Shown here: in pieces, positions 1 to 50,966 of the stretch
How the letters are laid out: each line of letters starts with the position of its first letter
How positions within the stretch are numbered: the stretch's first letter is position 1
Source: Nitrosovibrio tenuis
GTDB lineage: Bacteria; Pseudomonadota; Gammaproteobacteria; Burkholderiales; Nitrosomonadaceae
Length of the DNA stretch: 50,966 nucleotides
Reading direction: 5' to 3'
Assembly: GCF_900109785.1 (NCBI RefSeq)
Contig: NZ_FOBH01000014.1
Location: 1-50,966, forward strand
Translations under genes and position numbers: made by a program
Notes under the pieces: model-generated
What the model was told of the DNA's origin: nothing
Database searches by the model: none
Seen by the model: the letters and a program-made list of their open reading frames with translations, nothing else

Positions 1-99
1 TCTCAACAGATCAAAATGACGCCGCACCGCTATCCCTTCCTGAATGATCCGGAAGTAACGCTGGAGATGCTCGGCAGAAAGCGAGGAGAAGAAACGCAT
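1..99 (-). CDS. N-terminal fragment, possibly an EpsA-like (LuxR-type) regulator
   Basis: An open frame runs from an ATG at 99 off the left edge of the window, so only 33 codons are visible. The peptide begins MRFFSSLSAEHLQRYFRII and continues with a basic helical stretch containing VRRHFDLLR. This resembles from memory the start of EpsA-type regulators, which accompany exosortase/exopolysaccharide loci. PEP-CTERM substrates elsewhere in the window make that plausible, but the DNA-binding domain lies outside. No strong ribosome-binding site was seen. Identity is tentative; that it is a coding start is more likely than the family name. Confidence 0.35.
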   Translation of the reverse strand, partial: MRFFSSLSAEHLQRYFRIIQEGIAVRRHFDLLR

Positions 100-632
100 A
101 CTCGACGATATTTCAAACCCAAAAAAGTTTCTGTCTATTAATCAGATTAGACGTTAAAGTCGTTTCCGTATTTATTTAATTTTCATATCCATATTAGAAA
201 TGGGCATTAGCGATCAGTTGGCTGAACATACTCCGGTTAAGTCAGAGTCAATTCGCAGCGATGTTCCATCGAGAGCAAGTATAAGAAAGAGAAATGACAG
301 GCTTATTACCACGCCTGATTGCGCATCATATTCACAGCGTCGCCAGCTGCGCTGGCCGCGCGCCTCCCGTCAATATAACCGGTCTCGACAACATTATCTT
401 GTCGAATCAAAGCGGTGGCTACCTCCACCCAATTACGGCAGTTTAAAAACTAGAACTTGCTCAGTTGGTGCGGTTACGCACTGATGGTCTAATATGACGA
501 GGGTCTAATAAATAATGCTTACATTTCCTACCTAGAGCGCCCAACAGCGCCCAGCACGATTTTCGGTAGGATGATGGAGCGAAGCGCAACCCATCATGAA
601 ACTAGCGCGTCTTCAGCGTTTGGAGATCAAAT
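100..632. other. Gene-free spacer with a diverged repeat
   Basis: No convincing gene lies here. The open frame at 200-484 has no recognisable family and low-complexity basic content, so I treat it as chance. The right half holds copy A of a 137-bp repeat (381-517). The left part is AT-rich and probably carries the promoter of the leftward gene. Confidence 0.5.
381..517. repeat. Diverged direct repeat, copy A
   Basis: It starts with GGTCTCGACAACATTA and contains TTGGTGCGGTTACGCAC near its end, in the same order and spacing as 2711-2848. Small substitutions and indels separate the copies. The pair flanks the zinc-finger and alkene-reductase genes. It could be a relic of a non-autonomous mobile element; no transposase or clear inverted ends were seen. 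Confidence 0.7.
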
Positions 633-896
633 ATGGAAAAGACGTGTACCCATCTGAATCAGATCCGGCAAGTGACACCGAGCGCGGTGGGTTGTGAGGA
701 TTGTCTGAAAACGGGCGATAGCTGGGTTCATTTGCGCCTGTGCCTCATTTGCGGGCATGTCGGCTGCTGTGACTCATCGAAGAACAAGCATGCCACCAAG
801 CATTATCACACTACGTCTCATCCAATTATCAGATCGTTTGAGCCCGGCGAAAACTGGAAGTGGTGCTATATCGATGAGCTTTTCATTTCTTTTTAA
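633..896 (+). CDS. UBP-type zinc finger domain protein
   Basis: This 87-residue protein is essentially one ZnF-UBP domain. Visible ligands are C5 and H7, C21xxC24, C37xxC40, C45 and several histidines around HATKHYHTTSH. The motif LCLICGHVGCCDSS followed by H and by W-K-W-C near the end is typical. In eukaryotes this fold binds the ubiquitin C-terminus; in bacteria stand-alone versions are common and their ligand is unknown. A GGAG ribosome-binding site precedes the ATG. The gene stands alone, between a repeat copy and an alkene reductase that follows 277 bp later. Family assignment is firm; function is open. Confidence 0.85.
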   Translation: MEKTCTHLNQIRQVTPSAVGCEDCLKTGDSWVHLRLCLICGHVGCCDSSKNKHATKHYHTTSHPIIRSFEPGENWKWCYIDELFISF

Positions 897-1073
897 AAGG
901 ATATGATTTATGGGGCCTAATCCGATTTCCACGAGTGGACTTTACGTCCAGACGGATACTATCTTTTGAAATCACCTGAATCAGGCTTCCGGCGCGCCAT
1001 AGGCGAGTAGGTAAAGACAGTGAACTCAGGACAGCGGAATTGATGGTGGGCCAGCATGTACAAAACGAGAAAT

Positions 1074-1113
1074 GATTTGCTTGAAAGCGAAGCGATCTGC
1101 TTGAAAGCGAAGT
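1074..1113. repeat. 20-bp tandem duplication
   Basis: Two adjacent 20-bp units (1074-1093 and 1094-1113), each built on GCTTGAAAGCGAAG, are followed by a further partial GAAGCGAAATGATC. They lie 60 bp upstream of the alkene reductase start, in its probable promoter region. Confidence 0.7.
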
Positions 1114-1173
1114 GGCGGGAAGCGAAATGATCCGGTTTCCCGGCTGATCGACCTACATTAGGCGGAGAAGGTT

Positions 1174-2382
1174 ATGTCCATATCCAGCGCGAATATCCCT
1201 ATTGCCGAGGTGCGGCGGACGGGGACGGAACGGCTGTTTCAGCCTGTCGGGCTGGGGCGCTACAACCTGCCGCATCGCATCGTCATGGCGCCGCTCACGC
1301 GTTCTCGAGCCCGCCAGCCGGGCAATGTCCCAACCGCTCTCAACGCAAGCTACTATGCACAGCGGGCCTCGGCCGCACTGATCATCAGCGAGGCGACGCA
1401 AGTATCGCAACAAGGTCAAGGGTATGCCTGGACCCCGGGTATTCACAGCCACGATCAGGTCGAGGGCTGGCGACTGGTCACCGGCGCGGTGCATGGCGCC
1501 GGCGGCCTGATCTTCATGCAGCTCTGGCATGTCGGGCGAATATCCCATCCGTCGCTGCAGCCGGACGGCATGATCCCGGTCGCACCTTCGGCCATCAGGC
1601 CCGCGGGCGAAGCGTTCATCGAGAACGAGAAAGGCGAGGGCGCACTGGTGCCATTCGTGACACCACGCGCCCTGCAGACCGAGGAGATGCACTACGTTGT
1701 CCAGCAATACGCACGCGGAGCAAGAAACGCGCTGGAAGCCGGCTTCGACGGCGTCGAGGTGCACGCGGCCAACGGGTATCTGCCCGATCAATTTATCTGC
1801 TCGCGGACCAACCGGCGCACAGACCAGTACGGCGGCCCGATTGAGAACCGGGCGCGGTTGCTGACGGAAGTGACCGAGGCGGTGTGCGAAGTCTGGGGTC
1901 CAAATCGCATCGGAGTGCGGTTGTCGCCGCTAGGCATTTTTAATGACATCGGCGACGACGAGCCGGAGATAACCTTCGGCTACCTTGCCGAAAAGCTCAA
2001 TGAGTACGGGCTTGCCTACCTGCATATCGTGAACCCGGCCGCGGCGGCGATCGGGAAAGGGATCGAACCCGACCTCGCGACATCGCGCATGCTCCAGTTG
2101 ATTCGTGAAAAATACCACGGACCGCTCATCGCAGCCGGTGGATTCGACCAGGACACTGCGGAGGCGTGGCTTAAGCAGGGCAAGGCGGATCTGATCGCCT
2201 TCGGGCGCAAATTCCTCGCTAACCCGGACCTGCCGGAACGGTTTCGCCGGCGCGCGCATCTCAATGCCGATGATGCCTCTACTTATTACGGCGGCGGTGT
2301 CAAAGGCTACACCGACTATCCAACGCTTGCCCAAGAACGGGGCGAGGAGGCGAAACCGTGCGTGGATGACAGGTGGCGCTAA
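1174..2382 (+). CDS. Old yellow enzyme family alkene reductase (NemA-like)
   Basis: The 402-residue protein is a single FMN-binding TIM barrel of the OYE family, which reduces activated C=C bonds or nitro compounds with NAD(P)H. The FMN-binding start FQPVGLGRYNLPHRIVMAPL, the substrate-binding pair H197/N200 and Y202 in HAANGYLPDQF, the following SRTNRRTDQYGG and the C-terminal phosphate site AAGGF...FGRKFLANPDL are all present. Length is about 35 residues above the usual 360-370, owing to an N-terminal extension and a short polar tail. A GGAGAAGG ribosome-binding site precedes the ATG. It has no operon partner. The physiological substrate cannot be told from sequence; electrophile detoxification is the usual inference. 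Confidence 0.9.
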   Translation: MSISSANIPIAEVRRTGTERLFQPVGLGRYNLPHRIVMAPLTRSRARQPGNVPTALNASYYAQRASAALIISEATQVSQQGQGYAWTPGIHSHDQVEGWRLVTGAVHGAGGLIFMQLWHVGRISHPSLQPDGMIPVAPSAIRPAGEAFIENEKGEGALVPFVTPRALQTEEMHYVVQQYARGARNALEAGFDGVEVHAANGYLPDQFICSRTNRRTDQYGGPIENRARLLTEVTEAVCEVWGPNRIGVRLSPLGIFNDIGDDEPEITFGYLAEKLNEYGLAYLHIVNPAAAAIGKGIEPDLATSRMLQLIREKYHGPLIAAGGFDQDTAEAWLKQGKADLIAFGRKFLANPDLPERFRRRAHLNADDASTYYGGGVKGYTDYPTLAQERGEEAKPCVDDRWR

Positions 2383-2459
2383 TGCCTGCCCGAGCTCATA
2401 CCGCTACACCAGATCACTTTTGCCCGTCGCGATACTCATAGGGTGGTGTCATAGCGGCT

Positions 2460-2600
2460 ATGGTTACCATAGCCGACATTGCGGGCGGGCGCGGCGCTGT
2501 GCTAGGCGGCTTCGTTCCGGGGCTGCCGCAGTATCCGGTTGATCTGTAATTCCTCTTGATGGTGCCGCCGATCCTTTATCGCCCGGCTTTATCCCCTCCG
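2460..2600 (+). pseudogene. Relic of a CPA1-type Na+/H+ antiporter
   Basis: One frame reads GAVLGGFVPGLPQYPVDL, stop, then FLLMVPPILYRPAL. This fits the second transmembrane region of CPA1 antiporters (GL-P-x-x-x-LDP-x-L-VLL-x-x-PPLL pattern). A stop codon sits in the middle and the rest of the gene is absent. The similarity is short, so this is a tentative relic. Confidence 0.35.
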
Positions 2601-2710
2601 CCTCCGTCCGTATTCGTGACTCAAGACCTGATTGAGCGCCACATCCGCCGGCGGGCCAGTCCGTCCAGCCACTTGTTCCTTTAACGCTTGTTCCCTATGT
2701 GATGATCAAT

Positions 2711-2848
2711 GGTCTCGACAACATTAGCTTAGCGAATCAAGGCGGTGGCTAGCCTCTGCGTAATTTACATTAGTTTAAGGCTCGATCGTACTCGGTTGGT
2801 GCGGTTACGCACCGATGTCTAATAATACCGAGGATTTAATAACACCGA
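2711..2848. repeat. Diverged direct repeat, copy B
   Basis: Partner of 381-517, in the same orientation: both start with GGTCTCGACAACATTA and share TTGGTGCGGTTACGCAC about 95 bp further on. It lies between the alkene reductase and the DJ-1/PfpI gene, in a 600-bp spacer with no intact gene. Confidence 0.7.
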
Positions 2849-2997
2849 GCGTCTAAGGCATACCGGCTTTTCGATGAGGCTCGCCGCAGACATTTGTTAT
2901 CAACCCATATGGCAGCTTGAAGAAAGCCGCATAAAAGCAGCTTGCTCATGCGTAAGCATTTTTCCATATACCCGAAACTATCGAAAGGAGAATGAAT

Positions 2998-3567
2998 ATG
3001 GCTGATGAAACCCTAAAACGACTGAAGGTTGCCATCCTGGTTACGGATGGCTTCGAGCAGATTGAACTGGTTGAGCCGCGCAAGGCTCTGGACAATGCTG
3101 GCGCCGAGACCCATATCGTGTCGCCCAAGAGCGATACGGTCCGCAGCTGGGACTTTACGGACTGGGGCAGCGAATTTCCGGTCGATAACGTGCTCGACCA
3201 GGCGAATATGCAGGACTTCGACGCGCTGTTGCTGCCGGGCGGTGTGATGAATCCCGATAAGCTGCGGATGCAGCCCAAGTGCGTGGAATGGGTGAAGGGT
3301 TTCTTTGATGCAGGCAAGCCGGTAGCGGTCATTTGCCATGGTCCCTGGACTATCATTGAGGCCGGGGTAGCGCGGGGTCGGCGGATCGCCTCCTGGCCTT
3401 CACTCAAGACCGATCTCAAAAATGCGGGTGCTGAATGGGTGGATCAGGAGACCGTGGTGGATGGTAATCTGGTATCAAGCCGTTCGCCCGATGATATTCC
3501 CGCGTTCAACCGCGAGATGATTGCGTTATTCAGTCAACAGAGTGGACAGGCACGGCGAGTGGCGTGA
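2998..3567 (+). CDS. DJ-1/PfpI family protein (type 1 glutamine amidotransferase-like)
   Basis: A 189-residue DJ-1/PfpI fold, the length of the PfpI/YhbO group. The nucleophile elbow AVICHGPW places the reactive cysteine at C113, with the acidic partner in TDGFEQIEL near the N-terminus. Relatives act as proteases, glyoxalase/deglycases or stress proteins; which applies cannot be told. An ATG six bases upstream (2992) is possible, but AAGGAG at 2985-2990 is correctly spaced for the ATG at 2998 and too close to the first, so I chose 2998. The gene is followed by an aldo/keto reductase relic on the same strand. Confidence 0.88.
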   Translation: MADETLKRLKVAILVTDGFEQIELVEPRKALDNAGAETHIVSPKSDTVRSWDFTDWGSEFPVDNVLDQANMQDFDALLLPGGVMNPDKLRMQPKCVEWVKGFFDAGKPVAVICHGPWTIIEAGVARGRRIASWPSLKTDLKNAGAEWVDQETVVDGNLVSSRSPDDIPAFNREMIALFSQQSGQARRVA

Positions 3568-3594
3568 ATAGTATTTGCGCCGCTGGCTGAACTA

Positions 3595-3858
3595 TGCCCG
3601 GAGATATATGGCGAGGGCCAGTCTGAAACGTTCATCGGCGAGGCGTTCCTGGTGAGCAAGGTCTTCCGCACAATGCATCCCGTGGAGCCGCTGCCGGCAA
3701 GCGCAGCCTCGCCGTGTCAATACCTATCGGATCGATCTTTATCCTTTACCCTCCTGCATTGGACGGGAAATGTTCCGCTGGTGGAGACGATAGGATTTCA
3801 CGGTTCTCAAGCGGGCCGGCAGATCCTCCATTGGGGGGGCGAAAAAATCCTCCGTTAA
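3595..3858 (+). pseudogene. Aldo/keto reductase relic
   Basis: One frame reads EIYGEGQSETFIGEAF, then LVSKVF, then a degraded stretch, then SFTLLHWTGNVPLVETI and ILHWGG. These match, in order, the AKR motifs MYGxGxSE-x-xGEA, LxSKV, LYLLHW-x-GxxP and IRHWGVSN. The N-terminal strand and everything after the HWG motif are missing, so the fragment covers only the middle quarter of the family's usual 280 residues. It begins about 30 bp after the DJ-1/PfpI stop. Confidence 0.65.
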
Positions 3859-3895
3859 ACTTGAATGCAAGTGATTTTAGAACGGGAGAGTCGAC

Positions 3896-3928
3896 CACCG
3901 TTCCTGGCTGGTTCTTGCCAGAACGGTG
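3896..3928 (-). terminator. Strong hairpin downstream of pyruvate kinase
   Basis: CACCGTTCCTGGC and GCCAGAACGGTG pair over 12 bp with one bulge and an 8-nt loop. It lies 84 bp beyond the stop of the leftward pyruvate kinase gene. No T-tract follows on either strand, so intrinsic termination is uncertain. Confidence 0.4.
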
Positions 3929-4011
3929 AAGACGAGGAAGAAACCCAGCATAAATTCTGCCTATCCACGGTGTCGAATCTCGCCTTGCGGTATGTTTTAT
4001 CGCCATTTTCG

Positions 4012-5889
4012 TTACCAGTGCAGACGGCGCAACAGTGCACGCTTTTTCTGCTGATGTCCCTGCATGCGTTGCAGAATACTATCGAGCATCTGGATAGCCT
4101 GGATGATGTGGGGTCCCTTGTTGAGCATGACGCATTCTGCTCGCTCGCTCATTGCCGCATCGCTGACCTCGGCCCGGCTCGGTCTGCCGGTCTTGGTCAA
4201 TCCTTCCAGTACCTGAGTAGCCCAAATGACCGGAAGATGCGCGGCCTCAGTCAGCCACAGAATTTCTTCCTGCAATTCCGCCAGTCTCTCATAACCGCAC
4301 TCTACGGCTAAATCGCCGCGGGCGATCATGACCCCGACCACCGGGGAGCGGAGCAGCGCAAGTATCAGTTCCGGCAATCCCTCAAAAGCAACTCGTGTTT
4401 CCACCTTGATCACAATGCCGAGCCTGGCTGCCTCAAGCCCCTCCAGGTGATACTGCAACAGCTCTATATCAGCGGGTTTCCGCACAAAGGAAAGCCCAAC
4501 CATGTCCGCATGGCGGACGATGAATTCGAGATTCTTTATATCTGAGGCCGTCAATCCTTCCAGATCAAGCTGGCTGTCTGGCAGATTGATACCCTTGTCC
4601 GCCAGTAATTTTTCTCCGCCGTCCCGCGCCTGGGTGATTTCAACCAGAATTTTATCGGCGTGGATATCACGAATCAGGCCACCTATGCGGCCATCGTCAA
4701 ACAGGATGCGTTCGCCGGGGCGAACGGCAGCGAAAATTTCGGGTAATGAGCAGGCAATACTGGCGGGTTGCAACAGATGGCCTTCTTTATCGAACCGGGC
4801 GGGATGGCCGGAGACAGCCTTGCGGGTCAAAATCAAGGTGTCCCCACGGTGCAGCCTGATCGTTGCCGTTGTCGCAGGGAGCGCGCCTACCTCGCCGGCA
4901 TAGCCTGTGCCGCGCGCATTCCGCAACAGGTAGAGCTTCAGGCCGGGTTTGATATAACTGGTTTGCGTAGACTCAGCCCAGTAACCAGTCCCGGCTTGTT
5001 CCACCAGCCGCAGACTGCGCAATGCTCCTCGGGCATCGCTGAATTCGATCCTGTCCTGCCCGGTGACTTGTTTCAGCCAGTTTCCTTTGACGGGCAGCTG
5101 TGCATGCGTGGGCTCGGGGCAGGGCGTGGGATCATCCTCTGGATATATCCAGATACGGGCGGGTGCTGTCACCTTTCCATAAACGTCGCGCTGTGGCTGC
5201 CACTTGAGAACGGCCGGTCCGGGCGCGATCTGACCGGTACGCAACTTCGGGCCAGCCAGATCCATAAGGATACGGCAGCGGCGTCCCGTTTCGCGTCGCG
5301 CGCGCTTGATTTGCTTGATCAAGCGCCTCCACACGGCCTCATCGTCATGTGCACAATTGATGCGTGCGCAATCCATGCCTTGGAGTAGCATTTCCTTGAC
5401 CAATGCATAGTCATCTGCGGCACTGCCCGGCAATGTAACCATGATACGCACGTGTCTGGGTGACACTGATTTGCCGAGCAGATTATTGGTATTGGTTTCC
5501 AGTAGAGCAGAGCCCGGTATGGAAGAGTCGATCACGGAAGGGGCCATTTGCGGGGGCTGTCGCCCGAGGGCGCGCTGCAACAGTACGATAATCGCGCGCA
5601 GATTGCTCAGGACATGAGATTCGGCGCGTCCCATGGACGATAGACCGGCCGCTGCCAATTTTTCCTGCAAGGGGCGCACGTCGTGCCGTCGCAAGCCAAG
5701 ATAGTGAATCAAGTTAGCCGCGCTGGCTCGATGGCGTGCGTCTACTTTTTCTATTATTTCGGCAGAGTCGATCTCAAGAGTCAGTAGCTCCTGCTGAAGT
5801 GTTACCAGCTCAAGCAACAGCTCGGCATAAGCATCTTTTTTGCCGTACCGGATTGGAAGGGCTTCAATAATCTTGTGGGACGGATTCAT
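4012..5889 (-). CDS. Pyruvate kinase with N-terminal extension, lacking the C domain
   Basis: Phosphoenolpyruvate plus ADP to pyruvate is the family reaction. Residues about 1-140 form a helical region with no family I know; after it come RHVRIMVTLPG, the strand ARINCAHD (normally RxNxSHG), MDLAGPKLRTG, VIKVET (catalytic Lys/Glu region), GVMIARGDLAVE, WATQVLEGL, GRPSRAEVSDAA and CVMLNKG. These are the A and B domains. The protein stops soon after and has no C-terminal regulatory domain, and the B domain is enlarged. The frame is open back to a TTG at 5994, but the ATG at 5889 starts a better peptide (MNPSHKIIEAL). No strong ribosome-binding site was seen. It stands alone. Catalysis is likely; allosteric control by the usual C-domain effector site is not. 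Confidence 0.82.
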   Translation of the reverse strand: MNPSHKIIEALPIRYGKKDAYAELLLELVTLQQELLTLEIDSAEIIEKVDARHRASAANLIHYLGLRRHDVRPLQEKLAAAGLSSMGRAESHVLSNLRAIIVLLQRALGRQPPQMAPSVIDSSIPGSALLETNTNNLLGKSVSPRHVRIMVTLPGSAADDYALVKEMLLQGMDCARINCAHDDEAVWRRLIKQIKRARRETGRRCRILMDLAGPKLRTGQIAPGPAVLKWQPQRDVYGKVTAPARIWIYPEDDPTPCPEPTHAQLPVKGNWLKQVTGQDRIEFSDARGALRSLRLVEQAGTGYWAESTQTSYIKPGLKLYLLRNARGTGYAGEVGALPATTATIRLHRGDTLILTRKAVSGHPARFDKEGHLLQPASIACSLPEIFAAVRPGERILFDDGRIGGLIRDIHADKILVEITQARDGGEKLLADKGINLPDSQLDLEGLTASDIKNLEFIVRHADMVGLSFVRKPADIELLQYHLEGLEAARLGIVIKVETRVAFEGLPELILALLRSPVVGVMIARGDLAVECGYERLAELQEEILWLTEAAHLPVIWATQVLEGLTKTGRPSRAEVSDAAMSERAECVMLNKGPHIIQAIQMLDSILQRMQGHQQKKRALLRRLHW

Positions 5890-6510
5890 GGTGGCTGAAA
5901 ATGAACAACCGAAACGTTGACACGATATTGTTGCATCAATGTGACGAGTGCGAATAAAAAAGGTTTGTTTTCCAGTTATGGTTAAAGATAACAAGAATCA
6001 TTGTAATTAATGAACAGAACAGTAATTATTAATTTATTAATAGTAGTACATCGGTAGTACATTGCAGGCGATTCGAACCTGCAGGCGATTCGAACCTCGC
6101 CTGTTATATGAGTGGTAAGTGCAGGGTAAGTGACAAGTCGGGGAAACTTTGCTGACCTATCGGGAGAAGTGCGCTTAAAAGCGATACCCTTCATTTGAGG
6201 TGCGCTGAAAGTCTATTACTTCCATAATTATTATTGTTAACGTATTAAGGGGCCAAAATGGTTCTTGTTCCGGGTATTGTTTGAGTGCTAAGAGTGAAAC
6301 TCTGCATTGGCGCGCGGATATATCCGGTACTCAATATGATGCAAGAAGTTTCAACAGAAAATGGATAAGGCTTTATTCCCGCTACTGATAGCGATAAATG
6401 TAAACTCACTTGATCTAAAGCCTCGTTGATGACCCACCTAACAACCACGTCGTAGCTGGCGTTGCTCCACTCAGGCGATTGTTATTTGTTTGGCCCGGTG
6501 ACAGATTGTT
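5890..6510. other. Gene-free spacer with short tandem duplications
   Basis: No gene is supported. It holds the 5' region of the pyruvate kinase gene, an AT-rich tract at 6000-6050, the tandem duplication at 6064-6097 and the downstream region of the GDT1-family gene. The small leftward frames at 5982-6194 and 6245-6448 lack family matches and start signals. Confidence 0.5.
6064..6097. repeat. 17-bp tandem duplication resembling a tRNA T-arm
   Basis: GCAGGCGATTCGAACCT occurs twice in a row. Read on the minus strand it gives GGTTCGAATC, which looks like the T-loop of a tRNA, but no acceptor or anticodon stem surrounds it. A second short duplication (GTAGTACAT) lies just before it. Confidence 0.6.
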
Positions 6511-7086
6511 CTACTTAAACAGAGCATCAATCTTGAACAAGGTGAGCGCGCCCATGACTGCGAAGATTCCTGCAGCAATCGTATGCACCAGCTTCATGGG
6601 GATCTTTGAGGCCAGCCTGTCACCGACGAATACAGCCGGTACGTCAGCCAGGAGCATGCCCAAGGTCGTTCCGATCACCACCAGTAAGGGGCTGGCGTAG
6701 TGCGCAGCCATTGCAACAGTCGCGATCTGGGTCTTGTCACCCATTTCAGCCAGGAAAAACGTGATTAGCGTGGCCCCAAATACCCCGAACTTCTTGGCAA
6801 CCTGGGTTTCCTCTTCCTCGATTTTGTCGGGAATTATTGTCCAGATTGCCATTCCGATGAATGACAACCCCAACACCCACCGCAGAATTTCCGGGCTTAC
6901 AACTGATACAATCCATGCCCCCAAAGCACCCGCGAGACCGTGGTTCACCAACGTGGCGCATAGGATGCCCGCGATGATCGGAATGGGTTTCTTGAATCTT
7001 GCTGCAAGGATAAACGCGAGGAGTTGGGTCTTGTCCCCAATTTCAGCGAGCGCAATCACCCCAGTCGAGATAAAGAGAGCTTCCAT
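6511..7086 (-). CDS. TMEM165/GDT1 family divalent cation transporter (MneA-like)
   Basis: A 191-residue inner-membrane protein with six predicted helices in two homologous halves, each carrying the signature ExGDKTQ (AEIGDKTQL near residue 18, AEMGDKTQI near residue 115). Family members exchange Mn2+ or Ca2+ for protons; bacterial ones export manganese. The frame opens at TTG 7098, but the ATG at 7086 is preceded by GGA and gives the canonical start MEALFIST. The leader is a yybP-ykoY manganese riboswitch, which strongly supports Mn2+ export as the function. No neighbour shares its transcript. Confidence 0.9.
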   Translation of the reverse strand: MEALFISTGVIALAEIGDKTQLLAFILAARFKKPIPIIAGILCATLVNHGLAGALGAWIVSVVSPEILRWVLGLSFIGMAIWTIIPDKIEEEETQVAKKFGVFGATLITFFLAEMGDKTQIATVAMAAHYASPLLVVIGTTLGMLLADVPAVFVGDRLASKIPMKLVHTIAAGIFAVMGALTLFKIDALFK

Positions 7087-7150
7087 TAAGAGTTCCAAGG
7101 CCGGTCGAAGACGATGACCACATTACTTCCCCGGCCAATGCGGAAGCGAT

Positions 7151-7250
7151 GTGGTCAAAGGTCTTGCCAAGCTAAGGGACTGCTTACGCCATGACCGAAC
7201 GGTCAAGTATGTTGACGCAAGCCTCTTTGTGCAAAGAGCGGCTACTCCCC
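7151..7250 (-). promoter_or_regulatory. yybP-ykoY manganese riboswitch
   Basis: On the minus strand the leader starts with GGGGAGTAGC, followed by a GCTCTTTG/CAAAGAG hairpin, then CGTCAACATACTTGACC, a second arm ending GGCGTAAGC, and GGCAAGACCTTTGACC. These are the conserved blocks and order of proteobacterial yybP-ykoY aptamers, which sense Mn2+. Immediately downstream GACCACAT (minus strand, 7156-7149) can pair with ATGTGGTC (7123-7116). This helix overlaps the aptamer's 3' end and could be the expression switch. It ends 65 bp before the start of the GDT1-family gene it should control. Confidence 0.85.
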
Positions 7251-7388
7251 AATGACATGATAATGATAACGTATCCAAGCTGATCAGTCGATAGACTAAT
7301 CAGAGAATGGGCTTGCGTTGCAGATTCGGTTATGAGCCTATCAATAAGCACGCCAAGAAGTCAAAACATTTAAAACACAGCGCATTTA

Positions 7389-7428
7389 GAAAAAATGGGA
7401 GAGTTCCCTCCCAGTTGAGGTGGGAGGG
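7389..7428 (-). terminator. Intrinsic terminator of the PEP-CTERM gene
   Basis: On the minus strand a CCCTCCCA/TGGGAGGGA stem (7405-7428) with a 7-nt loop is followed by a run of six T residues (7390-7395). It lies just beyond the stop at 7452. Confidence 0.65.
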
Positions 7429-7451
7429 GATACCGCTAAGCACCAAACTAA

Positions 7452-8054
7452 TTAAACAGTCGATTTGCTCCTGCGTTTTACGATAAAGCCCATTAAACCA
7501 AGCCCTGCCAGCAGCATCGCGTAAGTTTCCGGTTCGGGAATGGCCGGCACTTGTTTCAGGGTAACGGCGCTGGCATTACGAAAGCCGGCATCGTCCAGGC
7601 TCAGGTTAAAGGTTGCGGCGGGTGCAGCGCTAGCCGTCAATGCTCCGGTAAAGTCAATATTACGTGAACCGATCGAAGAATCGAGCGTGATATCTGTCAG
7701 CGTTGACTGGTTGTGGCTGGCAGATACGTTTCCCTGAACTCCGATTGTTGGTTCCTTAATAGGGAGGTGAAGGTTGGTCCATTCCTGACCGGGGAGGTTG
7801 ATGCTGTTCTCAGTTACGGCGTAGTTGGAACCCCCATCAGTATGACCAACCGTAACAACTGGCGTGACAGGGTCCAGACTATTTAAGGTTTTGGAAAGAT
7901 TCAGTACATTGGAAGCGGTAGTGTCACCGTGAACGTCCAATCCCAATCTCCCCACGCTTGCTGTAATGTCGGTGACGACGCCTGCAGCGGATGCGGTAGA
8001 GATGGACCCCCCAAAGGCCAAGGCCGTGATAATCAACTTAGACAAGCTATTCAT
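7452..8054 (-). CDS. PEP-CTERM sorting domain protein
   Basis: A 200-residue exported protein. Residues 1-23 are a signal peptide ending in ASAA. The middle is polar, Thr/Ser/Asn-rich and without cysteine. The C-terminus has the exosortase sorting signal: PEPETYAMLLAGLGLMG then the basic tail VKRRSK. Proteins of this class are processed by an exosortase and go to the cell surface or exopolysaccharide matrix. The body matches no family I recognise. An AGGAAATG context gives the start. It has its own terminator and appears monocistronic. No exosortase gene is in this window. Confidence 0.85.
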   Translation of the reverse strand: MNSLSKLIITALAFGGSISTASAAGVVTDITASVGRLGLDVHGDTTASNVLNLSKTLNSLDPVTPVVTVGHTDGGSNYAVTENSINLPGQEWTNLHLPIKEPTIGVQGNVSASHNQSTLTDITLDSSIGSRNIDFTGALTASAAPAATFNLSLDDAGFRNASAVTLKQVPAIPEPETYAMLLAGLGLMGFIVKRRSKSTV

Positions 8055-8404
8055 TTCCTATTTTTCTCCTATAAAATAAGCTGTTTTCCTGTTGGAAAAC
8101 AAGATCAACCATTGCGACATGCTGTATCTCCCATAAATATTACTTCCAGAAGAGAGCGCAGCATTGCAATGACAAGCATTTATCGTGCCAAGCTTGGAAC
8201 AGCTAAATATTCTCTGCAATAACAAGGAGTTATTAAGGAACAGGTGGAGTCATGCACATAGCAGATGTGGCTCTCAACTCATCAGTAATTTACTCATCTA
8301 AATATAAGCAGTTGATTAGAATAATTTATTTCTGTCGTGAAATCGCAACAATCTCATTGGAAGTATCCCCAAGCATTTATCCTGCATGAGCCACAGCGAT
8401 AACA
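8055..8404. other. Gene-free spacer
   Basis: It holds the 5' region of the PEP-CTERM gene and the 3' end of the chromate transporter gene. No RNA gene, repeat or relic was recognised. Confidence 0.5.
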
Positions 8405-9733
8405 TTAAGCGAGCAGCCGCCATGTCATGCCAAGGATGCCGCAAGAGATAATGACCGGAATCATGCCAACGTTGAATCGGAATATGACAATAATCGACGC
8501 CATCACAAGCCCGATGGAGAACGAATCAATATCTCCATTCAAACCGCGCGGCCAGAATACGTGATAAGCAAAGAACAGGGCGAGGTTAAAGATGACACCC
8601 ACCACGGCAGCGGTTATCGCTTTTAATGGCACAGTGAACGCAAGTTTGCCATGCGTGGTTTCCACGAATGGTCCGCCCATAAAAATGAAGATGAAGCTTG
8701 GCAGGAAGGTAAAAAAAGTAACGATGGCCGCCCCGGCCAAAGCTGAAATGAACTTGGCCTCCACCCCAAATACCTGTGTTACCCATCCTCCGACAAAACC
8801 CACGAAAGTGACCACCATGATCAATGGACCGGGGGTTGTCTCGCCCAGCGCCAGGCCATCGATCATTTGCGCGGGTGTAAGCCAGAGATAATGCTCTACC
8901 GCCCCCTGATAAACATAGGGCAGGACCGCATAAGCACCGCCGAACGTCAGTAGCGCGGCTTTTGTAAAAAACCAGCCCATTTGGGTAAAAGTGCCATCCC
9001 ATCCGTAAAGACCGAATAGGATTCCCATCGCAGAGAGCCACATAAGCAGCCCTGCAGCGGCCACTTGCGATAACCTTGTCCAGCTAAACAAGGCATGAGA
9101 GGGCACGGGAGTGAAATCTCCAAGTAGAGCGCCTCCGGACTGTCCATCGGCAGTTGCATGCGCCTCGTCCGTCCTAAAATAATGGGGCGCGACGCGACTG
9201 CCGGAATATCCGATCAGGCCGGCTGCCAGAATGATGAGCGGAAAGGGGATATGCAAGACAGCCACAGCGAGGAAGGCGGCTGCTGAAATCGCCCAGAGCG
9301 CCCTGTTTTTTAGTGTCCTGGACCCGATACGATATGCGGCAAACAGCACGATGGCGACAATTGCCGGTTTTATGCCATACAGTAACCCGGCTACCGCCGG
9401 GACATTGCCGTATGTCAAATATATCCACGTCAGCCCCACCAGGATGAAAAAGGACGGCAGTACGAATAGGCCGCCAGCAATAAGCCCGCCATAGGTACGG
9501 TGCATGAGCCAGCCGATATAAGTTGCCAACTGCTGAGCTTCCGGGCCTGGCAACACCATGCAGAAATTGAGCGCATGAAGAAAGCGCTTTTCAGAAATCC
9601 AGCGCTTTTGCTCAACCAGATCGCGATGCATGATGGCGATCTGGCCGGCAGGCCCGCCAAAACTAATAAAACCCAGCTTTAACCAGTAGAGGGAAGCTTG
9701 CCAAAGCGTGACAGGTAGAGGTTGAATTTCCAT
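8405..9733 (-). CDS. chrA: Chromate transporter, two-domain ChrA
   Basis: A 442-residue inner-membrane protein with two homologous CHR domains. The first starts LKLGFISFGGPAGQIA and continues with LPGPEAQQLATYIGW; the second repeats the pattern as FTKAALLTFGGAYAVLPY and LGETTPGPLIM. Ten or more hydrophobic helices are visible, with a polar linker near residue 200. Long bidomain ChrA proteins export chromate driven by the proton gradient, with sulfate-like substrates possible. The ATG at 9733 gives the usual short cytoplasmic N-terminus. No chrB regulator or sulfur gene is adjacent, so specificity is by family only. Confidence 0.9.
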   Translation of the reverse strand: MEIQPLPVTLWQASLYWLKLGFISFGGPAGQIAIMHRDLVEQKRWISEKRFLHALNFCMVLPGPEAQQLATYIGWLMHRTYGGLIAGGLFVLPSFFILVGLTWIYLTYGNVPAVAGLLYGIKPAIVAIVLFAAYRIGSRTLKNRALWAISAAAFLAVAVLHIPFPLIILAAGLIGYSGSRVAPHYFRTDEAHATADGQSGGALLGDFTPVPSHALFSWTRLSQVAAAGLLMWLSAMGILFGLYGWDGTFTQMGWFFTKAALLTFGGAYAVLPYVYQGAVEHYLWLTPAQMIDGLALGETTPGPLIMVVTFVGFVGGWVTQVFGVEAKFISALAGAAIVTFFTFLPSFIFIFMGGPFVETTHGKLAFTVPLKAITAAVVGVIFNLALFFAYHVFWPRGLNGDIDSFSIGLVMASIIVIFRFNVGMIPVIISCGILGMTWRLLA

Positions 9734-9812
9734 AAGCTAGCGGCTGACGGATATTGCCGCTATTTTTATGTGGATAAGGTGGAACGCTGGCTATTATTTC
9801 GTTCGCTTATTA

Positions 9813-9860
9813 TTGCTTTTCGGCAACCGCTAAAATATAATGCGAATGGTTCTCATTCAC
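9813..9860 (+). promoter_or_regulatory. Sigma-70 promoter overlapped by a Fur box
   Basis: TTGCTT (9813-9818), 17 bp, TATAAT (9836-9841) is followed at once by GCGAATGGTTCTCATTC. AATGCGAATGGTTCTCATT fits the Fur consensus (GATAATGATAATCATTATC) in most positions and overlaps the -10. The same arrangement occurs before the second TonB receptor (26009-26054). Iron-replete Fur repression is expected. The transcript would have a leader of about 265 nt. Confidence 0.75.
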
Positions 9861-10004
9861 TACACTAAAAAGTTATATACCCGTTGACCTGTTTCGGCAT
9901 CTCAAACAGTTTGTTACTTGTTACCAGAATGAGGATGACCGGCCCATCTAAAAAATAAGAAAAAACTATATGGTCATCTGAAAACCCTGTAATTGTATCG
10001 CTTA

Positions 10005-10100
10005 TTTTATCCCTTGCCGCTGAGTTTCCTTATATCAGCGGTTCATTAGCCCGCCAGCCCCCCTTGGGCAAGCCAGCCAGTTTTCATTCTGTCTTGTCAG
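10005..10100 (+). promoter_or_regulatory. Conserved structured 5' leader of TonB receptor gene, copy 1
   Basis: It is similar to 26188-26287 in sequence and in pairing. CTTGCC (10013-10018) can pair with GGCAAG (10067-10072), enclosing the hairpin GCTGA/TCAGC (10019-10023 with 10035-10039). Then come AAGCCAGCC, a TTTT run and CTTGTCAG. Copy 2 keeps the pairing with altered flanking bases. No named riboswitch fits. Its place, late in a 265-nt leader, suggests post-transcriptional control of receptor synthesis. Confidence 0.5.
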
Positions 10101-10113
10101 AGGAACATGGGTT

Positions 10114-12603
10114 ATGAAACTCAATAGAAACACGTACGCAGCCACTCAAGCCAAGCGCAAACGTCGTCGTAATTTATCCAATACAGCATTGCACGCAACA
10201 CTGATCTGCTTGGGATTAAGTACTGCTTTTGCTCCCCCTCGTAGTGTTGCTGCCGAGTCAAATCTCTCTGCCGGGAAGGCTGTTCAGGCGTACGACATCT
10301 CTGCAAGGGATCTGGAAGAGGCACTCAATCTTTTTGCGACTCGGGCGGGCATTGATCTCTCCTTCGATGCTGAGGAGGTCAAAGGAAAGATAGCGCAAGC
10401 ATTAAAAGGCCATTTCACTGTTCAGGCCGGGTTAAATAAGTTATTGGCGGGAAGCGGGCTGGAAGCCATACCGCAGGCTAACGGATACATCGTGAAGAAA
10501 TCCGCTGTTGTAGCGGCTGATAGCGCAAGTGTTACGGCGGGCGATCCACCCGCCATGCTGACCCCAATAAAAGTATCCGCGAGCAGCGTAACTGGCCCGA
10601 CAGATGGATATATGGCCACGAAAAGTTTCAGTGCGACCAGGACCGATACCCCCCTACGTGACGTACCGCAATCCATAACCGTTGTGACGCAGGATCTGAT
10701 CAAAGATCAGACCATGCAGAATATGGGGGATGTGGTGCGTTATGTGCCCGGGGTGGGCGTTTCGCAGGGGGAGGGCAATCGCGATGCGGTGATTTTCCGC
10801 GGTAACAATTCAACGGGAGATTTCTTTGTCGATGGGCTGCGCGATGACGCCCAGTATTTTCGCGACCTCTATAATATAGACCGGGTTGAAGTCCTGAAGG
10901 GCTCTAACGGCATGATTTTCGGCCGGGGCGGCGCGGGCGGCGTGATCAATCGGGTGACCAAGGAAGCCGGCTGGACACCCGTAAATGAAGTTTCGGCACA
11001 GTATGGGTCTTTCAGCCATAAGCGAATAGCGGTTGACGTCGGCCGGGCCATAAACGAAGTGGCCGCTTTTCGCCTCAATGCCATGTATGAACATTCCAAC
11101 AGCTTCCGTAACGGTGTGGAGCTGGAGCGAGGCGGTGTCAATCCTACCCTAACCATCAAGCCCACCGCTCAGACCAAGATTGTTTTAAGCGGCGAGTATT
11201 TTACCGACAACCGCACGGCGGACCGGGGGATACCTTCTTTTGGAACCAGGGCAGGTGTCGTGGGGTCGGGCCGCCCCGCCGATATCGACCGGTCAACATT
11301 TTTCGGCAATGCGCCAAATAGCCCGACACATGTTGACGTCTGGGCGCTGAATTCGCTTATTCAGCATACGTTCGACAACAATCTTACCTTCCGCAATCGC
11401 ACTCGCTACGCCAACTACGATAAGTTCTACCAGAACATATTTGCCAACGGGATGGCCACGGCCCAGGATGCTTCCGGAACAGTAAATATTCAAGCCTATA
11501 ACAATGCGACCCAGCGGGACAATATTTTCAACCAGACAGACTTTTTGTACACCTTGAACACGTGGGGCATAAAGCATGAGTTCATGACGGGCGTGGAATA
11601 TGGCCGCCAGGTTACAGACAATTTCCGTGATACCGGCTTTTTCAACAATACCGCCACCAGCGTGGACGTGCCTTTCTTTAATCCCACTACCCTGGTTCCG
11701 GTCACCTTCCGGCAGAATGCAACCGATGCCAATAACCATGGTGTCGTTGAAGTAGTGGGACTATACGCACAGGATCAGATTACGCTCCTTCCCCAGGTCA
11801 AAGCCGTTTTAGGCTTACGCTACGATAACTTCGACGTGAATTTCGTCAACAACCGTAACGGGCAACGATTCCATACCAATGACGGATTGGTCTCGCCACG
11901 TGTAGGATTGATCTATAAACCCATCGAACCGGTTTCGATTTACGGAAACTACAGCTTGGCCTACGTGCCGCGCGCGGGCGATCAGCTTAGTTCGTTATCC
12001 CTAACTAATGCCGCGCTTAAACCGGAAAGCTTTATGAATCTGGAACTCGGCGCCAAGTGGGATATCCGACCTGATCTCTCACTTTCCGCGGCGCTGTATC
12101 AACTGGATCGCAGCAATGTTATCGCGCCCGTTCCCAACGATCCCACCCGAACCATGCTGGTCGACGGCCAGCGTGTCAGAGGCGCCGAAATCGGTTTGAT
12201 GGGGCGCATCACCCCGCAATGGAGCGTCATGGGGGGATATGCGTATACGGATGCCGAAATTACTCGCGCAATAACCGGGGCGAATGCTGGTGCGGTCGTG
12301 GCGCAAGTCCCCAAGCATACTGTGTCCATGTGGAATCGCTATGACCTTACTCCCTTTTTGGGATTGGGCCTGGGTGTCGTGCATCGCAGCAGCATGTACG
12401 CTGCGCTCGACAATACTGTGCTCCTGCCGGGCTTTACACGGATGGATGCGGCAATGTTCGTCAGGCTCAACAAGGTCTTGCGCGTGCAGGCGAATATCGA
12501 AAATATAGCCAACGTTGATTACATTGCCTCCGCGAACAATAACAATAACATTCTGCCAGGCGCACCCCGCATTTTCCGGTTGACGGTAGTAGCTAACTTT
12601 TAA
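10114..12603 (+). CDS. TonB-dependent siderophore receptor with STN domain
   Basis: An 829-residue outer-membrane receptor. Residues 1-47 are a basic signal peptide. An STN domain (about 58-110, YDISARDLEEALNLFA) follows, which in FecA-type receptors talks to a FecR anti-sigma factor. The plug (about 165-280) carries LRDVPQSITVVTQDLIKDQ, RYVPGVG and VLKGSNGMIFGRGGAGG; the rest is a 22-strand barrel ending in F. The plug pattern is that of catecholate/ferrichrome-type siderophore receptors. The ATG at 10114 has AGGA nine bases upstream; the ATG at 10107 starts only a six-codon frame. Fur box, promoter and conserved leader lie upstream. No fecI/fecR pair is in the window. A frameshifted paralogue lies at 26289. 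Confidence 0.92.
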   Translation: MKLNRNTYAATQAKRKRRRNLSNTALHATLICLGLSTAFAPPRSVAAESNLSAGKAVQAYDISARDLEEALNLFATRAGIDLSFDAEEVKGKIAQALKGHFTVQAGLNKLLAGSGLEAIPQANGYIVKKSAVVAADSASVTAGDPPAMLTPIKVSASSVTGPTDGYMATKSFSATRTDTPLRDVPQSITVVTQDLIKDQTMQNMGDVVRYVPGVGVSQGEGNRDAVIFRGNNSTGDFFVDGLRDDAQYFRDLYNIDRVEVLKGSNGMIFGRGGAGGVINRVTKEAGWTPVNEVSAQYGSFSHKRIAVDVGRAINEVAAFRLNAMYEHSNSFRNGVELERGGVNPTLTIKPTAQTKIVLSGEYFTDNRTADRGIPSFGTRAGVVGSGRPADIDRSTFFGNAPNSPTHVDVWALNSLIQHTFDNNLTFRNRTRYANYDKFYQNIFANGMATAQDASGTVNIQAYNNATQRDNIFNQTDFLYTLNTWGIKHEFMTGVEYGRQVTDNFRDTGFFNNTATSVDVPFFNPTTLVPVTFRQNATDANNHGVVEVVGLYAQDQITLLPQVKAVLGLRYDNFDVNFVNNRNGQRFHTNDGLVSPRVGLIYKPIEPVSIYGNYSLAYVPRAGDQLSSLSLTNAALKPESFMNLELGAKWDIRPDLSLSAALYQLDRSNVIAPVPNDPTRTMLVDGQRVRGAEIGLMGRITPQWSVMGGYAYTDAEITRAITGANAGAVVAQVPKHTVSMWNRYDLTPFLGLGLGVVHRSSMYAALDNTVLLPGFTRMDAAMFVRLNKVLRVQANIENIANVDYIASANNNNNILPGAPRIFRLTVVANF

Positions 12604-12624
12604 CCGGGGGGTGGTCTCAGCAGT

Positions 12625-14544
12625 CTAAAAGAAATAATTGACTGAGAAAATTCCTTCGTTGTTATGATCGTAGCGATTCAATTCCAGTCGCATATCAAGA
12701 TCCTGAGATAGGGCATAGCGGGTTATAAAATGAGAAGTGAAAAAACGCTTACTTTCACCCACGACAAAAACCTGGTAACTGCCGGCAAGTTTGATTCTTA
12801 AATTTTCAGTTATATCGTAGTACGCGCCGACTTCAGCATCGCCACCCACACGAGAATATTGTTTTAAGTCACCGGAAAACTCTGCTTTTAGATCAACAAA
12901 GGAATATAACAGCAAGGGTGAAAAAAAATCCGGCCGATAGGAAATACCTCTCCCATACGTGGCTTTGAAGGAATTGCAATAGTTACAGTTGCGATCTCTA
13001 AGCGTGTCGATCCCCACGTCTACACGCCAGGAAGATTTGGCGAATAAGGAATCGTAGGGATTGAGCGACGTGATCGAGAGGAGCTTTGCCTGATCCAACC
13101 TTACTCGCTGGGACTCCAAGTAGTAGCGGAGCTTGAAGTCCATAAAAATGATTTCCGAGTTTTTATCATATCCAACATCTCTGGCCATTAGATCGTGGTA
13201 AGCCGGGCGATAAGCAAATTCCAGGAAAGGCTCACGGGCATTATGTCCTATCCCTAAAAGAAAGCGGTCGGTACCGTGACCATGCTCCGGACGGCTCGAA
13301 AAGCGCGTGATGCCTCCTAGCCCATCATCGTCAGCTTGCAGGCGGCTTCGCGCTAACAAAACAGAACGCGGAATTTTTATTTCTTTATCGCTCGTTTCCT
13401 GCATGCTTTGATACTGTGAATAGTCCATATAAGCATTCAACACAAGTGCTTGTGATCGGGTGGAAAGACCTCTGAAGGTATTGCTTTCCAGTGAGAGTTC
13501 CCCTTTAACCATACTTTGTAGTAACCGCTTCTCATCATCAACCATCTTAAGTCGCTTATGATTCATCTGGCTGAGCACTGCGGGTCGGTACACGGCCTCC
13601 TTTACCAGCCCTTCCTGCGCCATTACGATTTTTACCGTATCAGTCGGGATCACGCTGAAAAAAAATGAGTCTTTTAATCGCAGATTCGGATTGGCAACCT
13701 CCAACAGGGAAAGCACATGGTATGAGCAATTTTCCTGAAAATAATAATAATCAAAATATGTTCCGCCTAATTCCCATAAGTGCAGAACCATCGTGTTCAA
13801 CTGATCTTCGGTAAATTTGAGCTCATACTCCCAAAGATCCCGGCTTTCCCAATTGTTGTATTCCTGCACCTTGGTGTAATAAGGAAAAATTGCGAAGCGG
13901 CCCTGGAACGAGCCTATTAAACCCTTCAACGCATATAGAAACGCATTGTCTGTATCTGGAACCGCAGCATAGTTTGCTCCGTAGTTCATTAAATTATTGC
14001 CACTCCCCGCTCTCCGGCTATCAATGCGTAGCAGAGTATGCCCAAACATGGAGGCAGGATTGTTCATGAAATAAGATGCAAATACTAATGTTGCCCCGAC
14101 TGGATCTAATGTTTTTACCCAGCGGTCGAGTCGATCACAGGCTTGGATTTCCAGACGGTGGAGGTCGAATGCTAATTGCTGATTCAACCATTTGAATCGG
14201 GCGGGAAAGTTACACTGCGGATGCTCTTTGCCTTCTTTAATCTCGGATAGTGGAACAAAGAAGCTGGTGAGGGTCGCTAGTAGCTCTGCTTCTGGATCAG
14301 TTTTCCCTTGCGGGGAATTGAAAAACTCCATTCCATCGGCTTCACTGATCGTGCCACCGAAGGGTTTCTTGTCGTACTTTAAAAGGAGGTGCCAGACACG
14401 TTCACGGCCCAGGTTTTTTTGCTTGGCTTGCTGTTGCAATTCAGCCAGATAATCAGCAGCGGCTTTATTAGGTTGGGAATGAGCAACTACGGGAAATAAG
14501 CAAAAACAGAAAAGTAACCCAGCTACAAGACAAACAGGCTGCAC
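12625..14544 (-). CDS. DUF4105 (Lnb-type) periplasmic/outer-membrane protein
   Basis: A 639-residue exported protein beginning with a signal peptide (MQPVCLVAGLLFCFCLFPVV to about residue 23). The DUF4105 core includes FASYFMNNPASMFGHTLLRI, NYGANYAAV and YYFQENCSYHVLSLLE, with the conserved His and Cys that suggest an NlpC/P60-like thiol site. The C-terminal third alternates hydrophobic and aromatic residues and ends in F, so it may insert in the outer membrane as a barrel. The start is GTG, as no ATG precedes the signal peptide. The gene is convergent with the TonB receptor (21-bp gap). Its biochemical function is unknown. Confidence 0.8.
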   Translation of the reverse strand: MQPVCLVAGLLFCFCLFPVVAHSQPNKAAADYLAELQQQAKQKNLGRERVWHLLLKYDKKPFGGTISEADGMEFFNSPQGKTDPEAELLATLTSFFVPLSEIKEGKEHPQCNFPARFKWLNQQLAFDLHRLEIQACDRLDRWVKTLDPVGATLVFASYFMNNPASMFGHTLLRIDSRRAGSGNNLMNYGANYAAVPDTDNAFLYALKGLIGSFQGRFAIFPYYTKVQEYNNWESRDLWEYELKFTEDQLNTMVLHLWELGGTYFDYYYFQENCSYHVLSLLEVANPNLRLKDSFFFSVIPTDTVKIVMAQEGLVKEAVYRPAVLSQMNHKRLKMVDDEKRLLQSMVKGELSLESNTFRGLSTRSQALVLNAYMDYSQYQSMQETSDKEIKIPRSVLLARSRLQADDDGLGGITRFSSRPEHGHGTDRFLLGIGHNAREPFLEFAYRPAYHDLMARDVGYDKNSEIIFMDFKLRYYLESQRVRLDQAKLLSITSLNPYDSLFAKSSWRVDVGIDTLRDRNCNYCNSFKATYGRGISYRPDFFSPLLLYSFVDLKAEFSGDLKQYSRVGGDAEVGAYYDITENLRIKLAGSYQVFVVGESKRFFTSHFITRYALSQDLDMRLELNRYDHNNEGIFSVNYFF

Positions 14545-14575
14545 AAAGGAACCATAGGTGTGATAACAAGATTGA

Positions 14576-14606
14576 AACGGATACAGGCTTTCGCCTATAT
14601 CCGTTT
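14576..14606 (-). terminator. Hairpin terminator between DUF3015 and DUF4105 genes
   Basis: AACGGATACAGGC and GCCTATATCCGTT pair over 13 positions with one mismatch and a TTTC loop; on the minus strand TTTCAATC follows. It lies 12 bp after the DUF3015 stop and so should limit read-through into the DUF4105 gene. Confidence 0.6.
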
Positions 14607-14617
14607 ACCGTTTCTTC

Positions 14618-15127
14618 TTAATTCAGTGCGGATAAATTGATATTACAAGATTTTGCAAGCTTGGGATGACGAGTTAATTGATTTTCAAGCTGACTCAGTA
14701 ATTCAGTTGAAGTTGTTTGATCGTTCGCTACTAAACTGTCAAATTTCTCCTGAACCATTGCGCCAAATTCTTGATGGCTTCCTGCGGGGCACTGATATAA
14801 GCTGGCCAGGGTGTACAGATTTTCACCTTTACCTTGCGCCATTTCTTTAATCAAACTGGTGTAATTCTCTTGCGCAAATACTTCACGTTCCTTACTTATC
14901 TTCACCAATCCATGGTCGCCACAATTTGAAGTCCCGAATGTAATTCCCAAAGTCTGAGACCCCAATGTTGCGTTGGTTGTTGAAGCAAAGATCTGCTCTG
15001 CACCGGGCTTTGATCCTATAACCATGGAACCCAGTCCACACCCTGCTGCACCATAACCAGCGGCAAAAACAGAAACAGGAAGTAAAAATAGAGAAGCTGC
15101 TACTGCAATCCGACTATATCGTCCCAT
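14618..15127 (-). CDS. DUF3015 family exported protein
   Basis: A 169-residue protein with a signal peptide cleaved near FAAG and the DUF3015 pattern: YGAAGCGLGSMVIG, QIFASTTNATLGSQTLGITFGTSNC, then a mostly helical second half with paired cysteines (C113 in LYQCPAG, C160 near the end). The four or five cysteines suggest periplasmic disulfides. The family's function is not known. It lies upstream of the DUF4105 gene, separated by a hairpin, so co-transcription is doubtful. Confidence 0.85.
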   Translation of the reverse strand: MGRYSRIAVAASLFLLPVSVFAAGYGAAGCGLGSMVIGSKPGAEQIFASTTNATLGSQTLGITFGTSNCGDHGLVKISKEREVFAQENYTSLIKEMAQGKGENLYTLASLYQCPAGSHQEFGAMVQEKFDSLVANDQTTSTELLSQLENQLTRHPKLAKSCNINLSALN

Positions 15128-15573
15128 AATCTCGCTCCATAAGAGGTTGTTATCGCTTCAAATCAAGATCAACGATCCAATAACTCAACGACAGTTTTAA
15201 AGCGTCAAATTTTTAGCTAAGACGGCAGTAAAATGTTCCACGAAAAATAAATAGCCTTCTCCGCTGGAACAAAACTGAATGTACTGAACGCCTCTCAGGT
15301 TGTCAAATATTATATTTATATCTTGGAGTTGCCGCTATTAAGCCGGACAGGATGCGGATAGTAATTGGCTGCGGAGCCAATCAGGCGCGGGGTTGGCGGC
15401 GGGCGGAAGGCCTTTTCGGCGACTCGGAGCTAGCGCAGCGGACTTCCGGGCTTGTGGCTGCGATGGCGAGCGGGTTGGGCGCGGGCGACCGACGAATAGA
15501 GGAACGGATGGAGGTGATCGTTTTTTTAGGGAATTGCTGCGCTAAACTTTGCTTACCCATTTTGGGTAATAGC
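15128..15573. other. Gene-free spacer
   Basis: The left 220 bp is AT-rich and probably carries the DUF3015 promoter. The right part (15350-15520) is GC-rich with one rightward frame (15352-15684) that runs antisense into the peptidase gene and matches nothing known, so I do not call it. Confidence 0.45.
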
Positions 15574-16602
15574 TCATGCGAAAATGCTCACCCGCGCAAT
15601 GCCGTCGCTGCCGATGGTGCCGCGGAACATGCCTCGGGTGTTGAAGCGCATTGCATAGTTGCCTTTTGCATCCAGCACGATTAAACCGCCACCACCGCCG
15701 ATCGCGGCGATTTCCGCCAGCGTATTATCCGCCGCATCGGTGGTCGGAATGTGCTGCAACCGTACCTGTGCCGCCGTGTTGAACGCGGCACAGGTACGGA
15801 TGAACATTTCTCCAGTGCCGGTGGCGGATACCGCGACCGAGCGGTTGTCCGCGTAAGTCCCGGCGCCAATGATGGGCGAATCGCCCACACGCCCGAAGCG
15901 CTTGTTCGTAAGCCCGCCAGTTGAGGTGCCGGCGGCAAGGGTGCCGTGACGATCGAGCGCCACGGCACCCACCGTTCCGTGCTTTTCATCCGTCTTTTCG
16001 TCCGTCTTTTCGTCCATCTTCTCATCCATCTTTTTACCCATTTCGGGCTGGGATGTATCGGGATCAACGTCATGATCGAGTAACACGCGTTCTTGAGCAA
16101 TGGCCTTTTGCAACTGATTCCAGCGGTATTGGGTATAAAAATAGGACGGATCGACGATCTCCAGACCCTGCTCAGCGGCGAAGGCTTCAGCACCTTGGCC
16201 CATCAGCATCACATGCGGGCTTTGCATCATCACGGCGTACGCGGCGCGGATGGGGTTGCGTATCGTTGTCACCGCGGCAACGGAACCCGCCATGAGCCTG
16301 GAGCCATCCATGATGGATGCATCCAGTTCGATACGGCCAGCATTGCTGAACACAGCGCCCTTGCCAGCATTGAATAACGGTGAATCCTCCATTACTACGA
16401 TGGCTGCAATCACCGCATCAATGCTGCTGCCGCCCATTGCAAGCACTGCATAGCCAGCGGTCAGCGATTCTGAAAGTACCTGTGTAACAGCCTGCTCGCG
16501 TTCCCCTTTGAGCTTGCTGCGCTTGATTGTACCGGCGCCACCATGAATCACCAGCCGGATGGGTGAGGCATCCAGCCTAGCTGTGTTTTTTTGTACTGTC
16601 AC
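15574..16602 (-). CDS. iaaA: Isoaspartyl peptidase / L-asparaginase (plant-type, IaaA-like)
   Basis: A 342-residue N-terminal-nucleophile hydrolase made as a precursor that cleaves itself before a threonine. VIHGGAGTI, NAGKGAVFSNAGRIELDASIMDG and, after cleavage, TVGAVALDRHGTLAAGTSTGG with RVGDSPIIGAGTYA are the family motifs. The nucleophile is T210 in KHGTVGAV. The linker just before it holds five DEKM/DEKT units (residues about 191-207), encoded by an imperfect 12-bp repeat; homologues have a flexible linker there. It removes isoaspartyl residues from peptides and hydrolyses asparagine. The start is GTG, with only a weak ribosome-binding site. It is monocistronic. Confidence 0.9.
   Translation of the reverse strand: MTVQKNTARLDASPIRLVIHGGAGTIKRSKLKGEREQAVTQVLSESLTAGYAVLAMGGSSIDAVIAAIVVMEDSPLFNAGKGAVFSNAGRIELDASIMDGSRLMAGSVAAVTTIRNPIRAAYAVMMQSPHVMLMGQGAEAFAAEQGLEIVDPSYFYTQYRWNQLQKAIAQERVLLDHDVDPDTSQPEMGKKMDEKMDEKTDEKTDEKHGTVGAVALDRHGTLAAGTSTGGLTNKRFGRVGDSPIIGAGTYADNRSVAVSATGTGEMFIRTCAAFNTAAQVRLQHIPTTDAADNTLAEIAAIGGGGGLIVLDAKGNYAMRFNTRGMFRGTIGSDGIARVSIFA
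15982..16032 (-). repeat. In-frame 12-bp repeat in the self-cleavage linker
   Basis: Four to five near-identical 12-bp units encode DEKM/DEKT within the peptidase precursor, ending two codons before the catalytic threonine. Unit differences are single bases. Copy number changes would lengthen or shorten the linker without breaking the frame. Confidence 0.75.
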
Positions 16603-16704
16603 GTTTACAAACGTAAAGGAAAGTTACCGTCGGAGCTTCTTCGGAAGGGTTGTAAAACTGTTCAAAGTTGGAAATGGTAGCATTGGATGCTTAGAATGAG
16701 CGAA

Positions 16705-16875
16705 GAATAAAATCTCGCGCCGAAACCCAAGAATGTTAATGTTTAGGCATTGCCAATGGGCATTTGAACCCGTTCTCTACGCTCTTCATGAAGGCATTTG
16801 CCGCATGGCCGATGACGTTAATCCTCGGTGTCCGATTTCCTGTACCCGCCATGCAGTTAAACCGGCGCAGGTAAG
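16705..16875 (-). pseudogene. Partial duplicate of the 3' end of the gene at 18632-19723
   Basis: On the minus strand this reads YLRRFNC, a degraded stretch, PRINVIGHAANAFMKSVENG, then a stop. The intact gene has YLLRLQC, then QRIDITGHAAGAFMKSVENG. At DNA level CCGTTCTCTACGCTCTTCAT is identical and similarity continues past the stop codon. Only about 45 codons survive; a frame upstream of them is unrelated. The topoisomerase gene lies between the two copies. Confidence 0.75.
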
Positions 16876-17246
16876 CGTAGCGGCTTCTGCGTGACTGTAA
16901 CCCTTCGGCGCGCAAGTGAAGGCGATAGCCGGCATTCCTGCAGGCGGGCGTAGCCATCTATGCCGTCGCCCGGCAACTGCTCATGTCATCCACCTTGGGT
17001 TCACCGTCCGGCTAGATGGGAAAGGACGTGCTGACAACATGATCGCCAGGGGCGAATGCGGTCACACCTTTCCCCCCGATGACCTTTCCCGCTCCATCCG
17101 ATATGTGAACCCGCGGCACCGCCAATTACGATGAACACTCATCCGACCACCAGGAGTTCGACACACCAAACTTATCATCACATCCACAGACCCGGCGACC
17201 CATCTTGCTGGTATATTCGGCAAACCAATCTGAATAGACCTGATGG
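16876..17246. other. Gene-free spacer upstream of topoisomerase IB
   Basis: No gene, RNA or repeat was recognised. Several short overlapping frames occur on both strands, none with a start signal or family match. Confidence 0.45.
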
Positions 17247-18293
17247 ATGACTCTCATGCGGGACAAGAGGATATCGAGCGCGGTTAGCGTAGAGGCTTTG
17301 GCCGCACAAGCTGTTATGGCGGGATTGGTGTATGTTTCGGATAATGAACCGGGGATCAGGAGAATTCGCCAGGGCAGCGCTTTCCAGTATATTGGCCCGG
17401 ATGAAAAAGTACTTACTGACCAAGCCGAGCTGGAACGCATTGCCAGACTTGCAATTCCGCCGGCATATAATGATGTGTGGATTTGCCACAACGCCCAAGG
17501 TCACTTGCAGGCAACGGGCTTCGATGCCCGTATGCGCAAACAGTACCGCTATCACACCGATTGGCGCATTGTACGCGACCGCATCAAATTTTGCCGGATG
17601 GCGGACTTCGGTGAAGCGCTACCCAGTCTGCGTCAACGTTTGCAGCATGATCTGAGGCGCCACGGCCTTCCACAGGAAAAGATCCTTGCTGCTATCGTGA
17701 GCCTGCTGGACAGGACCCGCGTACGCATCGGTAACCGCACCTATGCACGCGATAATCGCAGCTTCGGACTCACTACGCTACGCAAGCGTCACCTCGCCTC
17801 CCTCAGCAACCGGCGCGCAGTGCTCAAGTTCAAGGGCAAGAGTGGTATCGGACACGAAGTCATGATAGATGACAAGCGCATCGTTAAAATCATTCACGAC
17901 TGCCAGCAGCTACGCGGTCACCCTCTATTCCAATATGTGGATAGTGATGGAAAGCGTCATGCCGTGAAATCTGAGCAGGTAAATAGCTACCTTCATGAAA
18001 CGATGGGCGCGGATTTTACAGCAAAGGATTTTCGAACTTGGGGTGCCACGCTCAGGGCGTTTGAGCTTATGCTGGAAACACCATTGCCGGAAGTGTCCAG
18101 CAAACGTCGACTCCAGGCCTGTATCGTATCGGCAATAAAAAAAGTCGCCGAGGAATTACGCAATACCGTGGCGGTCTGTCGCAAGTCTTATATTAACCCC
18201 TGGTATTTACTGCATGGCAAACGGGGATTCTCCATCAGTACCTGCAGGAACAGGCCGAATGCGTGCAGGAGGAACTGGAAAGCAGGGTTCTGA
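17247..18293 (+). CDS. DNA topoisomerase IB (poxvirus/eukaryote type), C-terminus frameshifted
   Basis: This enzyme nicks one DNA strand through a 3'-phosphotyrosine and relaxes supercoils. The N-terminal domain shows GLVYVSDNEPGIRRIRQG, IPPAYNDVWIC and HLQATGFDARMRKQYRYH; the catalytic domain shows RTRVRIGN, KFKGKSG, DFRTWGATLRAF and CRKSYINP, with Y315 as nucleophile. After INP the frame goes astray. One base added in the C-run at 18197-18200 would restore LVFTAWQTGILHQYL and run to a stop at 18316, which suits the family better. All catalytic residues precede the break, so activity may persist. No ribosome-binding site decides between M1 and M4. Confidence 0.85.
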   Translation: MTLMRDKRISSAVSVEALAAQAVMAGLVYVSDNEPGIRRIRQGSAFQYIGPDEKVLTDQAELERIARLAIPPAYNDVWICHNAQGHLQATGFDARMRKQYRYHTDWRIVRDRIKFCRMADFGEALPSLRQRLQHDLRRHGLPQEKILAAIVSLLDRTRVRIGNRTYARDNRSFGLTTLRKRHLASLSNRRAVLKFKGKSGIGHEVMIDDKRIVKIIHDCQQLRGHPLFQYVDSDGKRHAVKSEQVNSYLHETMGADFTAKDFRTWGATLRAFELMLETPLPEVSSKRRLQACIVSAIKKVAEELRNTVAVCRKSYINPWYLLHGKRGFSISTCRNRPNACRRNWKAGF

Positions 18294-18316
18294 CATTCCT
18301 CCGCCGGGAGCATTAG

Positions 18317-18631
18317 ATAGAAACAACCAAGAAGTGAGGTCTGAGCCTAATTCTTCACCACCACTTCTTTTTCCTTCCAAATTAAATCCTTGCGCTGCCC
18401 GCAATTATGAGAGGTGCGTGCAATCTGGCCACGGATAAGCTCACCGAGACACTCTCCGAAATCTGATGGCGCCGCCGATAGCGAGGAAGCGGATTTTCTG
18501 GGTAACAGCTCAAGGTTGCCAGGGTTGCCAAGGTTGCCTAAGGGTTGCTCGATCAGTACATGGCAGCCAAAGTAAAATCCTGGGCGAAACACCAGGAATG
18601 TTGATGCGAATGTTGATGTGAATGTACATGC
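18317..18631. other. Spacer with a short GGTTGCC repeat
   Basis: No gene is supported. Around 18512-18547 GGTTGCC is repeated four times at 9-12-bp spacing. From about 18570 the sequence is similar to 16705 onward, as part of the partial duplication. Confidence 0.45.
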
Positions 18632-19723
18632 TTAAGGGGTTGGCAGCCCGCATTCGATCCCGTTCTCTACGCTCTTCATGAAGGCACCGGCCGCATGGCC
18701 GGTGATGTCGATCCTCTGCGCCCTATCTCCGAGGGTCAGGCCAAAACCGCCTCGTTCCCTTTCCGTTTCATCATGGGTGCATTGCAGCCTGAGCAGGTAT
18801 GCCAGTCCGGTGCAGATACACTGGTGATAGCGCTTGGTGCGCTCATCGTTTGAGGTGCCGTCCGAGGTGCGTATGAACGCATGGGTGTCGAACGCATAGG
18901 CGTCGTTGAGGCCCTCTAGGGCGCAGGCCACCTCCACTGACACCTGCTGGGCTGGATGGCGCTCGACGTTCTCATAGAAGCCCCGCTCAATGATCTGGTC
19001 GTGCATGCGGCAGAGGTAGTCCGCAACATCCTGCTTGATCCCGGCGCTTTGAGTGTACTCGAACAAGAGGCGGCAGAGCTGGGATTGCCAGTTGGCGAAG
19101 AAGACCAGCATATCCTCCGCTACGTGATCGCGCCGGAAGTACTGCGCATCATAATAGAAAAAGCCGCGTTCCACGCTTTGCAGGTACCGGCTGTCCTTTA
19201 ACTGCCGATAGGTTTCCAGAAGGGAGAGCATGGCCTCGCCGGCGTACAGCTCCTCTCCCTGGTCGGGCAGATCGTGGAAGTACACCTTGTACGAGCCGTT
19301 TGGCCTCTGCTGCCGGAGTATCCCGTCGGCGAGGGCGGCGATTTGCCGCGCCCTTCGAGTCTCCTTGGGCGGCGGGGCGTGCAGCAGGGCCAGGATCATG
19401 AAGGCGCTGTGGGAGATGGATGAAGGCTCTTCCAGGCGGTGGGGGTCGAGGATCACATACCCGTCGCGTTCCACGAGGTAATCATCGTAGTGCCGCAACG
19501 ACTTCTCGACCAGTGGTCGAAGCTCATTCCTGTTCAGGAAATCGCCGAGCATTGCCGCATCCCACACGGAGGCGATCTCCCGGATGGGGGATTTCTTGCG
19601 GATGAAGGTGTCGTCCTGGGGGAGGTAGAGGTACTCAAACAGCCCGGTATCCGGACTGATCATGCCCTCGTACCACCGGTAGACGAGTTCCAGACGCTGC
19701 GTCAGCAACTCTGCTGTTTTCAT
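18632..19723 (-). CDS. Hypothetical protein, predicted alpha-helical barrel of the six-hairpin glycosidase type
   Basis: A 363-residue soluble protein without signal peptide. Repeating helical hairpins with aromatic and acidic residues (RWYEGMISPDTGLFEYLYLP, REIASVWDAAMLGDFL, HSAFMILALLHAP, QQRPNGSYKVYFHD, EELYAGEAMLSLLETY, CALEGLNDAYAF) look like an (alpha/alpha)-barrel carbohydrate-active enzyme, but I do not recognise the exact family. It ends GHAAGAFMKSVENG plus a short tail. The ATG at 19723 has GGAGGG ten bases upstream; the longer TTG frame to 19765 is not needed. A broken copy of its 3' end lies at 16705-16875. The neighbouring SDR starts on the same strand 133 bp upstream of it. Confidence 0.6.
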   Translation of the reverse strand: MKTAELLTQRLELVYRWYEGMISPDTGLFEYLYLPQDDTFIRKKSPIREIASVWDAAMLGDFLNRNELRPLVEKSLRHYDDYLVERDGYVILDPHRLEEPSSISHSAFMILALLHAPPPKETRRARQIAALADGILRQQRPNGSYKVYFHDLPDQGEELYAGEAMLSLLETYRQLKDSRYLQSVERGFFYYDAQYFRRDHVAEDMLVFFANWQSQLCRLLFEYTQSAGIKQDVADYLCRMHDQIIERGFYENVERHPAQQVSVEVACALEGLNDAYAFDTHAFIRTSDGTSNDERTKRYHQCICTGLAYLLRLQCTHDETERERGGFGLTLGDRAQRIDITGHAAGAFMKSVENGIECGLPTP

Positions 19724-19855
19724 GGGGCTTGTCCCTCCAGCCATTCCTGTACGCAATGAAGTCAATGCGCCGCTTTCATTCGAGCCTGAATAGAGATGGG
19801 TTCGACGGCCGGAACTTTGCCTGGCAATCTGAACTGACGTTTCGATTCCGGAAAG

Positions 19856-20602
19856 CTATGCGGTGAATCCCCCATCAATCATCAGGCTCGCGCCGGTTAC
19901 GAAGCCCGCTTCGGGTCCAGCAAGATACGCGACCATCGCGGCGACCTCGTCGACGCTACCGTAGCGCCGAAGAGCCATAACCTGCGTCCGCAGAACCTCG
20001 GCGAAATCGCTATCCGCGGGATTCATATCGGTGTCGATCGGCCCCGGCTGAACATTGTTGATGGTGATTCCGAGCGGGCCGAGGTCGCGCGCCAGTCCCT
20101 TGACCAGTCCCACAAGTGCGGCCTTGCTCATGGCGTATACAGCCCCGCCCGCAAATGGCATGCGATCGGCGTTGCAGCTGCCAATATTGATGATGCGTCC
20201 GCTTGTCTTCATGTGCTGTACGGCGGCCTGCGTGGCGACGAACACGGCGCGCACGTTCACCGCCAGCATATGATCGAAATCTTCAAGGCGATAACTATAA
20301 ATAGATCCCATCACGCCGATACCAGCGCTATTTACCAGAATATCGATGCCGCCCAACTCCCCTACCGTTCGCTCCACGGCAGCTACTACCGCCTTCGCAT
20401 CCGCACTGTCGGCCTCGATCGCCAATGCCCGCACTCCAAACGCTTGTGCCGCCTTCACCGTTTCATCGGCCCGGCCAGGATTGCTGACATAGGTCAGCGC
20501 GACGGCGGCGCCTTCGCGCGCGAGACGCTTCACGATGGCGGCGCCAATACCGCGACTGCCACCGGTAACCAGCGCACATTTATTTTGAAGTGTGAGGCTC
20601 AA
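19856..20602 (-). CDS. SDR family NAD(P)-dependent oxidoreductase
   Basis: A 248-residue classical short-chain dehydrogenase. The cofactor motif TGGSRGIG is at residues 13-20, DILVNSAG follows near 90, and the catalytic Ser-Tyr-Lys set appears as NIGSCNADR and YAMSK. The end GFVTGASLMIDGGFTA is typical of the FabG-like group. The basic residue in the TGGSRG loop suggests NADP(H). Substrate cannot be predicted; relatives reduce aldehydes, quinones or 3-oxoacyl groups. It may be co-transcribed with the downstream helical-barrel gene, although the 133-bp gap is long. Confidence 0.88.
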   Translation of the reverse strand: MSLTLQNKCALVTGGSRGIGAAIVKRLAREGAAVALTYVSNPGRADETVKAAQAFGVRALAIEADSADAKAVVAAVERTVGELGGIDILVNSAGIGVMGSIYSYRLEDFDHMLAVNVRAVFVATQAAVQHMKTSGRIINIGSCNADRMPFAGGAVYAMSKAALVGLVKGLARDLGPLGITINNVQPGPIDTDMNPADSDFAEVLRTQVMALRRYGSVDEVAAMVAYLAGPEAGFVTGASLMIDGGFTA

Positions 20603-20684
20603 GAGTTTTTCCTACTGTGAACATGAGTTGCCACGATGGTTTTTTCGTAGGGTAAAGGCCATGTCACCATGCTCACCGGCATAT

Positions 20685-21035
20685 TCAGCGACTCCCTTCT
20701 GACGGCGGGGGCAACCTGAGCGGATCCTTCAAGAGCAGGATATGGTGTTCTCCCGCGGCGTCCACGACCTCCATGCTGTGGAGGCTCTCGACGTCCTGAT
20801 CGACGTGGATTTGCTTCGGATGCCAGATGTTGTGCTCAATCCCCTCAACCATCACCGTGAGAACGTCGTCCTTTGGATCGTAACTCAGCCCCAGTAGCGG
20901 CAACCAGTCGACCTCAACCTGGTCGCCCAGTCCCAGCCCGGCGACTTCCACTTCCACCAGCTTCGTGGGCAGCGCCTTCGAGACGTGGTCGAAATAGTCT
21001 TGCCACCTGGATTTCGCGAGTTGTGTCAATGCCAT
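20685..21035 (-). CDS. DUF5335 family protein
   Basis: A 116-residue soluble protein. W11xxYFDxVS, VEVEVAGLGLGDQVEVDWLPL, GLSYDPKDDVLTVMVEG, HxIWHPKQIHVDQDVESLHS and a C-terminal HHILLLKDPLRLP form the DUF5335 pattern, a small beta-rich domain of unknown role. The start MALTQLAKSRWQ has an AGGAGATC ribosome-binding site. It precedes the SDR gene on the same strand with an 82-bp gap. A 21-codon frame just upstream (21053-21118, start MRIGKDGNIEGN) also has a GGGGAG site, but is too short to judge. Confidence 0.8.
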   Translation of the reverse strand: MALTQLAKSRWQDYFDHVSKALPTKLVEVEVAGLGLGDQVEVDWLPLLGLSYDPKDDVLTVMVEGIEHNIWHPKQIHVDQDVESLHSMEVVDAAGEHHILLLKDPLRLPPPSEGSR

Positions 21036-21555
21036 GTCTGATCTCCTTTTGATTATGCCGCCGCCGCAAAGTCGGGCAGAATATTGCCCTCGATGTTACC
21101 GTCCTTCCCAATCCGCATTTCTCCCCGCTAGTCACGACGGGCGCAAGGGATGATGTGCTATGACTCCAATATAGATCAAGTGGAATGACAGCGCTTGGTA
21201 CGCAATGAGTACTTGCCGGAACGGAGCTTAAATCGGCGTTTCATCGTTTCGGGGAAACCAGCCGGTGAGCAAGCGTCGAGCCAGTGTCCGAGTTTCTCGA
21301 TGACGTGCAAATCAGGAACTAAAAATAATCGCGTGACGAGCGATCCCAACATGGACAGACAGCCCGGGTGACCAACAGGGAGGCGGATTTCCTATAAGAG
21401 GAGCGGATTTCCTATATGAGGCGGTCGCAAGGCGAGCCCCAAATAACGTAGCCAGACGACAAGTTGCGCCTGCACCCCATTACTGCAGGCGCCTTTCTTT
21501 GTGAACAATAAAGGGGGGGCAATACCCCTCATCAGGTTCGTGCCGATACTATTGA
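21036..21555. other. Spacer with a short tandem repeat and hairpin
   Basis: No intact gene. Near 21381-21420 GCGGATTTCCTATA occurs twice in tandem. A strong hairpin lies at 21466-21492. The possible 21-codon peptide at 21053-21118 on the minus strand is noted with the DUF5335 gene. Confidence 0.45.
21466..21500. terminator. GC-rich hairpin downstream of the nucleotidase gene
   Basis: GCGCCTGCA (21466-21474) and TGCAGGCGC (21484-21492) pair perfectly around a 9-nt loop. The T-rich tract CTTTCTTTG follows on the plus strand only, so it best terminates rightward transcripts. It also lies about 65 bp beyond the stop of the leftward nucleotidase gene. Confidence 0.5.
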
Positions 21556-23559
21556 TTAGTTACAGGCAGCGACGTTCCGAATACGGTCCTGCGACCCAGG
21601 GGTGATACCGCCAGGGTTGGCATGAAGGTAAGCTTCAAGGGCATCCAGATCGACGTCGCCGCCCAACTGATTGGTGCCGAGGTTGAACACGCTGTAGTTG
21701 TCGCCGCCGCTGGCCAGAAAGGAGTTCATGGTCACACGATAGCTTGCGGATTTGTCGATGGCGACGCCATTGAGCTTCAACGATCCGTCACAGACGTAGT
21801 TCGCACCCAGAGGGCTCACCTTCGGCACGAAGGTGTGCTGGTAGGTGAAGCCGTTGGAAATTTGCAGGGTGCGCCCGCCATCGGCGTACTGGCCGGCAGC
21901 CCACTGCTGATTGAGCAGGTCATAGAGTTGCTGGCCGGTCAACGTTTTTATTGTCAGGCTGTTGCCGAAAGGCTGCACGGTAAATGCTTCACCATACGTA
22001 ACATTGCCGTCGCCTTCGTCAGCAGTGCTACCGGCATAGGTCAAATCGGCGCGGATGCCACCGGTATTCATGAAAGCGATTGCCGCGCCGCCTTTGTCTG
22101 GGGGAGCGGTGGCCGCAAGTTGCGAATCAGCGATAACGTCGCCCAGTGCGGACTCGCCGGCTGCGTTTCGGACAGCGGTGATATTGGCGGTAATGCTACC
22201 AATGACGCGGTTGGCGATCGGCTCGGCAAGTGCTTGGTAGTTGGCGACGATGACGCTGATCTCGTCCACGGGCTTGATCGGATCGGCGGCATGTAGAACA
22301 TTGTCGCGGTCCACAAGTTTGTTCATGGCGCTAACCGCGACGATGTCCTTGGTGCGGGTATCGAGGATGAGGTCGATGCTGGTGAGGAGGCGACCAAATG
22401 CCCCGGCGCTGGTGACCGGGATGGTGCGGCCTGTGCTATTTGGCAGGGTGCAGTTGTACGCTTGGTGGGTATGGCCGGAAATGATCAAGTCCACTGCATC
22501 GTCCAGGCGCTTGACGATATCGACGATGGGGCCCGAGACGCCGGCGCAGCCGTTGATGCTGCCCGGGGCCAGTCCGCCTTCATGGAGCAGCACGACAACG
22601 GCGTTGATGCCGTGACGTTTGAGCTTGCCAATCAACTGGTTAACGGTGTCGGCTTCATCTTTGAATGCCAGCCCGGAGATACCGGCAGGCGTAACGATGC
22701 TGGGCGTGCCTTTCAGGGTCATTCCGATGAAGGCCACACGGTTACCCTTGAAGTTCTTCACGCCATACGCGGGAAACAGGGTTTTGCCGCTGGCGGTGTC
22801 CATCACGTTGGCAGCGAGGAAGTCGAACCTGGCACCTTCAAACGGGTAGGGAGTGCCGACGCTGTTGCCCTGGCAGCTATTGGCATCGGTGGGATGGCAG
22901 CCGCCATTCTGCATGCGCAGCAGTTCTTCGCGGCCTTCGTCGAATTCGTGGTTGCCTACGGCGTTGAACTCCAAACCAAGGCGGTTCATGGTTTCGATCG
23001 TAGGCTCATCATGGAACAGAGCGGAATCGAGCGGACTGGCACCGATCAGGTCGCCCGCGGACACCACCACGTTGTTTGGCGCGCTTGCCTTGAGTTGCTT
23101 TACCAGGCCGGCCAAGTAATCGACACCACCAGCCGGCGTACGGGGGGGAATGCCGTCCACGGGACTGGTAAAGTTCAGGTCGGCTCCGTCGATGTTGCCG
23201 TGGAAGTCGTTGAAGGCTATCACGCGCACCTTCAGGGTTTTACCGACCTCGGATCGTGCACCGGCTGCGCGCAATTCCGCGGCTTCTTTTGACCTTAGTA
23301 TGCCTTGCCGGGCCCACCCGGTCACCTGTTTCGAAAGGCGGGCGACAAATTCGCCATGGTTGCGGTAGTTAGCGCCTTCTGCTTCAGTGTCGATGATCAG
23401 ATTATTCAGGCAGGTTGCGCCGACCGTTTTGTTTGCCACTGCGGTGGAGATCTGCGAGCTGTCTTCGCCGATGGTGATATTGCCGGTGCAATTTGCGGTG
23501 GCTGTGCCGGCCAAGGCTAAACCTATTAGGGCGGCGAGCGGCTTTAAAATGGGAATCAT
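21556..23559 (-). CDS. Bifunctional metallophosphatase / 5'-nucleotidase, exported
   Basis: A 667-residue periplasmic or surface enzyme with a signal peptide ending in TATA-N. The N-terminal metallophosphatase has NDFHGNIDG, SAGDLIGAS, GNHEFDEG, LLHEGG and SGHTHQAYN, the five metal-binding motifs. The C-terminal 5'-nucleotidase domain has ALGDVIADSQ, FMNTGGIRADL and TYGEAFTVQPFGN plus ASGGDNYSVF. It hydrolyses nucleotides to nucleosides and phosphate. About 100 extra residues sit between the signal and the first motif. It lies downstream of the phytase-like gene on the same strand (138-bp gap), which suggests phosphate salvage. No clear Pho box was seen. Confidence 0.9.
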   Translation of the reverse strand: MIPILKPLAALIGLALAGTATANCTGNITIGEDSSQISTAVANKTVGATCLNNLIIDTEAEGANYRNHGEFVARLSKQVTGWARQGILRSKEAAELRAAGARSEVGKTLKVRVIAFNDFHGNIDGADLNFTSPVDGIPPRTPAGGVDYLAGLVKQLKASAPNNVVVSAGDLIGASPLDSALFHDEPTIETMNRLGLEFNAVGNHEFDEGREELLRMQNGGCHPTDANSCQGNSVGTPYPFEGARFDFLAANVMDTASGKTLFPAYGVKNFKGNRVAFIGMTLKGTPSIVTPAGISGLAFKDEADTVNQLIGKLKRHGINAVVVLLHEGGLAPGSINGCAGVSGPIVDIVKRLDDAVDLIISGHTHQAYNCTLPNSTGRTIPVTSAGAFGRLLTSIDLILDTRTKDIVAVSAMNKLVDRDNVLHAADPIKPVDEISVIVANYQALAEPIANRVIGSITANITAVRNAAGESALGDVIADSQLAATAPPDKGGAAIAFMNTGGIRADLTYAGSTADEGDGNVTYGEAFTVQPFGNSLTIKTLTGQQLYDLLNQQWAAGQYADGGRTLQISNGFTYQHTFVPKVSPLGANYVCDGSLKLNGVAIDKSASYRVTMNSFLASGGDNYSVFNLGTNQLGGDVDLDALEAYLHANPGGITPGSQDRIRNVAACN

Positions 23560-23697
23560 CTAATTTGCCTTCAAATATGGGTTTTGGAGGACGCGTCGCA
23601 CAGCTTGGTGGCGGGATGACTAACGCATCATCCCGCTTGGGCTGAGTTCGCGTCCAGCTCGCGGGCTCGAAACCCGCGGGCAACGGTTTTGACAGAG

Positions 23698-25053
23698 TCA
23701 ACGACGATCGTGATGTTCTTCTCGAGCTTCACAGCGGTTGGCAGAGGCTTCTCCCTGGGCGTGGCGATGATGTCCGAGGCCGGAGATCGGGCTCGCGACC
23801 CGGATCTTAAGCAGTTCCGTGTTGTCCGATGCCAGCTCGCGGCCACCGCCGTAGGGGAAGTTGTTGTCGTTAATCACCAACAGGGTTTCGGCATCGAGGA
23901 TCAACACGTCCTCGATGGTTACATAAGGGAAGGTGAATGTAGTCTTACCATCACCGTTCAGATCGTTCGGGTCGGCGATATTCATCAGGTCGACCAATTC
24001 GGTCTTCTTGAGCGTGCCGCCGCTGGCGACATTGTTGATGTCGGCGATGAATATTTTCTTGACCGGCGTGCCGCTGGTCGCCGTACTGCCATTATGCTCG
24101 ATGACCAGGAAGCGATGGTCGTCGATGGCAGTCATGTCGCCGATAGCGTTGCCATCGGAATCCAGCGGATAAACATAGCTGACACCGGTATAGGCCTCGT
24201 CGTCGATATCGAACTCATCGATACGCAGCACCTTGGCCGCATCTCCGGTAACGGTCTTCTCGAGCAGGGTGTATAGCTTGTCACCGCGTCTGTTGATCGC
24301 CATGCCCTCGAAGCCGCCTGAACTGCCAAGGTTGGCGACGGCAGCGCCAGCGATGACATCCTTGTGTTGAGGAGCATAAACACCTGGCAGAGAGATTTCG
24401 CTGCGCAGAACGGTACCCGACGTGTCAGTCTTGATCAGGTAAGGTCCGAACTCGTCACCGAACCAGAGATTGCAGTTCTTGTCGCGGCGGACCGATTCGA
24501 TGTCGAGGTCAGCACCGGTCAGAAGGCGACCGAACTTGATGCTCGGGTCGACGCTTGGCTTGCCGGGGTCGTTGTAGTAATTATCCAGATCGGCCTGGAT
24601 CGTGATCCCAAGCTTGTGATTTACATCGTTGAGCGTGATCCGGCTGGGGTTGGAAAACTTGCGCAGTTTGGTGCCCAACGTGAAGTTAGCCGCGGAAACC
24701 AGGCCCGTACCGCCGATTGATGTCTTGAAGTCCGCCTTCAAGGCGTACATACGCAGCAGAGCATCGGCCGAGTTGGTCTGTGCGCCGAACCCGTTGTCGG
24801 TGATCACCAGGAAGTTATCCTTCTCAGGTCCGGGCAGGACAGCAGAAAACCCTTGCACTGGCTGCAGGTCGACGTATGGAGGAAGATTGGTCCCATACGG
24901 GTTCGCGGCAGTGAACTGACCCGAGGTCGGGCCGTCGGAAAAGGTGGCTGCAGGAAGCATGGCCCAGCCGATTAACGTATTGCCGGCAGCGAACGCCGGG
25001 GTGGCGAGGGCGACGGCCAGGGTGATGATCAGCGGGTTGAAGGCAGTTTTCAT
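23698..25053 (-). CDS. Esterase-like activity of phytase family protein, exported
   Basis: A 451-residue beta-propeller-like protein of the phytase-esterase family, with signal peptide to about residue 22 (ATPAFAAG). Visible family features are GFSAVLPG, FLVITDNGFGAQ, DLDIESVRRDKNCNLWFGDEFGPYLI, GGFEGMAINRRGDKLYTLLEKT and LVINDNNFPYGGGRE. It probably acts on phosphate or other esters in the periplasm. The ATG at 25053 starts the signal peptide, with GGAG upstream; the longer frame to 25131 is not needed. The last 28 residues are His/Arg/Glu-rich and unlike the family, so the 3' end may have shifted frame. It is followed by the nucleotidase gene. Confidence 0.85.
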   Translation of the reverse strand: MKTAFNPLIITLAVALATPAFAAGNTLIGWAMLPAATFSDGPTSGQFTAANPYGTNLPPYVDLQPVQGFSAVLPGPEKDNFLVITDNGFGAQTNSADALLRMYALKADFKTSIGGTGLVSAANFTLGTKLRKFSNPSRITLNDVNHKLGITIQADLDNYYNDPGKPSVDPSIKFGRLLTGADLDIESVRRDKNCNLWFGDEFGPYLIKTDTSGTVLRSEISLPGVYAPQHKDVIAGAAVANLGSSGGFEGMAINRRGDKLYTLLEKTVTGDAAKVLRIDEFDIDDEAYTGVSYVYPLDSDGNAIGDMTAIDDHRFLVIEHNGSTATSGTPVKKIFIADINNVASGGTLKKTELVDLMNIADPNDLNGDGKTTFTFPYVTIEDVLILDAETLLVINDNNFPYGGGRELASDNTELLKIRVASPISGLGHHRHAQGEASANRCEAREEHHDRR

Positions 25054-25380
25054 GGTCTGTTTGTTCTCCGAGCGGTTGGGGGCGGACGAATTACTGCTGC
25101 GTCCCGAACTGGCTATAAAATCATCGCTCACATCGGGAGCAATTCGGATGTTCCGCGACCATCACAGAAAGAGAAACAGGGATTAGTAGTGTCGGGCAAC
25201 GGGCACTGAGCAGGGCACCAGGATACATGACTCTCGAAATGACCGGCGTCGTACTTCTGCCATTACAAGGCCGCGGGTACAACCTTGGAAGAGCATAAAG
25301 GGCAAACATGACAGTATATCCTTTGGACTGCAAATCAAACTGGTTCGAAGAGACTATGCGAGATCACCTTCCCCGGCAGT

Positions 25381-25990
25381 CGCTGCCAGGGGTTTTACCC
25401 CGGCTCCACGAACGGTTTGGTTAAGTCTAAATTGCATTGCTGACGCATTTCCATCTGTCGACGTTTTCTTGGGTTGTGAAATCGCTCGATGTAGTCGAAG
25501 ATATCTTTCCTTGCTTCAGCGCGAGTTCGATACTGTCGGCGATATATCCGCTCGCGCTTGAGCACTCCAAAGAAGCTTTCCGCTGCTGCATGGTCGGCAC
25601 AGCTGCCCACCGCACTCATGCTGCAGATCAGGTTGTGTCCCTTCAGGAAATACTGGTACTCACCACTGGTAAACTGACATCCGCGCCAGCGTTTACGCTG
25701 GGGAATTCCCTTTAGCCCCGGCTTACGCATCAGCCTCGCTACACGATTGCGGCCACACGGCTCGCCTGCATACGCAACTCCTCCCAAACTCGGGGACTAC
25801 CCATCACCCCGTCACTCCCATCATGAATCCTCTTGATGCGCTCGAGCAATCGCTGGTTATCCTCAGCTCCATGACTCAAGGGGCGAGCCCGCCAATCATA
25901 GTAGCCGCTGGACGAAACATGCAGATAACGGCACATCAGGCGGATCGGGAAGGCGTCGCGGCAGCGTTCGATCATGCGATATCTCATTTC
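25381..25990 (-). pseudogene. IS3-family transposase (OrfB) relic
   Basis: Two frames together give an OrfB with an internal deletion. The first (25987-25739) reads IERCRDAFPIRLMCRYL, SGYYDW, DNQRLLERI, SDGVMGSPRVWEEL. The second (25787-25395) reads GRNRVARLMRKPGLKGIPQRKRW, then jumps to GCQFTSGEYQ, AAAESFFGVLKRERIYRRQY and FDYIERFHNPRKR. A frameshift separates them, and the segment with the first two catalytic aspartates is deleted (about 70-90 codons). OrfA and the left end are absent. A second relic of the same element's end is at 48719. Confidence 0.85.
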
Positions 25991-26008
25991 TATCGAATTC
26001 CGAAGGCC

Positions 26009-26054
26009 TTGCTTGTTTTATGGAATAGTATATAATGCGAATCATTCGTATTCG
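26009..26054 (+). promoter_or_regulatory. Sigma-70 promoter overlapped by a Fur box
   Basis: TTGCTT (26009-26014), 16 bp, TATAAT (26031-26036) followed by GCGAATCATTCGTATTCG. The block ATAATGCGAATCATTCGTA is a good Fur box over the -10. It repeats the design before the first TonB receptor (9813-9860). It starts about 20 bp beyond the IS3 relic. Confidence 0.75.
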
Positions 26055-26187
26055 TAATCACAAAAAAAATCACAAGAGCCTCACAAAACCTGAACAAATG
26101 TTACAAATGCAGCGCCCCAATGTTGAGGGACCAATGTTTGACATTATGAAAACCAGAAACAGGAAACGAACATGTAGCCAGGCATAG

Positions 26188-26287
26188 ATTTATCCGTTGC
26201 CGCTGAGTTTCTCCTTCTCAGTGGCCTTTCAGCCAGCCAGCCCATCCCCGGCAAGCCAGCCACTTTTTTTTAACCGACTTGTCAGGG
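26188..26287 (+). promoter_or_regulatory. Conserved structured 5' leader of TonB receptor gene, copy 2
   Basis: Partner of 10005-10100. TTGCC (26197-26201) can pair with GGCAA (26250-26254) around the hairpin GCTGAG/CTCAGT (26202-26207 with 26217-26222, one G-T pair), then AAGCCAGCC, an eight-T run and CTTGTCAG. Loop and flanking sequences differ from copy 1 while the pairing is kept. Confidence 0.5.
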
Positions 26288-26288
26288 C

Positions 26289-28867
26289 TTGCTGGCTGTG
26301 GCGCAGCATAAAACAACACTGAGCAATGATATAGCCGCTCTTCGCCTTACTACGGGCGTTCTGGACGCGGTTTCTCCTCTTTCCATTTATCCTCACCGGT
26401 TGCATGCTTCCTGGTCGCGCAGAAGCTGTCGATTGCGTGCTCTTGCGGCGTTCCACGGCATCCTGATCTGCCTGGGAACGATCTTCATGACATCCGCCTA
26501 TGACGCCCGTGCGGAGTCAGCCAGTGCCGCCGATACCGCGGTGCAGTCATTCAACATTCTCCCGAGCCCGCTGGAAGATACACTGAACCGTTTTGCGCAA
26601 CAAACGGGTATCACGCTTTCGTTCAATGCGGCCGAGATAAAAGGACTGATGACCCAAGGACTACAGGGAGATTTCACTGTTCAGGCCGGGTTAAATCAAT
26701 TACCGATCGGCAGCGGTTTGCAAGCAGTGCCCCAGGCGAATGGGTATGCCATAAAGAGAACGCAGGAATCTACAGCCAGTGCCCCCTCCGGTACCGCATC
26801 CTCTAGCGGCGTGCCGGTACTTCCGCCGCTTGTGGTGTCGGCAAGCAAGGGACGTGACTACGCCGTCGCCCAAAGCGTGACCGCCACTAAGACAAATACG
26901 CTCTTACGCGATGTGCCGCAAGCCATCACCGTCGTGACGCAGGATCTGATCAAGGATCAGGGAATGCTGAGCATGGCCGATGTGGTGCGCTATGTTCCTG
27001 GCGTGGGGATGGCGCAAGGAGAAGGCAACACCGATGCACCGATCTTCAGGGGTAATCAATCAACAGGGAACTTTTTTGTCGATGGCATCCGTGATGATGT
27101 CGAGTATTTTCGCGACCTTTATAACATTGAGCGTGTGGAAACCCTGAAAGGTCCCAATGGCATGATCTTCGGCCGCGGTGGCGCCGGCGGCGTGATCAAC
27201 CGGGTCAGCAAGGTGGCTGGTTGGGATCCCATACGCTCCTTCTCGTTCCAGGCAGGGTCATTCGGGACGAAACGGCTGTTAATGGACGTCGGCCAGGGCT
27301 TGAACGATGTGGCGGCTTTTCGCGTCAATGCCATGTATGAAAATTCCGGCAGTTACCGTGACGGTGTCCACTTGAGCCGCCACGGCATCAATCCTACGCT
27401 TACGCTCAAGCCGACGGACCGCACCAACATTACTATGGGGGGAGAGTATTTTCGCGACGATCGTGTCGCCGACCGCGGTATTCCATCTTTCATGGGGCGC
27501 CCCATTGATACCAGTACATCCACTTTCTTTGGCGATCCTCGCCGCAGTCCGACGGGTACCACGGTTCTCAGTTTGTACTCATTGATCGAGCATGGGTTCG
27601 ACAATGGCGTTACCTTTCGCAATCGCACACGCTATGCCGTTTACGACAAGTTTTATCAGAACATATTTCCCAGTACAGTCAGTCCTGACGGAACCATGGT
27701 TGATCTCGGTGCATACAACAGTTCCATGAAGCGCAGCAACGTCTTCAACCAGTCTGACCTGATGTACACCCTGAATACGGGGCCACTGGAACACAGACTG
27801 TTGGCGGGAATCGAGGTAGGCCAACAAATTACCAATAACTTGCGCAAGACCGGTTATTTCAACAACGATGTCTTCTCGGGCACAGATCATCCGGACGACC
27901 CGGAGGATGACGCCCTTTTCAGTTCGGTGTCAGTACCGGTAATCAACCCGCGAACGGCGGACCCCGTCTCCTTCAGGCTCGATCCCACCGGCGTAAGCAA
28001 CCGTATTACTGCAAACATAATCGGGCTCTACGTACAGAATCAACTGAAATGGTCCAAATTTCAGGCGATACTCGGTTTGCGCTATGACGATTTCGAGTTG
28101 AAATTGCATAATAATCGCACTGGGGAAGAACTCAGCAAAACAAACGGATTACTCTCGCCGCGCGCCGGCCTGGTTTTCAAGCCGATTGAGCCGGTTTCCA
28201 TTTATTGGAGCTATAGCCTGGCCTATGTACCGCGTGCTGGCGATCAACTGTCCTCACTTGAAATCACCAACCAGGCACTTACCCCGGAAAGATTCATTAA
28301 TCTCGAAGCCGGCGTAAAGTGGGATATACGGCCCAACCTGGCTGTTACCGCAGCAGCATACCGGCTGGACCGTACCAACGTAGCTATTCCCGATCCGGTT
28401 AACCCGGTACGGCTACTGCTTGCCAACGCCCAGCGCAGCGAGGGCATCGAATTGGGTATCAGCGGAAGAATAACCTCGACCTGGAGCGTGATGGGTGGAT
28501 ATGCCTATCAGGACAGCAGAATCACCCGTTCACAAGGAGAGGGTGGTGAAGCAGGTTCCGTTTTGGCGCAGGTCCCCCGGCACACGTTCTCGCTATGGAA
28601 CCGTTTGGACATTACGCCATGGTGGGGCTAGCGCTGGGCGTGATCACGCGCAGCAAAATGTTCGCCGCGGTGGATGATTCGGTTGTTTTGCCGGGCTACA
28701 CGCGGCTGGATGCGGCAATGTACGCGAGACTCGACAAGCGCTTGCGTCTGCAGGTGAACGTCGAAAACATGCTTAACAAGCACTACTTTCTCTCCGCCAG
28801 CAATAACAACAACATTACGCCGGGCTCGCCGGTCGCCATACGCGGAATGGTGATATTGGATTTTTAG
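26289..28867 (+). pseudogene. TonB-dependent siderophore receptor with STN domain, frameshifted
   Basis: A paralogue of the receptor at 10114. It has an STN domain (FNILPSPLEDTLNRFAQQ), plug motifs LRDVPQAITVVTQDLIKDQG, RYVPGVG and TLKGPNGMIFGRGGAGG, and a barrel. The first frame stops at 28631 after LDITPWWG. The next frame continues exactly where the paralogue does (LALGVITRSKMFAAVDDSVVLPGY) and ends in F at 28867. One G lost from GGTGGGG at 28621-28627 explains this. Without the last two or three strands the barrel should not assemble. The start is unclear: TTG 26289 or GTG 26298, no ATG. Fur box and leader are intact, so decay is recent or the break is a sequencing error. Confidence 0.85.
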
Positions 28868-29018
28868 TGCATTGTCATTTCTGCAAACCAGGAATCCAGC
28901 AGTTTTTAAAGGGTCTCCCTAAAGCTATTTGATAGCTACCTTTAAACGGAAGGGGCTGCATGCTTTTTCGTTAAGTCGAGCCCCATATCTATACAACATT
29001 CATGCCACAGGAGGAAAA

Positions 29019-30302
29019 ATGAAAAATGCATATAAAATCGGAAACAAAGGCAAAGCATGGTTGTCGGGCAGCGCCTTCCTGGCACTTCTGGCAGCTTCGG
29101 TGCAAGTCCATGCGGCTGGGTACATGCAGACGAACCTGGTTGCAAGCACCGACGCCTACGGTGCAAGCATTGTCGATCCAACCCTCATCAATGCCTGGGG
29201 CATTGCTATCCGCCCCGCCGGCTTTGGCGGCCACTTCTGGGTGGAGAGCAACGTTGCGGGAACAACGAACCAGTTCATCGGGGATGTGGGTGGTACCCCG
29301 CTGTTTTCAGACGACCTTCGGCTGGTAACTGTCCCTGGTCCGGCGACCGGCCAGGCGGTTTCCATCGGAACGCCAACCGGCGTGGTATTCAACCCGGGCG
29401 CACGATTCCCGATAACGCAGGGATCTCTCACGGAACCGGCCAAGTTTATTTTCGCGACCGATACAGGCACCATTTCGGCATGGACTGAACGTAAAAACGC
29501 TGATGGCAGCTTCGATCGTCCGGCGTTCGCCAAGCTCGTCATTGATCGTTCGTCAGCGGGGGCACACTATTTCGGCATTGCCCTGGGTCCGGGCAATGAT
29601 CGTATCCATGTTGCAAATTTCGGAGCCAACGCAGGTATTCAGAGCTTCGACGGCAACTTCACCGAAACGAGCACTCCGGCTGCATTCGTAAACCCTTTTT
29701 CCACTTCGGCAAGCGCACAGCCCGGCGGCTATGCCCCATTCAATATCCAGGCATTGACAGGTCCGGACGGAACGAACCTGTTTGTGCCATATGCCAAAAC
29801 ACAGGAAGACCCTGAAAGGCCGGGGCAGATCCTTGGCGGTGAAGAAGTCAGCGGTGCAGGCTTCGGACGGCTCGCAGAGTTCGATGCATCCGGCGCCTTG
29901 CTGCATACCTGGGATGATCGGGGCCTGTTAAACGCACCTTGGGGAGTTGCCTTCGCTCCTGACGGTTTCGGCGTCTATAGCGGCAAGCTGCTTGTAGGCA
30001 ATTTTGGCGATGGCACAATCGTGGCATTCGATGCCGACACCCATAAGGCAATCGATTACCTGCGCGATGAGCAGGGGAACGTCATTTCCATCGACGGGTT
30101 ATGGGGCCTGCAATTCGGCAATGGCGCGAGCCTCGGCCGGGCGGATGCCCTGTATTTCGCAGCAGGACCGCACGGTGAAACTGAAGGTCTTTTTGGCCGT
30201 CTGGAGGCCGCACCGGTTCCTGAACCTGAAACGTGGGTGATGTTCGCCGCAGGGCTCACCGTTCTCGGCTGGATTATGCGGCAACGCGTGAGAAACTCCT
30301 GA
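29019..30302 (+). CDS. TIGR03118 family protein with PEP-CTERM anchor
   Basis: A 427-residue exported protein. A signal peptide (to about residue 35, VQVHAAG) precedes a TIGR03118 body, probably a beta-propeller: LVASTDAYGASIVDPTLINA, WGIAI, FIFATDTGTISAWT, NAPWGVAFAP and GKLLVGNFGDGTI. The C-terminus is PVPEPETWVMFAAGLTVLGW plus a basic tail, an exosortase signal. It should end on the cell surface. The ATG at 29019 has GAGGAA eight bases upstream; the frame open to 28929 is not needed. It converges on the PEP-CTERM gene at 30402, with a 12-bp inverted repeat spanning its stop. Confidence 0.88.
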   Translation: MKNAYKIGNKGKAWLSGSAFLALLAASVQVHAAGYMQTNLVASTDAYGASIVDPTLINAWGIAIRPAGFGGHFWVESNVAGTTNQFIGDVGGTPLFSDDLRLVTVPGPATGQAVSIGTPTGVVFNPGARFPITQGSLTEPAKFIFATDTGTISAWTERKNADGSFDRPAFAKLVIDRSSAGAHYFGIALGPGNDRIHVANFGANAGIQSFDGNFTETSTPAAFVNPFSTSASAQPGGYAPFNIQALTGPDGTNLFVPYAKTQEDPERPGQILGGEEVSGAGFGRLAEFDASGALLHTWDDRGLLNAPWGVAFAPDGFGVYSGKLLVGNFGDGTIVAFDADTHKAIDYLRDEQGNVISIDGLWGLQFGNGASLGRADALYFAAGPHGETEGLFGRLEAAPVPEPETWVMFAAGLTVLGWIMRQRVRNS

Positions 30303-30365
30303 GGCGAAGCAAGAGGTGACGGCATAAAACTCATTGATCGCCATTGAACGGAAGAGTTTCTCACG
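30287..30365. repeat. 12-bp perfect inverted repeat spanning a stop codon
   Basis: CGTGAGAAACTC (30287-30298, last codons of the TIGR03118 gene) pairs with GAGTTTCTCACG (30354-30365) across 55 bp. It lies between two convergent PEP-CTERM genes and could be a long-range bidirectional stem. Confidence 0.6.
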
Positions 30366-30401
30366 GTACCCCAGGTGTGGGCGCTACGTCAATCCGTGGA
30401 G

Positions 30402-31214
30402 TCATCCACGTCGTTCTCCACGCGGGCGCCGGGCTATCGCGCCCATCAGGCCCAAGCCTGCCAGCAGCATTGCATAGGATTCCGGTTCAGGCACGGCGCT
30501 GACTGGAGAGTTTGCAGAGAGATCGAAGTTGATGTGGAGAGATCCACTGCCAGCGCCGTTCGCGAAAACGCCAAATACAAGAGTTCCAGATTGCATTTGC
30601 GGGGAAGTGCGCCCGTAGTTGTTATCTAATGTATAGGAAACGCCGGAATTGGAGTACGAGCTCCCGTTGTTCGCAAAGTTTTGAAAGCTGGCGGTCCCAT
30701 TGACTGAAGCGTGGTCGTAGCTGTAGCAATAATAGCAGCCAGTTGTAGCCCCAGTCAGGCTGATCGTATAAGGAACGGTTACGGTCAGCACACCGGGGCC
30801 GCTGAAGGAGAAATTCTCGTCTCGACTGCCCGAAGAATACGTAGTGCCATCTTCCATCGCATTTGCGGTTCCCGAAAAGCTCAGCGGGGATGCCAACGCG
30901 TTGGCATATGTAGTTCCTGCATCCGCATTAGCTTCCGCGGTGGCTGTCCAATTATTGACCGACTTTGAATTATTCTCATATAAACCGGGAGACGCAGCAT
31001 ACGAGCTTAGCGACGTATTCTGACCGGAAAAAGTTACCGTAGGCGTTACCCCGCTAATCCCGGTAACCGATAGCTGGAGCTTGCTCCAGTCGATGGTAGC
31101 TGTAGCTGTAACCGGATTTACAATATCGGCTGCAAAAAGAGACTGGCTAAATCCGCTTCCAATAGCAATAGCGCATGCTACAACCGGAAGCCCGCTTTTA
31201 ATTAAGTTGTTCAT
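30402..31214 (-). CDS. PEP-CTERM sorting domain protein
   Basis: A 270-residue exported protein: signal peptide to about residue 29 (SQSLFAAD), then a Ser/Thr/Gly/Asn-rich beta-type body with one Cys pair in TTGCYYCYSYD, then PEPESYAMLLAGLGLMGAI and a strongly basic tail. The body matches no family I know. A CGGAGG ribosome-binding site precedes the ATG. Its sorting signal is nearly identical to that of the protein at 7452, so both probably use the same exosortase. It is convergent with the TIGR03118 gene. Confidence 0.85.
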   Translation of the reverse strand: MNNLIKSGLPVVACAIAIGSGFSQSLFAADIVNPVTATATIDWSKLQLSVTGISGVTPTVTFSGQNTSLSSYAASPGLYENNSKSVNNWTATAEANADAGTTYANALASPLSFSGTANAMEDGTTYSSGSRDENFSFSGPGVLTVTVPYTISLTGATTGCYYCYSYDHASVNGTASFQNFANNGSSYSNSGVSYTLDNNYGRTSPQMQSGTLVFGVFANGAGSGSLHINFDLSANSPVSAVPEPESYAMLLAGLGLMGAIARRPRGERRG

Positions 31215-31461
31215 ATAAACCTCCGTATATCGAAGAGACTCATCTTCATTTCAGCGGAATCGCTGAATTTCGAATATAAGTTGAATGCGTTCGATTTTCG
31301 GTGGGTCGATGTACAGACAAAAAAAGTAAACCGGGTTTATTCGCGGCTTTTGTTACGCTCCTTTAATAGGTGGTCTCCAGCAGGGTGTCTTCCAGCAGGT
31401 GGATATCATCCCAATGAAATTGAACTGGGTGACATTTTTTATACTTAGGCTTGTAAGCTGC

Positions 31462-31662
31462 CTAGCAGCACCGGCTGATCTTTCCATTCCCGCCGTAGCG
31501 TGCCTCCTGACGCTCGCGGAAGAATTTTTCATAAGACATGACCGGCTGGTCTGGATGAACGTTTGCCATATGTGTAACGTAGGCGCTGTATTCGGGCACA
31601 CCTACCATCAGCCGCAGGCTTTGGTTGACATAGCGTCCCGCTCGGATAATCCTGTTTAGCAT
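31462..31662 (-). CDS. YbdD/YjiX family small protein (CstA partner)
   Basis: A 66-residue protein with the family pattern: RAGRYVNQSLRLMVGVPEYS, then YVTHMANVHPDQPVMSYEKF, FRERQEARYGG and a C-terminal cysteine pair. Such proteins are almost always encoded directly after CstA-type transporters, as here (20-bp gap, same strand), and are thought to be needed for transport. A GGTG site precedes the ATG. The gene order cstA then ybdD supports translation from one mRNA. Confidence 0.88.
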   Translation of the reverse strand: MLNRIIRAGRYVNQSLRLMVGVPEYSAYVTHMANVHPDQPVMSYEKFFRERQEARYGGNGKISRCC

Positions 31663-31682
31663 GATTCACCTTTATTCTAATT

Positions 31683-33758
31683 TCATGTCTTGGATATGAT
31701 GGCTTCAGCGGGCAATAATTCAAACGGCGCTTCCCTGGCGCTGGGTCTGCCCAAGGCACGTGCCTGCAGGACCGTCCTGATACCGAAACCCAGCATGCTG
31801 ATCAGTACCAGCATGAACAGCGCGGCAAGCGAAGCATTTACATAATCGTTAAAAATCACCTGCTGCATCTGCTCGATCGATTTTGCTGGAGCCAGAACCT
31901 GCCCGTTCGCAACCGCTTCCTTATATTTATTCGCGTGTGCCAGAAAGCCGATACGTGGATTGGCATCGAAGATCTTCTGCCAGGCCGCAGTCAGCGTACA
32001 AACCAGCACCCATGACGTCGGAATGATAGTGACCCAGGCAAAACGGTCGCGCTTCATTTTGAACAGGACGCTGGTACAGAGAATCAAGGCAACGCCCGCC
32101 AGCATCTGATTGGAGATCCCGAACAGCGGCCACAAGGTATTGATGCCGCCGAGTGGATCCACCACGCCCTGATACAAAAAATAGCCCCAGCCCGCCACGC
32201 ACAGTGCCGTGGCGATCAGATTGGCAACCAGCGAGTCGGTCCGCTTCATCGATGGAATGAAAGCTCCCAGCAGATCCTGCAGCATGAAGCGTCCGGCGCG
32301 AGTCCCCGCATCTACCGCGGTCAGGATGAACAGTGCCTCGAACAGGATGGCGAAGTGATACCAGAACGCCATCATGGCTTTGCCCCCCGCGAACTCCGAC
32401 AGGATGTGCGCCATGCCGACTGCCAACGTCGGCGCGCCGCCGGTACGGGAGATGATCGTGTGTTCGCCCACATCTTTCGCCGTCTGCGTAATCATTTCCG
32501 GCGTAATATAAAAGCCCCATTGAGATATGGTTTGCGCGGCGGATTCCGCGGTGGTGCCGATTATTGCGGCCGGACTGTTCATGGCGAAGTACACCCCGGG
32601 CTCAAGAGTGGAAGCGGCCACCAGAGCCATTATGGCGACGAACGATTCCATGAGCATGGCCCCGTAGCCGATGAAACGGGCATCGGTCTCGTTTCTGATC
32701 ATTTTAGGGGTGGTGCCGGACGATATGAGCGAATGGAAACCGGATACAGCCCCGCAGGCAATGGTAATGAACAGGAAGGGGAACAGACTCCCCGACCAGA
32801 CCGGGCCGGAACCATCCACAAACTGTGTGAATGCCGGCATCTTGAGCTGGGGCGACACAAAAATGACGCCGATCGCCAAACCAACGATGGTGCCGATCTT
32901 CAGGAAGGTGGACAGGTAGTCCCGCGGCGCCAGCAACAACCATATCGGTAGTACGGAAGCGACGAATCCATATGCAATGAGCAGCCAGGTGAGCTGTTCC
33001 CCCGTCAAGGTGAACAGGGCGGCCAGCGAGGGGATTTCCTGTACATACTGTCCACCGACTATGGACATCATCAGCAGTATAAAACCAATCAGCGAGACTT
33101 CACCAATGGCGCCAGGACGGACATAACGGGCATATACTCCCATGAGCAGGGCGATGGGGATCGTGGCGGCGACGGTAAATGTTCCCCACGGGGATTCAGC
33201 CAGGGCCTTGACTACAATCAGCGCCAGCACTGCCAGCAGCACCAGCATGATAAAGAAGGTGCCGAACAAGGCGATCGTGCCGGGGATGCGCCCCAGTTCA
33301 GATTTGATCAGATCACCTAGTGAGCGCCCATCGCGTCGCGTGGAAATGAAGAGCACAGTAAAATCTTGCACTGCGCCGGCGAACACGACACCGGTCAAAA
33401 GCCACAACATGCCGGGCATATAACCCATCTGCGCCGCAAGAATCGGGCCGACGAGGGGACCTGCTCCGGCAATCGCGGCAAAATGATGCCCGAACAATAC
33501 GTATTTATGGGTGGGCACGTAGTCCAGCCCGTCGTTGAACTTGTAGGCCGGGGTCATGCGCGTCGGGTCCAGCCGCAACACCCGGCTAGCGATAAACTGG
33601 CTGTAGAAGCGATAGGCGATGGCAAAGACGCAAACAGTGGCGACAACGATCCAGATGGCGCCAATGGATTCACCACGGTTCAACGCAATAAACGCGAAGG
33701 CGAAGGCGCCAAGCATCGCAAATGCCAGCCAGCCGAGTTTAGCAATTACACTGCTCAT
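31683..33758 (-). CDS. cstA: Carbon starvation protein A (pyruvate/peptide transporter)
   Basis: A 691-residue inner-membrane transporter with about 16-18 helices. The N-terminal CstA domain shows RFYSQFIASRVLRLD, PTHKYVLFGHHFAAIAGAGPLVGP and GAVQDFTVLFISTRRDGRSLG; later GAVSGFHSLISSGTTPKMI and GGAPTLAVGMAHIL are also family-typical. CstA/BtsT proteins import pyruvate or peptides under carbon limitation. A GGAG site precedes the ATG. YbdD follows. In an autotroph, salvage of released pyruvate is an inference. No sensor kinase such as BtsS is adjacent. Confidence 0.93.
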   Translation of the reverse strand: MSSVIAKLGWLAFAMLGAFAFAFIALNRGESIGAIWIVVATVCVFAIAYRFYSQFIASRVLRLDPTRMTPAYKFNDGLDYVPTHKYVLFGHHFAAIAGAGPLVGPILAAQMGYMPGMLWLLTGVVFAGAVQDFTVLFISTRRDGRSLGDLIKSELGRIPGTIALFGTFFIMLVLLAVLALIVVKALAESPWGTFTVAATIPIALLMGVYARYVRPGAIGEVSLIGFILLMMSIVGGQYVQEIPSLAALFTLTGEQLTWLLIAYGFVASVLPIWLLLAPRDYLSTFLKIGTIVGLAIGVIFVSPQLKMPAFTQFVDGSGPVWSGSLFPFLFITIACGAVSGFHSLISSGTTPKMIRNETDARFIGYGAMLMESFVAIMALVAASTLEPGVYFAMNSPAAIIGTTAESAAQTISQWGFYITPEMITQTAKDVGEHTIISRTGGAPTLAVGMAHILSEFAGGKAMMAFWYHFAILFEALFILTAVDAGTRAGRFMLQDLLGAFIPSMKRTDSLVANLIATALCVAGWGYFLYQGVVDPLGGINTLWPLFGISNQMLAGVALILCTSVLFKMKRDRFAWVTIIPTSWVLVCTLTAAWQKIFDANPRIGFLAHANKYKEAVANGQVLAPAKSIEQMQQVIFNDYVNASLAALFMLVLISMLGFGIRTVLQARALGRPSAREAPFELLPAEAIISKT

Positions 33759-33954
33759 CTGTTCTCCAATGTGAAATATTTTTCGTTCTGAAACTTGCCA
33801 CGCGCTTAAATAGAGGAAGCGGTTAAATAGAGGAGTAGCCGCGGTCGAGTCTGGCCGTCGTCTCTACGGACGATCGCAAATCCGTCCAGGAACATCGGAA
33901 CAGAGCGGCAAAAAGTCATGTTCCGCGATAACGGCGCATTTTGCCACCAGAGGT

Positions 33955-34524
33955 TCAGCGAAACGGACGGCTCAGAAAAGGGGACCCGGAGAGTCCGAAA
34001 CGCCAGGGTGTATCCGTTGCCTTGGATATACCGATGCGCGGACCCGTCAAAACATGAATTTGTTCCTCAGGAGCCAGCAGCTGAAACGGTGGCTGGTCGA
34101 TCAACAGTCCATTATGCGTATCCGTAATACCGAGTGCCTGACAAACTCGTCCGGGACCGGCACAAAGGAGCCGTTTCTCATTCAGTCCGCGTCTGACTCG
34201 TATGATCTCCAGCCCGGCGACTGGTTCGAGTGCGCGAATCAAAACGCCCGCGCCATGCCCTTCCGCCTGGCAGACGAAATTCAGGCACCAATGAATCCCA
34301 TACGAACGATATATATATGCCCGGCCGGGAGGGCCGAACATTACTTTATTCCGCTGGGTTGGACCGGAGAAGCTATGTGAAGCCGGATCATCATGATCGT
34401 AGGCTTCCGTTTCCACAATCGTTCCCCCGACCCCATTGACCAGCAAGGTTGAGCCTATCAGAGACCGGGCCACATCAACCGAGGAGGCGAAAAAATCAAT
34501 AGATGCCGAGGAGGGTACACTCAT
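33955..34524 (-). CDS. DNA-3-methyladenine glycosylase (AAG/MPG type)
   Basis: A 189-residue base-excision repair enzyme that removes alkylated purines. It has the MPG signature: [32 protein letters not shown] with the catalytic Glu, [28 protein letters not shown] and [15 protein letters not shown]. Length is slightly short of the usual 195-210. The ATG at 34522-34524 overlaps the start codon of a divergent small gene by two bases; a TATAAA block close upstream on the minus strand would leave almost no leader. A later start is unlikely because the family's helix follows within ten residues. Confidence 0.9.
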
Positions 34525-34684
34525 GCAGCAATTTTATACAGAAGACCTGATTGCTGAAACCGTCTCCCGGGCAATAGAGAAAACTTTTTTAGAAAGCGGC
34601 CTGATATTGCAGTACGAATTGACCTCTGCTGGAAGTTTAACGATTTCACCTGAAGCGTTGGTGTTGAATATGGGCCGGTTCTGA
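34523..34684 (+). CDS. Small hypothetical protein, 53 residues
   Basis: The peptide begins [20 protein letters not shown] and ends in LVLNMGRF; it is acidic, helical at the start, and I do not recognise it. The ATG at 34523 has GAGGAGGG seven bases upstream, one of the best ribosome-binding sites in the window, so I prefer it to the longer frame from 34436. It is divergent from the glycosylase gene; the two ATGs overlap in a single CATG. Confidence 0.55.
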
Positions 34685-35035
34685 TAGTCAAAAGTGAGCT
34701 TTGCTATTGTGGCCTTTCAGTAACCAGTTAATACGGGATTGCCGTTCCCTTTACCTTATCCACCGGCGCATCCAGATAGCCGGCAACCGACCAGAAATTA
34801 AGGACAGGGAAAACGCTTTAACAAGAGAGCTAGTCATTAAATAACCTCTGCATATCCTGTCATGACAGGTCATATTGATGGATAGGGATATTACTGAGGC
34901 GGAAAATAAATTAGAAAGATTAAAATATTCTGTCTTTATCAGAAGTTAAGCTATAGAAAAGCAAGTATTGGTCCGAAATTTGCTGTTGAGGATAAGATCC
35001 GGATCGCTGCTCCCACTTCAAGCAGGTCATCGAAA
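34685..35035. other. Gene-free spacer
   Basis: An AT-rich spacer between two rightward genes. No terminator, RNA or repeat was recognised. Confidence 0.45.
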
Positions 35036-35971
35036 TTGTCGATTAATAAGTTTCCGAACAGTAAGAGGAAGATAAAGATATCCGCGCCAGTACTCATGAT
35101 TGCGGCAACTTTGCTTTTCGCAACCATGAGCATGTGTGTCAAGTTCGCTTCGGCGGACTACAGCACGGGTGAAATCGTGTTTTACCGCGGCATTGTGGGA
35201 GCGGCGATTATGATATTGCTCACCCGGATACGGGGTGAGACACTTCGTACCAGGCTGCCAGTCATGCATTTCTGGAGGAGCCTGACAGGCGTAAGCGCGT
35301 TGGGGCTATGGTTTTATGCCATCGAAAAACTGCCGCTTTCAACCGCGGTGACGTTGAACTACATGTCTCCCATCTGGATGGTTGTCGTCCTCATTGGCGG
35401 CTCGGCTTTGCGTAACGTGGAGAGGGTGGATGCTCGCCTGATATACACGGTGTTATTCGGTTTCGCTGGTGTGATTTGCGTTCTTCAGCCGACCATGGAG
35501 CGTGATCAGTTATGGGGCGGACTGATGGGCCTGCTGTCGGGCCTGCTTACCGCCTTGGCATATTTGCATGTGGCTGCGCTTGGCCGGGCCGGTGAACCGG
35601 AGGACCGTGTGGTATTTTATTTTTCTGTAGGTAGCATTGCGGCGGGCGCTTTAGTGACGACATTCCTCGATGAATGGCATTGGCATACCTTCCAGGGTCT
35701 GGGGATGCTGCTTGCGGTGGGCGTATTGGCGACACTGGCGCAGCTTTTGCTGACTCGTGCTTATAATATTGGCCGCATGCTCGTCAATGGCAGTCTTCAG
35801 TATCTCGGTATTGCCTGGTCTTACCTGTATGGCGTCCTGTTTTTTGGCGATACTGTCACCGCTATTGCGCTATCGGGAATGTTTTTGATTGTGGTGGCGG
35901 GCATCGCCGCCACGAGACTTCGCCAGTCCTCCAGGAAGGCTGGCGATATCAGTACGTCGCCCGAATCATGA
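35036..35971 (+). CDS. EamA/DMT family transporter
   Basis: A 311-residue inner-membrane protein with ten predicted helices in two EamA repeats. SMCVKFASADYSTGEIVFYRG and ALGLWFYAIEKLPLSTAVTL with SPIWMVVV mark the first; LTRAYNIGRMLVNGSLQYLGI and YGVLFFGDTVT the second. DMT exporters move amino acids, metabolites or drugs; the substrate is unknown. The frame starts at TTG 35036, giving a 20-residue basic cytoplasmic lead; an ATG at 35096 would start inside the first helix. No strong ribosome-binding site decides. Confidence 0.85.
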   Translation: MSINKFPNSKRKIKISAPVLMIAATLLFATMSMCVKFASADYSTGEIVFYRGIVGAAIMILLTRIRGETLRTRLPVMHFWRSLTGVSALGLWFYAIEKLPLSTAVTLNYMSPIWMVVVLIGGSALRNVERVDARLIYTVLFGFAGVICVLQPTMERDQLWGGLMGLLSGLLTALAYLHVAALGRAGEPEDRVVFYFSVGSIAAGALVTTFLDEWHWHTFQGLGMLLAVGVLATLAQLLLTRAYNIGRMLVNGSLQYLGIAWSYLYGVLFFGDTVTAIALSGMFLIVVAGIAATRLRQSSRKAGDISTSPES

Positions 35972-36021
35972 GTCCGCGGTAAGTCCCTTCCTCGTGGCCC
36001 TATCCCTCTTGTCGCAAGACT

Positions 36022-36711
36022 TCACGGTTTAACACATTTTTCCGGTTTGCTTTCGTCACACACGAGTTCTTCCGGCGGCTTGCATTTTCCAGAGTGATCA
36101 AGTGAAACGCGGGCACGCGCTGCCTCACATGCGTTTTCATAGGTTTTGCCATCACAACCGCAAACCGGATTGTATTGGGCGTTGCATACTTCCGGCACTG
36201 CTTTGCACGATCCCTGTGCGTCGGCTATTTTGCATTGCCCGGCGCCGACCCTACAGTATTGTGAACCAGGGCATAACGTCCCGAGAATACCCCCACAGTC
36301 CAATGGTTCGATGGGCTCGATATCCTTGCAACGCTGCGCCCATTCTATGGCGAGGAAGGTCTGTGCTTTATGGCGGATGGAAGATAGCTGGGCGACAAAA
36401 CGCTTGAAATTCTCTGATCCTGCGCTGAATCGTGCTTCCGCGCACGCGGACAAGCCAAATTCGGTTGAGGTAGCGCCTCCTGCTCTGGGGTAATAAACAT
36501 AGAATATATCTACGGTACCGGCAGCGATGGCATCCCCGATAATCTCCCGAACCAAACGCAGGGTCGTGTTATCCACGCTTCCCTGGGTACTGCCCACGGT
36601 AATATTGACGGCACGACCGTACTCATCGTTTTGAATATCGCCTTGTGCAAAGGAGGTTGCGCTGAGAAGAAGGGCCGATCCGAACAGAAAAATATAAATG
36701 AGTTTCTTCAT
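36022..36711 (-). CDS. Exported protein with Kazal-type domain
   Basis: A 229-residue protein with a signal peptide to about residue 22 (ATSFAQG). The N-terminal 110 residues are of no family I know. After a Cys-rich link (CGGILGTLCPGSQYCRVGAG) comes a Kazal-type domain with CNAQYNPVCGCDGKTYENAC and a final C before KPPEE. Kazal domains inhibit serine proteases in animals; bacterial exported ones are uncommon in function studies. The reactive-site loop lies before NPVCGCDG. It has ten or more cysteines, so periplasmic oxidation is expected. It is monocistronic. Confidence 0.78.
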   Translation of the reverse strand: MKKLIYIFLFGSALLLSATSFAQGDIQNDEYGRAVNITVGSTQGSVDNTTLRLVREIIGDAIAAGTVDIFYVYYPRAGGATSTEFGLSACAEARFSAGSENFKRFVAQLSSIRHKAQTFLAIEWAQRCKDIEPIEPLDCGGILGTLCPGSQYCRVGAGQCKIADAQGSCKAVPEVCNAQYNPVCGCDGKTYENACEAARARVSLDHSGKCKPPEELVCDESKPEKCVKP

Positions 36712-36827
36712 TTTTCCTTGTGCACGGATAACCCTGTCAGGCTATTGGAATCTCCGAATAAGTTCTATATTATTTTTACTGGGAAAATTATTCAGAGATT
36801 CCCCGGCTGTTTGCCGCAATCGCAGGT

Positions 36828-37244
36828 CTAATTGGGGCCGATAGGTCCGCCTTGCTCCTCCTTCGGGTCTTTCATTGGTCGTCCCTCTTTGTCCCTGGCG
36901 AATTCAGGCACATGAGGGTCGCTGCTCGGTGAGGCCGGGTCCTTGGCCCGTTCCACCCTTTTCTTTTGATCTACATACCCGGTATCCATTTTTTCCGATG
37001 CTTTGGGCATACCGTATTTGTCTTTTTCCCCGGAATTTTTTGCACCATTCTTGTTCTTTCCGGCTGGACCCTGACCAGCAGGACCTTTGATGGTATCCTC
37101 CTTATCACTATAGTCGCCTGGGTTCTCCTTGGTATAACCACCACCTTGGGCATGAGCAATGCCCGACACGCCAAAAAATATGGTGCCGGCCAGACCCAGC
37201 ACAGATGCCAGTGATCGTACGTTTGATGTAGAGAAGAATTTCAT
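36828..37244 (-). CDS. Small exported polar protein (shared-leader gene A)
   Basis: A 138-residue protein with signal peptide to about residue 33 (SGIAHAQG), then a Lys/Asp/Glu/Gly/Pro-rich chain without hydrophobic core (for example GPAGQGPAGKNKNG), probably disordered. No family is recognised. The ATG at 37244 has AAGGA six bases upstream, so the longer frame to 37283 is rejected. Its leader (37264-37325) is shared with the genes at 37565 and 46317. It lies next to one of them on the same strand but with its own leader. Confidence 0.65.
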   Translation of the reverse strand: MKFFSTSNVRSLASVLGLAGTIFFGVSGIAHAQGGGYTKENPGDYSDKEDTIKGPAGQGPAGKNKNGAKNSGEKDKYGMPKASEKMDTGYVDQKKRVERAKDPASPSSDPHVPEFARDKEGRPMKDPKEEQGGPIGPN

Positions 37245-37263
37245 GGCTATTCCTTTTTTCATC

Positions 37264-37325
37264 CAGCAATATTGCTGTGTCATAAAGGTTACTCGGCATT
37301 TCCTAACTCTTCAGTGCGGTAACAC
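37264..37325 (-). promoter_or_regulatory. Shared leader module, copy A
   Basis: On the minus strand GTTACCGCACTGAAGAGTTA (box, about 37304-37323) is followed 33 bp later by the perfect palindrome CAGCAATATTGCTG (37264-37277), which ends 20 bp before the ATG. The same two elements, order and spacing occur in copies B and C. Confidence 0.6.
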
Positions 37326-37564
37326 ACCAAAAATTATTTCTGATGCTCTTCAGTTAAAACGGGATGATGAAAAATTTCATTGAAGAGCAATGGCGGCTGC
37401 GTCGGCTTGCTTTTCCGGGCCTGCGTCAGGCTTGGCAGCAAAAGGCAGCTGCTCTTTGCCTGGTGCCTTGCGCCTTTTGCCTGGCCGCCTTTGAGCACCC
37501 ATCCGCAAGCGTTGAAGCAACTGCGAGCAAGCGTCTCTATGCAGAGTTATTCTTACAGATTGCC

Positions 37565-37894
37565 TTAATATCTGCCTTTGAGCCTGGGACCCGTGCCATT
37601 TGTTGGAGAGTGATCATATAAGTCATTATCCCCATCTCTGGCCGAGCCTTGATATGAGCCGCCATATTTGTCACCGCTCGGCCGCTGGGTGCTGCCATAC
37701 TGGCCCCGCTCGCCGGAGCCGCTCGTGCCATAGTCGGATTTTTTGCCTGCGGCGTCGGAACCTGGCGCGGAGCCGCCGTATGGCGCAGGCGACTCAATCT
37801 GATCTGCGGAATACCCCTGCGCATATGCTGTGCCAGCGACAACAAAGACGAGCGCGGTAGCCAGTACGGTTGATTTTAATATCGAGTTTTTCAC
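37565..37894 (-). CDS. Small exported Gly/Ser/Tyr-rich protein (shared-leader gene B)
   Basis: A 109-residue protein with a signal peptide to about residue 26 (VAGTAYAQG), then a repetitive polar chain with recurrent YG (PAPYGGS, KSDYGTSGSG, RGQYGST, GDKYGGSYQG) and the tail GPRLKGRY. No family is recognised; disorder or matrix association is likely. The start is GTG at 37894, preceded by AGGGAAATAGCC, which matches the GGAATAGCC before gene A. The frame's upstream TTG at 37921 lies inside the palindrome of the leader, so I reject it. Confidence 0.65.
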   Translation of the reverse strand: MKNSILKSTVLATALVFVVAGTAYAQGYSADQIESPAPYGGSAPGSDAAGKKSDYGTSGSGERGQYGSTQRPSGDKYGGSYQGSARDGDNDLYDHSPTNGTGPRLKGRY

Positions 37895-37915
37895 GGCTAT
37901 TTCCCTAGTCGGATG

Positions 37916-37976
37916 CAGCAAAATTGCTGTAACTCAATCCTATCGGCGGGATGGTAATTGTTCAGTGCGTTATCAC
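37916..37976 (-). promoter_or_regulatory. Shared leader module, copy B
   Basis: On the minus strand GATAACGCACTGAACAATTA (about 37954-37973) is followed by CAGCAATTTTGCTG (37916-37929), ending 22 bp before the GTG start of the gene at 37565-37894. Confidence 0.6.
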
Positions 37977-38127
37977 ACGGAGGCACCTAAGCGAAACAGC
38001 CCGGCAGACTGCGCTATTCCGGATTCATCAATATCATATTGACCCGGAATGTATTCATGGGTGTGAGCATCGTCACTGTCCATGTTGTGTCATAGACCAA
38101 AAGCGGGCCCTTGAATCAAAATTGACG

Positions 38128-38403
38128 ATGGTAATTGAGATTGGCATTAACGGCCGCTCATCTAGAGGTGCGTCGTTCAGCCAGGACAGTGCGGATGTGG
38201 CTTTTCTCCCCTTCGGTAGCCAGCTGGCCGGTGATCAGGACTGCAGGAACTTTAATTGGCGGGGAACTTATGCCACACAAACAGGTATAATCTACGGCTT
38301 GAACTTCAAATACGTGAACGACTTCGCCGCCGGGGCTTTTCCGGGCAGCGTCGCGAAATGTGCCTTTCAGCCCGGCTGGTCGCCGTGGGTCGAATGGAAC
38401 TAG
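38128..38403 (+). CDS. Possible hypothetical protein, weak support
   Basis: The frame from ATG 38128 reads MVIEIGINGRSSRGASFSQD, then ADVAFLPFGSQLAGDQDC, then an aromatic C-terminus (CAFQPGWSPWVEWN). Composition of the second half looks protein-like, but there is no ribosome-binding site and no known family. It converges on efp with a 38-bp gap. It may be a relic. Confidence 0.22.
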   Translation: MVIEIGINGRSSRGASFSQDSADVAFLPFGSQLAGDQDCRNFNWRGTYATQTGIIYGLNFKYVNDFAAGAFPGSVAKCAFQPGWSPWVEWN

Positions 38404-38441
38404 GTCAGGGAGGGGAGAGCTGACCGGAAGGGTGAATTAAG

Positions 38442-39008
38442 CTATGCTCGCTCGATATATTCACCGCTGTCAGTATTGATCTTTATTTTCTCGCCTTGCA
38501 AAACGAATGGCGGAACCATGACGACCAAGCCGGTTTCCATTGTGGCGGGCTTGTAAGAGCTGGTGGCCGTCGCTCCCTTAAGGTTGGGCTCAGTGTCGGT
38601 GATGGTCAGCACCACGCTGGCAGGGAGCTGGACGCCAATGGCGCGGTCATTGTGAAAATTGACTTGCACATCCGTGTTGGGAAGCAGGTATTCGTACTGA
38701 CCCTCAAGGAATTCCTGCGACAGGTTTAGCTGCTCATAATTTTCCTTATCCATGAAAATATAATTGTCGCCGTCCTGGTAGAGGAAGGTCATCTCGCGCG
38801 GTTCAACAAAGGCACGTTCCACTTTGTCTTCGGTACGTATGCGCTGATTGGTTTTGGTTCCCGCTTCGATATCCTTCATCTCGACTTGCATGAATGCTCC
38901 GCCTCGACCCCCTACATGGACGTGATAAGATTTCAGCACGCGCCAGATCCGCTTGTCCCACTCGATCAGGTTGCCGACACGAATTTCAGTTGCGAGAACT
39001 TTAGCCAT
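38442..39008 (-). CDS. efp: Elongation factor P
   Basis: A 188-residue protein of normal length with the three EF-P beta domains (IRVGNLIEWDKRIWRVL, QVEMKDIEAGTKTNQRIRT, ASSYKPATMETGLVVMVPPF, GEYIERA). EF-P rescues ribosomes stalled at polyproline. The loop reaching the peptidyl-transferase centre is VGGRGGAF with Arg35, where most EF-Ps of this sequence type have Lys (PGKGGA). The overall sequence recalls alphaproteobacterial EF-P more than the SGRN type modified by EarP. Neither a lysine-modification gene nor earP is in the window. It is divergent from the UDG gene. Confidence 0.95.
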   Translation of the reverse strand: MAKVLATEIRVGNLIEWDKRIWRVLKSYHVHVGGRGGAFMQVEMKDIEAGTKTNQRIRTEDKVERAFVEPREMTFLYQDGDNYIFMDKENYEQLNLSQEFLEGQYEYLLPNTDVQVNFHNDRAIGVQLPASVVLTITDTEPNLKGATATSSYKPATMETGLVVMVPPFVLQGEKIKINTDSGEYIERA

Positions 39009-39066
39009 TGTTTTTCCAGTGAATCAAAAAACGCGCATCTTACTACAAAAAGTCGACGATAGTCTT

Positions 39067-39738
39067 ATGCAATCCAGATTTTCAGTGGATTGCCGCAAGT
39101 GCGGCCGGTTGGCCGGATTTCTGGATGAGGTAAAATCCCGCTATCCGGATTATTACGCTCGCCCGGTACCCGCCTTTGGAGACGAGGCGCCGAGGCTGCT
39201 CATCATCGGTCTGGCACCCGGCATGCATGGCGCAAATCGCACCGGTAGACCTTTTACAGGTGATTTCGCAGGTATATTGTTATATCGAACGCTATATAAA
39301 TTTGGTTTTGCCAATCATGAGGGTTCTGCTTCAGTAAAAGATAATTTGCAGCTCATGCAATGCCGTATTACCAACGCCGTGAAATGCCTGCCGCCGGAAA
39401 ATAAACCGGATTCAAGCGAGATACGTCAATGCAATCATTATCTCGCGGCGGAAATCGCTGATTTTAAGGCTGGAGGAGGCGCTGCGCTGCTTGCTCTGGG
39501 TGCTATTGCTCATCAGGCGGTCCTCATGGCACTGCAGCTCAAGCCTGGCATCTATCCTTTCAGTCATGGCGCGGTTCATGCATTACCCGGTAATTCAACG
39601 GCCAAGGCCTTGAATAACTGTAGCCTGACGCTATATGACAGCTATCATTGCAGCCGCTACAATACCCAGACGCGACGTCTCACGCCCAGCATGTTCGAGC
39701 AGATATTTGAAAAAATTCGTGCTGATATGACTGCTTGA
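39067..39738 (+). CDS. Uracil-DNA glycosylase, family 5 (UDGb)
   Basis: A 223-residue DNA repair enzyme. CRKCG near the start begins the Fe-S ligand set, continued by later cysteines (C in RITNAVKCLPP). Motif 1 is IIGLAPGMHGANRTGRPFTGD, without the catalytic Asp/Asn of families 1 and 4, which marks family 5; motif 2 is the SYHCSRYNTQT block. It excises uracil, hypoxanthine and related bases. The frame is open to 38953, but that part overlaps the divergent efp start, so I use the ATG at 39067 although no ribosome-binding site supports it. The tautomerase gene follows after 21 bp. Confidence 0.85.
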   Translation: MQSRFSVDCRKCGRLAGFLDEVKSRYPDYYARPVPAFGDEAPRLLIIGLAPGMHGANRTGRPFTGDFAGILLYRTLYKFGFANHEGSASVKDNLQLMQCRITNAVKCLPPENKPDSSEIRQCNHYLAAEIADFKAGGGAALLALGAIAHQAVLMALQLKPGIYPFSHGAVHALPGNSTAKALNNCSLTLYDSYHCSRYNTQTRRLTPSMFEQIFEKIRADMTA

Positions 39739-39759
39739 TAATAAACCGGAGATTAATCC

Positions 39760-39948
39760 ATGCCTTATGTAAATATTCGCATTGCCGGCACTCTCAGCCG
39801 CGAGCAGAAGAAACAGATTGCCCAGGAAATTACCGATACGCTCGAGCGCGTCGCACACAAACCGAAATCCTATACATACATTGCTTTCGATGAATTGCCG
39901 CACGAAAGCTGGGCCATAGCCGGAACCCTGCTGGGAGATGAAGATTAA
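39760..39948 (+). CDS. 4-oxalocrotonate tautomerase family protein
   Basis: A 62-residue small tautomerase subunit. After removal of Met1 the N-terminal proline (PYVNIRIAG) is the catalytic base; the body (LSREQKKQIAQEITDTLERV, ELPHESWAIAG) fits 4-OT proteins, which work as hexamers of such subunits. No catechol meta-cleavage genes are nearby, so the substrate is unknown. A CGGAG site precedes the ATG. It is probably translated from the UDG transcript (21-bp gap). Confidence 0.85.
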   Translation: MPYVNIRIAGTLSREQKKQIAQEITDTLERVAHKPKSYTYIAFDELPHESWAIAGTLLGDED

Positions 39949-40357
39949 ATCTAATCCGGCAGTTAACCGCTCATTTTTCAGTTTAGCGCTATGATTCACA
40001 AAGACCTCTTGCGATACCTGATCTTTACCTTATGGTAAGTTCGCTACGGGGCGGATTGCACATTTTTTGTGACCCATGGCTGCGTTGCAACTCCTTGGAA
40101 TGGGAGCCCCACAGCGTTGCACAAGGAGCCCCACGAAGGGGAGATCGGGCAGCGGCGGGGATGCTGCGGTCGTGCTTATGGATTATGGTTAGGCGCCCAC
40201 ATCCCACTGGGGGGTCGCATCTTCCCGCGGAAGGCACTGCTCCGTCCTGCGCGGTCGCGCCATTCCGCATCGTTGCGCCTTGCCCTGCATCCCAAAAACT
40301 GCACACTCCACCCCGTCCAACTGCCGGATTTAGGTTAAAAGAGGAGGATTAAGCGCC
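39949..40357. other. Gene-free GC-rich spacer upstream of uvrC
   Basis: Long frames occur in several phases of both strands (for example 40032-40352 plus, 40025-40306 minus). None has a recognisable motif or start signal, and GC-richness explains them. Nothing else was recognised. Confidence 0.45.
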
Positions 40358-42178
40358 TTGCCGGCAGAGTCTAGTTTCGACGCGAAAGCCTTTTGCTCCA
40401 GTCTTCCATCCCAGCCCGGCGTTTATCGCATGTTGAACGCCATGGCCCAGGTGATCTATGTCGGTAAAGCCATTGATCTCCGAAAACGGGTTTCCTCTTA
40501 TTTTCAAAAGAACGGGCTGGGCCCGCGCACCCAGTTGATGGTATCCCAGGTTACGGCGATTGAAACAACCGTCACCCGCTCTGAAGCCGAGGCGCTGCTG
40601 CTGGAAAACAACTTAATAAAGTCTTTAACTCCCCGATACAACATACTGTTTAGAGACGATAAATCTTATCCATACGTAATCCTGAGCGGTCACCGGTTTC
40701 CCCGGCTTGGCTTCTACCGCGGCGCATTGGATAAGAAGCATCATTATTTTGGTCCGTTCCCCAATGCAGGGATGGTGAGGGAGAGCATACAGCTTCTGCA
40801 AAAAGTTTTCAGGCTGCGCACATGCGAAGACACTGTATTCAGCAATCGTACCCGGCCTTGTCTGCTCTATCAGATCCACCGGTGCAGCGGGCCCTGCGTC
40901 GATCTGATCAGTGAGCAGACCTATCGGGAAGATGCCAAAGATGCCGAGCTTTTCCTGCAGGGCAAGCAGACCGAAGTATTGCAAAGAATCGCCAGAAAGA
41001 TGAAGGAAGCCGCCGATGCCCAGGATTATGAGCGAGCCGCGTTGTTCCGCGACCAGATACAGTCGCTGCGTAAAATCCGTGAAAAACAGTTCGTGGACAG
41101 CGGCAACGCCCTGGATGCGGATGTGATCGCCTGTGTGGCCGAGCCTAACGGTAGCGGGAGAATTTGTGTAAATCTGGCCATGGTTAGGGGAGGGCGCCAC
41201 CTGGGGGATAAAAGTTTTTTCCCGCAAAATGCGGGGGGGTACGACCCGCCGGAGGCGGTAGAGGCTTTTCTGGCCCAGCATTACCTCAACCGAAGTGTGC
41301 CCAGCCTTATCATTGTGGGTGAAAAAATCCGCCGCGAGGCACTGCAGACTTTGCTCGCCGAACAATCCGGCCAGAAGATCATTATCAACGCCAACCCCAT
41401 CGGCAACCGTCGGGTCTGGCTGAATATGGCAACAGAAAACGCGCGGCTGGCACTTGAACAAATGCTGAGCAGGCAGGCAAGCCAGGAGGAGCGGCTGCAA
41501 GCATTACAGCAGGCTCTGGATATCCCTGGGCTCAGTCGCGTCGAGTGCTTCGACATCAGTCATACGCTTGGCGAAGCAACTATTGCATCCTGCGTGGTGT
41601 ATGACAACTTTTCAATGCGCAGCAGCGAATACCGCCGCTACAATATTAACGGTATCGTGCCGGGAGATGACTACGCGGCCATGCGTGATGTTCTTTCGCG
41701 GCGTTATCGCAAAATTGCTGAAGGCGAGAGCAGGCTCCCCGATCTGATTCTGATCGATGGCGGCAAAGGTCAGGTGAGTGCTGCTCAGGAGGTATTGGTC
41801 GAGCTTGGGTTGAATGATGCGAACCTGTTAGGGGTGGCCAAAGGCGAGGAGCGCAAGCCCGGTCTGGAACAATTGATTTTCCCAGGGGTGGAAAACCCGT
41901 TACAATTGCCAAAGGACCATCCTGGATTGCATCTCATCCAGCAAATTCGCGATGAAGCTCACCGTTTTGCGATTTATGGCCATCGCGCCAAACTAGGCAA
42001 ATCTCGAATCACTTCAAGTCTGGAGCAAATTGAGGGTATCGGCGCCAAGCGTCGTCAGAGCCTCCTGGCGAGGTTCGGGGGACTGAAAGGCGTACAGAAG
42101 GCGAGTATTGAAGAATTGCAGCAAGTGGACGGTATCAGCCGCGCAATGGCGGAAAAGATTTACCGGGAATTGCATTGA
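40358..42178 (+). CDS. uvrC: UvrABC system protein C (excinuclease subunit)
   Basis: A 606-residue nucleotide-excision repair nuclease. The GIY-YIG domain ([19 protein letters not shown]) cuts 3' of the lesion; the UvrB-binding UVR motif ([21 protein letters not shown]) follows near 210; the RNase H-like domain ([29 protein letters not shown]) cuts 5'; two helix-hairpin-helix motifs ([26 protein letters not shown]) close the protein. The start is TTG, with GGAGG ten bases upstream. uvrC, pgsA, tRNA-Gly, tRNA-Cys is the same order as in E. coli. Confidence 0.96.
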
Positions 42179-42453
42179 ATACCGTTGCTGATTTATTCCT
42201 CGATTTGCACTGTGGATGACTTCGAAGACTTGCCCGGCAAACTCATCGCCATCTGACAGGCAAGGGGGCAGGGCGAGAACCAAAATGTTGACATTATAAG
42301 AAATGGCATATAAGAGAATATTTGTTTGAGAGCAACAAAGTATCGCAGTAGGCAGGATAAAGCCAGGCTTAAGGGGTCAAATCGCGAAACGGGGATCCGT
42401 CGGCTCCAGGTTTTTTGGAATCACCATTTCTAACGGCATATTTGTGAGCCTCC

Positions 42454-43026
42454 ATGCCTTTTAACCTGCCTAACGTACTCACCTGGATGCGCATACTGGC
42501 CATCCCGCTATTTGTGGGCATCTTCTATTTCCCGCCCACCTGGTTAGCTCAATCCGACCAGAATCTGATCGCTACAATTATATTCACGGTCGCGGCAATC
42601 ACCGATTGGTTGGACGGTTATCTTGCGAGGGTTCTCCATCAAACTTCAGCTTTTGGCGCCTTTCTCGACCCGGTGGCGGATAAATTGATGGTCGCGGCGG
42701 CATTAATCGTGCTTGTCTACTTGAGCAGGCTCGATGCCCTTATTGCGTTTATCATAATCGGACGGGAGATTACGATTTCGGCCCTGCGCGAATGGATGGC
42801 GCAGATCGGCAAAGGCAAAAATATGGCCGTTTCTTTTCTTGGGAAATTGAAAACTACATCGCAAATGGCGGCTATTCCATTGTTGTTATATCATGAAAAG
42901 GTCGGTGAACATTTTAACCCGCAGGAAGTGGGAACGTGGCTCATCTATTTAGCTGCCGTACTGACGCTGTGGTCAATGGCGTATTATTTGAAGGCGGCAA
43001 TTCCTCAGGCATTGAAGCACGGATAA
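42454..43026 (+). CDS. pgsA: CDP-diacylglycerol-glycerol-3-phosphate 3-phosphatidyltransferase
   Basis: A 190-residue inner-membrane enzyme making phosphatidylglycerophosphate, first committed step to phosphatidylglycerol and cardiolipin. The CDP-alcohol transferase motif D-G-x2-A-R-x8-G-x3-D-x3-D is complete in DGYLARVLHQTSAFGAFLDP and VADK. It has four to six helices and MPFNLPNVLTWMRI as the usual start. It lies 275 bp after uvrC and before two tRNA genes. Confidence 0.95.
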   Translation: MPFNLPNVLTWMRILAIPLFVGIFYFPPTWLAQSDQNLIATIIFTVAAITDWLDGYLARVLHQTSAFGAFLDPVADKLMVAAALIVLVYLSRLDALIAFIIIGREITISALREWMAQIGKGKNMAVSFLGKLKTTSQMAAIPLLLYHEKVGEHFNPQEVGTWLIYLAAVLTLWSMAYYLKAAIPQALKHG

Positions 43027-43060
43027 AGCCAGTTTAACCTGTGCGCTCGCCTGCCCTTTC

Positions 43061-43088
43061 TTGACAAAGACGGCGGCATCCTTATAAT
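43061..43088 (+). promoter_or_regulatory. Sigma-70 promoter of the tRNA genes
   Basis: TTGACA (43061-43066), 16 bp, TATAAT (43083-43088), both consensus, 16 bp upstream of the tRNA-Gly gene. A pyrimidine-rich TTTTTTTT stretch separates it from the tRNA. Confidence 0.8.
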
Positions 43089-43104
43089 GCCAGATTGTTT
43101 TTTT

Positions 43105-43179
43105 GCGGGAATAGCTCAGTGGTAGAGCACAACCTTGCCAAGGTTGGGGTCGCGAGTTCGAGCCTCGTTTCCCGCTCCA
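43105..43179 (+). tRNA. tRNA-Gly (anticodon GCC)
   Basis: The acceptor stem GCGGGAA pairs with TTCCCGC, followed by T and an encoded CCA. The anticodon stem-loop is ACCTTGCCAAGGT with GCC in the loop, and the T-arm has GAGTTCGAGCCTC. A strong promoter lies just upstream. Confidence 0.97.
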
Positions 43180-43316
43180 GTTACTGGGAAAATGGATCCG
43201 TTCGCATCAGGCAGTCGATCGCATCACGCGCCTTATGCTGAAATCCGTTTTCCCTTTTTAGTTTTTTACGCTCGCACTACAACGGTGCAACGTGACCAGT
43301 TTGGTCGCGCAGTAAT

Positions 43317-43390
43317 GGCGGGGTGGCAGAGTGGTCATGCAGCGGCCTGCAAAGCCGTCTACGCCGGTTCGATTCCGACCCCCGCCTCCA
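43317..43390 (+). tRNA. tRNA-Cys (anticodon GCA)
   Basis: The acceptor GGCGGGG pairs with CCCCGCC, then T and an encoded CCA. The anticodon arm is CGGCCTGCAAAGCCG with GCA, and the T-arm has CCGGTTCGATTCCG. The 3' 44 nt are repeated exactly at 45256-45299, which marks the gene as an integration site. Confidence 0.97.
43347..43390. repeat. Attachment site inside tRNA-Cys (att copy 1)
   Basis: The 44 bp from the anticodon loop to the CCA end are identical to 45256-45299. This is the classic core for tyrosine-recombinase integration into a tRNA 3' end; the integrated DNA restores the tRNA. Confidence 0.85.
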
Positions 43391-43438
43391 ATATCCATGC
43401 GGTTCTTCATGGTTCAGCGGTTTTTCCTGCTATATCGT

Positions 43439-43459
43439 ATAGCAAATATATAGCAATCA
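43439..43459. repeat. Direct repeat inside element, copy 1
   Basis: ATAGCAAATATATAGCAATC here recurs with one mismatch at 45154-45174. Each copy lies 50-100 bp inside an att core, suggesting integrase arm or excisionase binding sites. Confidence 0.55.
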
Positions 43460-43834
43460 GCCAAATGCTTTTTTGATTGCATCCTGCTTTTGCTGGTCGG
43501 CAAAGTGCGCATACCGCTTCGTGCTTGCCAGCGATTTATGCCTAAGCAGCTTTCCTGTCAAATACAAATCCACTCCATTCTGTACCAGCCATGAACCATA
43601 GGCATGTCTCAGATCATGGAAGCGCAGATCATCCCTACCTATCTCTGCCAGAGCCCTACGGAAGTAAACTGACATCATGCGGTAGCTTATGCCTATGGGT
43701 AGCATGGCCGGCGTGAGTTTGAAGTTTGCGGGTAGCTTCCGCTCAATTGTATCTTTGCTCGGAACTATAACTGTGATATTTTGATTACGGTCCTGTTTAA
43801 CTGTAATCTCTGCGGTGATTTTTCTTTTTGATAC
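43457..43834 (-). pseudogene. Tyrosine recombinase (phage integrase), C-terminal remnant
   Basis: The frame from the stop at 43457 up to a TAA at 43835 codes for about 125 residues. It has LRFHDLRHAYGSWLVQNG (second catalytic Arg region), LLRHKSLASTKRYAHF with the His and the nucleophile Tyr, and a linker with VPSKDTIERKLPANFKL. The first catalytic Arg and the N-terminal DNA-binding domains are missing. It lies 66 bp from tRNA-Cys, as an integrase should, and points toward it. Confidence 0.8.
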
Positions 43835-43852
43835 TTAAAAAAGGAGAGCAGT

Positions 43853-44119
43853 GTGCCGCAATTTACGAAGGTGCTCAGGCAGCACGCTCTAATGTGCGCG
43901 CATCAAGTTAGGAGACATAACCCTGACAACCCTGAGAAAGCAAAGAGCGCGTACGAACGGGCAATGAAATTCGATGGACATAACTGCCCAACCTGTTGGG
44001 TAGATTTCAACCGTGTGACTGAGCTAAAAGTCGAGGCATCGCTCCATCAAACGAACTTCTACCTCTGCAATCACTGCGAATTTGGAGTCGCATTCTCCGA
44101 GGAAGGATCCACTGAATGA
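43853..44119 (+). CDS. Hypothetical zinc-ribbon-like small protein
   Basis: An 88-residue protein with two CxxC pairs, NCPTCW near residue 45 and YLCNHCEF near 74, likely binding one zinc. The rest is basic (RQHALMCAHQVRRHNPD). No family is recognised. The start is GTG, with AAGGAG eight bases upstream. Its stop overlaps the ATG of the next small gene (ATGA), so the two are translationally coupled. It lies in the decayed element between the two att copies. Confidence 0.6.
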   Translation: MPQFTKVLRQHALMCAHQVRRHNPDNPEKAKSAYERAMKFDGHNCPTCWVDFNRVTELKVEASLHQTNFYLCNHCEFGVAFSEEGSTE

Positions 44120-44271
44120 AGAGGTCACTCATCTGTGCAGCGTTTGGTTACATTAAAACAGAAGGGCTTTTACTAGCGTCCACACGACGGAAAGCATCAG
44201 ACGAGGGTAAGGAATATCTGTATGAGCTGGTGCGGCGCTATCGCCAAGAATGCGAGAAAGGCAATGAATAA
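44116..44271 (+). CDS. Small hypothetical protein, 51 residues
   Basis: The frame starts MKRSLICAAFGYIKTEG and ends RRYRQECEKGNE. The ATG overlaps the stop of the preceding gene by four bases (ATGA), a normal coupling signal. It is basic and helical toward the end, with no known family. It is cargo of the element between the att copies. Confidence 0.5.
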   Translation: MKRSLICAAFGYIKTEGLLLASTRRKASDEGKEYLYELVRRYRQECEKGNE

Positions 44272-44402
44272 AAATATTGCTGCTGCGGCAAACATTAGGA
44301 GATCGGCGACCAGCAGATGAAGAGGAAGACTTGGTGGGGGAGCATGGTCTAGTGATCTGCTCGCGTCACTCTACTTTACCGGGCGTGAAAAGGGTAGGCG
44401 AT

Positions 44403-44603
44403 TTATGCGGGGGTTAGTAGGGGGTTCGGGTCACAACATGCGGAGTTAAGTGCCTTCCGTATCCCTTCGCTGGGCTTTCCGTTGCCCAACTCTTTAGCCT
44501 TCTGCCAGCTCGCTTCATCGATGTAGATGTTCCGGCGCTTACCGTCCTGCATTAGCTTCGGGCGGCCCTCGGGGTTAGGGATGTGTTTTCGTTTTTCCGT
44601 CAT
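44403..44603 (-). CDS. Small phage-type protein, ribbon-helix-helix-like
   Basis: A 66-residue basic protein: MTEKRKHIPNPEGRPKLMQD, then KRRNIYIDEASWQKAKELG and KPSEGIRKALNSACC. The strand-helix-helix pattern RRNIYIDEASWxKAKEL-x6-SEGIRKAL resembles small RHH regulators found in phages and islands. It may bind DNA; this is by pattern only. Confidence 0.5.
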   Translation of the reverse strand: MTEKRKHIPNPEGRPKLMQDGKRRNIYIDEASWQKAKELGNGKPSEGIRKALNSACCDPNPLLTPA

Positions 44604-44807
44604 TGCAAAAGCTCTGATGTTTTTTCTCGTATCATTTTATCCTCTTATTTTAGAGCCGGGAACCGCTCGACAGCGCTGCCGGCTCACCATTGCAATATTA
44701 AACACTACGTCCATCAGCCCGCTTTGACCCGGCGGGCAGCCAGTGCGCATCACCCAGCCTGAGCTCAGCATACAATGCTGCATGGATTGTTTGCAAGACC
44801 TCTTTTT

Positions 44808-45002
44808 TCATTTTGTCTCTTCTGATTTATACTTACTTCCAATGTGGGACGCCACCATATCTGTATGAATTTGCATTAGTCGCTCTATTTCTTTCGCGTC
44901 AGGAGCATCGCTATCTATGGCATTTCTATATGCCACTTTTGCAGCTATTATGTCCAATTCCTCTTGAGTATGTTCTTCTCCCGTGCTCGGGTTAATGCTC
45001 AT
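44808..45002 (-). CDS. Small hypothetical protein, 64 residues
   Basis: An acidic helical peptide starting MSINPSTGEEHTQEELDIIA and containing DAPDAKEIERLMQIHTDMVA. AAGGGG is seven bases before the ATG. No family is recognised. It is the last frame before the second att core. Confidence 0.4.
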   Translation of the reverse strand: MSINPSTGEEHTQEELDIIAAKVAYRNAIDSDAPDAKEIERLMQIHTDMVASHIGSKYKSEETK

Positions 45003-45153
45003 TATTCTTGCCCCTTATCATTACGTTATCGCTGTGTTAATTATCCACACACATAATAAGGAGTCAAGGGGGTTTTGAGATATGTTAATTCCGTCGAATT
45101 CGGCGGTTTCGAACTAAGGTAAAATTTACCCTAGTTGCCCATGCAAATGGTGC

Positions 45154-45174
45154 ATAGCAGATATATAGCAATCA
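45154..45174. repeat. Direct repeat inside element, copy 2
   Basis: ATAGCAGATATATAGCAATC matches 43439-43459 with one change. It lies about 80 bp before the second att core. Confidence 0.55.
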
Positions 45175-45255
45175 AGTGTCAAAACAGCCTCTTTTGGCCA
45201 ATTCTGTCACTTATAAGTGATTGAATATATTGAATTCATGGATATATTCAACGCA

Positions 45256-45299
45256 CTGCAAAGCCGTCTACGCCGGTTCGATTCCGACCCCCGCCTCCA
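45256..45299. repeat. Attachment site duplicate (att copy 2)
   Basis: An exact 44-bp copy of the tRNA-Cys 3' end, without the 5' half of a tRNA. With 43347-43390 it delimits about 1.9 kb of integrated DNA. A second integrase relic follows it directly. Confidence 0.85.
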
Positions 45300-45312
45300 T
45301 AAAATCAATAAC

Positions 45313-45970
45313 TTACGTAAATGTGTTTCGCCATATTTTAAACCTCTTTCGCCATAATTTCGGTTTTTCCCGTTTGGCATAACCAGACAACAAAACTGGA
45401 GACACTTTCTCTCCGACGCGGGTGCGCACATATTCGGCAGTCATCGACTCGGTGGTATGTCCCAACAACTTCCTGGCGCTCGACGTGCTCTCCATGTCTG
45501 ATGCACTTTTGGCGCGAAGGTCTCTGAACTGGAAGTTCGTGAATGCGACACCCAATTTCTGCGGCATGTTTCTCTCCCCGGTCTCTCGCCAACTTGAATT
45601 GGCTGCGGAAATATCTCGAGTGCTTTAGCTGTTGGCCTTTGGTATCACAAAGCAAAGTCATGCCGACAACACCTCGCGACCTGATACGCTCGATCACTGT
45701 GGCCAGTTCCCCAACTATATCGATTTGAAGCCGCGCCTTAGTCTTCCCTTGCTCGACCGATAGCGAGCCATCCTTCACCTGATCCCACCGCATCTTAAGC
45801 ACGTCTGCCGGCCGCTGTCCAGTAAGGTAGGCGAGATCAATTGCGTCCTGAATCACCGGTGACGCGCACTCATAGATCAACGCCAGCATTTCATCCGTGA
45901 CGTAAAGATCCCGACCTTCCTTTATCTTCATTTGCCGGGTCGTGCCGGTAACCGGGTTGGCTGCAGCCAT
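45313..45970 (-). pseudogene. Tyrosine recombinase (phage integrase), frameshifted and 5'-truncated
   Basis: The first frame (45970 to about 45550) has NPVTGTTRQ, VTDEMLALIYE, AIDLAYLTGQRPADVLKMRW with the first catalytic Arg, and VEQGKTKARLQIDI. It then derails at EIG. The second frame (45567-45313) resumes with VAFTNFQFRDLRAKSASD (Arg), KLLGHTTESMTAEYVR (His and Tyr nucleophile). So all catalytic residues exist but in two frames, and the N-terminal arm-binding domain is absent. It sits 14 bp after att copy 2, in the position of a second element's integrase. It is not the same integrase as the one at 43457. Confidence 0.82.
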
Positions 45971-46435
45971 GAAGAGCTCAAGCCCATTCTGAAGCAGATT
46001 GCAGCCCTGCGCCGCGCCGACGTTGAAAAGAAAGCGCGCCAGTACGGTTTGGATATGAGCAAGGAATCTGACCGGCTTATCGCGGCTGAAGAGGTTCTTG
46101 CCGAGATGGCTCGTCGGCTAAGCACGGCCAACTGTGATGTTACAAACAGGCGTAAGCGCGCTATTGTACTGACGTACACCAGAGATTCAGTGTGGGTATT
46201 GGGAGAGCATGGTGTTCAAAAAACCGCCTCTCGTATGAGACTTATCGCACTGAACAATTCAAAGGCCAGCGTAGTATTTCCCGACAGCAATTTCGCTGAT
46301 TACTACGAGGCACATCATGAAAAATACTTCGTTTTTAATGAAAACATCGCGATCGATCCTACTGGCCGGCATGATGTTCGGAATAGCCGGCATGGGACAT
46401 GCGCAAAGCAGTGCAGGTGGCGCAGCGGGCGGTAG
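45968..46435 (+). pseudogene. 5'-truncated gene remnant of unknown function
   Basis: A convincing coding stretch opens at the integrase truncation point: HEELKPILKQIAALRRADVE, then YGLDMSKESDRLIAAEEVLA, a helical, charged peptide. After about residue 60 composition becomes less protein-like, and the frame runs into the next gene's leader and start. The only start is a TTG at 45932, inside the integrase relic. I take it as a fragment joined by recombination; family unknown. Confidence 0.35.
46242..46298 (+). promoter_or_regulatory. Shared leader module, copy C
   Basis: TTATCGCACTGAACAATTC (46242-46260) is followed 25 bp later by CAGCAATTTCGCTG (46285-46298), which ends 18 bp before the ATG at 46317. 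Box and palindrome match copies A and B at 37.3 and 37.9 kb. Confidence 0.6.
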
Positions 46436-46748
46436 TGCCGGTGGAGGAACTGCTGGTAGCGGTGCCGGTCAGGCTGGTGGAGGAATGTCTGGCCAGAGCG
46501 GATCAATGTCAGGATCCGGCCAAGGGTCATCCATGTCGGGACAATCCTCTACTGGGCAAGGAGGCGTCGCCGGACAACCAGGTGGCCCGACATCCGGCCA
46601 AGGCATGTCTGGAAAGAAAGGCACACCAAGAGATTCAACCAGAACACAAGGGTCCGGTTCGACTGGAGGGCAGTCATCTGGGACGGGCTCTAGTTCCGTA
46701 CCAGGGTCAAGCACTTCAGGGACGCCATCCGGATCAGGTGGTTACTGA
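46317..46748 (+). CDS. Exported Gly/Ser-rich low-complexity protein (shared-leader gene C)
   Basis: A 143-residue protein with a signal peptide to about residue 29 (GIAGMGHAQS) and then almost only Gly, Ser, Thr, Gln and Ala (SAGGAAGGSAGGGTAGSG, MSGQSGSMSGSGQGSS, SSGTGSSSVPGSSTSG). No domain. A GAGG site precedes the ATG; a second ATG seven codons later is possible. Likely disordered and periplasmic or extracellular. Its leader is shared with the genes at 36828 and 37565, 9 kb away and on the other strand. Confidence 0.65.
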   Translation: MKNTSFLMKTSRSILLAGMMFGIAGMGHAQSSAGGAAGGSAGGGTAGSGAGQAGGGMSGQSGSMSGSGQGSSMSGQSSTGQGGVAGQPGGPTSGQGMSGKKGTPRDSTRTQGSGSTGGQSSGTGSSSVPGSSTSGTPSGSGGY

Positions 46749-46805
46749 TCAGTAACTGAGACACCGCCGTTCATCTTAGGATAAAAAATCTTTTAGGAGT
46801 TTGAC

Positions 46806-47225
46806 ATGGAAAAAGTCAGCGATGTCATGCATACCAATGTAGAAACCATTGGCCCGGAAGAGACCATAGAAGAAGCAGCGCAACAGATGCGAAACGGTGA
46901 TTTCGGGGTTTTGCCGGTGGTAGATGGTGACAACCTGATCGGAATTATCACCGATCGAGACATCGTCGTCAGAGCGGTTGCAGAAGGCAAAGGTCCGGAC
47001 ACACCGGTTGAAGAGGCTATGTCGGACGAGGTTGTAAGTGTACATGAGGATGCCTCTGTAGAAGAGGCTGCCCAGGTAATGAGTGACCATCAGATACGCC
47101 GTTTGGCAGTTGTTGATGCTGAGAACAAGCTTGTGGGAATCGTATCGCTTGGGGATTTTGCTGTAGAGAGCTCCGACTTGGGCCCGGTTGTCGAAACGCT
47201 CTCCGATGTTTCGAGGCCGGCTTGA
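46806..47225 (+). CDS. CBS domain pair protein
   Basis: A 139-residue protein made of two CBS domains (about residues 1-60 and 70-128). SDVMHTNVETIGPEETIEEA and GVLPVVDGDNLIGIITDRDI mark the first; VEEAMSDEVVSVHEDASVEE and RRLAVVDAENKLVGIVSLGD the second. The pair forms a Bateman module that usually binds adenosine nucleotides. Stand-alone ones act as energy sensors or partners of other proteins. A TTTAGGAG site precedes the ATG. It follows the Gly/Ser-rich gene by 57 bp and may share its transcript. Confidence 0.9.
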   Translation: MEKVSDVMHTNVETIGPEETIEEAAQQMRNGDFGVLPVVDGDNLIGIITDRDIVVRAVAEGKGPDTPVEEAMSDEVVSVHEDASVEEAAQVMSDHQIRRLAVVDAENKLVGIVSLGDFAVESSDLGPVVETLSDVSRPA

Positions 47226-47283
47226 GTAATCAGTGGCTGCTGGCAGGCCATAAAACAGGGAGAGTCAATATAGAAGTATAGAA

Positions 47284-47361
47284 ATGGATAACCCACTTAT
47301 ACTTTGGGTTGTATATTTTCTCGTTCTTGCAGTGGGATTAGGGCTCGTGGTAGTGACCTGA
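47284..47361 (+). CDS. Possible 25-residue membrane peptide
   Basis: The frame is MDNPLILWVVYFLVLAVGLG followed by LVVVT and a stop: one hydrophobic helix. It lies 58 bp after the CBS gene and before a hairpin. The ribosome-binding site is weak, so this is a candidate only. Confidence 0.3.
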   Translation: MDNPLILWVVYFLVLAVGLGLVVVT

Positions 47362-47389
47362 TTGCAATAAAGCATAAAAACCGCCGCTT

Positions 47390-47431
47390 GTGAAAAATAA
47401 AAAAGCCCGGCAGAAGGGGGTCTGCCGGGCT
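47390..47431 (-). terminator. Strong intrinsic terminator
   Basis: AGCCCGGCAGA and TCTGCCGGGCT (47404-47431) pair perfectly. On the minus strand TTTTTTATTTTTC follows, so it stops leftward transcription from the GWPE genes. The perfect stem may also act rightward after the CBS gene. Confidence 0.75.
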
Positions 47432-47631
47432 GTGCCTCATGAGAATAGGCACTCCATAGCACCTTAGGGATGGCGCGAACAGAATCTCATAAAAATATGT
47501 CCGGTTCGTGACGGCGCGACGCCATCAGTCACAAACCCTCCCGGCGACTGTATGAGCATATGCATCGTCTGTATCTTGCTTTGAACGCCAAGTGCAAACG
47601 CACCAAAAACTCGCTGAAAGGCGGGTTTTCT

Positions 47632-47662
47632 AACCCACCCATAAGCCGGTGGGGTTTTTTAT
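47632..47662 (+). terminator. Intrinsic terminator
   Basis: AACCCACCC, a 7-nt loop and GGTGGGGTT followed by TTTTATT on the plus strand. It touches the stop codon of the leftward gene 47659-47898. Confidence 0.7.
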
Positions 47663-47898
47663 TCAGGATCGGGTGCAGCGGTATCCGTGTTTATGACTTT
47701 AAGATCGCTTGTGGAAGGTGCCACGCCAAGGCAAGGCCCTGATTTCTTCGCCCAATAAACCTTGGGTTCGGGCCAGCCGTGCAGCTTTTCTTCAAAAAGA
47801 TAAGGTGCCATGTCTTTTGTTGAAGATTCATAGATCCCATCGCTAACGCGCACGATTGATCCGTCCGCATTACGGATATAGGGTACAAGTAGACCCAT
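47659..47898 (-). CDS. GWPE-motif small protein, copy 1
   Basis: A 79-residue protein with no known family. Its core, LFEEKLHGWPEPKVYWAK then GPCLGVAPS, matches two other proteins here (48030 and 50405): (H/F)E-x-x-L-x-GWPE-x-(K/R)-V-(Y/F)-W-x5-8-G-x3-G-x-AP. Upstream of the core is a strand-rich part (MGLLVPYIRNADGSIVRV). GGAGG lies eight bases before the ATG. No cysteine pattern or membrane helix. Length and lack of a signal suggest a cytoplasmic single-domain protein. Role unknown. Confidence 0.65.
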   Translation of the reverse strand: MGLLVPYIRNADGSIVRVSDGIYESSTKDMAPYLFEEKLHGWPEPKVYWAKKSGPCLGVAPSTSDLKVINTDTAAPDPE

Positions 47899-48021
47899 GA
47901 CAACGAACCTCCAAAAGTACGTGCAAGGTTGTATGACTGAAATGACTGACGAATCGGTCGAGAATTGTAGCCTGCGCTTTGTGAAACAATCGTAAGTTTA
48001 TTGTGAGATATTCTCTGTAGG

Positions 48022-48046
48022 GCCCGCCACTAAGCGGGCTTTTTTT
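48022..48046 (+). terminator. Intrinsic terminator overlapping the 3' end of GWPE copy 2
   Basis: GCCCGC, loop CACTAA, GCGGGC, then seven T residues on the plus strand. The stop codon of the leftward gene (48030-48209) lies inside the hairpin and its last codons (KKPA) are read from the T-tract and stem. Confidence 0.75.
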
Positions 48047-48209
48047 GCGGTTCACTCGGCTGTATTAGAGATCTAAGAGGAGCTAAGCCGGTGCTGAAGC
48101 CCTCCGGCTGCTCCCAATACACTCGAGACTCAGGCCATCCATCGAGCGTTTCTTCATGGACGTAAGGATTTATTTCGTCATAACCGTGAAGGACTATGTA
48201 TGTGGTCAT
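48030..48209 (-). CDS. GWPE-motif small protein, copy 2
   Basis: A 59-residue member of the family of 47659 and 50405. It starts MTTYIVLHGYDEINPYVHEE and has EETLDGWPESRVYWEQ then GFSTGLAPL, ending EPQKKPA. The ATG at 48209 has GGGGCA before it and gives the same MTTY start as copy 3, so I reject the longer frame to 48275. The 3' end is written across a plus-strand terminator. Function unknown. Confidence 0.6.
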   Translation of the reverse strand: MTTYIVLHGYDEINPYVHEETLDGWPESRVYWEQPEGFSTGLAPLRSLIQPSEPQKKPA

Positions 48210-48407
48210 TGCCCCAGCAAAAAGATAAGAACCCTTGTGGGGTTGTATGCCTATAGCGGGAGGTGTCGGTGGCACAATAGCTGAGGATCTGTCGCAGAGG
48301 TCGAACCATCTATGATTGTGCGGGAACCGGACGTGCGATAGCGTACGGTTTCTATTTCATATGTCACGTAGACTTTTGCTTTAGCTGTGTTATATAGCGG
48401 AGCCGCC

Positions 48408-48707
48408 ATGAAAGACCTTTCCTCAAGAAGTAAGGAAGTTAGAGCGATAGTTTTTGTCAACATGCTGCTTTTGGGTTGTTTTACAGGTGGCGTTTATGCT
48501 CAGTCGCAAAATCTTAAGGGTGAAAACACGCAAAAATCCCAAATAACGGACGAGAAACCTGCGAATAAGCGCGATGCAACAAATGACGCTAGAACAACGG
48601 GAAAAGAGCAATCGAAGCAAAAGCCGCGTAAAGACGCAGGGAATTATAAAGGTGCTCAGCCGCCGCAAGGCGGTCGGATAGGTCAAGGTCCAGACCATCC
48701 CTATTAA
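48408..48707 (+). CDS. Small exported Lys/Gln-rich protein
   Basis: A 99-residue protein with a signal peptide to about residue 31 (GCFTGGVYAQS) followed by a charged, probably disordered chain (KRDATNDARTTGKEQSKQK) and the end GRIGQGPDHPY. A cysteine at the signal's hydrophobic region (LLLGC) could be a lipobox, but the spacing to the polar part favours ordinary cleavage after YAQ. GGAG is six bases before the ATG at 48408. It resembles in type, not sequence, the exported proteins at 36828 and 37565, but it lacks their leader. Confidence 0.55.
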   Translation: MKDLSSRSKEVRAIVFVNMLLLGCFTGGVYAQSQNLKGENTQKSQITDEKPANKRDATNDARTTGKEQSKQKPRKDAGNYKGAQPPQGGRIGQGPDHPY

Positions 48708-48718
48708 ATATACTAGGT

Positions 48719-48850
48719 CGGGTTTTACCCCATTTCAACGGACGGTTTGGTTAAGTCTAAATTGCATTGTTGAAGCATTCTGTCGACGTTTTATTGGTTG
48801 TGGAATCGCACATGTAATCGAAGATATCTGTCCTTGCTGCCACGGGAGAA
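48719..48850 (-). mobile_element. IS3-family relic, end fragment
   Basis: About 130 bp similar to 25388-25515: GGGTTTTACCCC, then ACGGTTTGGTTAAGTCTAAA, then TGTCGACGTTTT and ATCGAAGATATCT. It holds the 3' end of the OrfB gene plus the terminal sequence, with indels. No other part of the element is present. Confidence 0.8.
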
Positions 48851-49187
48851 GCCGGTAGACGTTGTGTCGGGAATGTGATCTAGCCAATCTTATTATTGCT
48901 TGCTCGGGCGCCGAGCGCGAGCATAGGCTTGGCAGCTAATATACTGGAACCCGCCCCGCGCCATACCTTCCATTGAACACAAATCATGCGGAGCGCAATC
49001 TCCCTCATATTATAGGGGTTGAGACTCAATTCTCCACAAAAGCACCAACGATCCTGATTCTGGTGAGCTAAAATACTTTGCTGCCGTCAATAAAACGGCA
49101 ATACATTAAGTTTACGGCAGCCAGCATTTCTAATGACAATCTGAACACAGGCGCAAATTTTTGTTTAATCCTTTTTTGGAGATATTA
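48851..49187. other. Gene-free spacer with an inverted repeat
   Basis: It follows the IS relic. GCTGCCGT (about 49080-49087) and ACGGCAGC (about 49114-49121) form an inverted repeat with a further ACGGCA between them, 70 bp before the TIGR04073 gene. It could be an operator or stem. No gene was seen. Confidence 0.45.
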
Positions 49188-49541
49188 ATGAAAAACATGT
49201 TCAAAGCACTGCTGGTACTCTCCGCGCTATTCTTTTTTTCACCGCAGGCGGCAATGGCTGAAGGCTACGCCGAAAAAGCGGGCGAGAAATTGACAGATGG
49301 GGTCGCTAATGCCGTTACTGGTGTTCTGGAATTCCCTAAGACCGTGATAGTGGATAGTCAAAGTCAGGGTCCCGCTTATGGGATGACATTCGGGCTCGTC
49401 AAGGGTATGTGGAACACGATTTTTCGTACAGGGGTGGGCATTTTCGATGCAGTAACCTTTATGATTCCCACTAAGACGTTAGTGACTCCTAAAGTTGTTT
49501 GGCAGGACTTTAATAAGCCAACCACCTTCAATCTCTTCTAG
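49188..49541 (+). CDS. Exosortase system-associated protein, TIGR04073 family
   Basis: A 117-residue exported protein with a signal peptide (MKNMFKALLVLSALFFF to AMAEG, about residue 24). The body KLTDGVANAVTGVLEFPKTV, GPAYGMTFGLVKGMWNTIFR and TGVGIFDAVTF fits TIGR04073, a family seen in genomes with exosortase/PEP-CTERM systems. The repeated amphipathic glycine-rich helices suggest membrane association. Function unknown. GGAG is eight bases before the ATG at 49188; the frame from 49161 is not needed. Confidence 0.8.
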   Translation: MKNMFKALLVLSALFFFSPQAAMAEGYAEKAGEKLTDGVANAVTGVLEFPKTVIVDSQSQGPAYGMTFGLVKGMWNTIFRTGVGIFDAVTFMIPTKTLVTPKVVWQDFNKPTTFNLF

Positions 49542-49847
49542 CCGTTATTCTGGTTGTCATCGCGCCAGTACAATCGATCAGTTCTCCAAAACGAATAGAT
49601 GAATTTGGATGCTGAAAGTGAAGTTATATTTTCGCCACGCCTTGAAAAAGCGTCGGATATAACGGCACCTTTCTCGGCCGTGGCGAAACAAAATTAACCT
49701 AGTGATTGAGCCTCGTTCCTGGACTATAAAGCGATCTAGGCCGATTCTATCCCGAGCCCGAGGGGGGAGAATCGTCCCGTCTGGCTGCTTTCATATGCTG
49801 AGCTGGTAGATACAAAGCACTATGTTTAGTTCGAGTTCATGCGCTGG
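49542..49847. other. Gene-free spacer with an inverted repeat
   Basis: TTTCGCCACG (49630-49639) and CGTGGCGAAA (49679-49688) are perfect 10-bp inverted repeats 39 bp apart, between convergent genes. No gene or RNA family was recognised. Confidence 0.5.
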
Positions 49848-50288
49848 TTAGACTCTGAGTAGCTCAACAATATAGATCCCAGACGCCAACAAACTTAGTA
49901 TGGTGCGCACAGCGTGGAGCTTCCCCCACTTTTTCAGCAGTGCTCGGGTTTCACTCGACGCCAGGTCACGTCCTGGAGCTAGAAGCTGATGGTTCGTGGG
50001 CATGATTACGATGAACGTGAATGGCAACGACCAAACCAATAAGTATTGCCCAATAAGCCACGTGAGGCCTCCATCAAGCAACCAGGCGGACATCCCCCCG
50101 GCGAAACTCAGAATAGCCAATGGAGCTTGCATCATAGTCGCGCGTTTGTAGCTGGGAGCCCAAATCGTAGCAGCGGTCTTCATATCGCAGCCCATCCGTG
50201 CAGGATGCTCAACAAGATTGATGTAGAGCGCGGCGCCCGCAAAAACGGTACCACAAAAAACAGCGACGAATTGCGCGACGTGGAGCAT
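49848..50288 (-). CDS. DUF1772 (anthrone oxygenase-like) membrane protein
   Basis: A 146-residue protein with four hydrophobic helices and the DUF1772 pattern: FAGAALYINLVEHPARM near residue 17, WAPSYKRATMMQAPLAIL, and FTFIVIMPTNHQLL with LLKKWGKLHAVRTILSLLA. Some members oxygenate anthrones in fungal pathways, but most bacterial ones have no known role. The ATG at 50288 begins the first helix; the ribosome-binding site is weak. It is isolated between two spacers. Confidence 0.85.
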   Translation of the reverse strand: MLHVAQFVAVFCGTVFAGAALYINLVEHPARMGCDMKTAATIWAPSYKRATMMQAPLAILSFAGGMSAWLLDGGLTWLIGQYLLVWSLPFTFIVIMPTNHQLLAPGRDLASSETRALLKKWGKLHAVRTILSLLASGIYIVELLRV

Positions 50289-50404
50289 CTCGATACCCGC
50301 TCGGGACTGATGGCATAAGCAAACCTTAAACCTGTAAATCTGTAAACTTGGACTTCAGGTGTGCTGGCAAGAACAAACACCGTAAATTGCTGGCTTTTTT
50401 CGAG

Positions 50405-50680
50405 TCAGAAATGCTCACTTTGAGGCCGCTGCAAGGCGGGTTTTTTGTTTTTTCTTTGTCGGGTCCGCCGTGCGATTTTAGGTGAAGTTTGAGCCTCATA
50501 GGGTGCCATACCAATGCTCGCACCTATTTTCTTTGCCCAGAACACTTTCAATTCAGGCCAACCCACGAGGGGTTGCTCATGCGCATCTGGGCCTAAAGGA
50601 CCGTAGTAATGAAATACTGCGTAGTCGTTGCGCTCGATTATCCCTGCTTCTGTTCGGGTGTAAAGAACATATGTAGTCAT
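50405..50680 (-). CDS. GWPE-motif small protein, copy 3
   Basis: A 91-residue member of the family of 47659 and 48030. It starts MTTYVLYTRTEAGIIERNDY; the core is HEQPLVGWPELKVFWAKKIG then ASIGMAPYEA. The last 30 residues are Lys/Arg/Gln-rich and include NKKPALQRP, read across a plus-strand CCGC/GCGG hairpin and T-tract, like copy 2. No strong ribosome-binding site. It lies 2.2 kb from copy 2. Confidence 0.6.
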   Translation of the reverse strand: MTTYVLYTRTEAGIIERNDYAVFHYYGPLGPDAHEQPLVGWPELKVFWAKKIGASIGMAPYEAQTSPKIARRTRQRKNKKPALQRPQSEHF

Positions 50681-50953
50681 CGGCTTTTTTCATTTAGTTA
50701 TAAATCTTCTTTTTTTATACCATTCGCTTGTTACACAAAGTAGAGCTCAGATATTTTAATAATTGTGGTCCGTTCGAATTATCGGAATCCGCTAATCCAG
50801 CGGCTTTTCATTTCTGGTCCACCAGGCGGGGGTTTTTTATGAAAAGATGGATCAGGTCAGCAAGCGAAAACCTGACGTCATCCCCAAAAACCTGGGCAAT
50901 TCTAAATTAGAGTAAAGTCGCATCTGGCTCCCCTATTGAAGGAGTTTGAAGCG
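50681..50953. other. Gene-free AT-rich spacer
   Basis: No gene is supported. A CCACCAGGCGGGGG block followed by TTTTTTATG near 50820-50840 looks like another rightward terminator of the kind seen after the GWPE genes. Confidence 0.4.
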
Positions 50954-50966
50954 ATGAAGAGATCCC
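50954..50966 (+). CDS. Possible start of a gene running off the right edge
   Basis: An ATG at 50954 (MKRS) has GGAG nine bases upstream (50941-50944). Only four codons are visible, so nothing can be said of the product. Confidence 0.25.

Follow-up and report, generated by a model that had tools for sequence, protein, structure and literature searches.

Known class II CRP/FNR promoters combine an inverted repeat near -41.5 with sigma70-type -10 geometry, and CRP/FNR half-sites read TGTGA or TTGAT. ECF sigma promoters keep other letters conserved, a GGAAC-type -35 and a CGTT-type -10. General stress regulons are known of the sigmaB, EcfG and RpoS types, and hydrophilins (LEA-like proteins) are defined by more than 6% glycine and strong hydrophilicity. 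Stem-loops at the 5' end can act as mRNA stabilisers, and earlier work on such elements is cited in PMC3997798 (ompA and papA) and PMC7509114 (ompA).

Here we analysed a 50,966-nt stretch of the Nitrosovibrio tenuis genome (the window), in which an earlier note had pointed to a box and a palindrome upstream of three small exported-protein genes (A, B and C). We consider it quite likely that each of the three leaders is a class II sigma70-type promoter under an activator of the CRP/FNR superfamily, and that together they belong to one regulon with a hairpin and protectant products. The leader is one switch of a large Nitrosospira gene set that comprises small disordered exported proteins and known stress genes; judged from the sequences, a CRP-type regulator is the most likely one to operate this switch, which probably helps soil ammonia oxidisers survive stress. 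No description of the regulon was seen among the literature matches listed (titles and abstract openings, with subscription papers thinly covered).

Three Leaders in the Window

The box and palindrome architecture is real, and its elements were located upstream of all three genes (Table 1). A CGCACTGAACAATT box is followed by a CAGCAAnnnnGCTG palindrome after 27, 26 and 25 bp in A, B and C (25-33 bp in the note), and the palindrome ends 19, 21 and 18 bp before the start codon (18-22 bp in the note). The note had seen part of the leader: its box makes up the right half of a dyad that spans 20 bp, and the left dyad half, an invariant -10 and further sites were overlooked. With up to three mismatches the box alone shows no enrichment in the window (7 matches vs 5.4 expected; 29 of 100 shuffles gave at least as many), and it was dropped as a signal on its own, its count being near chance. 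The palindrome with at most one mismatch is enriched (16 vs 4.8 expected; 0/100 shuffles had as many). In the 3.1-Mb genome, the combination of box and palindrome (spacer pattern 30-35) is confined to the three known places, and the reversed control gave zero matches. With a wider spacer the combination was found in 13 of 22 other genomes of the genus and in 0/58 genomes outside it, and its control had no matches.

As single sites, the dyads of copy C and at 48330 score below the shuffled-window maximum of 14.2; copy C is supported by the match of its whole leader (R1 profile, E 3.3e-9). The layout at 48330 (+) is repeated before a similar protein in locus L346, and no hairpin was seen at this dyad. 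The orientation of the possible dyads at 465 and 2796 is uncertain because TAnnnT stands on both sides.

Table 1. Coordinates of leader elements, genes and further sites in the window
Feature	Positions	Strand	Remark
Gene A predicted dyad operator, TTGGTGTGTTACCGCACTGA	37311..37330	-	PWM 30.2; box forms its right part
Gene A box, two mismatches to CGCACTGAACAATT	37305..37318	-	
Gene A -10 hexamer TAACCT	37286..37291	-	22 nt after dyad CAC
Gene A CAGCAATATTGCTG, predicted 5'-terminal mRNA hairpin	37264..37277	-	palindrome search, folding, covariation
Gene A, 138-aa exported, predicted-disordered protein	36828..37244	-	ATG start at 37244
Gene B predicted dyad operator, TCCGTGTGATAACGCACTGA	37962..37981	-	PWM 27.8
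Gene B box, exact	37956..37969	-	
Gene B -10 hexamer TAGGAT	37937..37942	-	
Gene B CAGCAATTTTGCTG hairpin element	37916..37929	-	absent from minimum-energy fold of B leader
Gene B, 109-aa exported protein, C-terminus GTGPRLKGRY	37565..37894	-	GTG start at 37894
Copy C predicted dyad operator, TATGAGACTTATCGCACTGA	46234..46253	+	PWM 9.9; degenerate left half
Copy C box, exact	46246..46259	+	
Copy C -10 hexamer TAGTAT	46272..46277	+	
Copy C CAGCAATTTCGCTG hairpin element	46285..46298	+	
Gene C, 143-aa Ser/Gly-rich exported protein	46317..46748	+	ATG start at 46317
54-bp repeat of tRNA-Cys 3' end	45246..45299		
Integrase remnant, PF00589	45338..45970	-	Pfam
Further dyad GACGTGCGATAGCGTACGGT	48330..48349	+	PWM 13.1; -10 TAGACT at 48369-48374
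Small polar protein, signal-like N-terminus	48408..48707	+	downstream of 48330 dyad
Possible dyad TTGGTGCGGTTACGCACTGA	465..484	+	TCTAAT 504-509 faces zf-UBP gene (633-896)
Possible dyad TTGGTGCGGTTACGCACCGA	2796..2815	+	TTTAAT 2835-2840 faces DJ-1/PfpI gene (ORF 2992-3567)

Dyad and Promoter Geometry

The full dyad spans 20 bp and reads TY-N-GTGYG-NTAN-CGCAC-N-GA. In a set of 47 leaders, which was picked without using TAnnnT as a criterion, column counts show a GTG-N8-CAC core (less pronounced in CGTAC-type sites and in copy C) and a sigma70-type -10, TAnnnT, with the T, A and T present in 47/47 each. The distance from the dyad CAC to TAnnnT is 21-23 nt in all 47 leaders and exactly 22 nt in 42 of them; the dyad would therefore be centred near -41.5 relative to a start site predicted from the -10, where class II CRP/FNR sites lie. 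The R1 profile found matches in all 23 genomes of the genus (E<=1) and the R2 profile found 9-29 matches per genome (E<=0.1), while GTGnGnTAnCGCACTGAA matched 37 times in 16/23 genus genomes vs 0 for the reversed control. Profile searches also revealed many more dyad sites elsewhere in the N. tenuis genome. The earlier proposal of a regulon sharing a promoter or operator gains support, for both elements, from this dyad/-10 anatomy, from its conservation and from the genomic association with a CRP-family gene described below. In the mechanism that we propose, a dimeric CRP/FNR-superfamily activator, responding to a presumed inducing signal, would bind TY-N-GTRYG-NTAN-CRYAC-N-GA centred near -41.5 and recruit RNA polymerase to the TAnnnT -10.

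Our first idea was an ECF sigma promoter, with the box as its -35 (GAA), CGTA as its -10 and the palindrome as a separate operator. Such a promoter would fit the invariant GA and nearly invariant next A after the dyad core (G47, A47, A42 of 47) and the CG found in many leaders before the -10 TA (G40, C36 of 47). However, the GA mirrors the left-side TY and is therefore part of the 20-bp dyad, the CG varies next to the invariant T, A and T of the -10, and the sites cluster with CRP-family genes; a GGAAC-type -35 and a CGTT-type -10 are not conserved in the leaders. The idea was dropped once TAnnnT proved invariant and the GA fitted the dyad, and we now regard it as quite improbable.

The Palindrome at the Predicted mRNA 5' End

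The first nucleotide of the palindrome comes 7-8 nt downstream of the -10, where the mRNA 5' end is predicted. A CAGC/GCTG stem was found in 71/92 counted rows, and loops of 5, 6, 7 and 10 nt in 10, 79, 2 and 1 of these rows, respectively; the stem variants CGGC/GCCG and TGGC/GCCA were also observed. Stem cells are paired in 97.8% and 11 cells carry double changes (0/500 shuffles as high), and three doubly changed pairs were reached in 2/500 shuffles; these shuffles overstate the covariation because the sequences are related and were aligned to fit the structure. Read with that reservation, the comparison with shuffles and slides points to selection on a base-paired stem. The stem is short (4 bp, median -3.7 kcal/mol), with a stem probability above 0.5 in 39/47 leaders, and four whole leaders fold slightly better than their shuffles (z -1.0 to -1.6). 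No covariation was detected at inner loop position 5/10, which is A-C in 22/45.

As judged from the alignment, the compensatory and wobble changes appear to fit an RNA hairpin better than an operator, and the covariation speaks for the transcribed 5'-UTR hairpin that the earlier note had offered as an option. The competing explanation, that the start-site palindrome is a second, DNA-level operator repressing the exported-protein subset (for instance an Lrp/AsnC-like one), seems unlikely to us. The symmetry of the CAGCAATATTGCTG form through its centre would suit an operator, and so would the pairs at position 5/10 that lack covariation, but the half-site spacing is variable (loops of 5-10 nt), the stem shows compensatory and G-U changes, and neither of two non-leader palindromes inspected lies in a recognisable promoter-like place. 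Outside the genus, the palindrome was absent from all 24 loci with a recognisable site (27 loci were examined; three had no PWM site above 14). A palindrome at G000:C28:9853, inside the start of a coding frame, was taken as a chance match. If the hairpin reading is right, transcripts of the exported-protein subset would start within ~2 nt of a 4-bp hairpin whose loop mostly measures 5-7 nt; this hairpin probably shields the mRNA 5' end and lengthens mRNA life.

Exported Proteins and Other Targets

The full leader is found mostly upstream of disordered, glycine-rich exported proteins. The 47 exported proteins have a median of 16.7% Gly and a median GRAVY of -1.32 (maximum -0.68), and none contains Cys; their mature parts, taken from cleavage sites guessed by pattern, hold at least 11.2% Gly in 47/47. 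This composition lies within the hydrophilin range (>6% glycine, strongly hydrophilic). The AlphaFold pLDDT of protein A is 53.6. The three window proteins tested gave no Pfam family match, and the protein of gene A matched no NCBIfam family either. By sequence similarity, the samples searched yielded the A family from this genus alone: the 17 confirmed A-family loci from genome_contigs all bear the title Nitrosospira or Nitrosovibrio, and the one positive among 150 genomes of the order is N. tenuis itself. These glycine-rich, cysteine-free, disordered exported proteins are probably extracytoplasmic hydrophilin-like protectants made alongside general stress and envelope functions.

Signal peptides of B score a median of 24 bits against the A profile, compared with 1.9 for 93 control N-termini; the medians of C and D, 8.2 (3 scored) and 6.0 (8 scored), are above the control median and inside the control range; the control set, which may still include A-family members, has a top score of 62.6 bits. 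The three proteins had been called unrelated, which does not hold for A and B with their related signal peptides and otherwise stands. Paralogy of all exported families via the signal peptide was considered and holds for A and B only.

The same scores bear on another suggestion of the note, a mobile expression cassette that copied leader and signal peptide before unrelated bodies. Shuffling of this kind would also fit the B scores, and an integrase remnant lies just before copy C. Yet the in-register similarity of A/B and B/C ends at the leader and first codons (600-bp flanks compared), no repeats flank the three copies (repeat search of 36500-47500), the C and D signal peptides lie inside the control range, and the dyad promoter occurs without an exported family, so that we give the cassette hardly any credence. 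Copy C had been placed inside decayed mobile DNA; integrase remnants do lie directly before it, and it may be part of a former element. A and B are found together in several relatives.

Besides the exported proteins, hairpin-less dyads stand upstream of stress-type genes (DUF4142, PRC-barrel, CHRD and DUF421), and CsbD genes are among the dyad targets outside the genus. The expectation of further hits only before exported small proteins was largely borne out for the full leader and failed for the dyad alone. Five loci inspected (L177, L338, L341, L358 and L144) had no site. Four other proteins we take to be a cyclic-glucan synthase, GSP39, YSC84 and a PepSY-like protein; Pfam assigned GH94/glycoamylase to the first and SDR families to GSP39, and gave no match for YSC84 (110-aa piece) or the PepSY-like protein.

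Candidate Regulator

The regulator is most likely a 241-aa protein encoded at G000:C19:46051-46773(-), and perhaps also a paralogue whose recognition helix is similar. The candidate is predicted to have a CRP-type winged helix and a beta-roll domain: HTH_Crp_2 (PF13545) was found at 5.3e-15, PF00027 reached 26.6 bits, just under the 27.5 cut-off, and the predicted model matches CRP, GlxR, FNR and NtcA (E 6.4e-12 vs 4a2u). We fetched 18 regulator loci, one per genome from 18/23 genus genomes, and the ortholog was present in 17. A divergent dyad with TAnnnT lies upstream of the gene in 17/17 loci and a dyad above the PWM cut-off downstream in 16/17, loci that are not independent because they are orthologous; the control, 20 shuffles of 60 kb, gave four such sites in total.

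Of the 150 sampled genomes of the order, 50 carry CRP-type homologues; these occur in 17/20 dyad-positive vs 33/130 dyad-negative genomes (Fisher 5e-7) and in 16/19 dyad-positive genomes when N. tenuis is left out (Fisher 1e-6), figures that ignore kinship and genome size. Three of the 20 dyad-positive genomes had no detected homologue, and with strict filters the 33 dyad-negative genomes that carry a homologue yielded no site at E<=0.01. Six of 34 listed sites outside the genus lie within 5 kb of a homologue gene (0.25 expected). The N. tenuis genome also encodes a second full CRP paralogue at C13:172163, near which a dyad was searched for and none found, and a partial match at C19:56476.

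Alternatively, a dimeric regulator from a different family, encoded elsewhere, could bind the dyad, with the CRP-family gene as a mere regulon member. In 5/17 loci a TAnnnT also faces the CRP-family gene from the adjoining dyad, and the gene may therefore be a regulon target; the presence of two full CRP paralogues would agree with this as well. However, the GTG-N8-CAC spacing and the -41.5 position are features of CRP-type activators, and the association of dyad and CRP-family gene extends to other families of the order. We consider a regulator of another family improbable and retain the CRP-type candidate.

Comparison With Known Systems

For the CRP-type regulator group, these results supply an operator, the geometry of its promoters and a list of targets, which makes it directly testable. 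Exported proteins, including the A family (genus-limited in the samples searched), are placed in one regulon, which gives a starting point for studying how ammonia oxidisers of the soil, important for nitrification, cope with stress. More speculatively, a CRP-superfamily regulator and not an alternative sigma factor might run the general stress response in Nitrosospira and part of the order, with the regulon extended in Nitrosospira by fast-evolving secreted proteins of hydrophilin-like character. A purpose-built hairpin at the 5' end, common to their mRNAs, would then link transcription with mRNA longevity in one portable leader; we advance this broader view tentatively.

The leaders resemble the class II promoters of E. 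coli CRP and FNR and of cyanobacterial NtcA in the inverted repeat near -41.5, the GTG-N8-CAC core, the sigma70-type -10 and the CRP fold of the candidate regulator. They differ in the half-site, here GTRYG with a TA centre and outer TY/GA, in the weak cNMP domain match and in the targets, which are stress-type genes and exported disordered proteins. As in ompA and papA, the hairpin is predicted to precede the Shine-Dalgarno sequence and to lie no more than ~2 nt from where the mRNA begins, whereas here it has only 4 bp, is conserved in sequence and common to a whole gene set, and its stabilising role is a predicted one. The exported proteins share with hydrophilins and LEA-like proteins a high glycine content, strong hydrophilicity and predicted disorder (A only); unlike hydrophilins they carry signal peptides, and the induction by osmotic or drying stress that marks hydrophilins is at most a presumed trait here. 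General stress regulons of the sigmaB, EcfG and RpoS types overlap in their target types (CsbD, DUF4142 and PRC-barrel), but they depend on an alternative sigma factor, whereas the regulon described here has a CRP-type dyad on sigma70-like promoters.

Leaders, dyad and promoter geometry

A sequence check of the window located leaders A, B and C where the earlier note had placed them (Table). A search of the 3.1-Mb genome, of which the window is contig C25, found the exact combination of box and palindrome at these three sites and nowhere else; the same combination was present in 13 of the 22 other genus genomes and in none of 58 genomes from elsewhere. All 17 relatives of gene A confirmed in named genomes came from entries titled Nitrosospira or Nitrosovibrio.

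The shared box is present as first described, but it is half of a dyad and not the whole element. After lengthening by upstream letters conserved in relatives it became GTGnGnTAnCGCACTGAA, which gave 37 matches in 16/23 genus genomes, against 0 for the reversed control. Forty-seven distinct leaders were picked by box, palindrome, Shine-Dalgarno-like sequence and start codon, then aligned and their columns counted; the consensus is a 20-bp inverted repeat, T-Y-n-G-T-G-Y-G-n-T-A-n-C-G-C-A-C-n-G-A. The distance from the CAC of the dyad to a -10 hexamer TAnnnT, which played no part in choosing the leaders, is 21-23 nt in 47/47 and exactly 22 in 42. In the 47 leaders the palindrome starts 7 nt (15/47) or 8 nt (32/47) after the -10, and the start codon follows its end by 17-25 nt. 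In copy C the left half of the dyad is degenerate; that dyad alone scored 9.9, no better than the best of the shuffled windows (up to 14.2), and copy C was picked up through the whole leader (E 3.3e-9).

If transcription starts 7 nt past the hexamer, as we infer, the dyad centre would lie at -41.5, where CRP/FNR-type activators sit in class II promoters. Read from the sequence, the leaders form a predicted CRP-type class II regulon, machinery of an ordinary kind in a new setting, for which a candidate operator is defined. It includes an unusual subset with a predicted 5′ hairpin, and a family of exported proteins that was confined to this genus in the samples searched. A literature search of partial coverage found no description of this regulon.

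Features of the window and promoter spacing at own-genome targets
Feature	Position	Remark
Intergenic repeat, ~130 bp	300-510	first copy
Intergenic repeat, ~130 bp	2700-2845	second copy
Manganese riboswitch, yybP-ykoY	7090-7262 (-)	Rfam RF00080, 107.5 bits
Kazal-type inhibitor domain protein	36022-36711 (-)	directly after gene A
Gene behind leader A	start 37244 (-)	
Gene behind leader B	start 37894 (-)	
tRNA-Cys 3′ end	43337-43390	
Integrase-like remnant	43460-43834 (-)	beside a tRNA-Cys 3′-end copy
tRNA-Cys 3′ end, repeated	45246-45299	54 bp, 93%, 1.9 kb away
Integrase-like remnant	45338-45970 (-)	beside a tRNA-Cys 3′-end copy
Plasmid-like stretch	46160-46215	56 bp, immediately before copy C
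Gene behind leader C	start 46317 (+)	
Targets L140, L142, L145, L146		TAnnnT at 22
Target L141		CATGAT at 22

Targets of the leader and of the dyad

The mature parts of the exported proteins are glycine-rich, hydrophilic and cysteine-free in 47/47 cases, with C-terminal motifs that vary by group (GGPIGPN; G-T/S-GP...RY; SGGY). Protein A is predicted to be disordered and gave no Pfam or NCBIfam family match. The signal peptides of A and B are related; for C and D the scores exceed the control median and fall within the control range.

A covariance model of the leader gave 4-22 matches per genome in 23/23 genus genomes (E<=1); at E<=10 the own genome has 32. Eighteen of these 32 were inspected: a start codon with a Shine-Dalgarno-like sequence lies downstream in 16 and is absent in 2. 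Nine of the 16 targets encode small, polar, exported proteins of the A/B/C/D type, and two further targets encode exported proteins but have no hairpin. The expectation that further matches would precede only exported small proteins was largely borne out for the full leader and failed for the dyad without it; one DUF4142, one PRC-barrel and one CHRD protein (by Pfam) are also downstream, and the remaining targets are a hydrophilic protein without signal peptide and a small protein without Pfam match. Own-genome targets outside the exported family mostly hold the 22-nt spacing. In two relatives the box precedes a DUF421 gene, judged by its frame; one of the two was tested with Pfam.

A second model, of dyad and -10 only, gave 9-29 matches per genus genome at E<=0.1. 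Within the order it matched 20/150 genomes at E<=0.01, 19 of them besides the own genome, vs ~1.5 expected by the stated E-value. Outside the genus the dyad lies upstream of a CsbD gene (Pfam) and of two more that are CsbD-like by eye, of a BON gene with the -10 not at 21-23, and of a CRP-family gene in two genomes (G159 and G071). One 51-kb contig outside the genus (G180:C126, loci L257 and L258) carries five dyad matches and also CRP homologues, and looks like a stress-gene island. Weak leader matches at loci L345 and L364, before another protein type and with GTTCG half-sites and the hairpin CAGCTATTT(T/C)GCTG, are possibly a further branch of the leader family. The intergenic repeat of the window (GGTCTCGACAACATTA...CGAATCAA.GCGGTGGCTA) may also carry the operator; each copy ends with a dyad that is flanked left and right by -10-like hexamers, and the copies lie near zf-UBP and DJ-1/PfpI genes.

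A candidate CRP-family regulator

The candidate regulator, a 241-aa protein (G000:C19:46051-46773(-)), has an HTH_Crp_2 and a sub-threshold cNMP domain, and its structure model (pLDDT 80.5) matches CRP, GlxR, FNR and NtcA. We took 18 loci, one per genome, from 18 of the 23 genus genomes; the same type of gene is present in 17/18, and L194 was left out of the count because it holds a different paralogue. A divergent upstream dyad with TAnnnT is found at 17/17 loci, which are orthologous, so that the count speaks for conservation and not for independent events. A downstream dyad is found at 16/17 at the cut-off of the dyad score matrix (one with CATTAT), and at the 17th (G006) it was reported by the dyad and -10 model; a total of 4 such sites turned up in twenty shuffles of 60 kb. 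Behind the downstream dyad stands AsmA and behind the upstream one a GH94-type giant; in some loci a third dyad lies upstream of an SDR gene. At L196 (G013:C10:395000-403500) the CRP ortholog is apparently split into two frames, while the dyads on either side of it are retained; the genome has other HTH_Crp_2 matches.

In the order sample, a homologue (E<=1e-10) occurs in 17/20 dyad-positive vs 33/130 dyad-negative genomes (16/19 dyad-positive without the own genome). Of 34 listed sites outside the genus, 6 are no more than 5 kb from a homologue, vs 0.25 expected. In one other genome of the genus a dyad lies ~150 bp ahead of a different CRP paralogue, and in a further one a CRP paralogue is followed by a C-type exported gene with its leader. 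No dyad was found near the second full paralogue of the own genome (C13:172163); this protein could also bind the dyad.

Mobile DNA near copy C

The alternative of a mobile expression cassette is disfavored: with 600-bp flanks compared, the in-register likeness of A/B and B/C is limited to the leader and first codons, and a repeat search found no repeats flanking the three copies. The repeated tRNA-Cys 3′ end and the integrase pieces are scars left by elements that once integrated at tRNA-Cys, immediately before copy C. The plasmid-like stretch is 86% identical to a part of Nitrosospira plasmid pNRS527-1 in which no gene is listed; the copy C region matched a single plasmid record, one from Nitrosospira.

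The palindrome as a probable 5′ hairpin

Promoter spacing, with the palindrome 7-8 nt past the -10, puts the predicted transcript start no more than about 2 nt from the palindrome. The earlier suggestion of a 5′-UTR hairpin is favored by pairing and double changes in 96 distinct rows, drawn from 101 leader matches at 93 loci chosen from 368; the rows are related and were aligned with a model leaning towards structure. Stem cells are paired in 97.8%, with double changes in 11 cells, and 0 of 500 shuffles matched either level; three doubly changed pairs were reached by 2 of 500 shuffles, and slid versions of the stem paired 52% of cells at most. Stem variants include CGGC/GCCG and TGGC/GCCA, with loops of 5, 6, 7 and once 10 nt. 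Points that speak against the hairpin are the symmetric loop, position 5/10 without covariation, ordinary folding energies and the absence of the hairpin from the minimum-energy fold of B's leader. On balance, we rate an RNA hairpin as roughly three times as probable as a DNA operator. Stem-loops at the 5′ terminus are reportedly stabilisers of ompA and papA mRNA; by analogy with these, the predicted leader hairpin likely serves mRNA stability.
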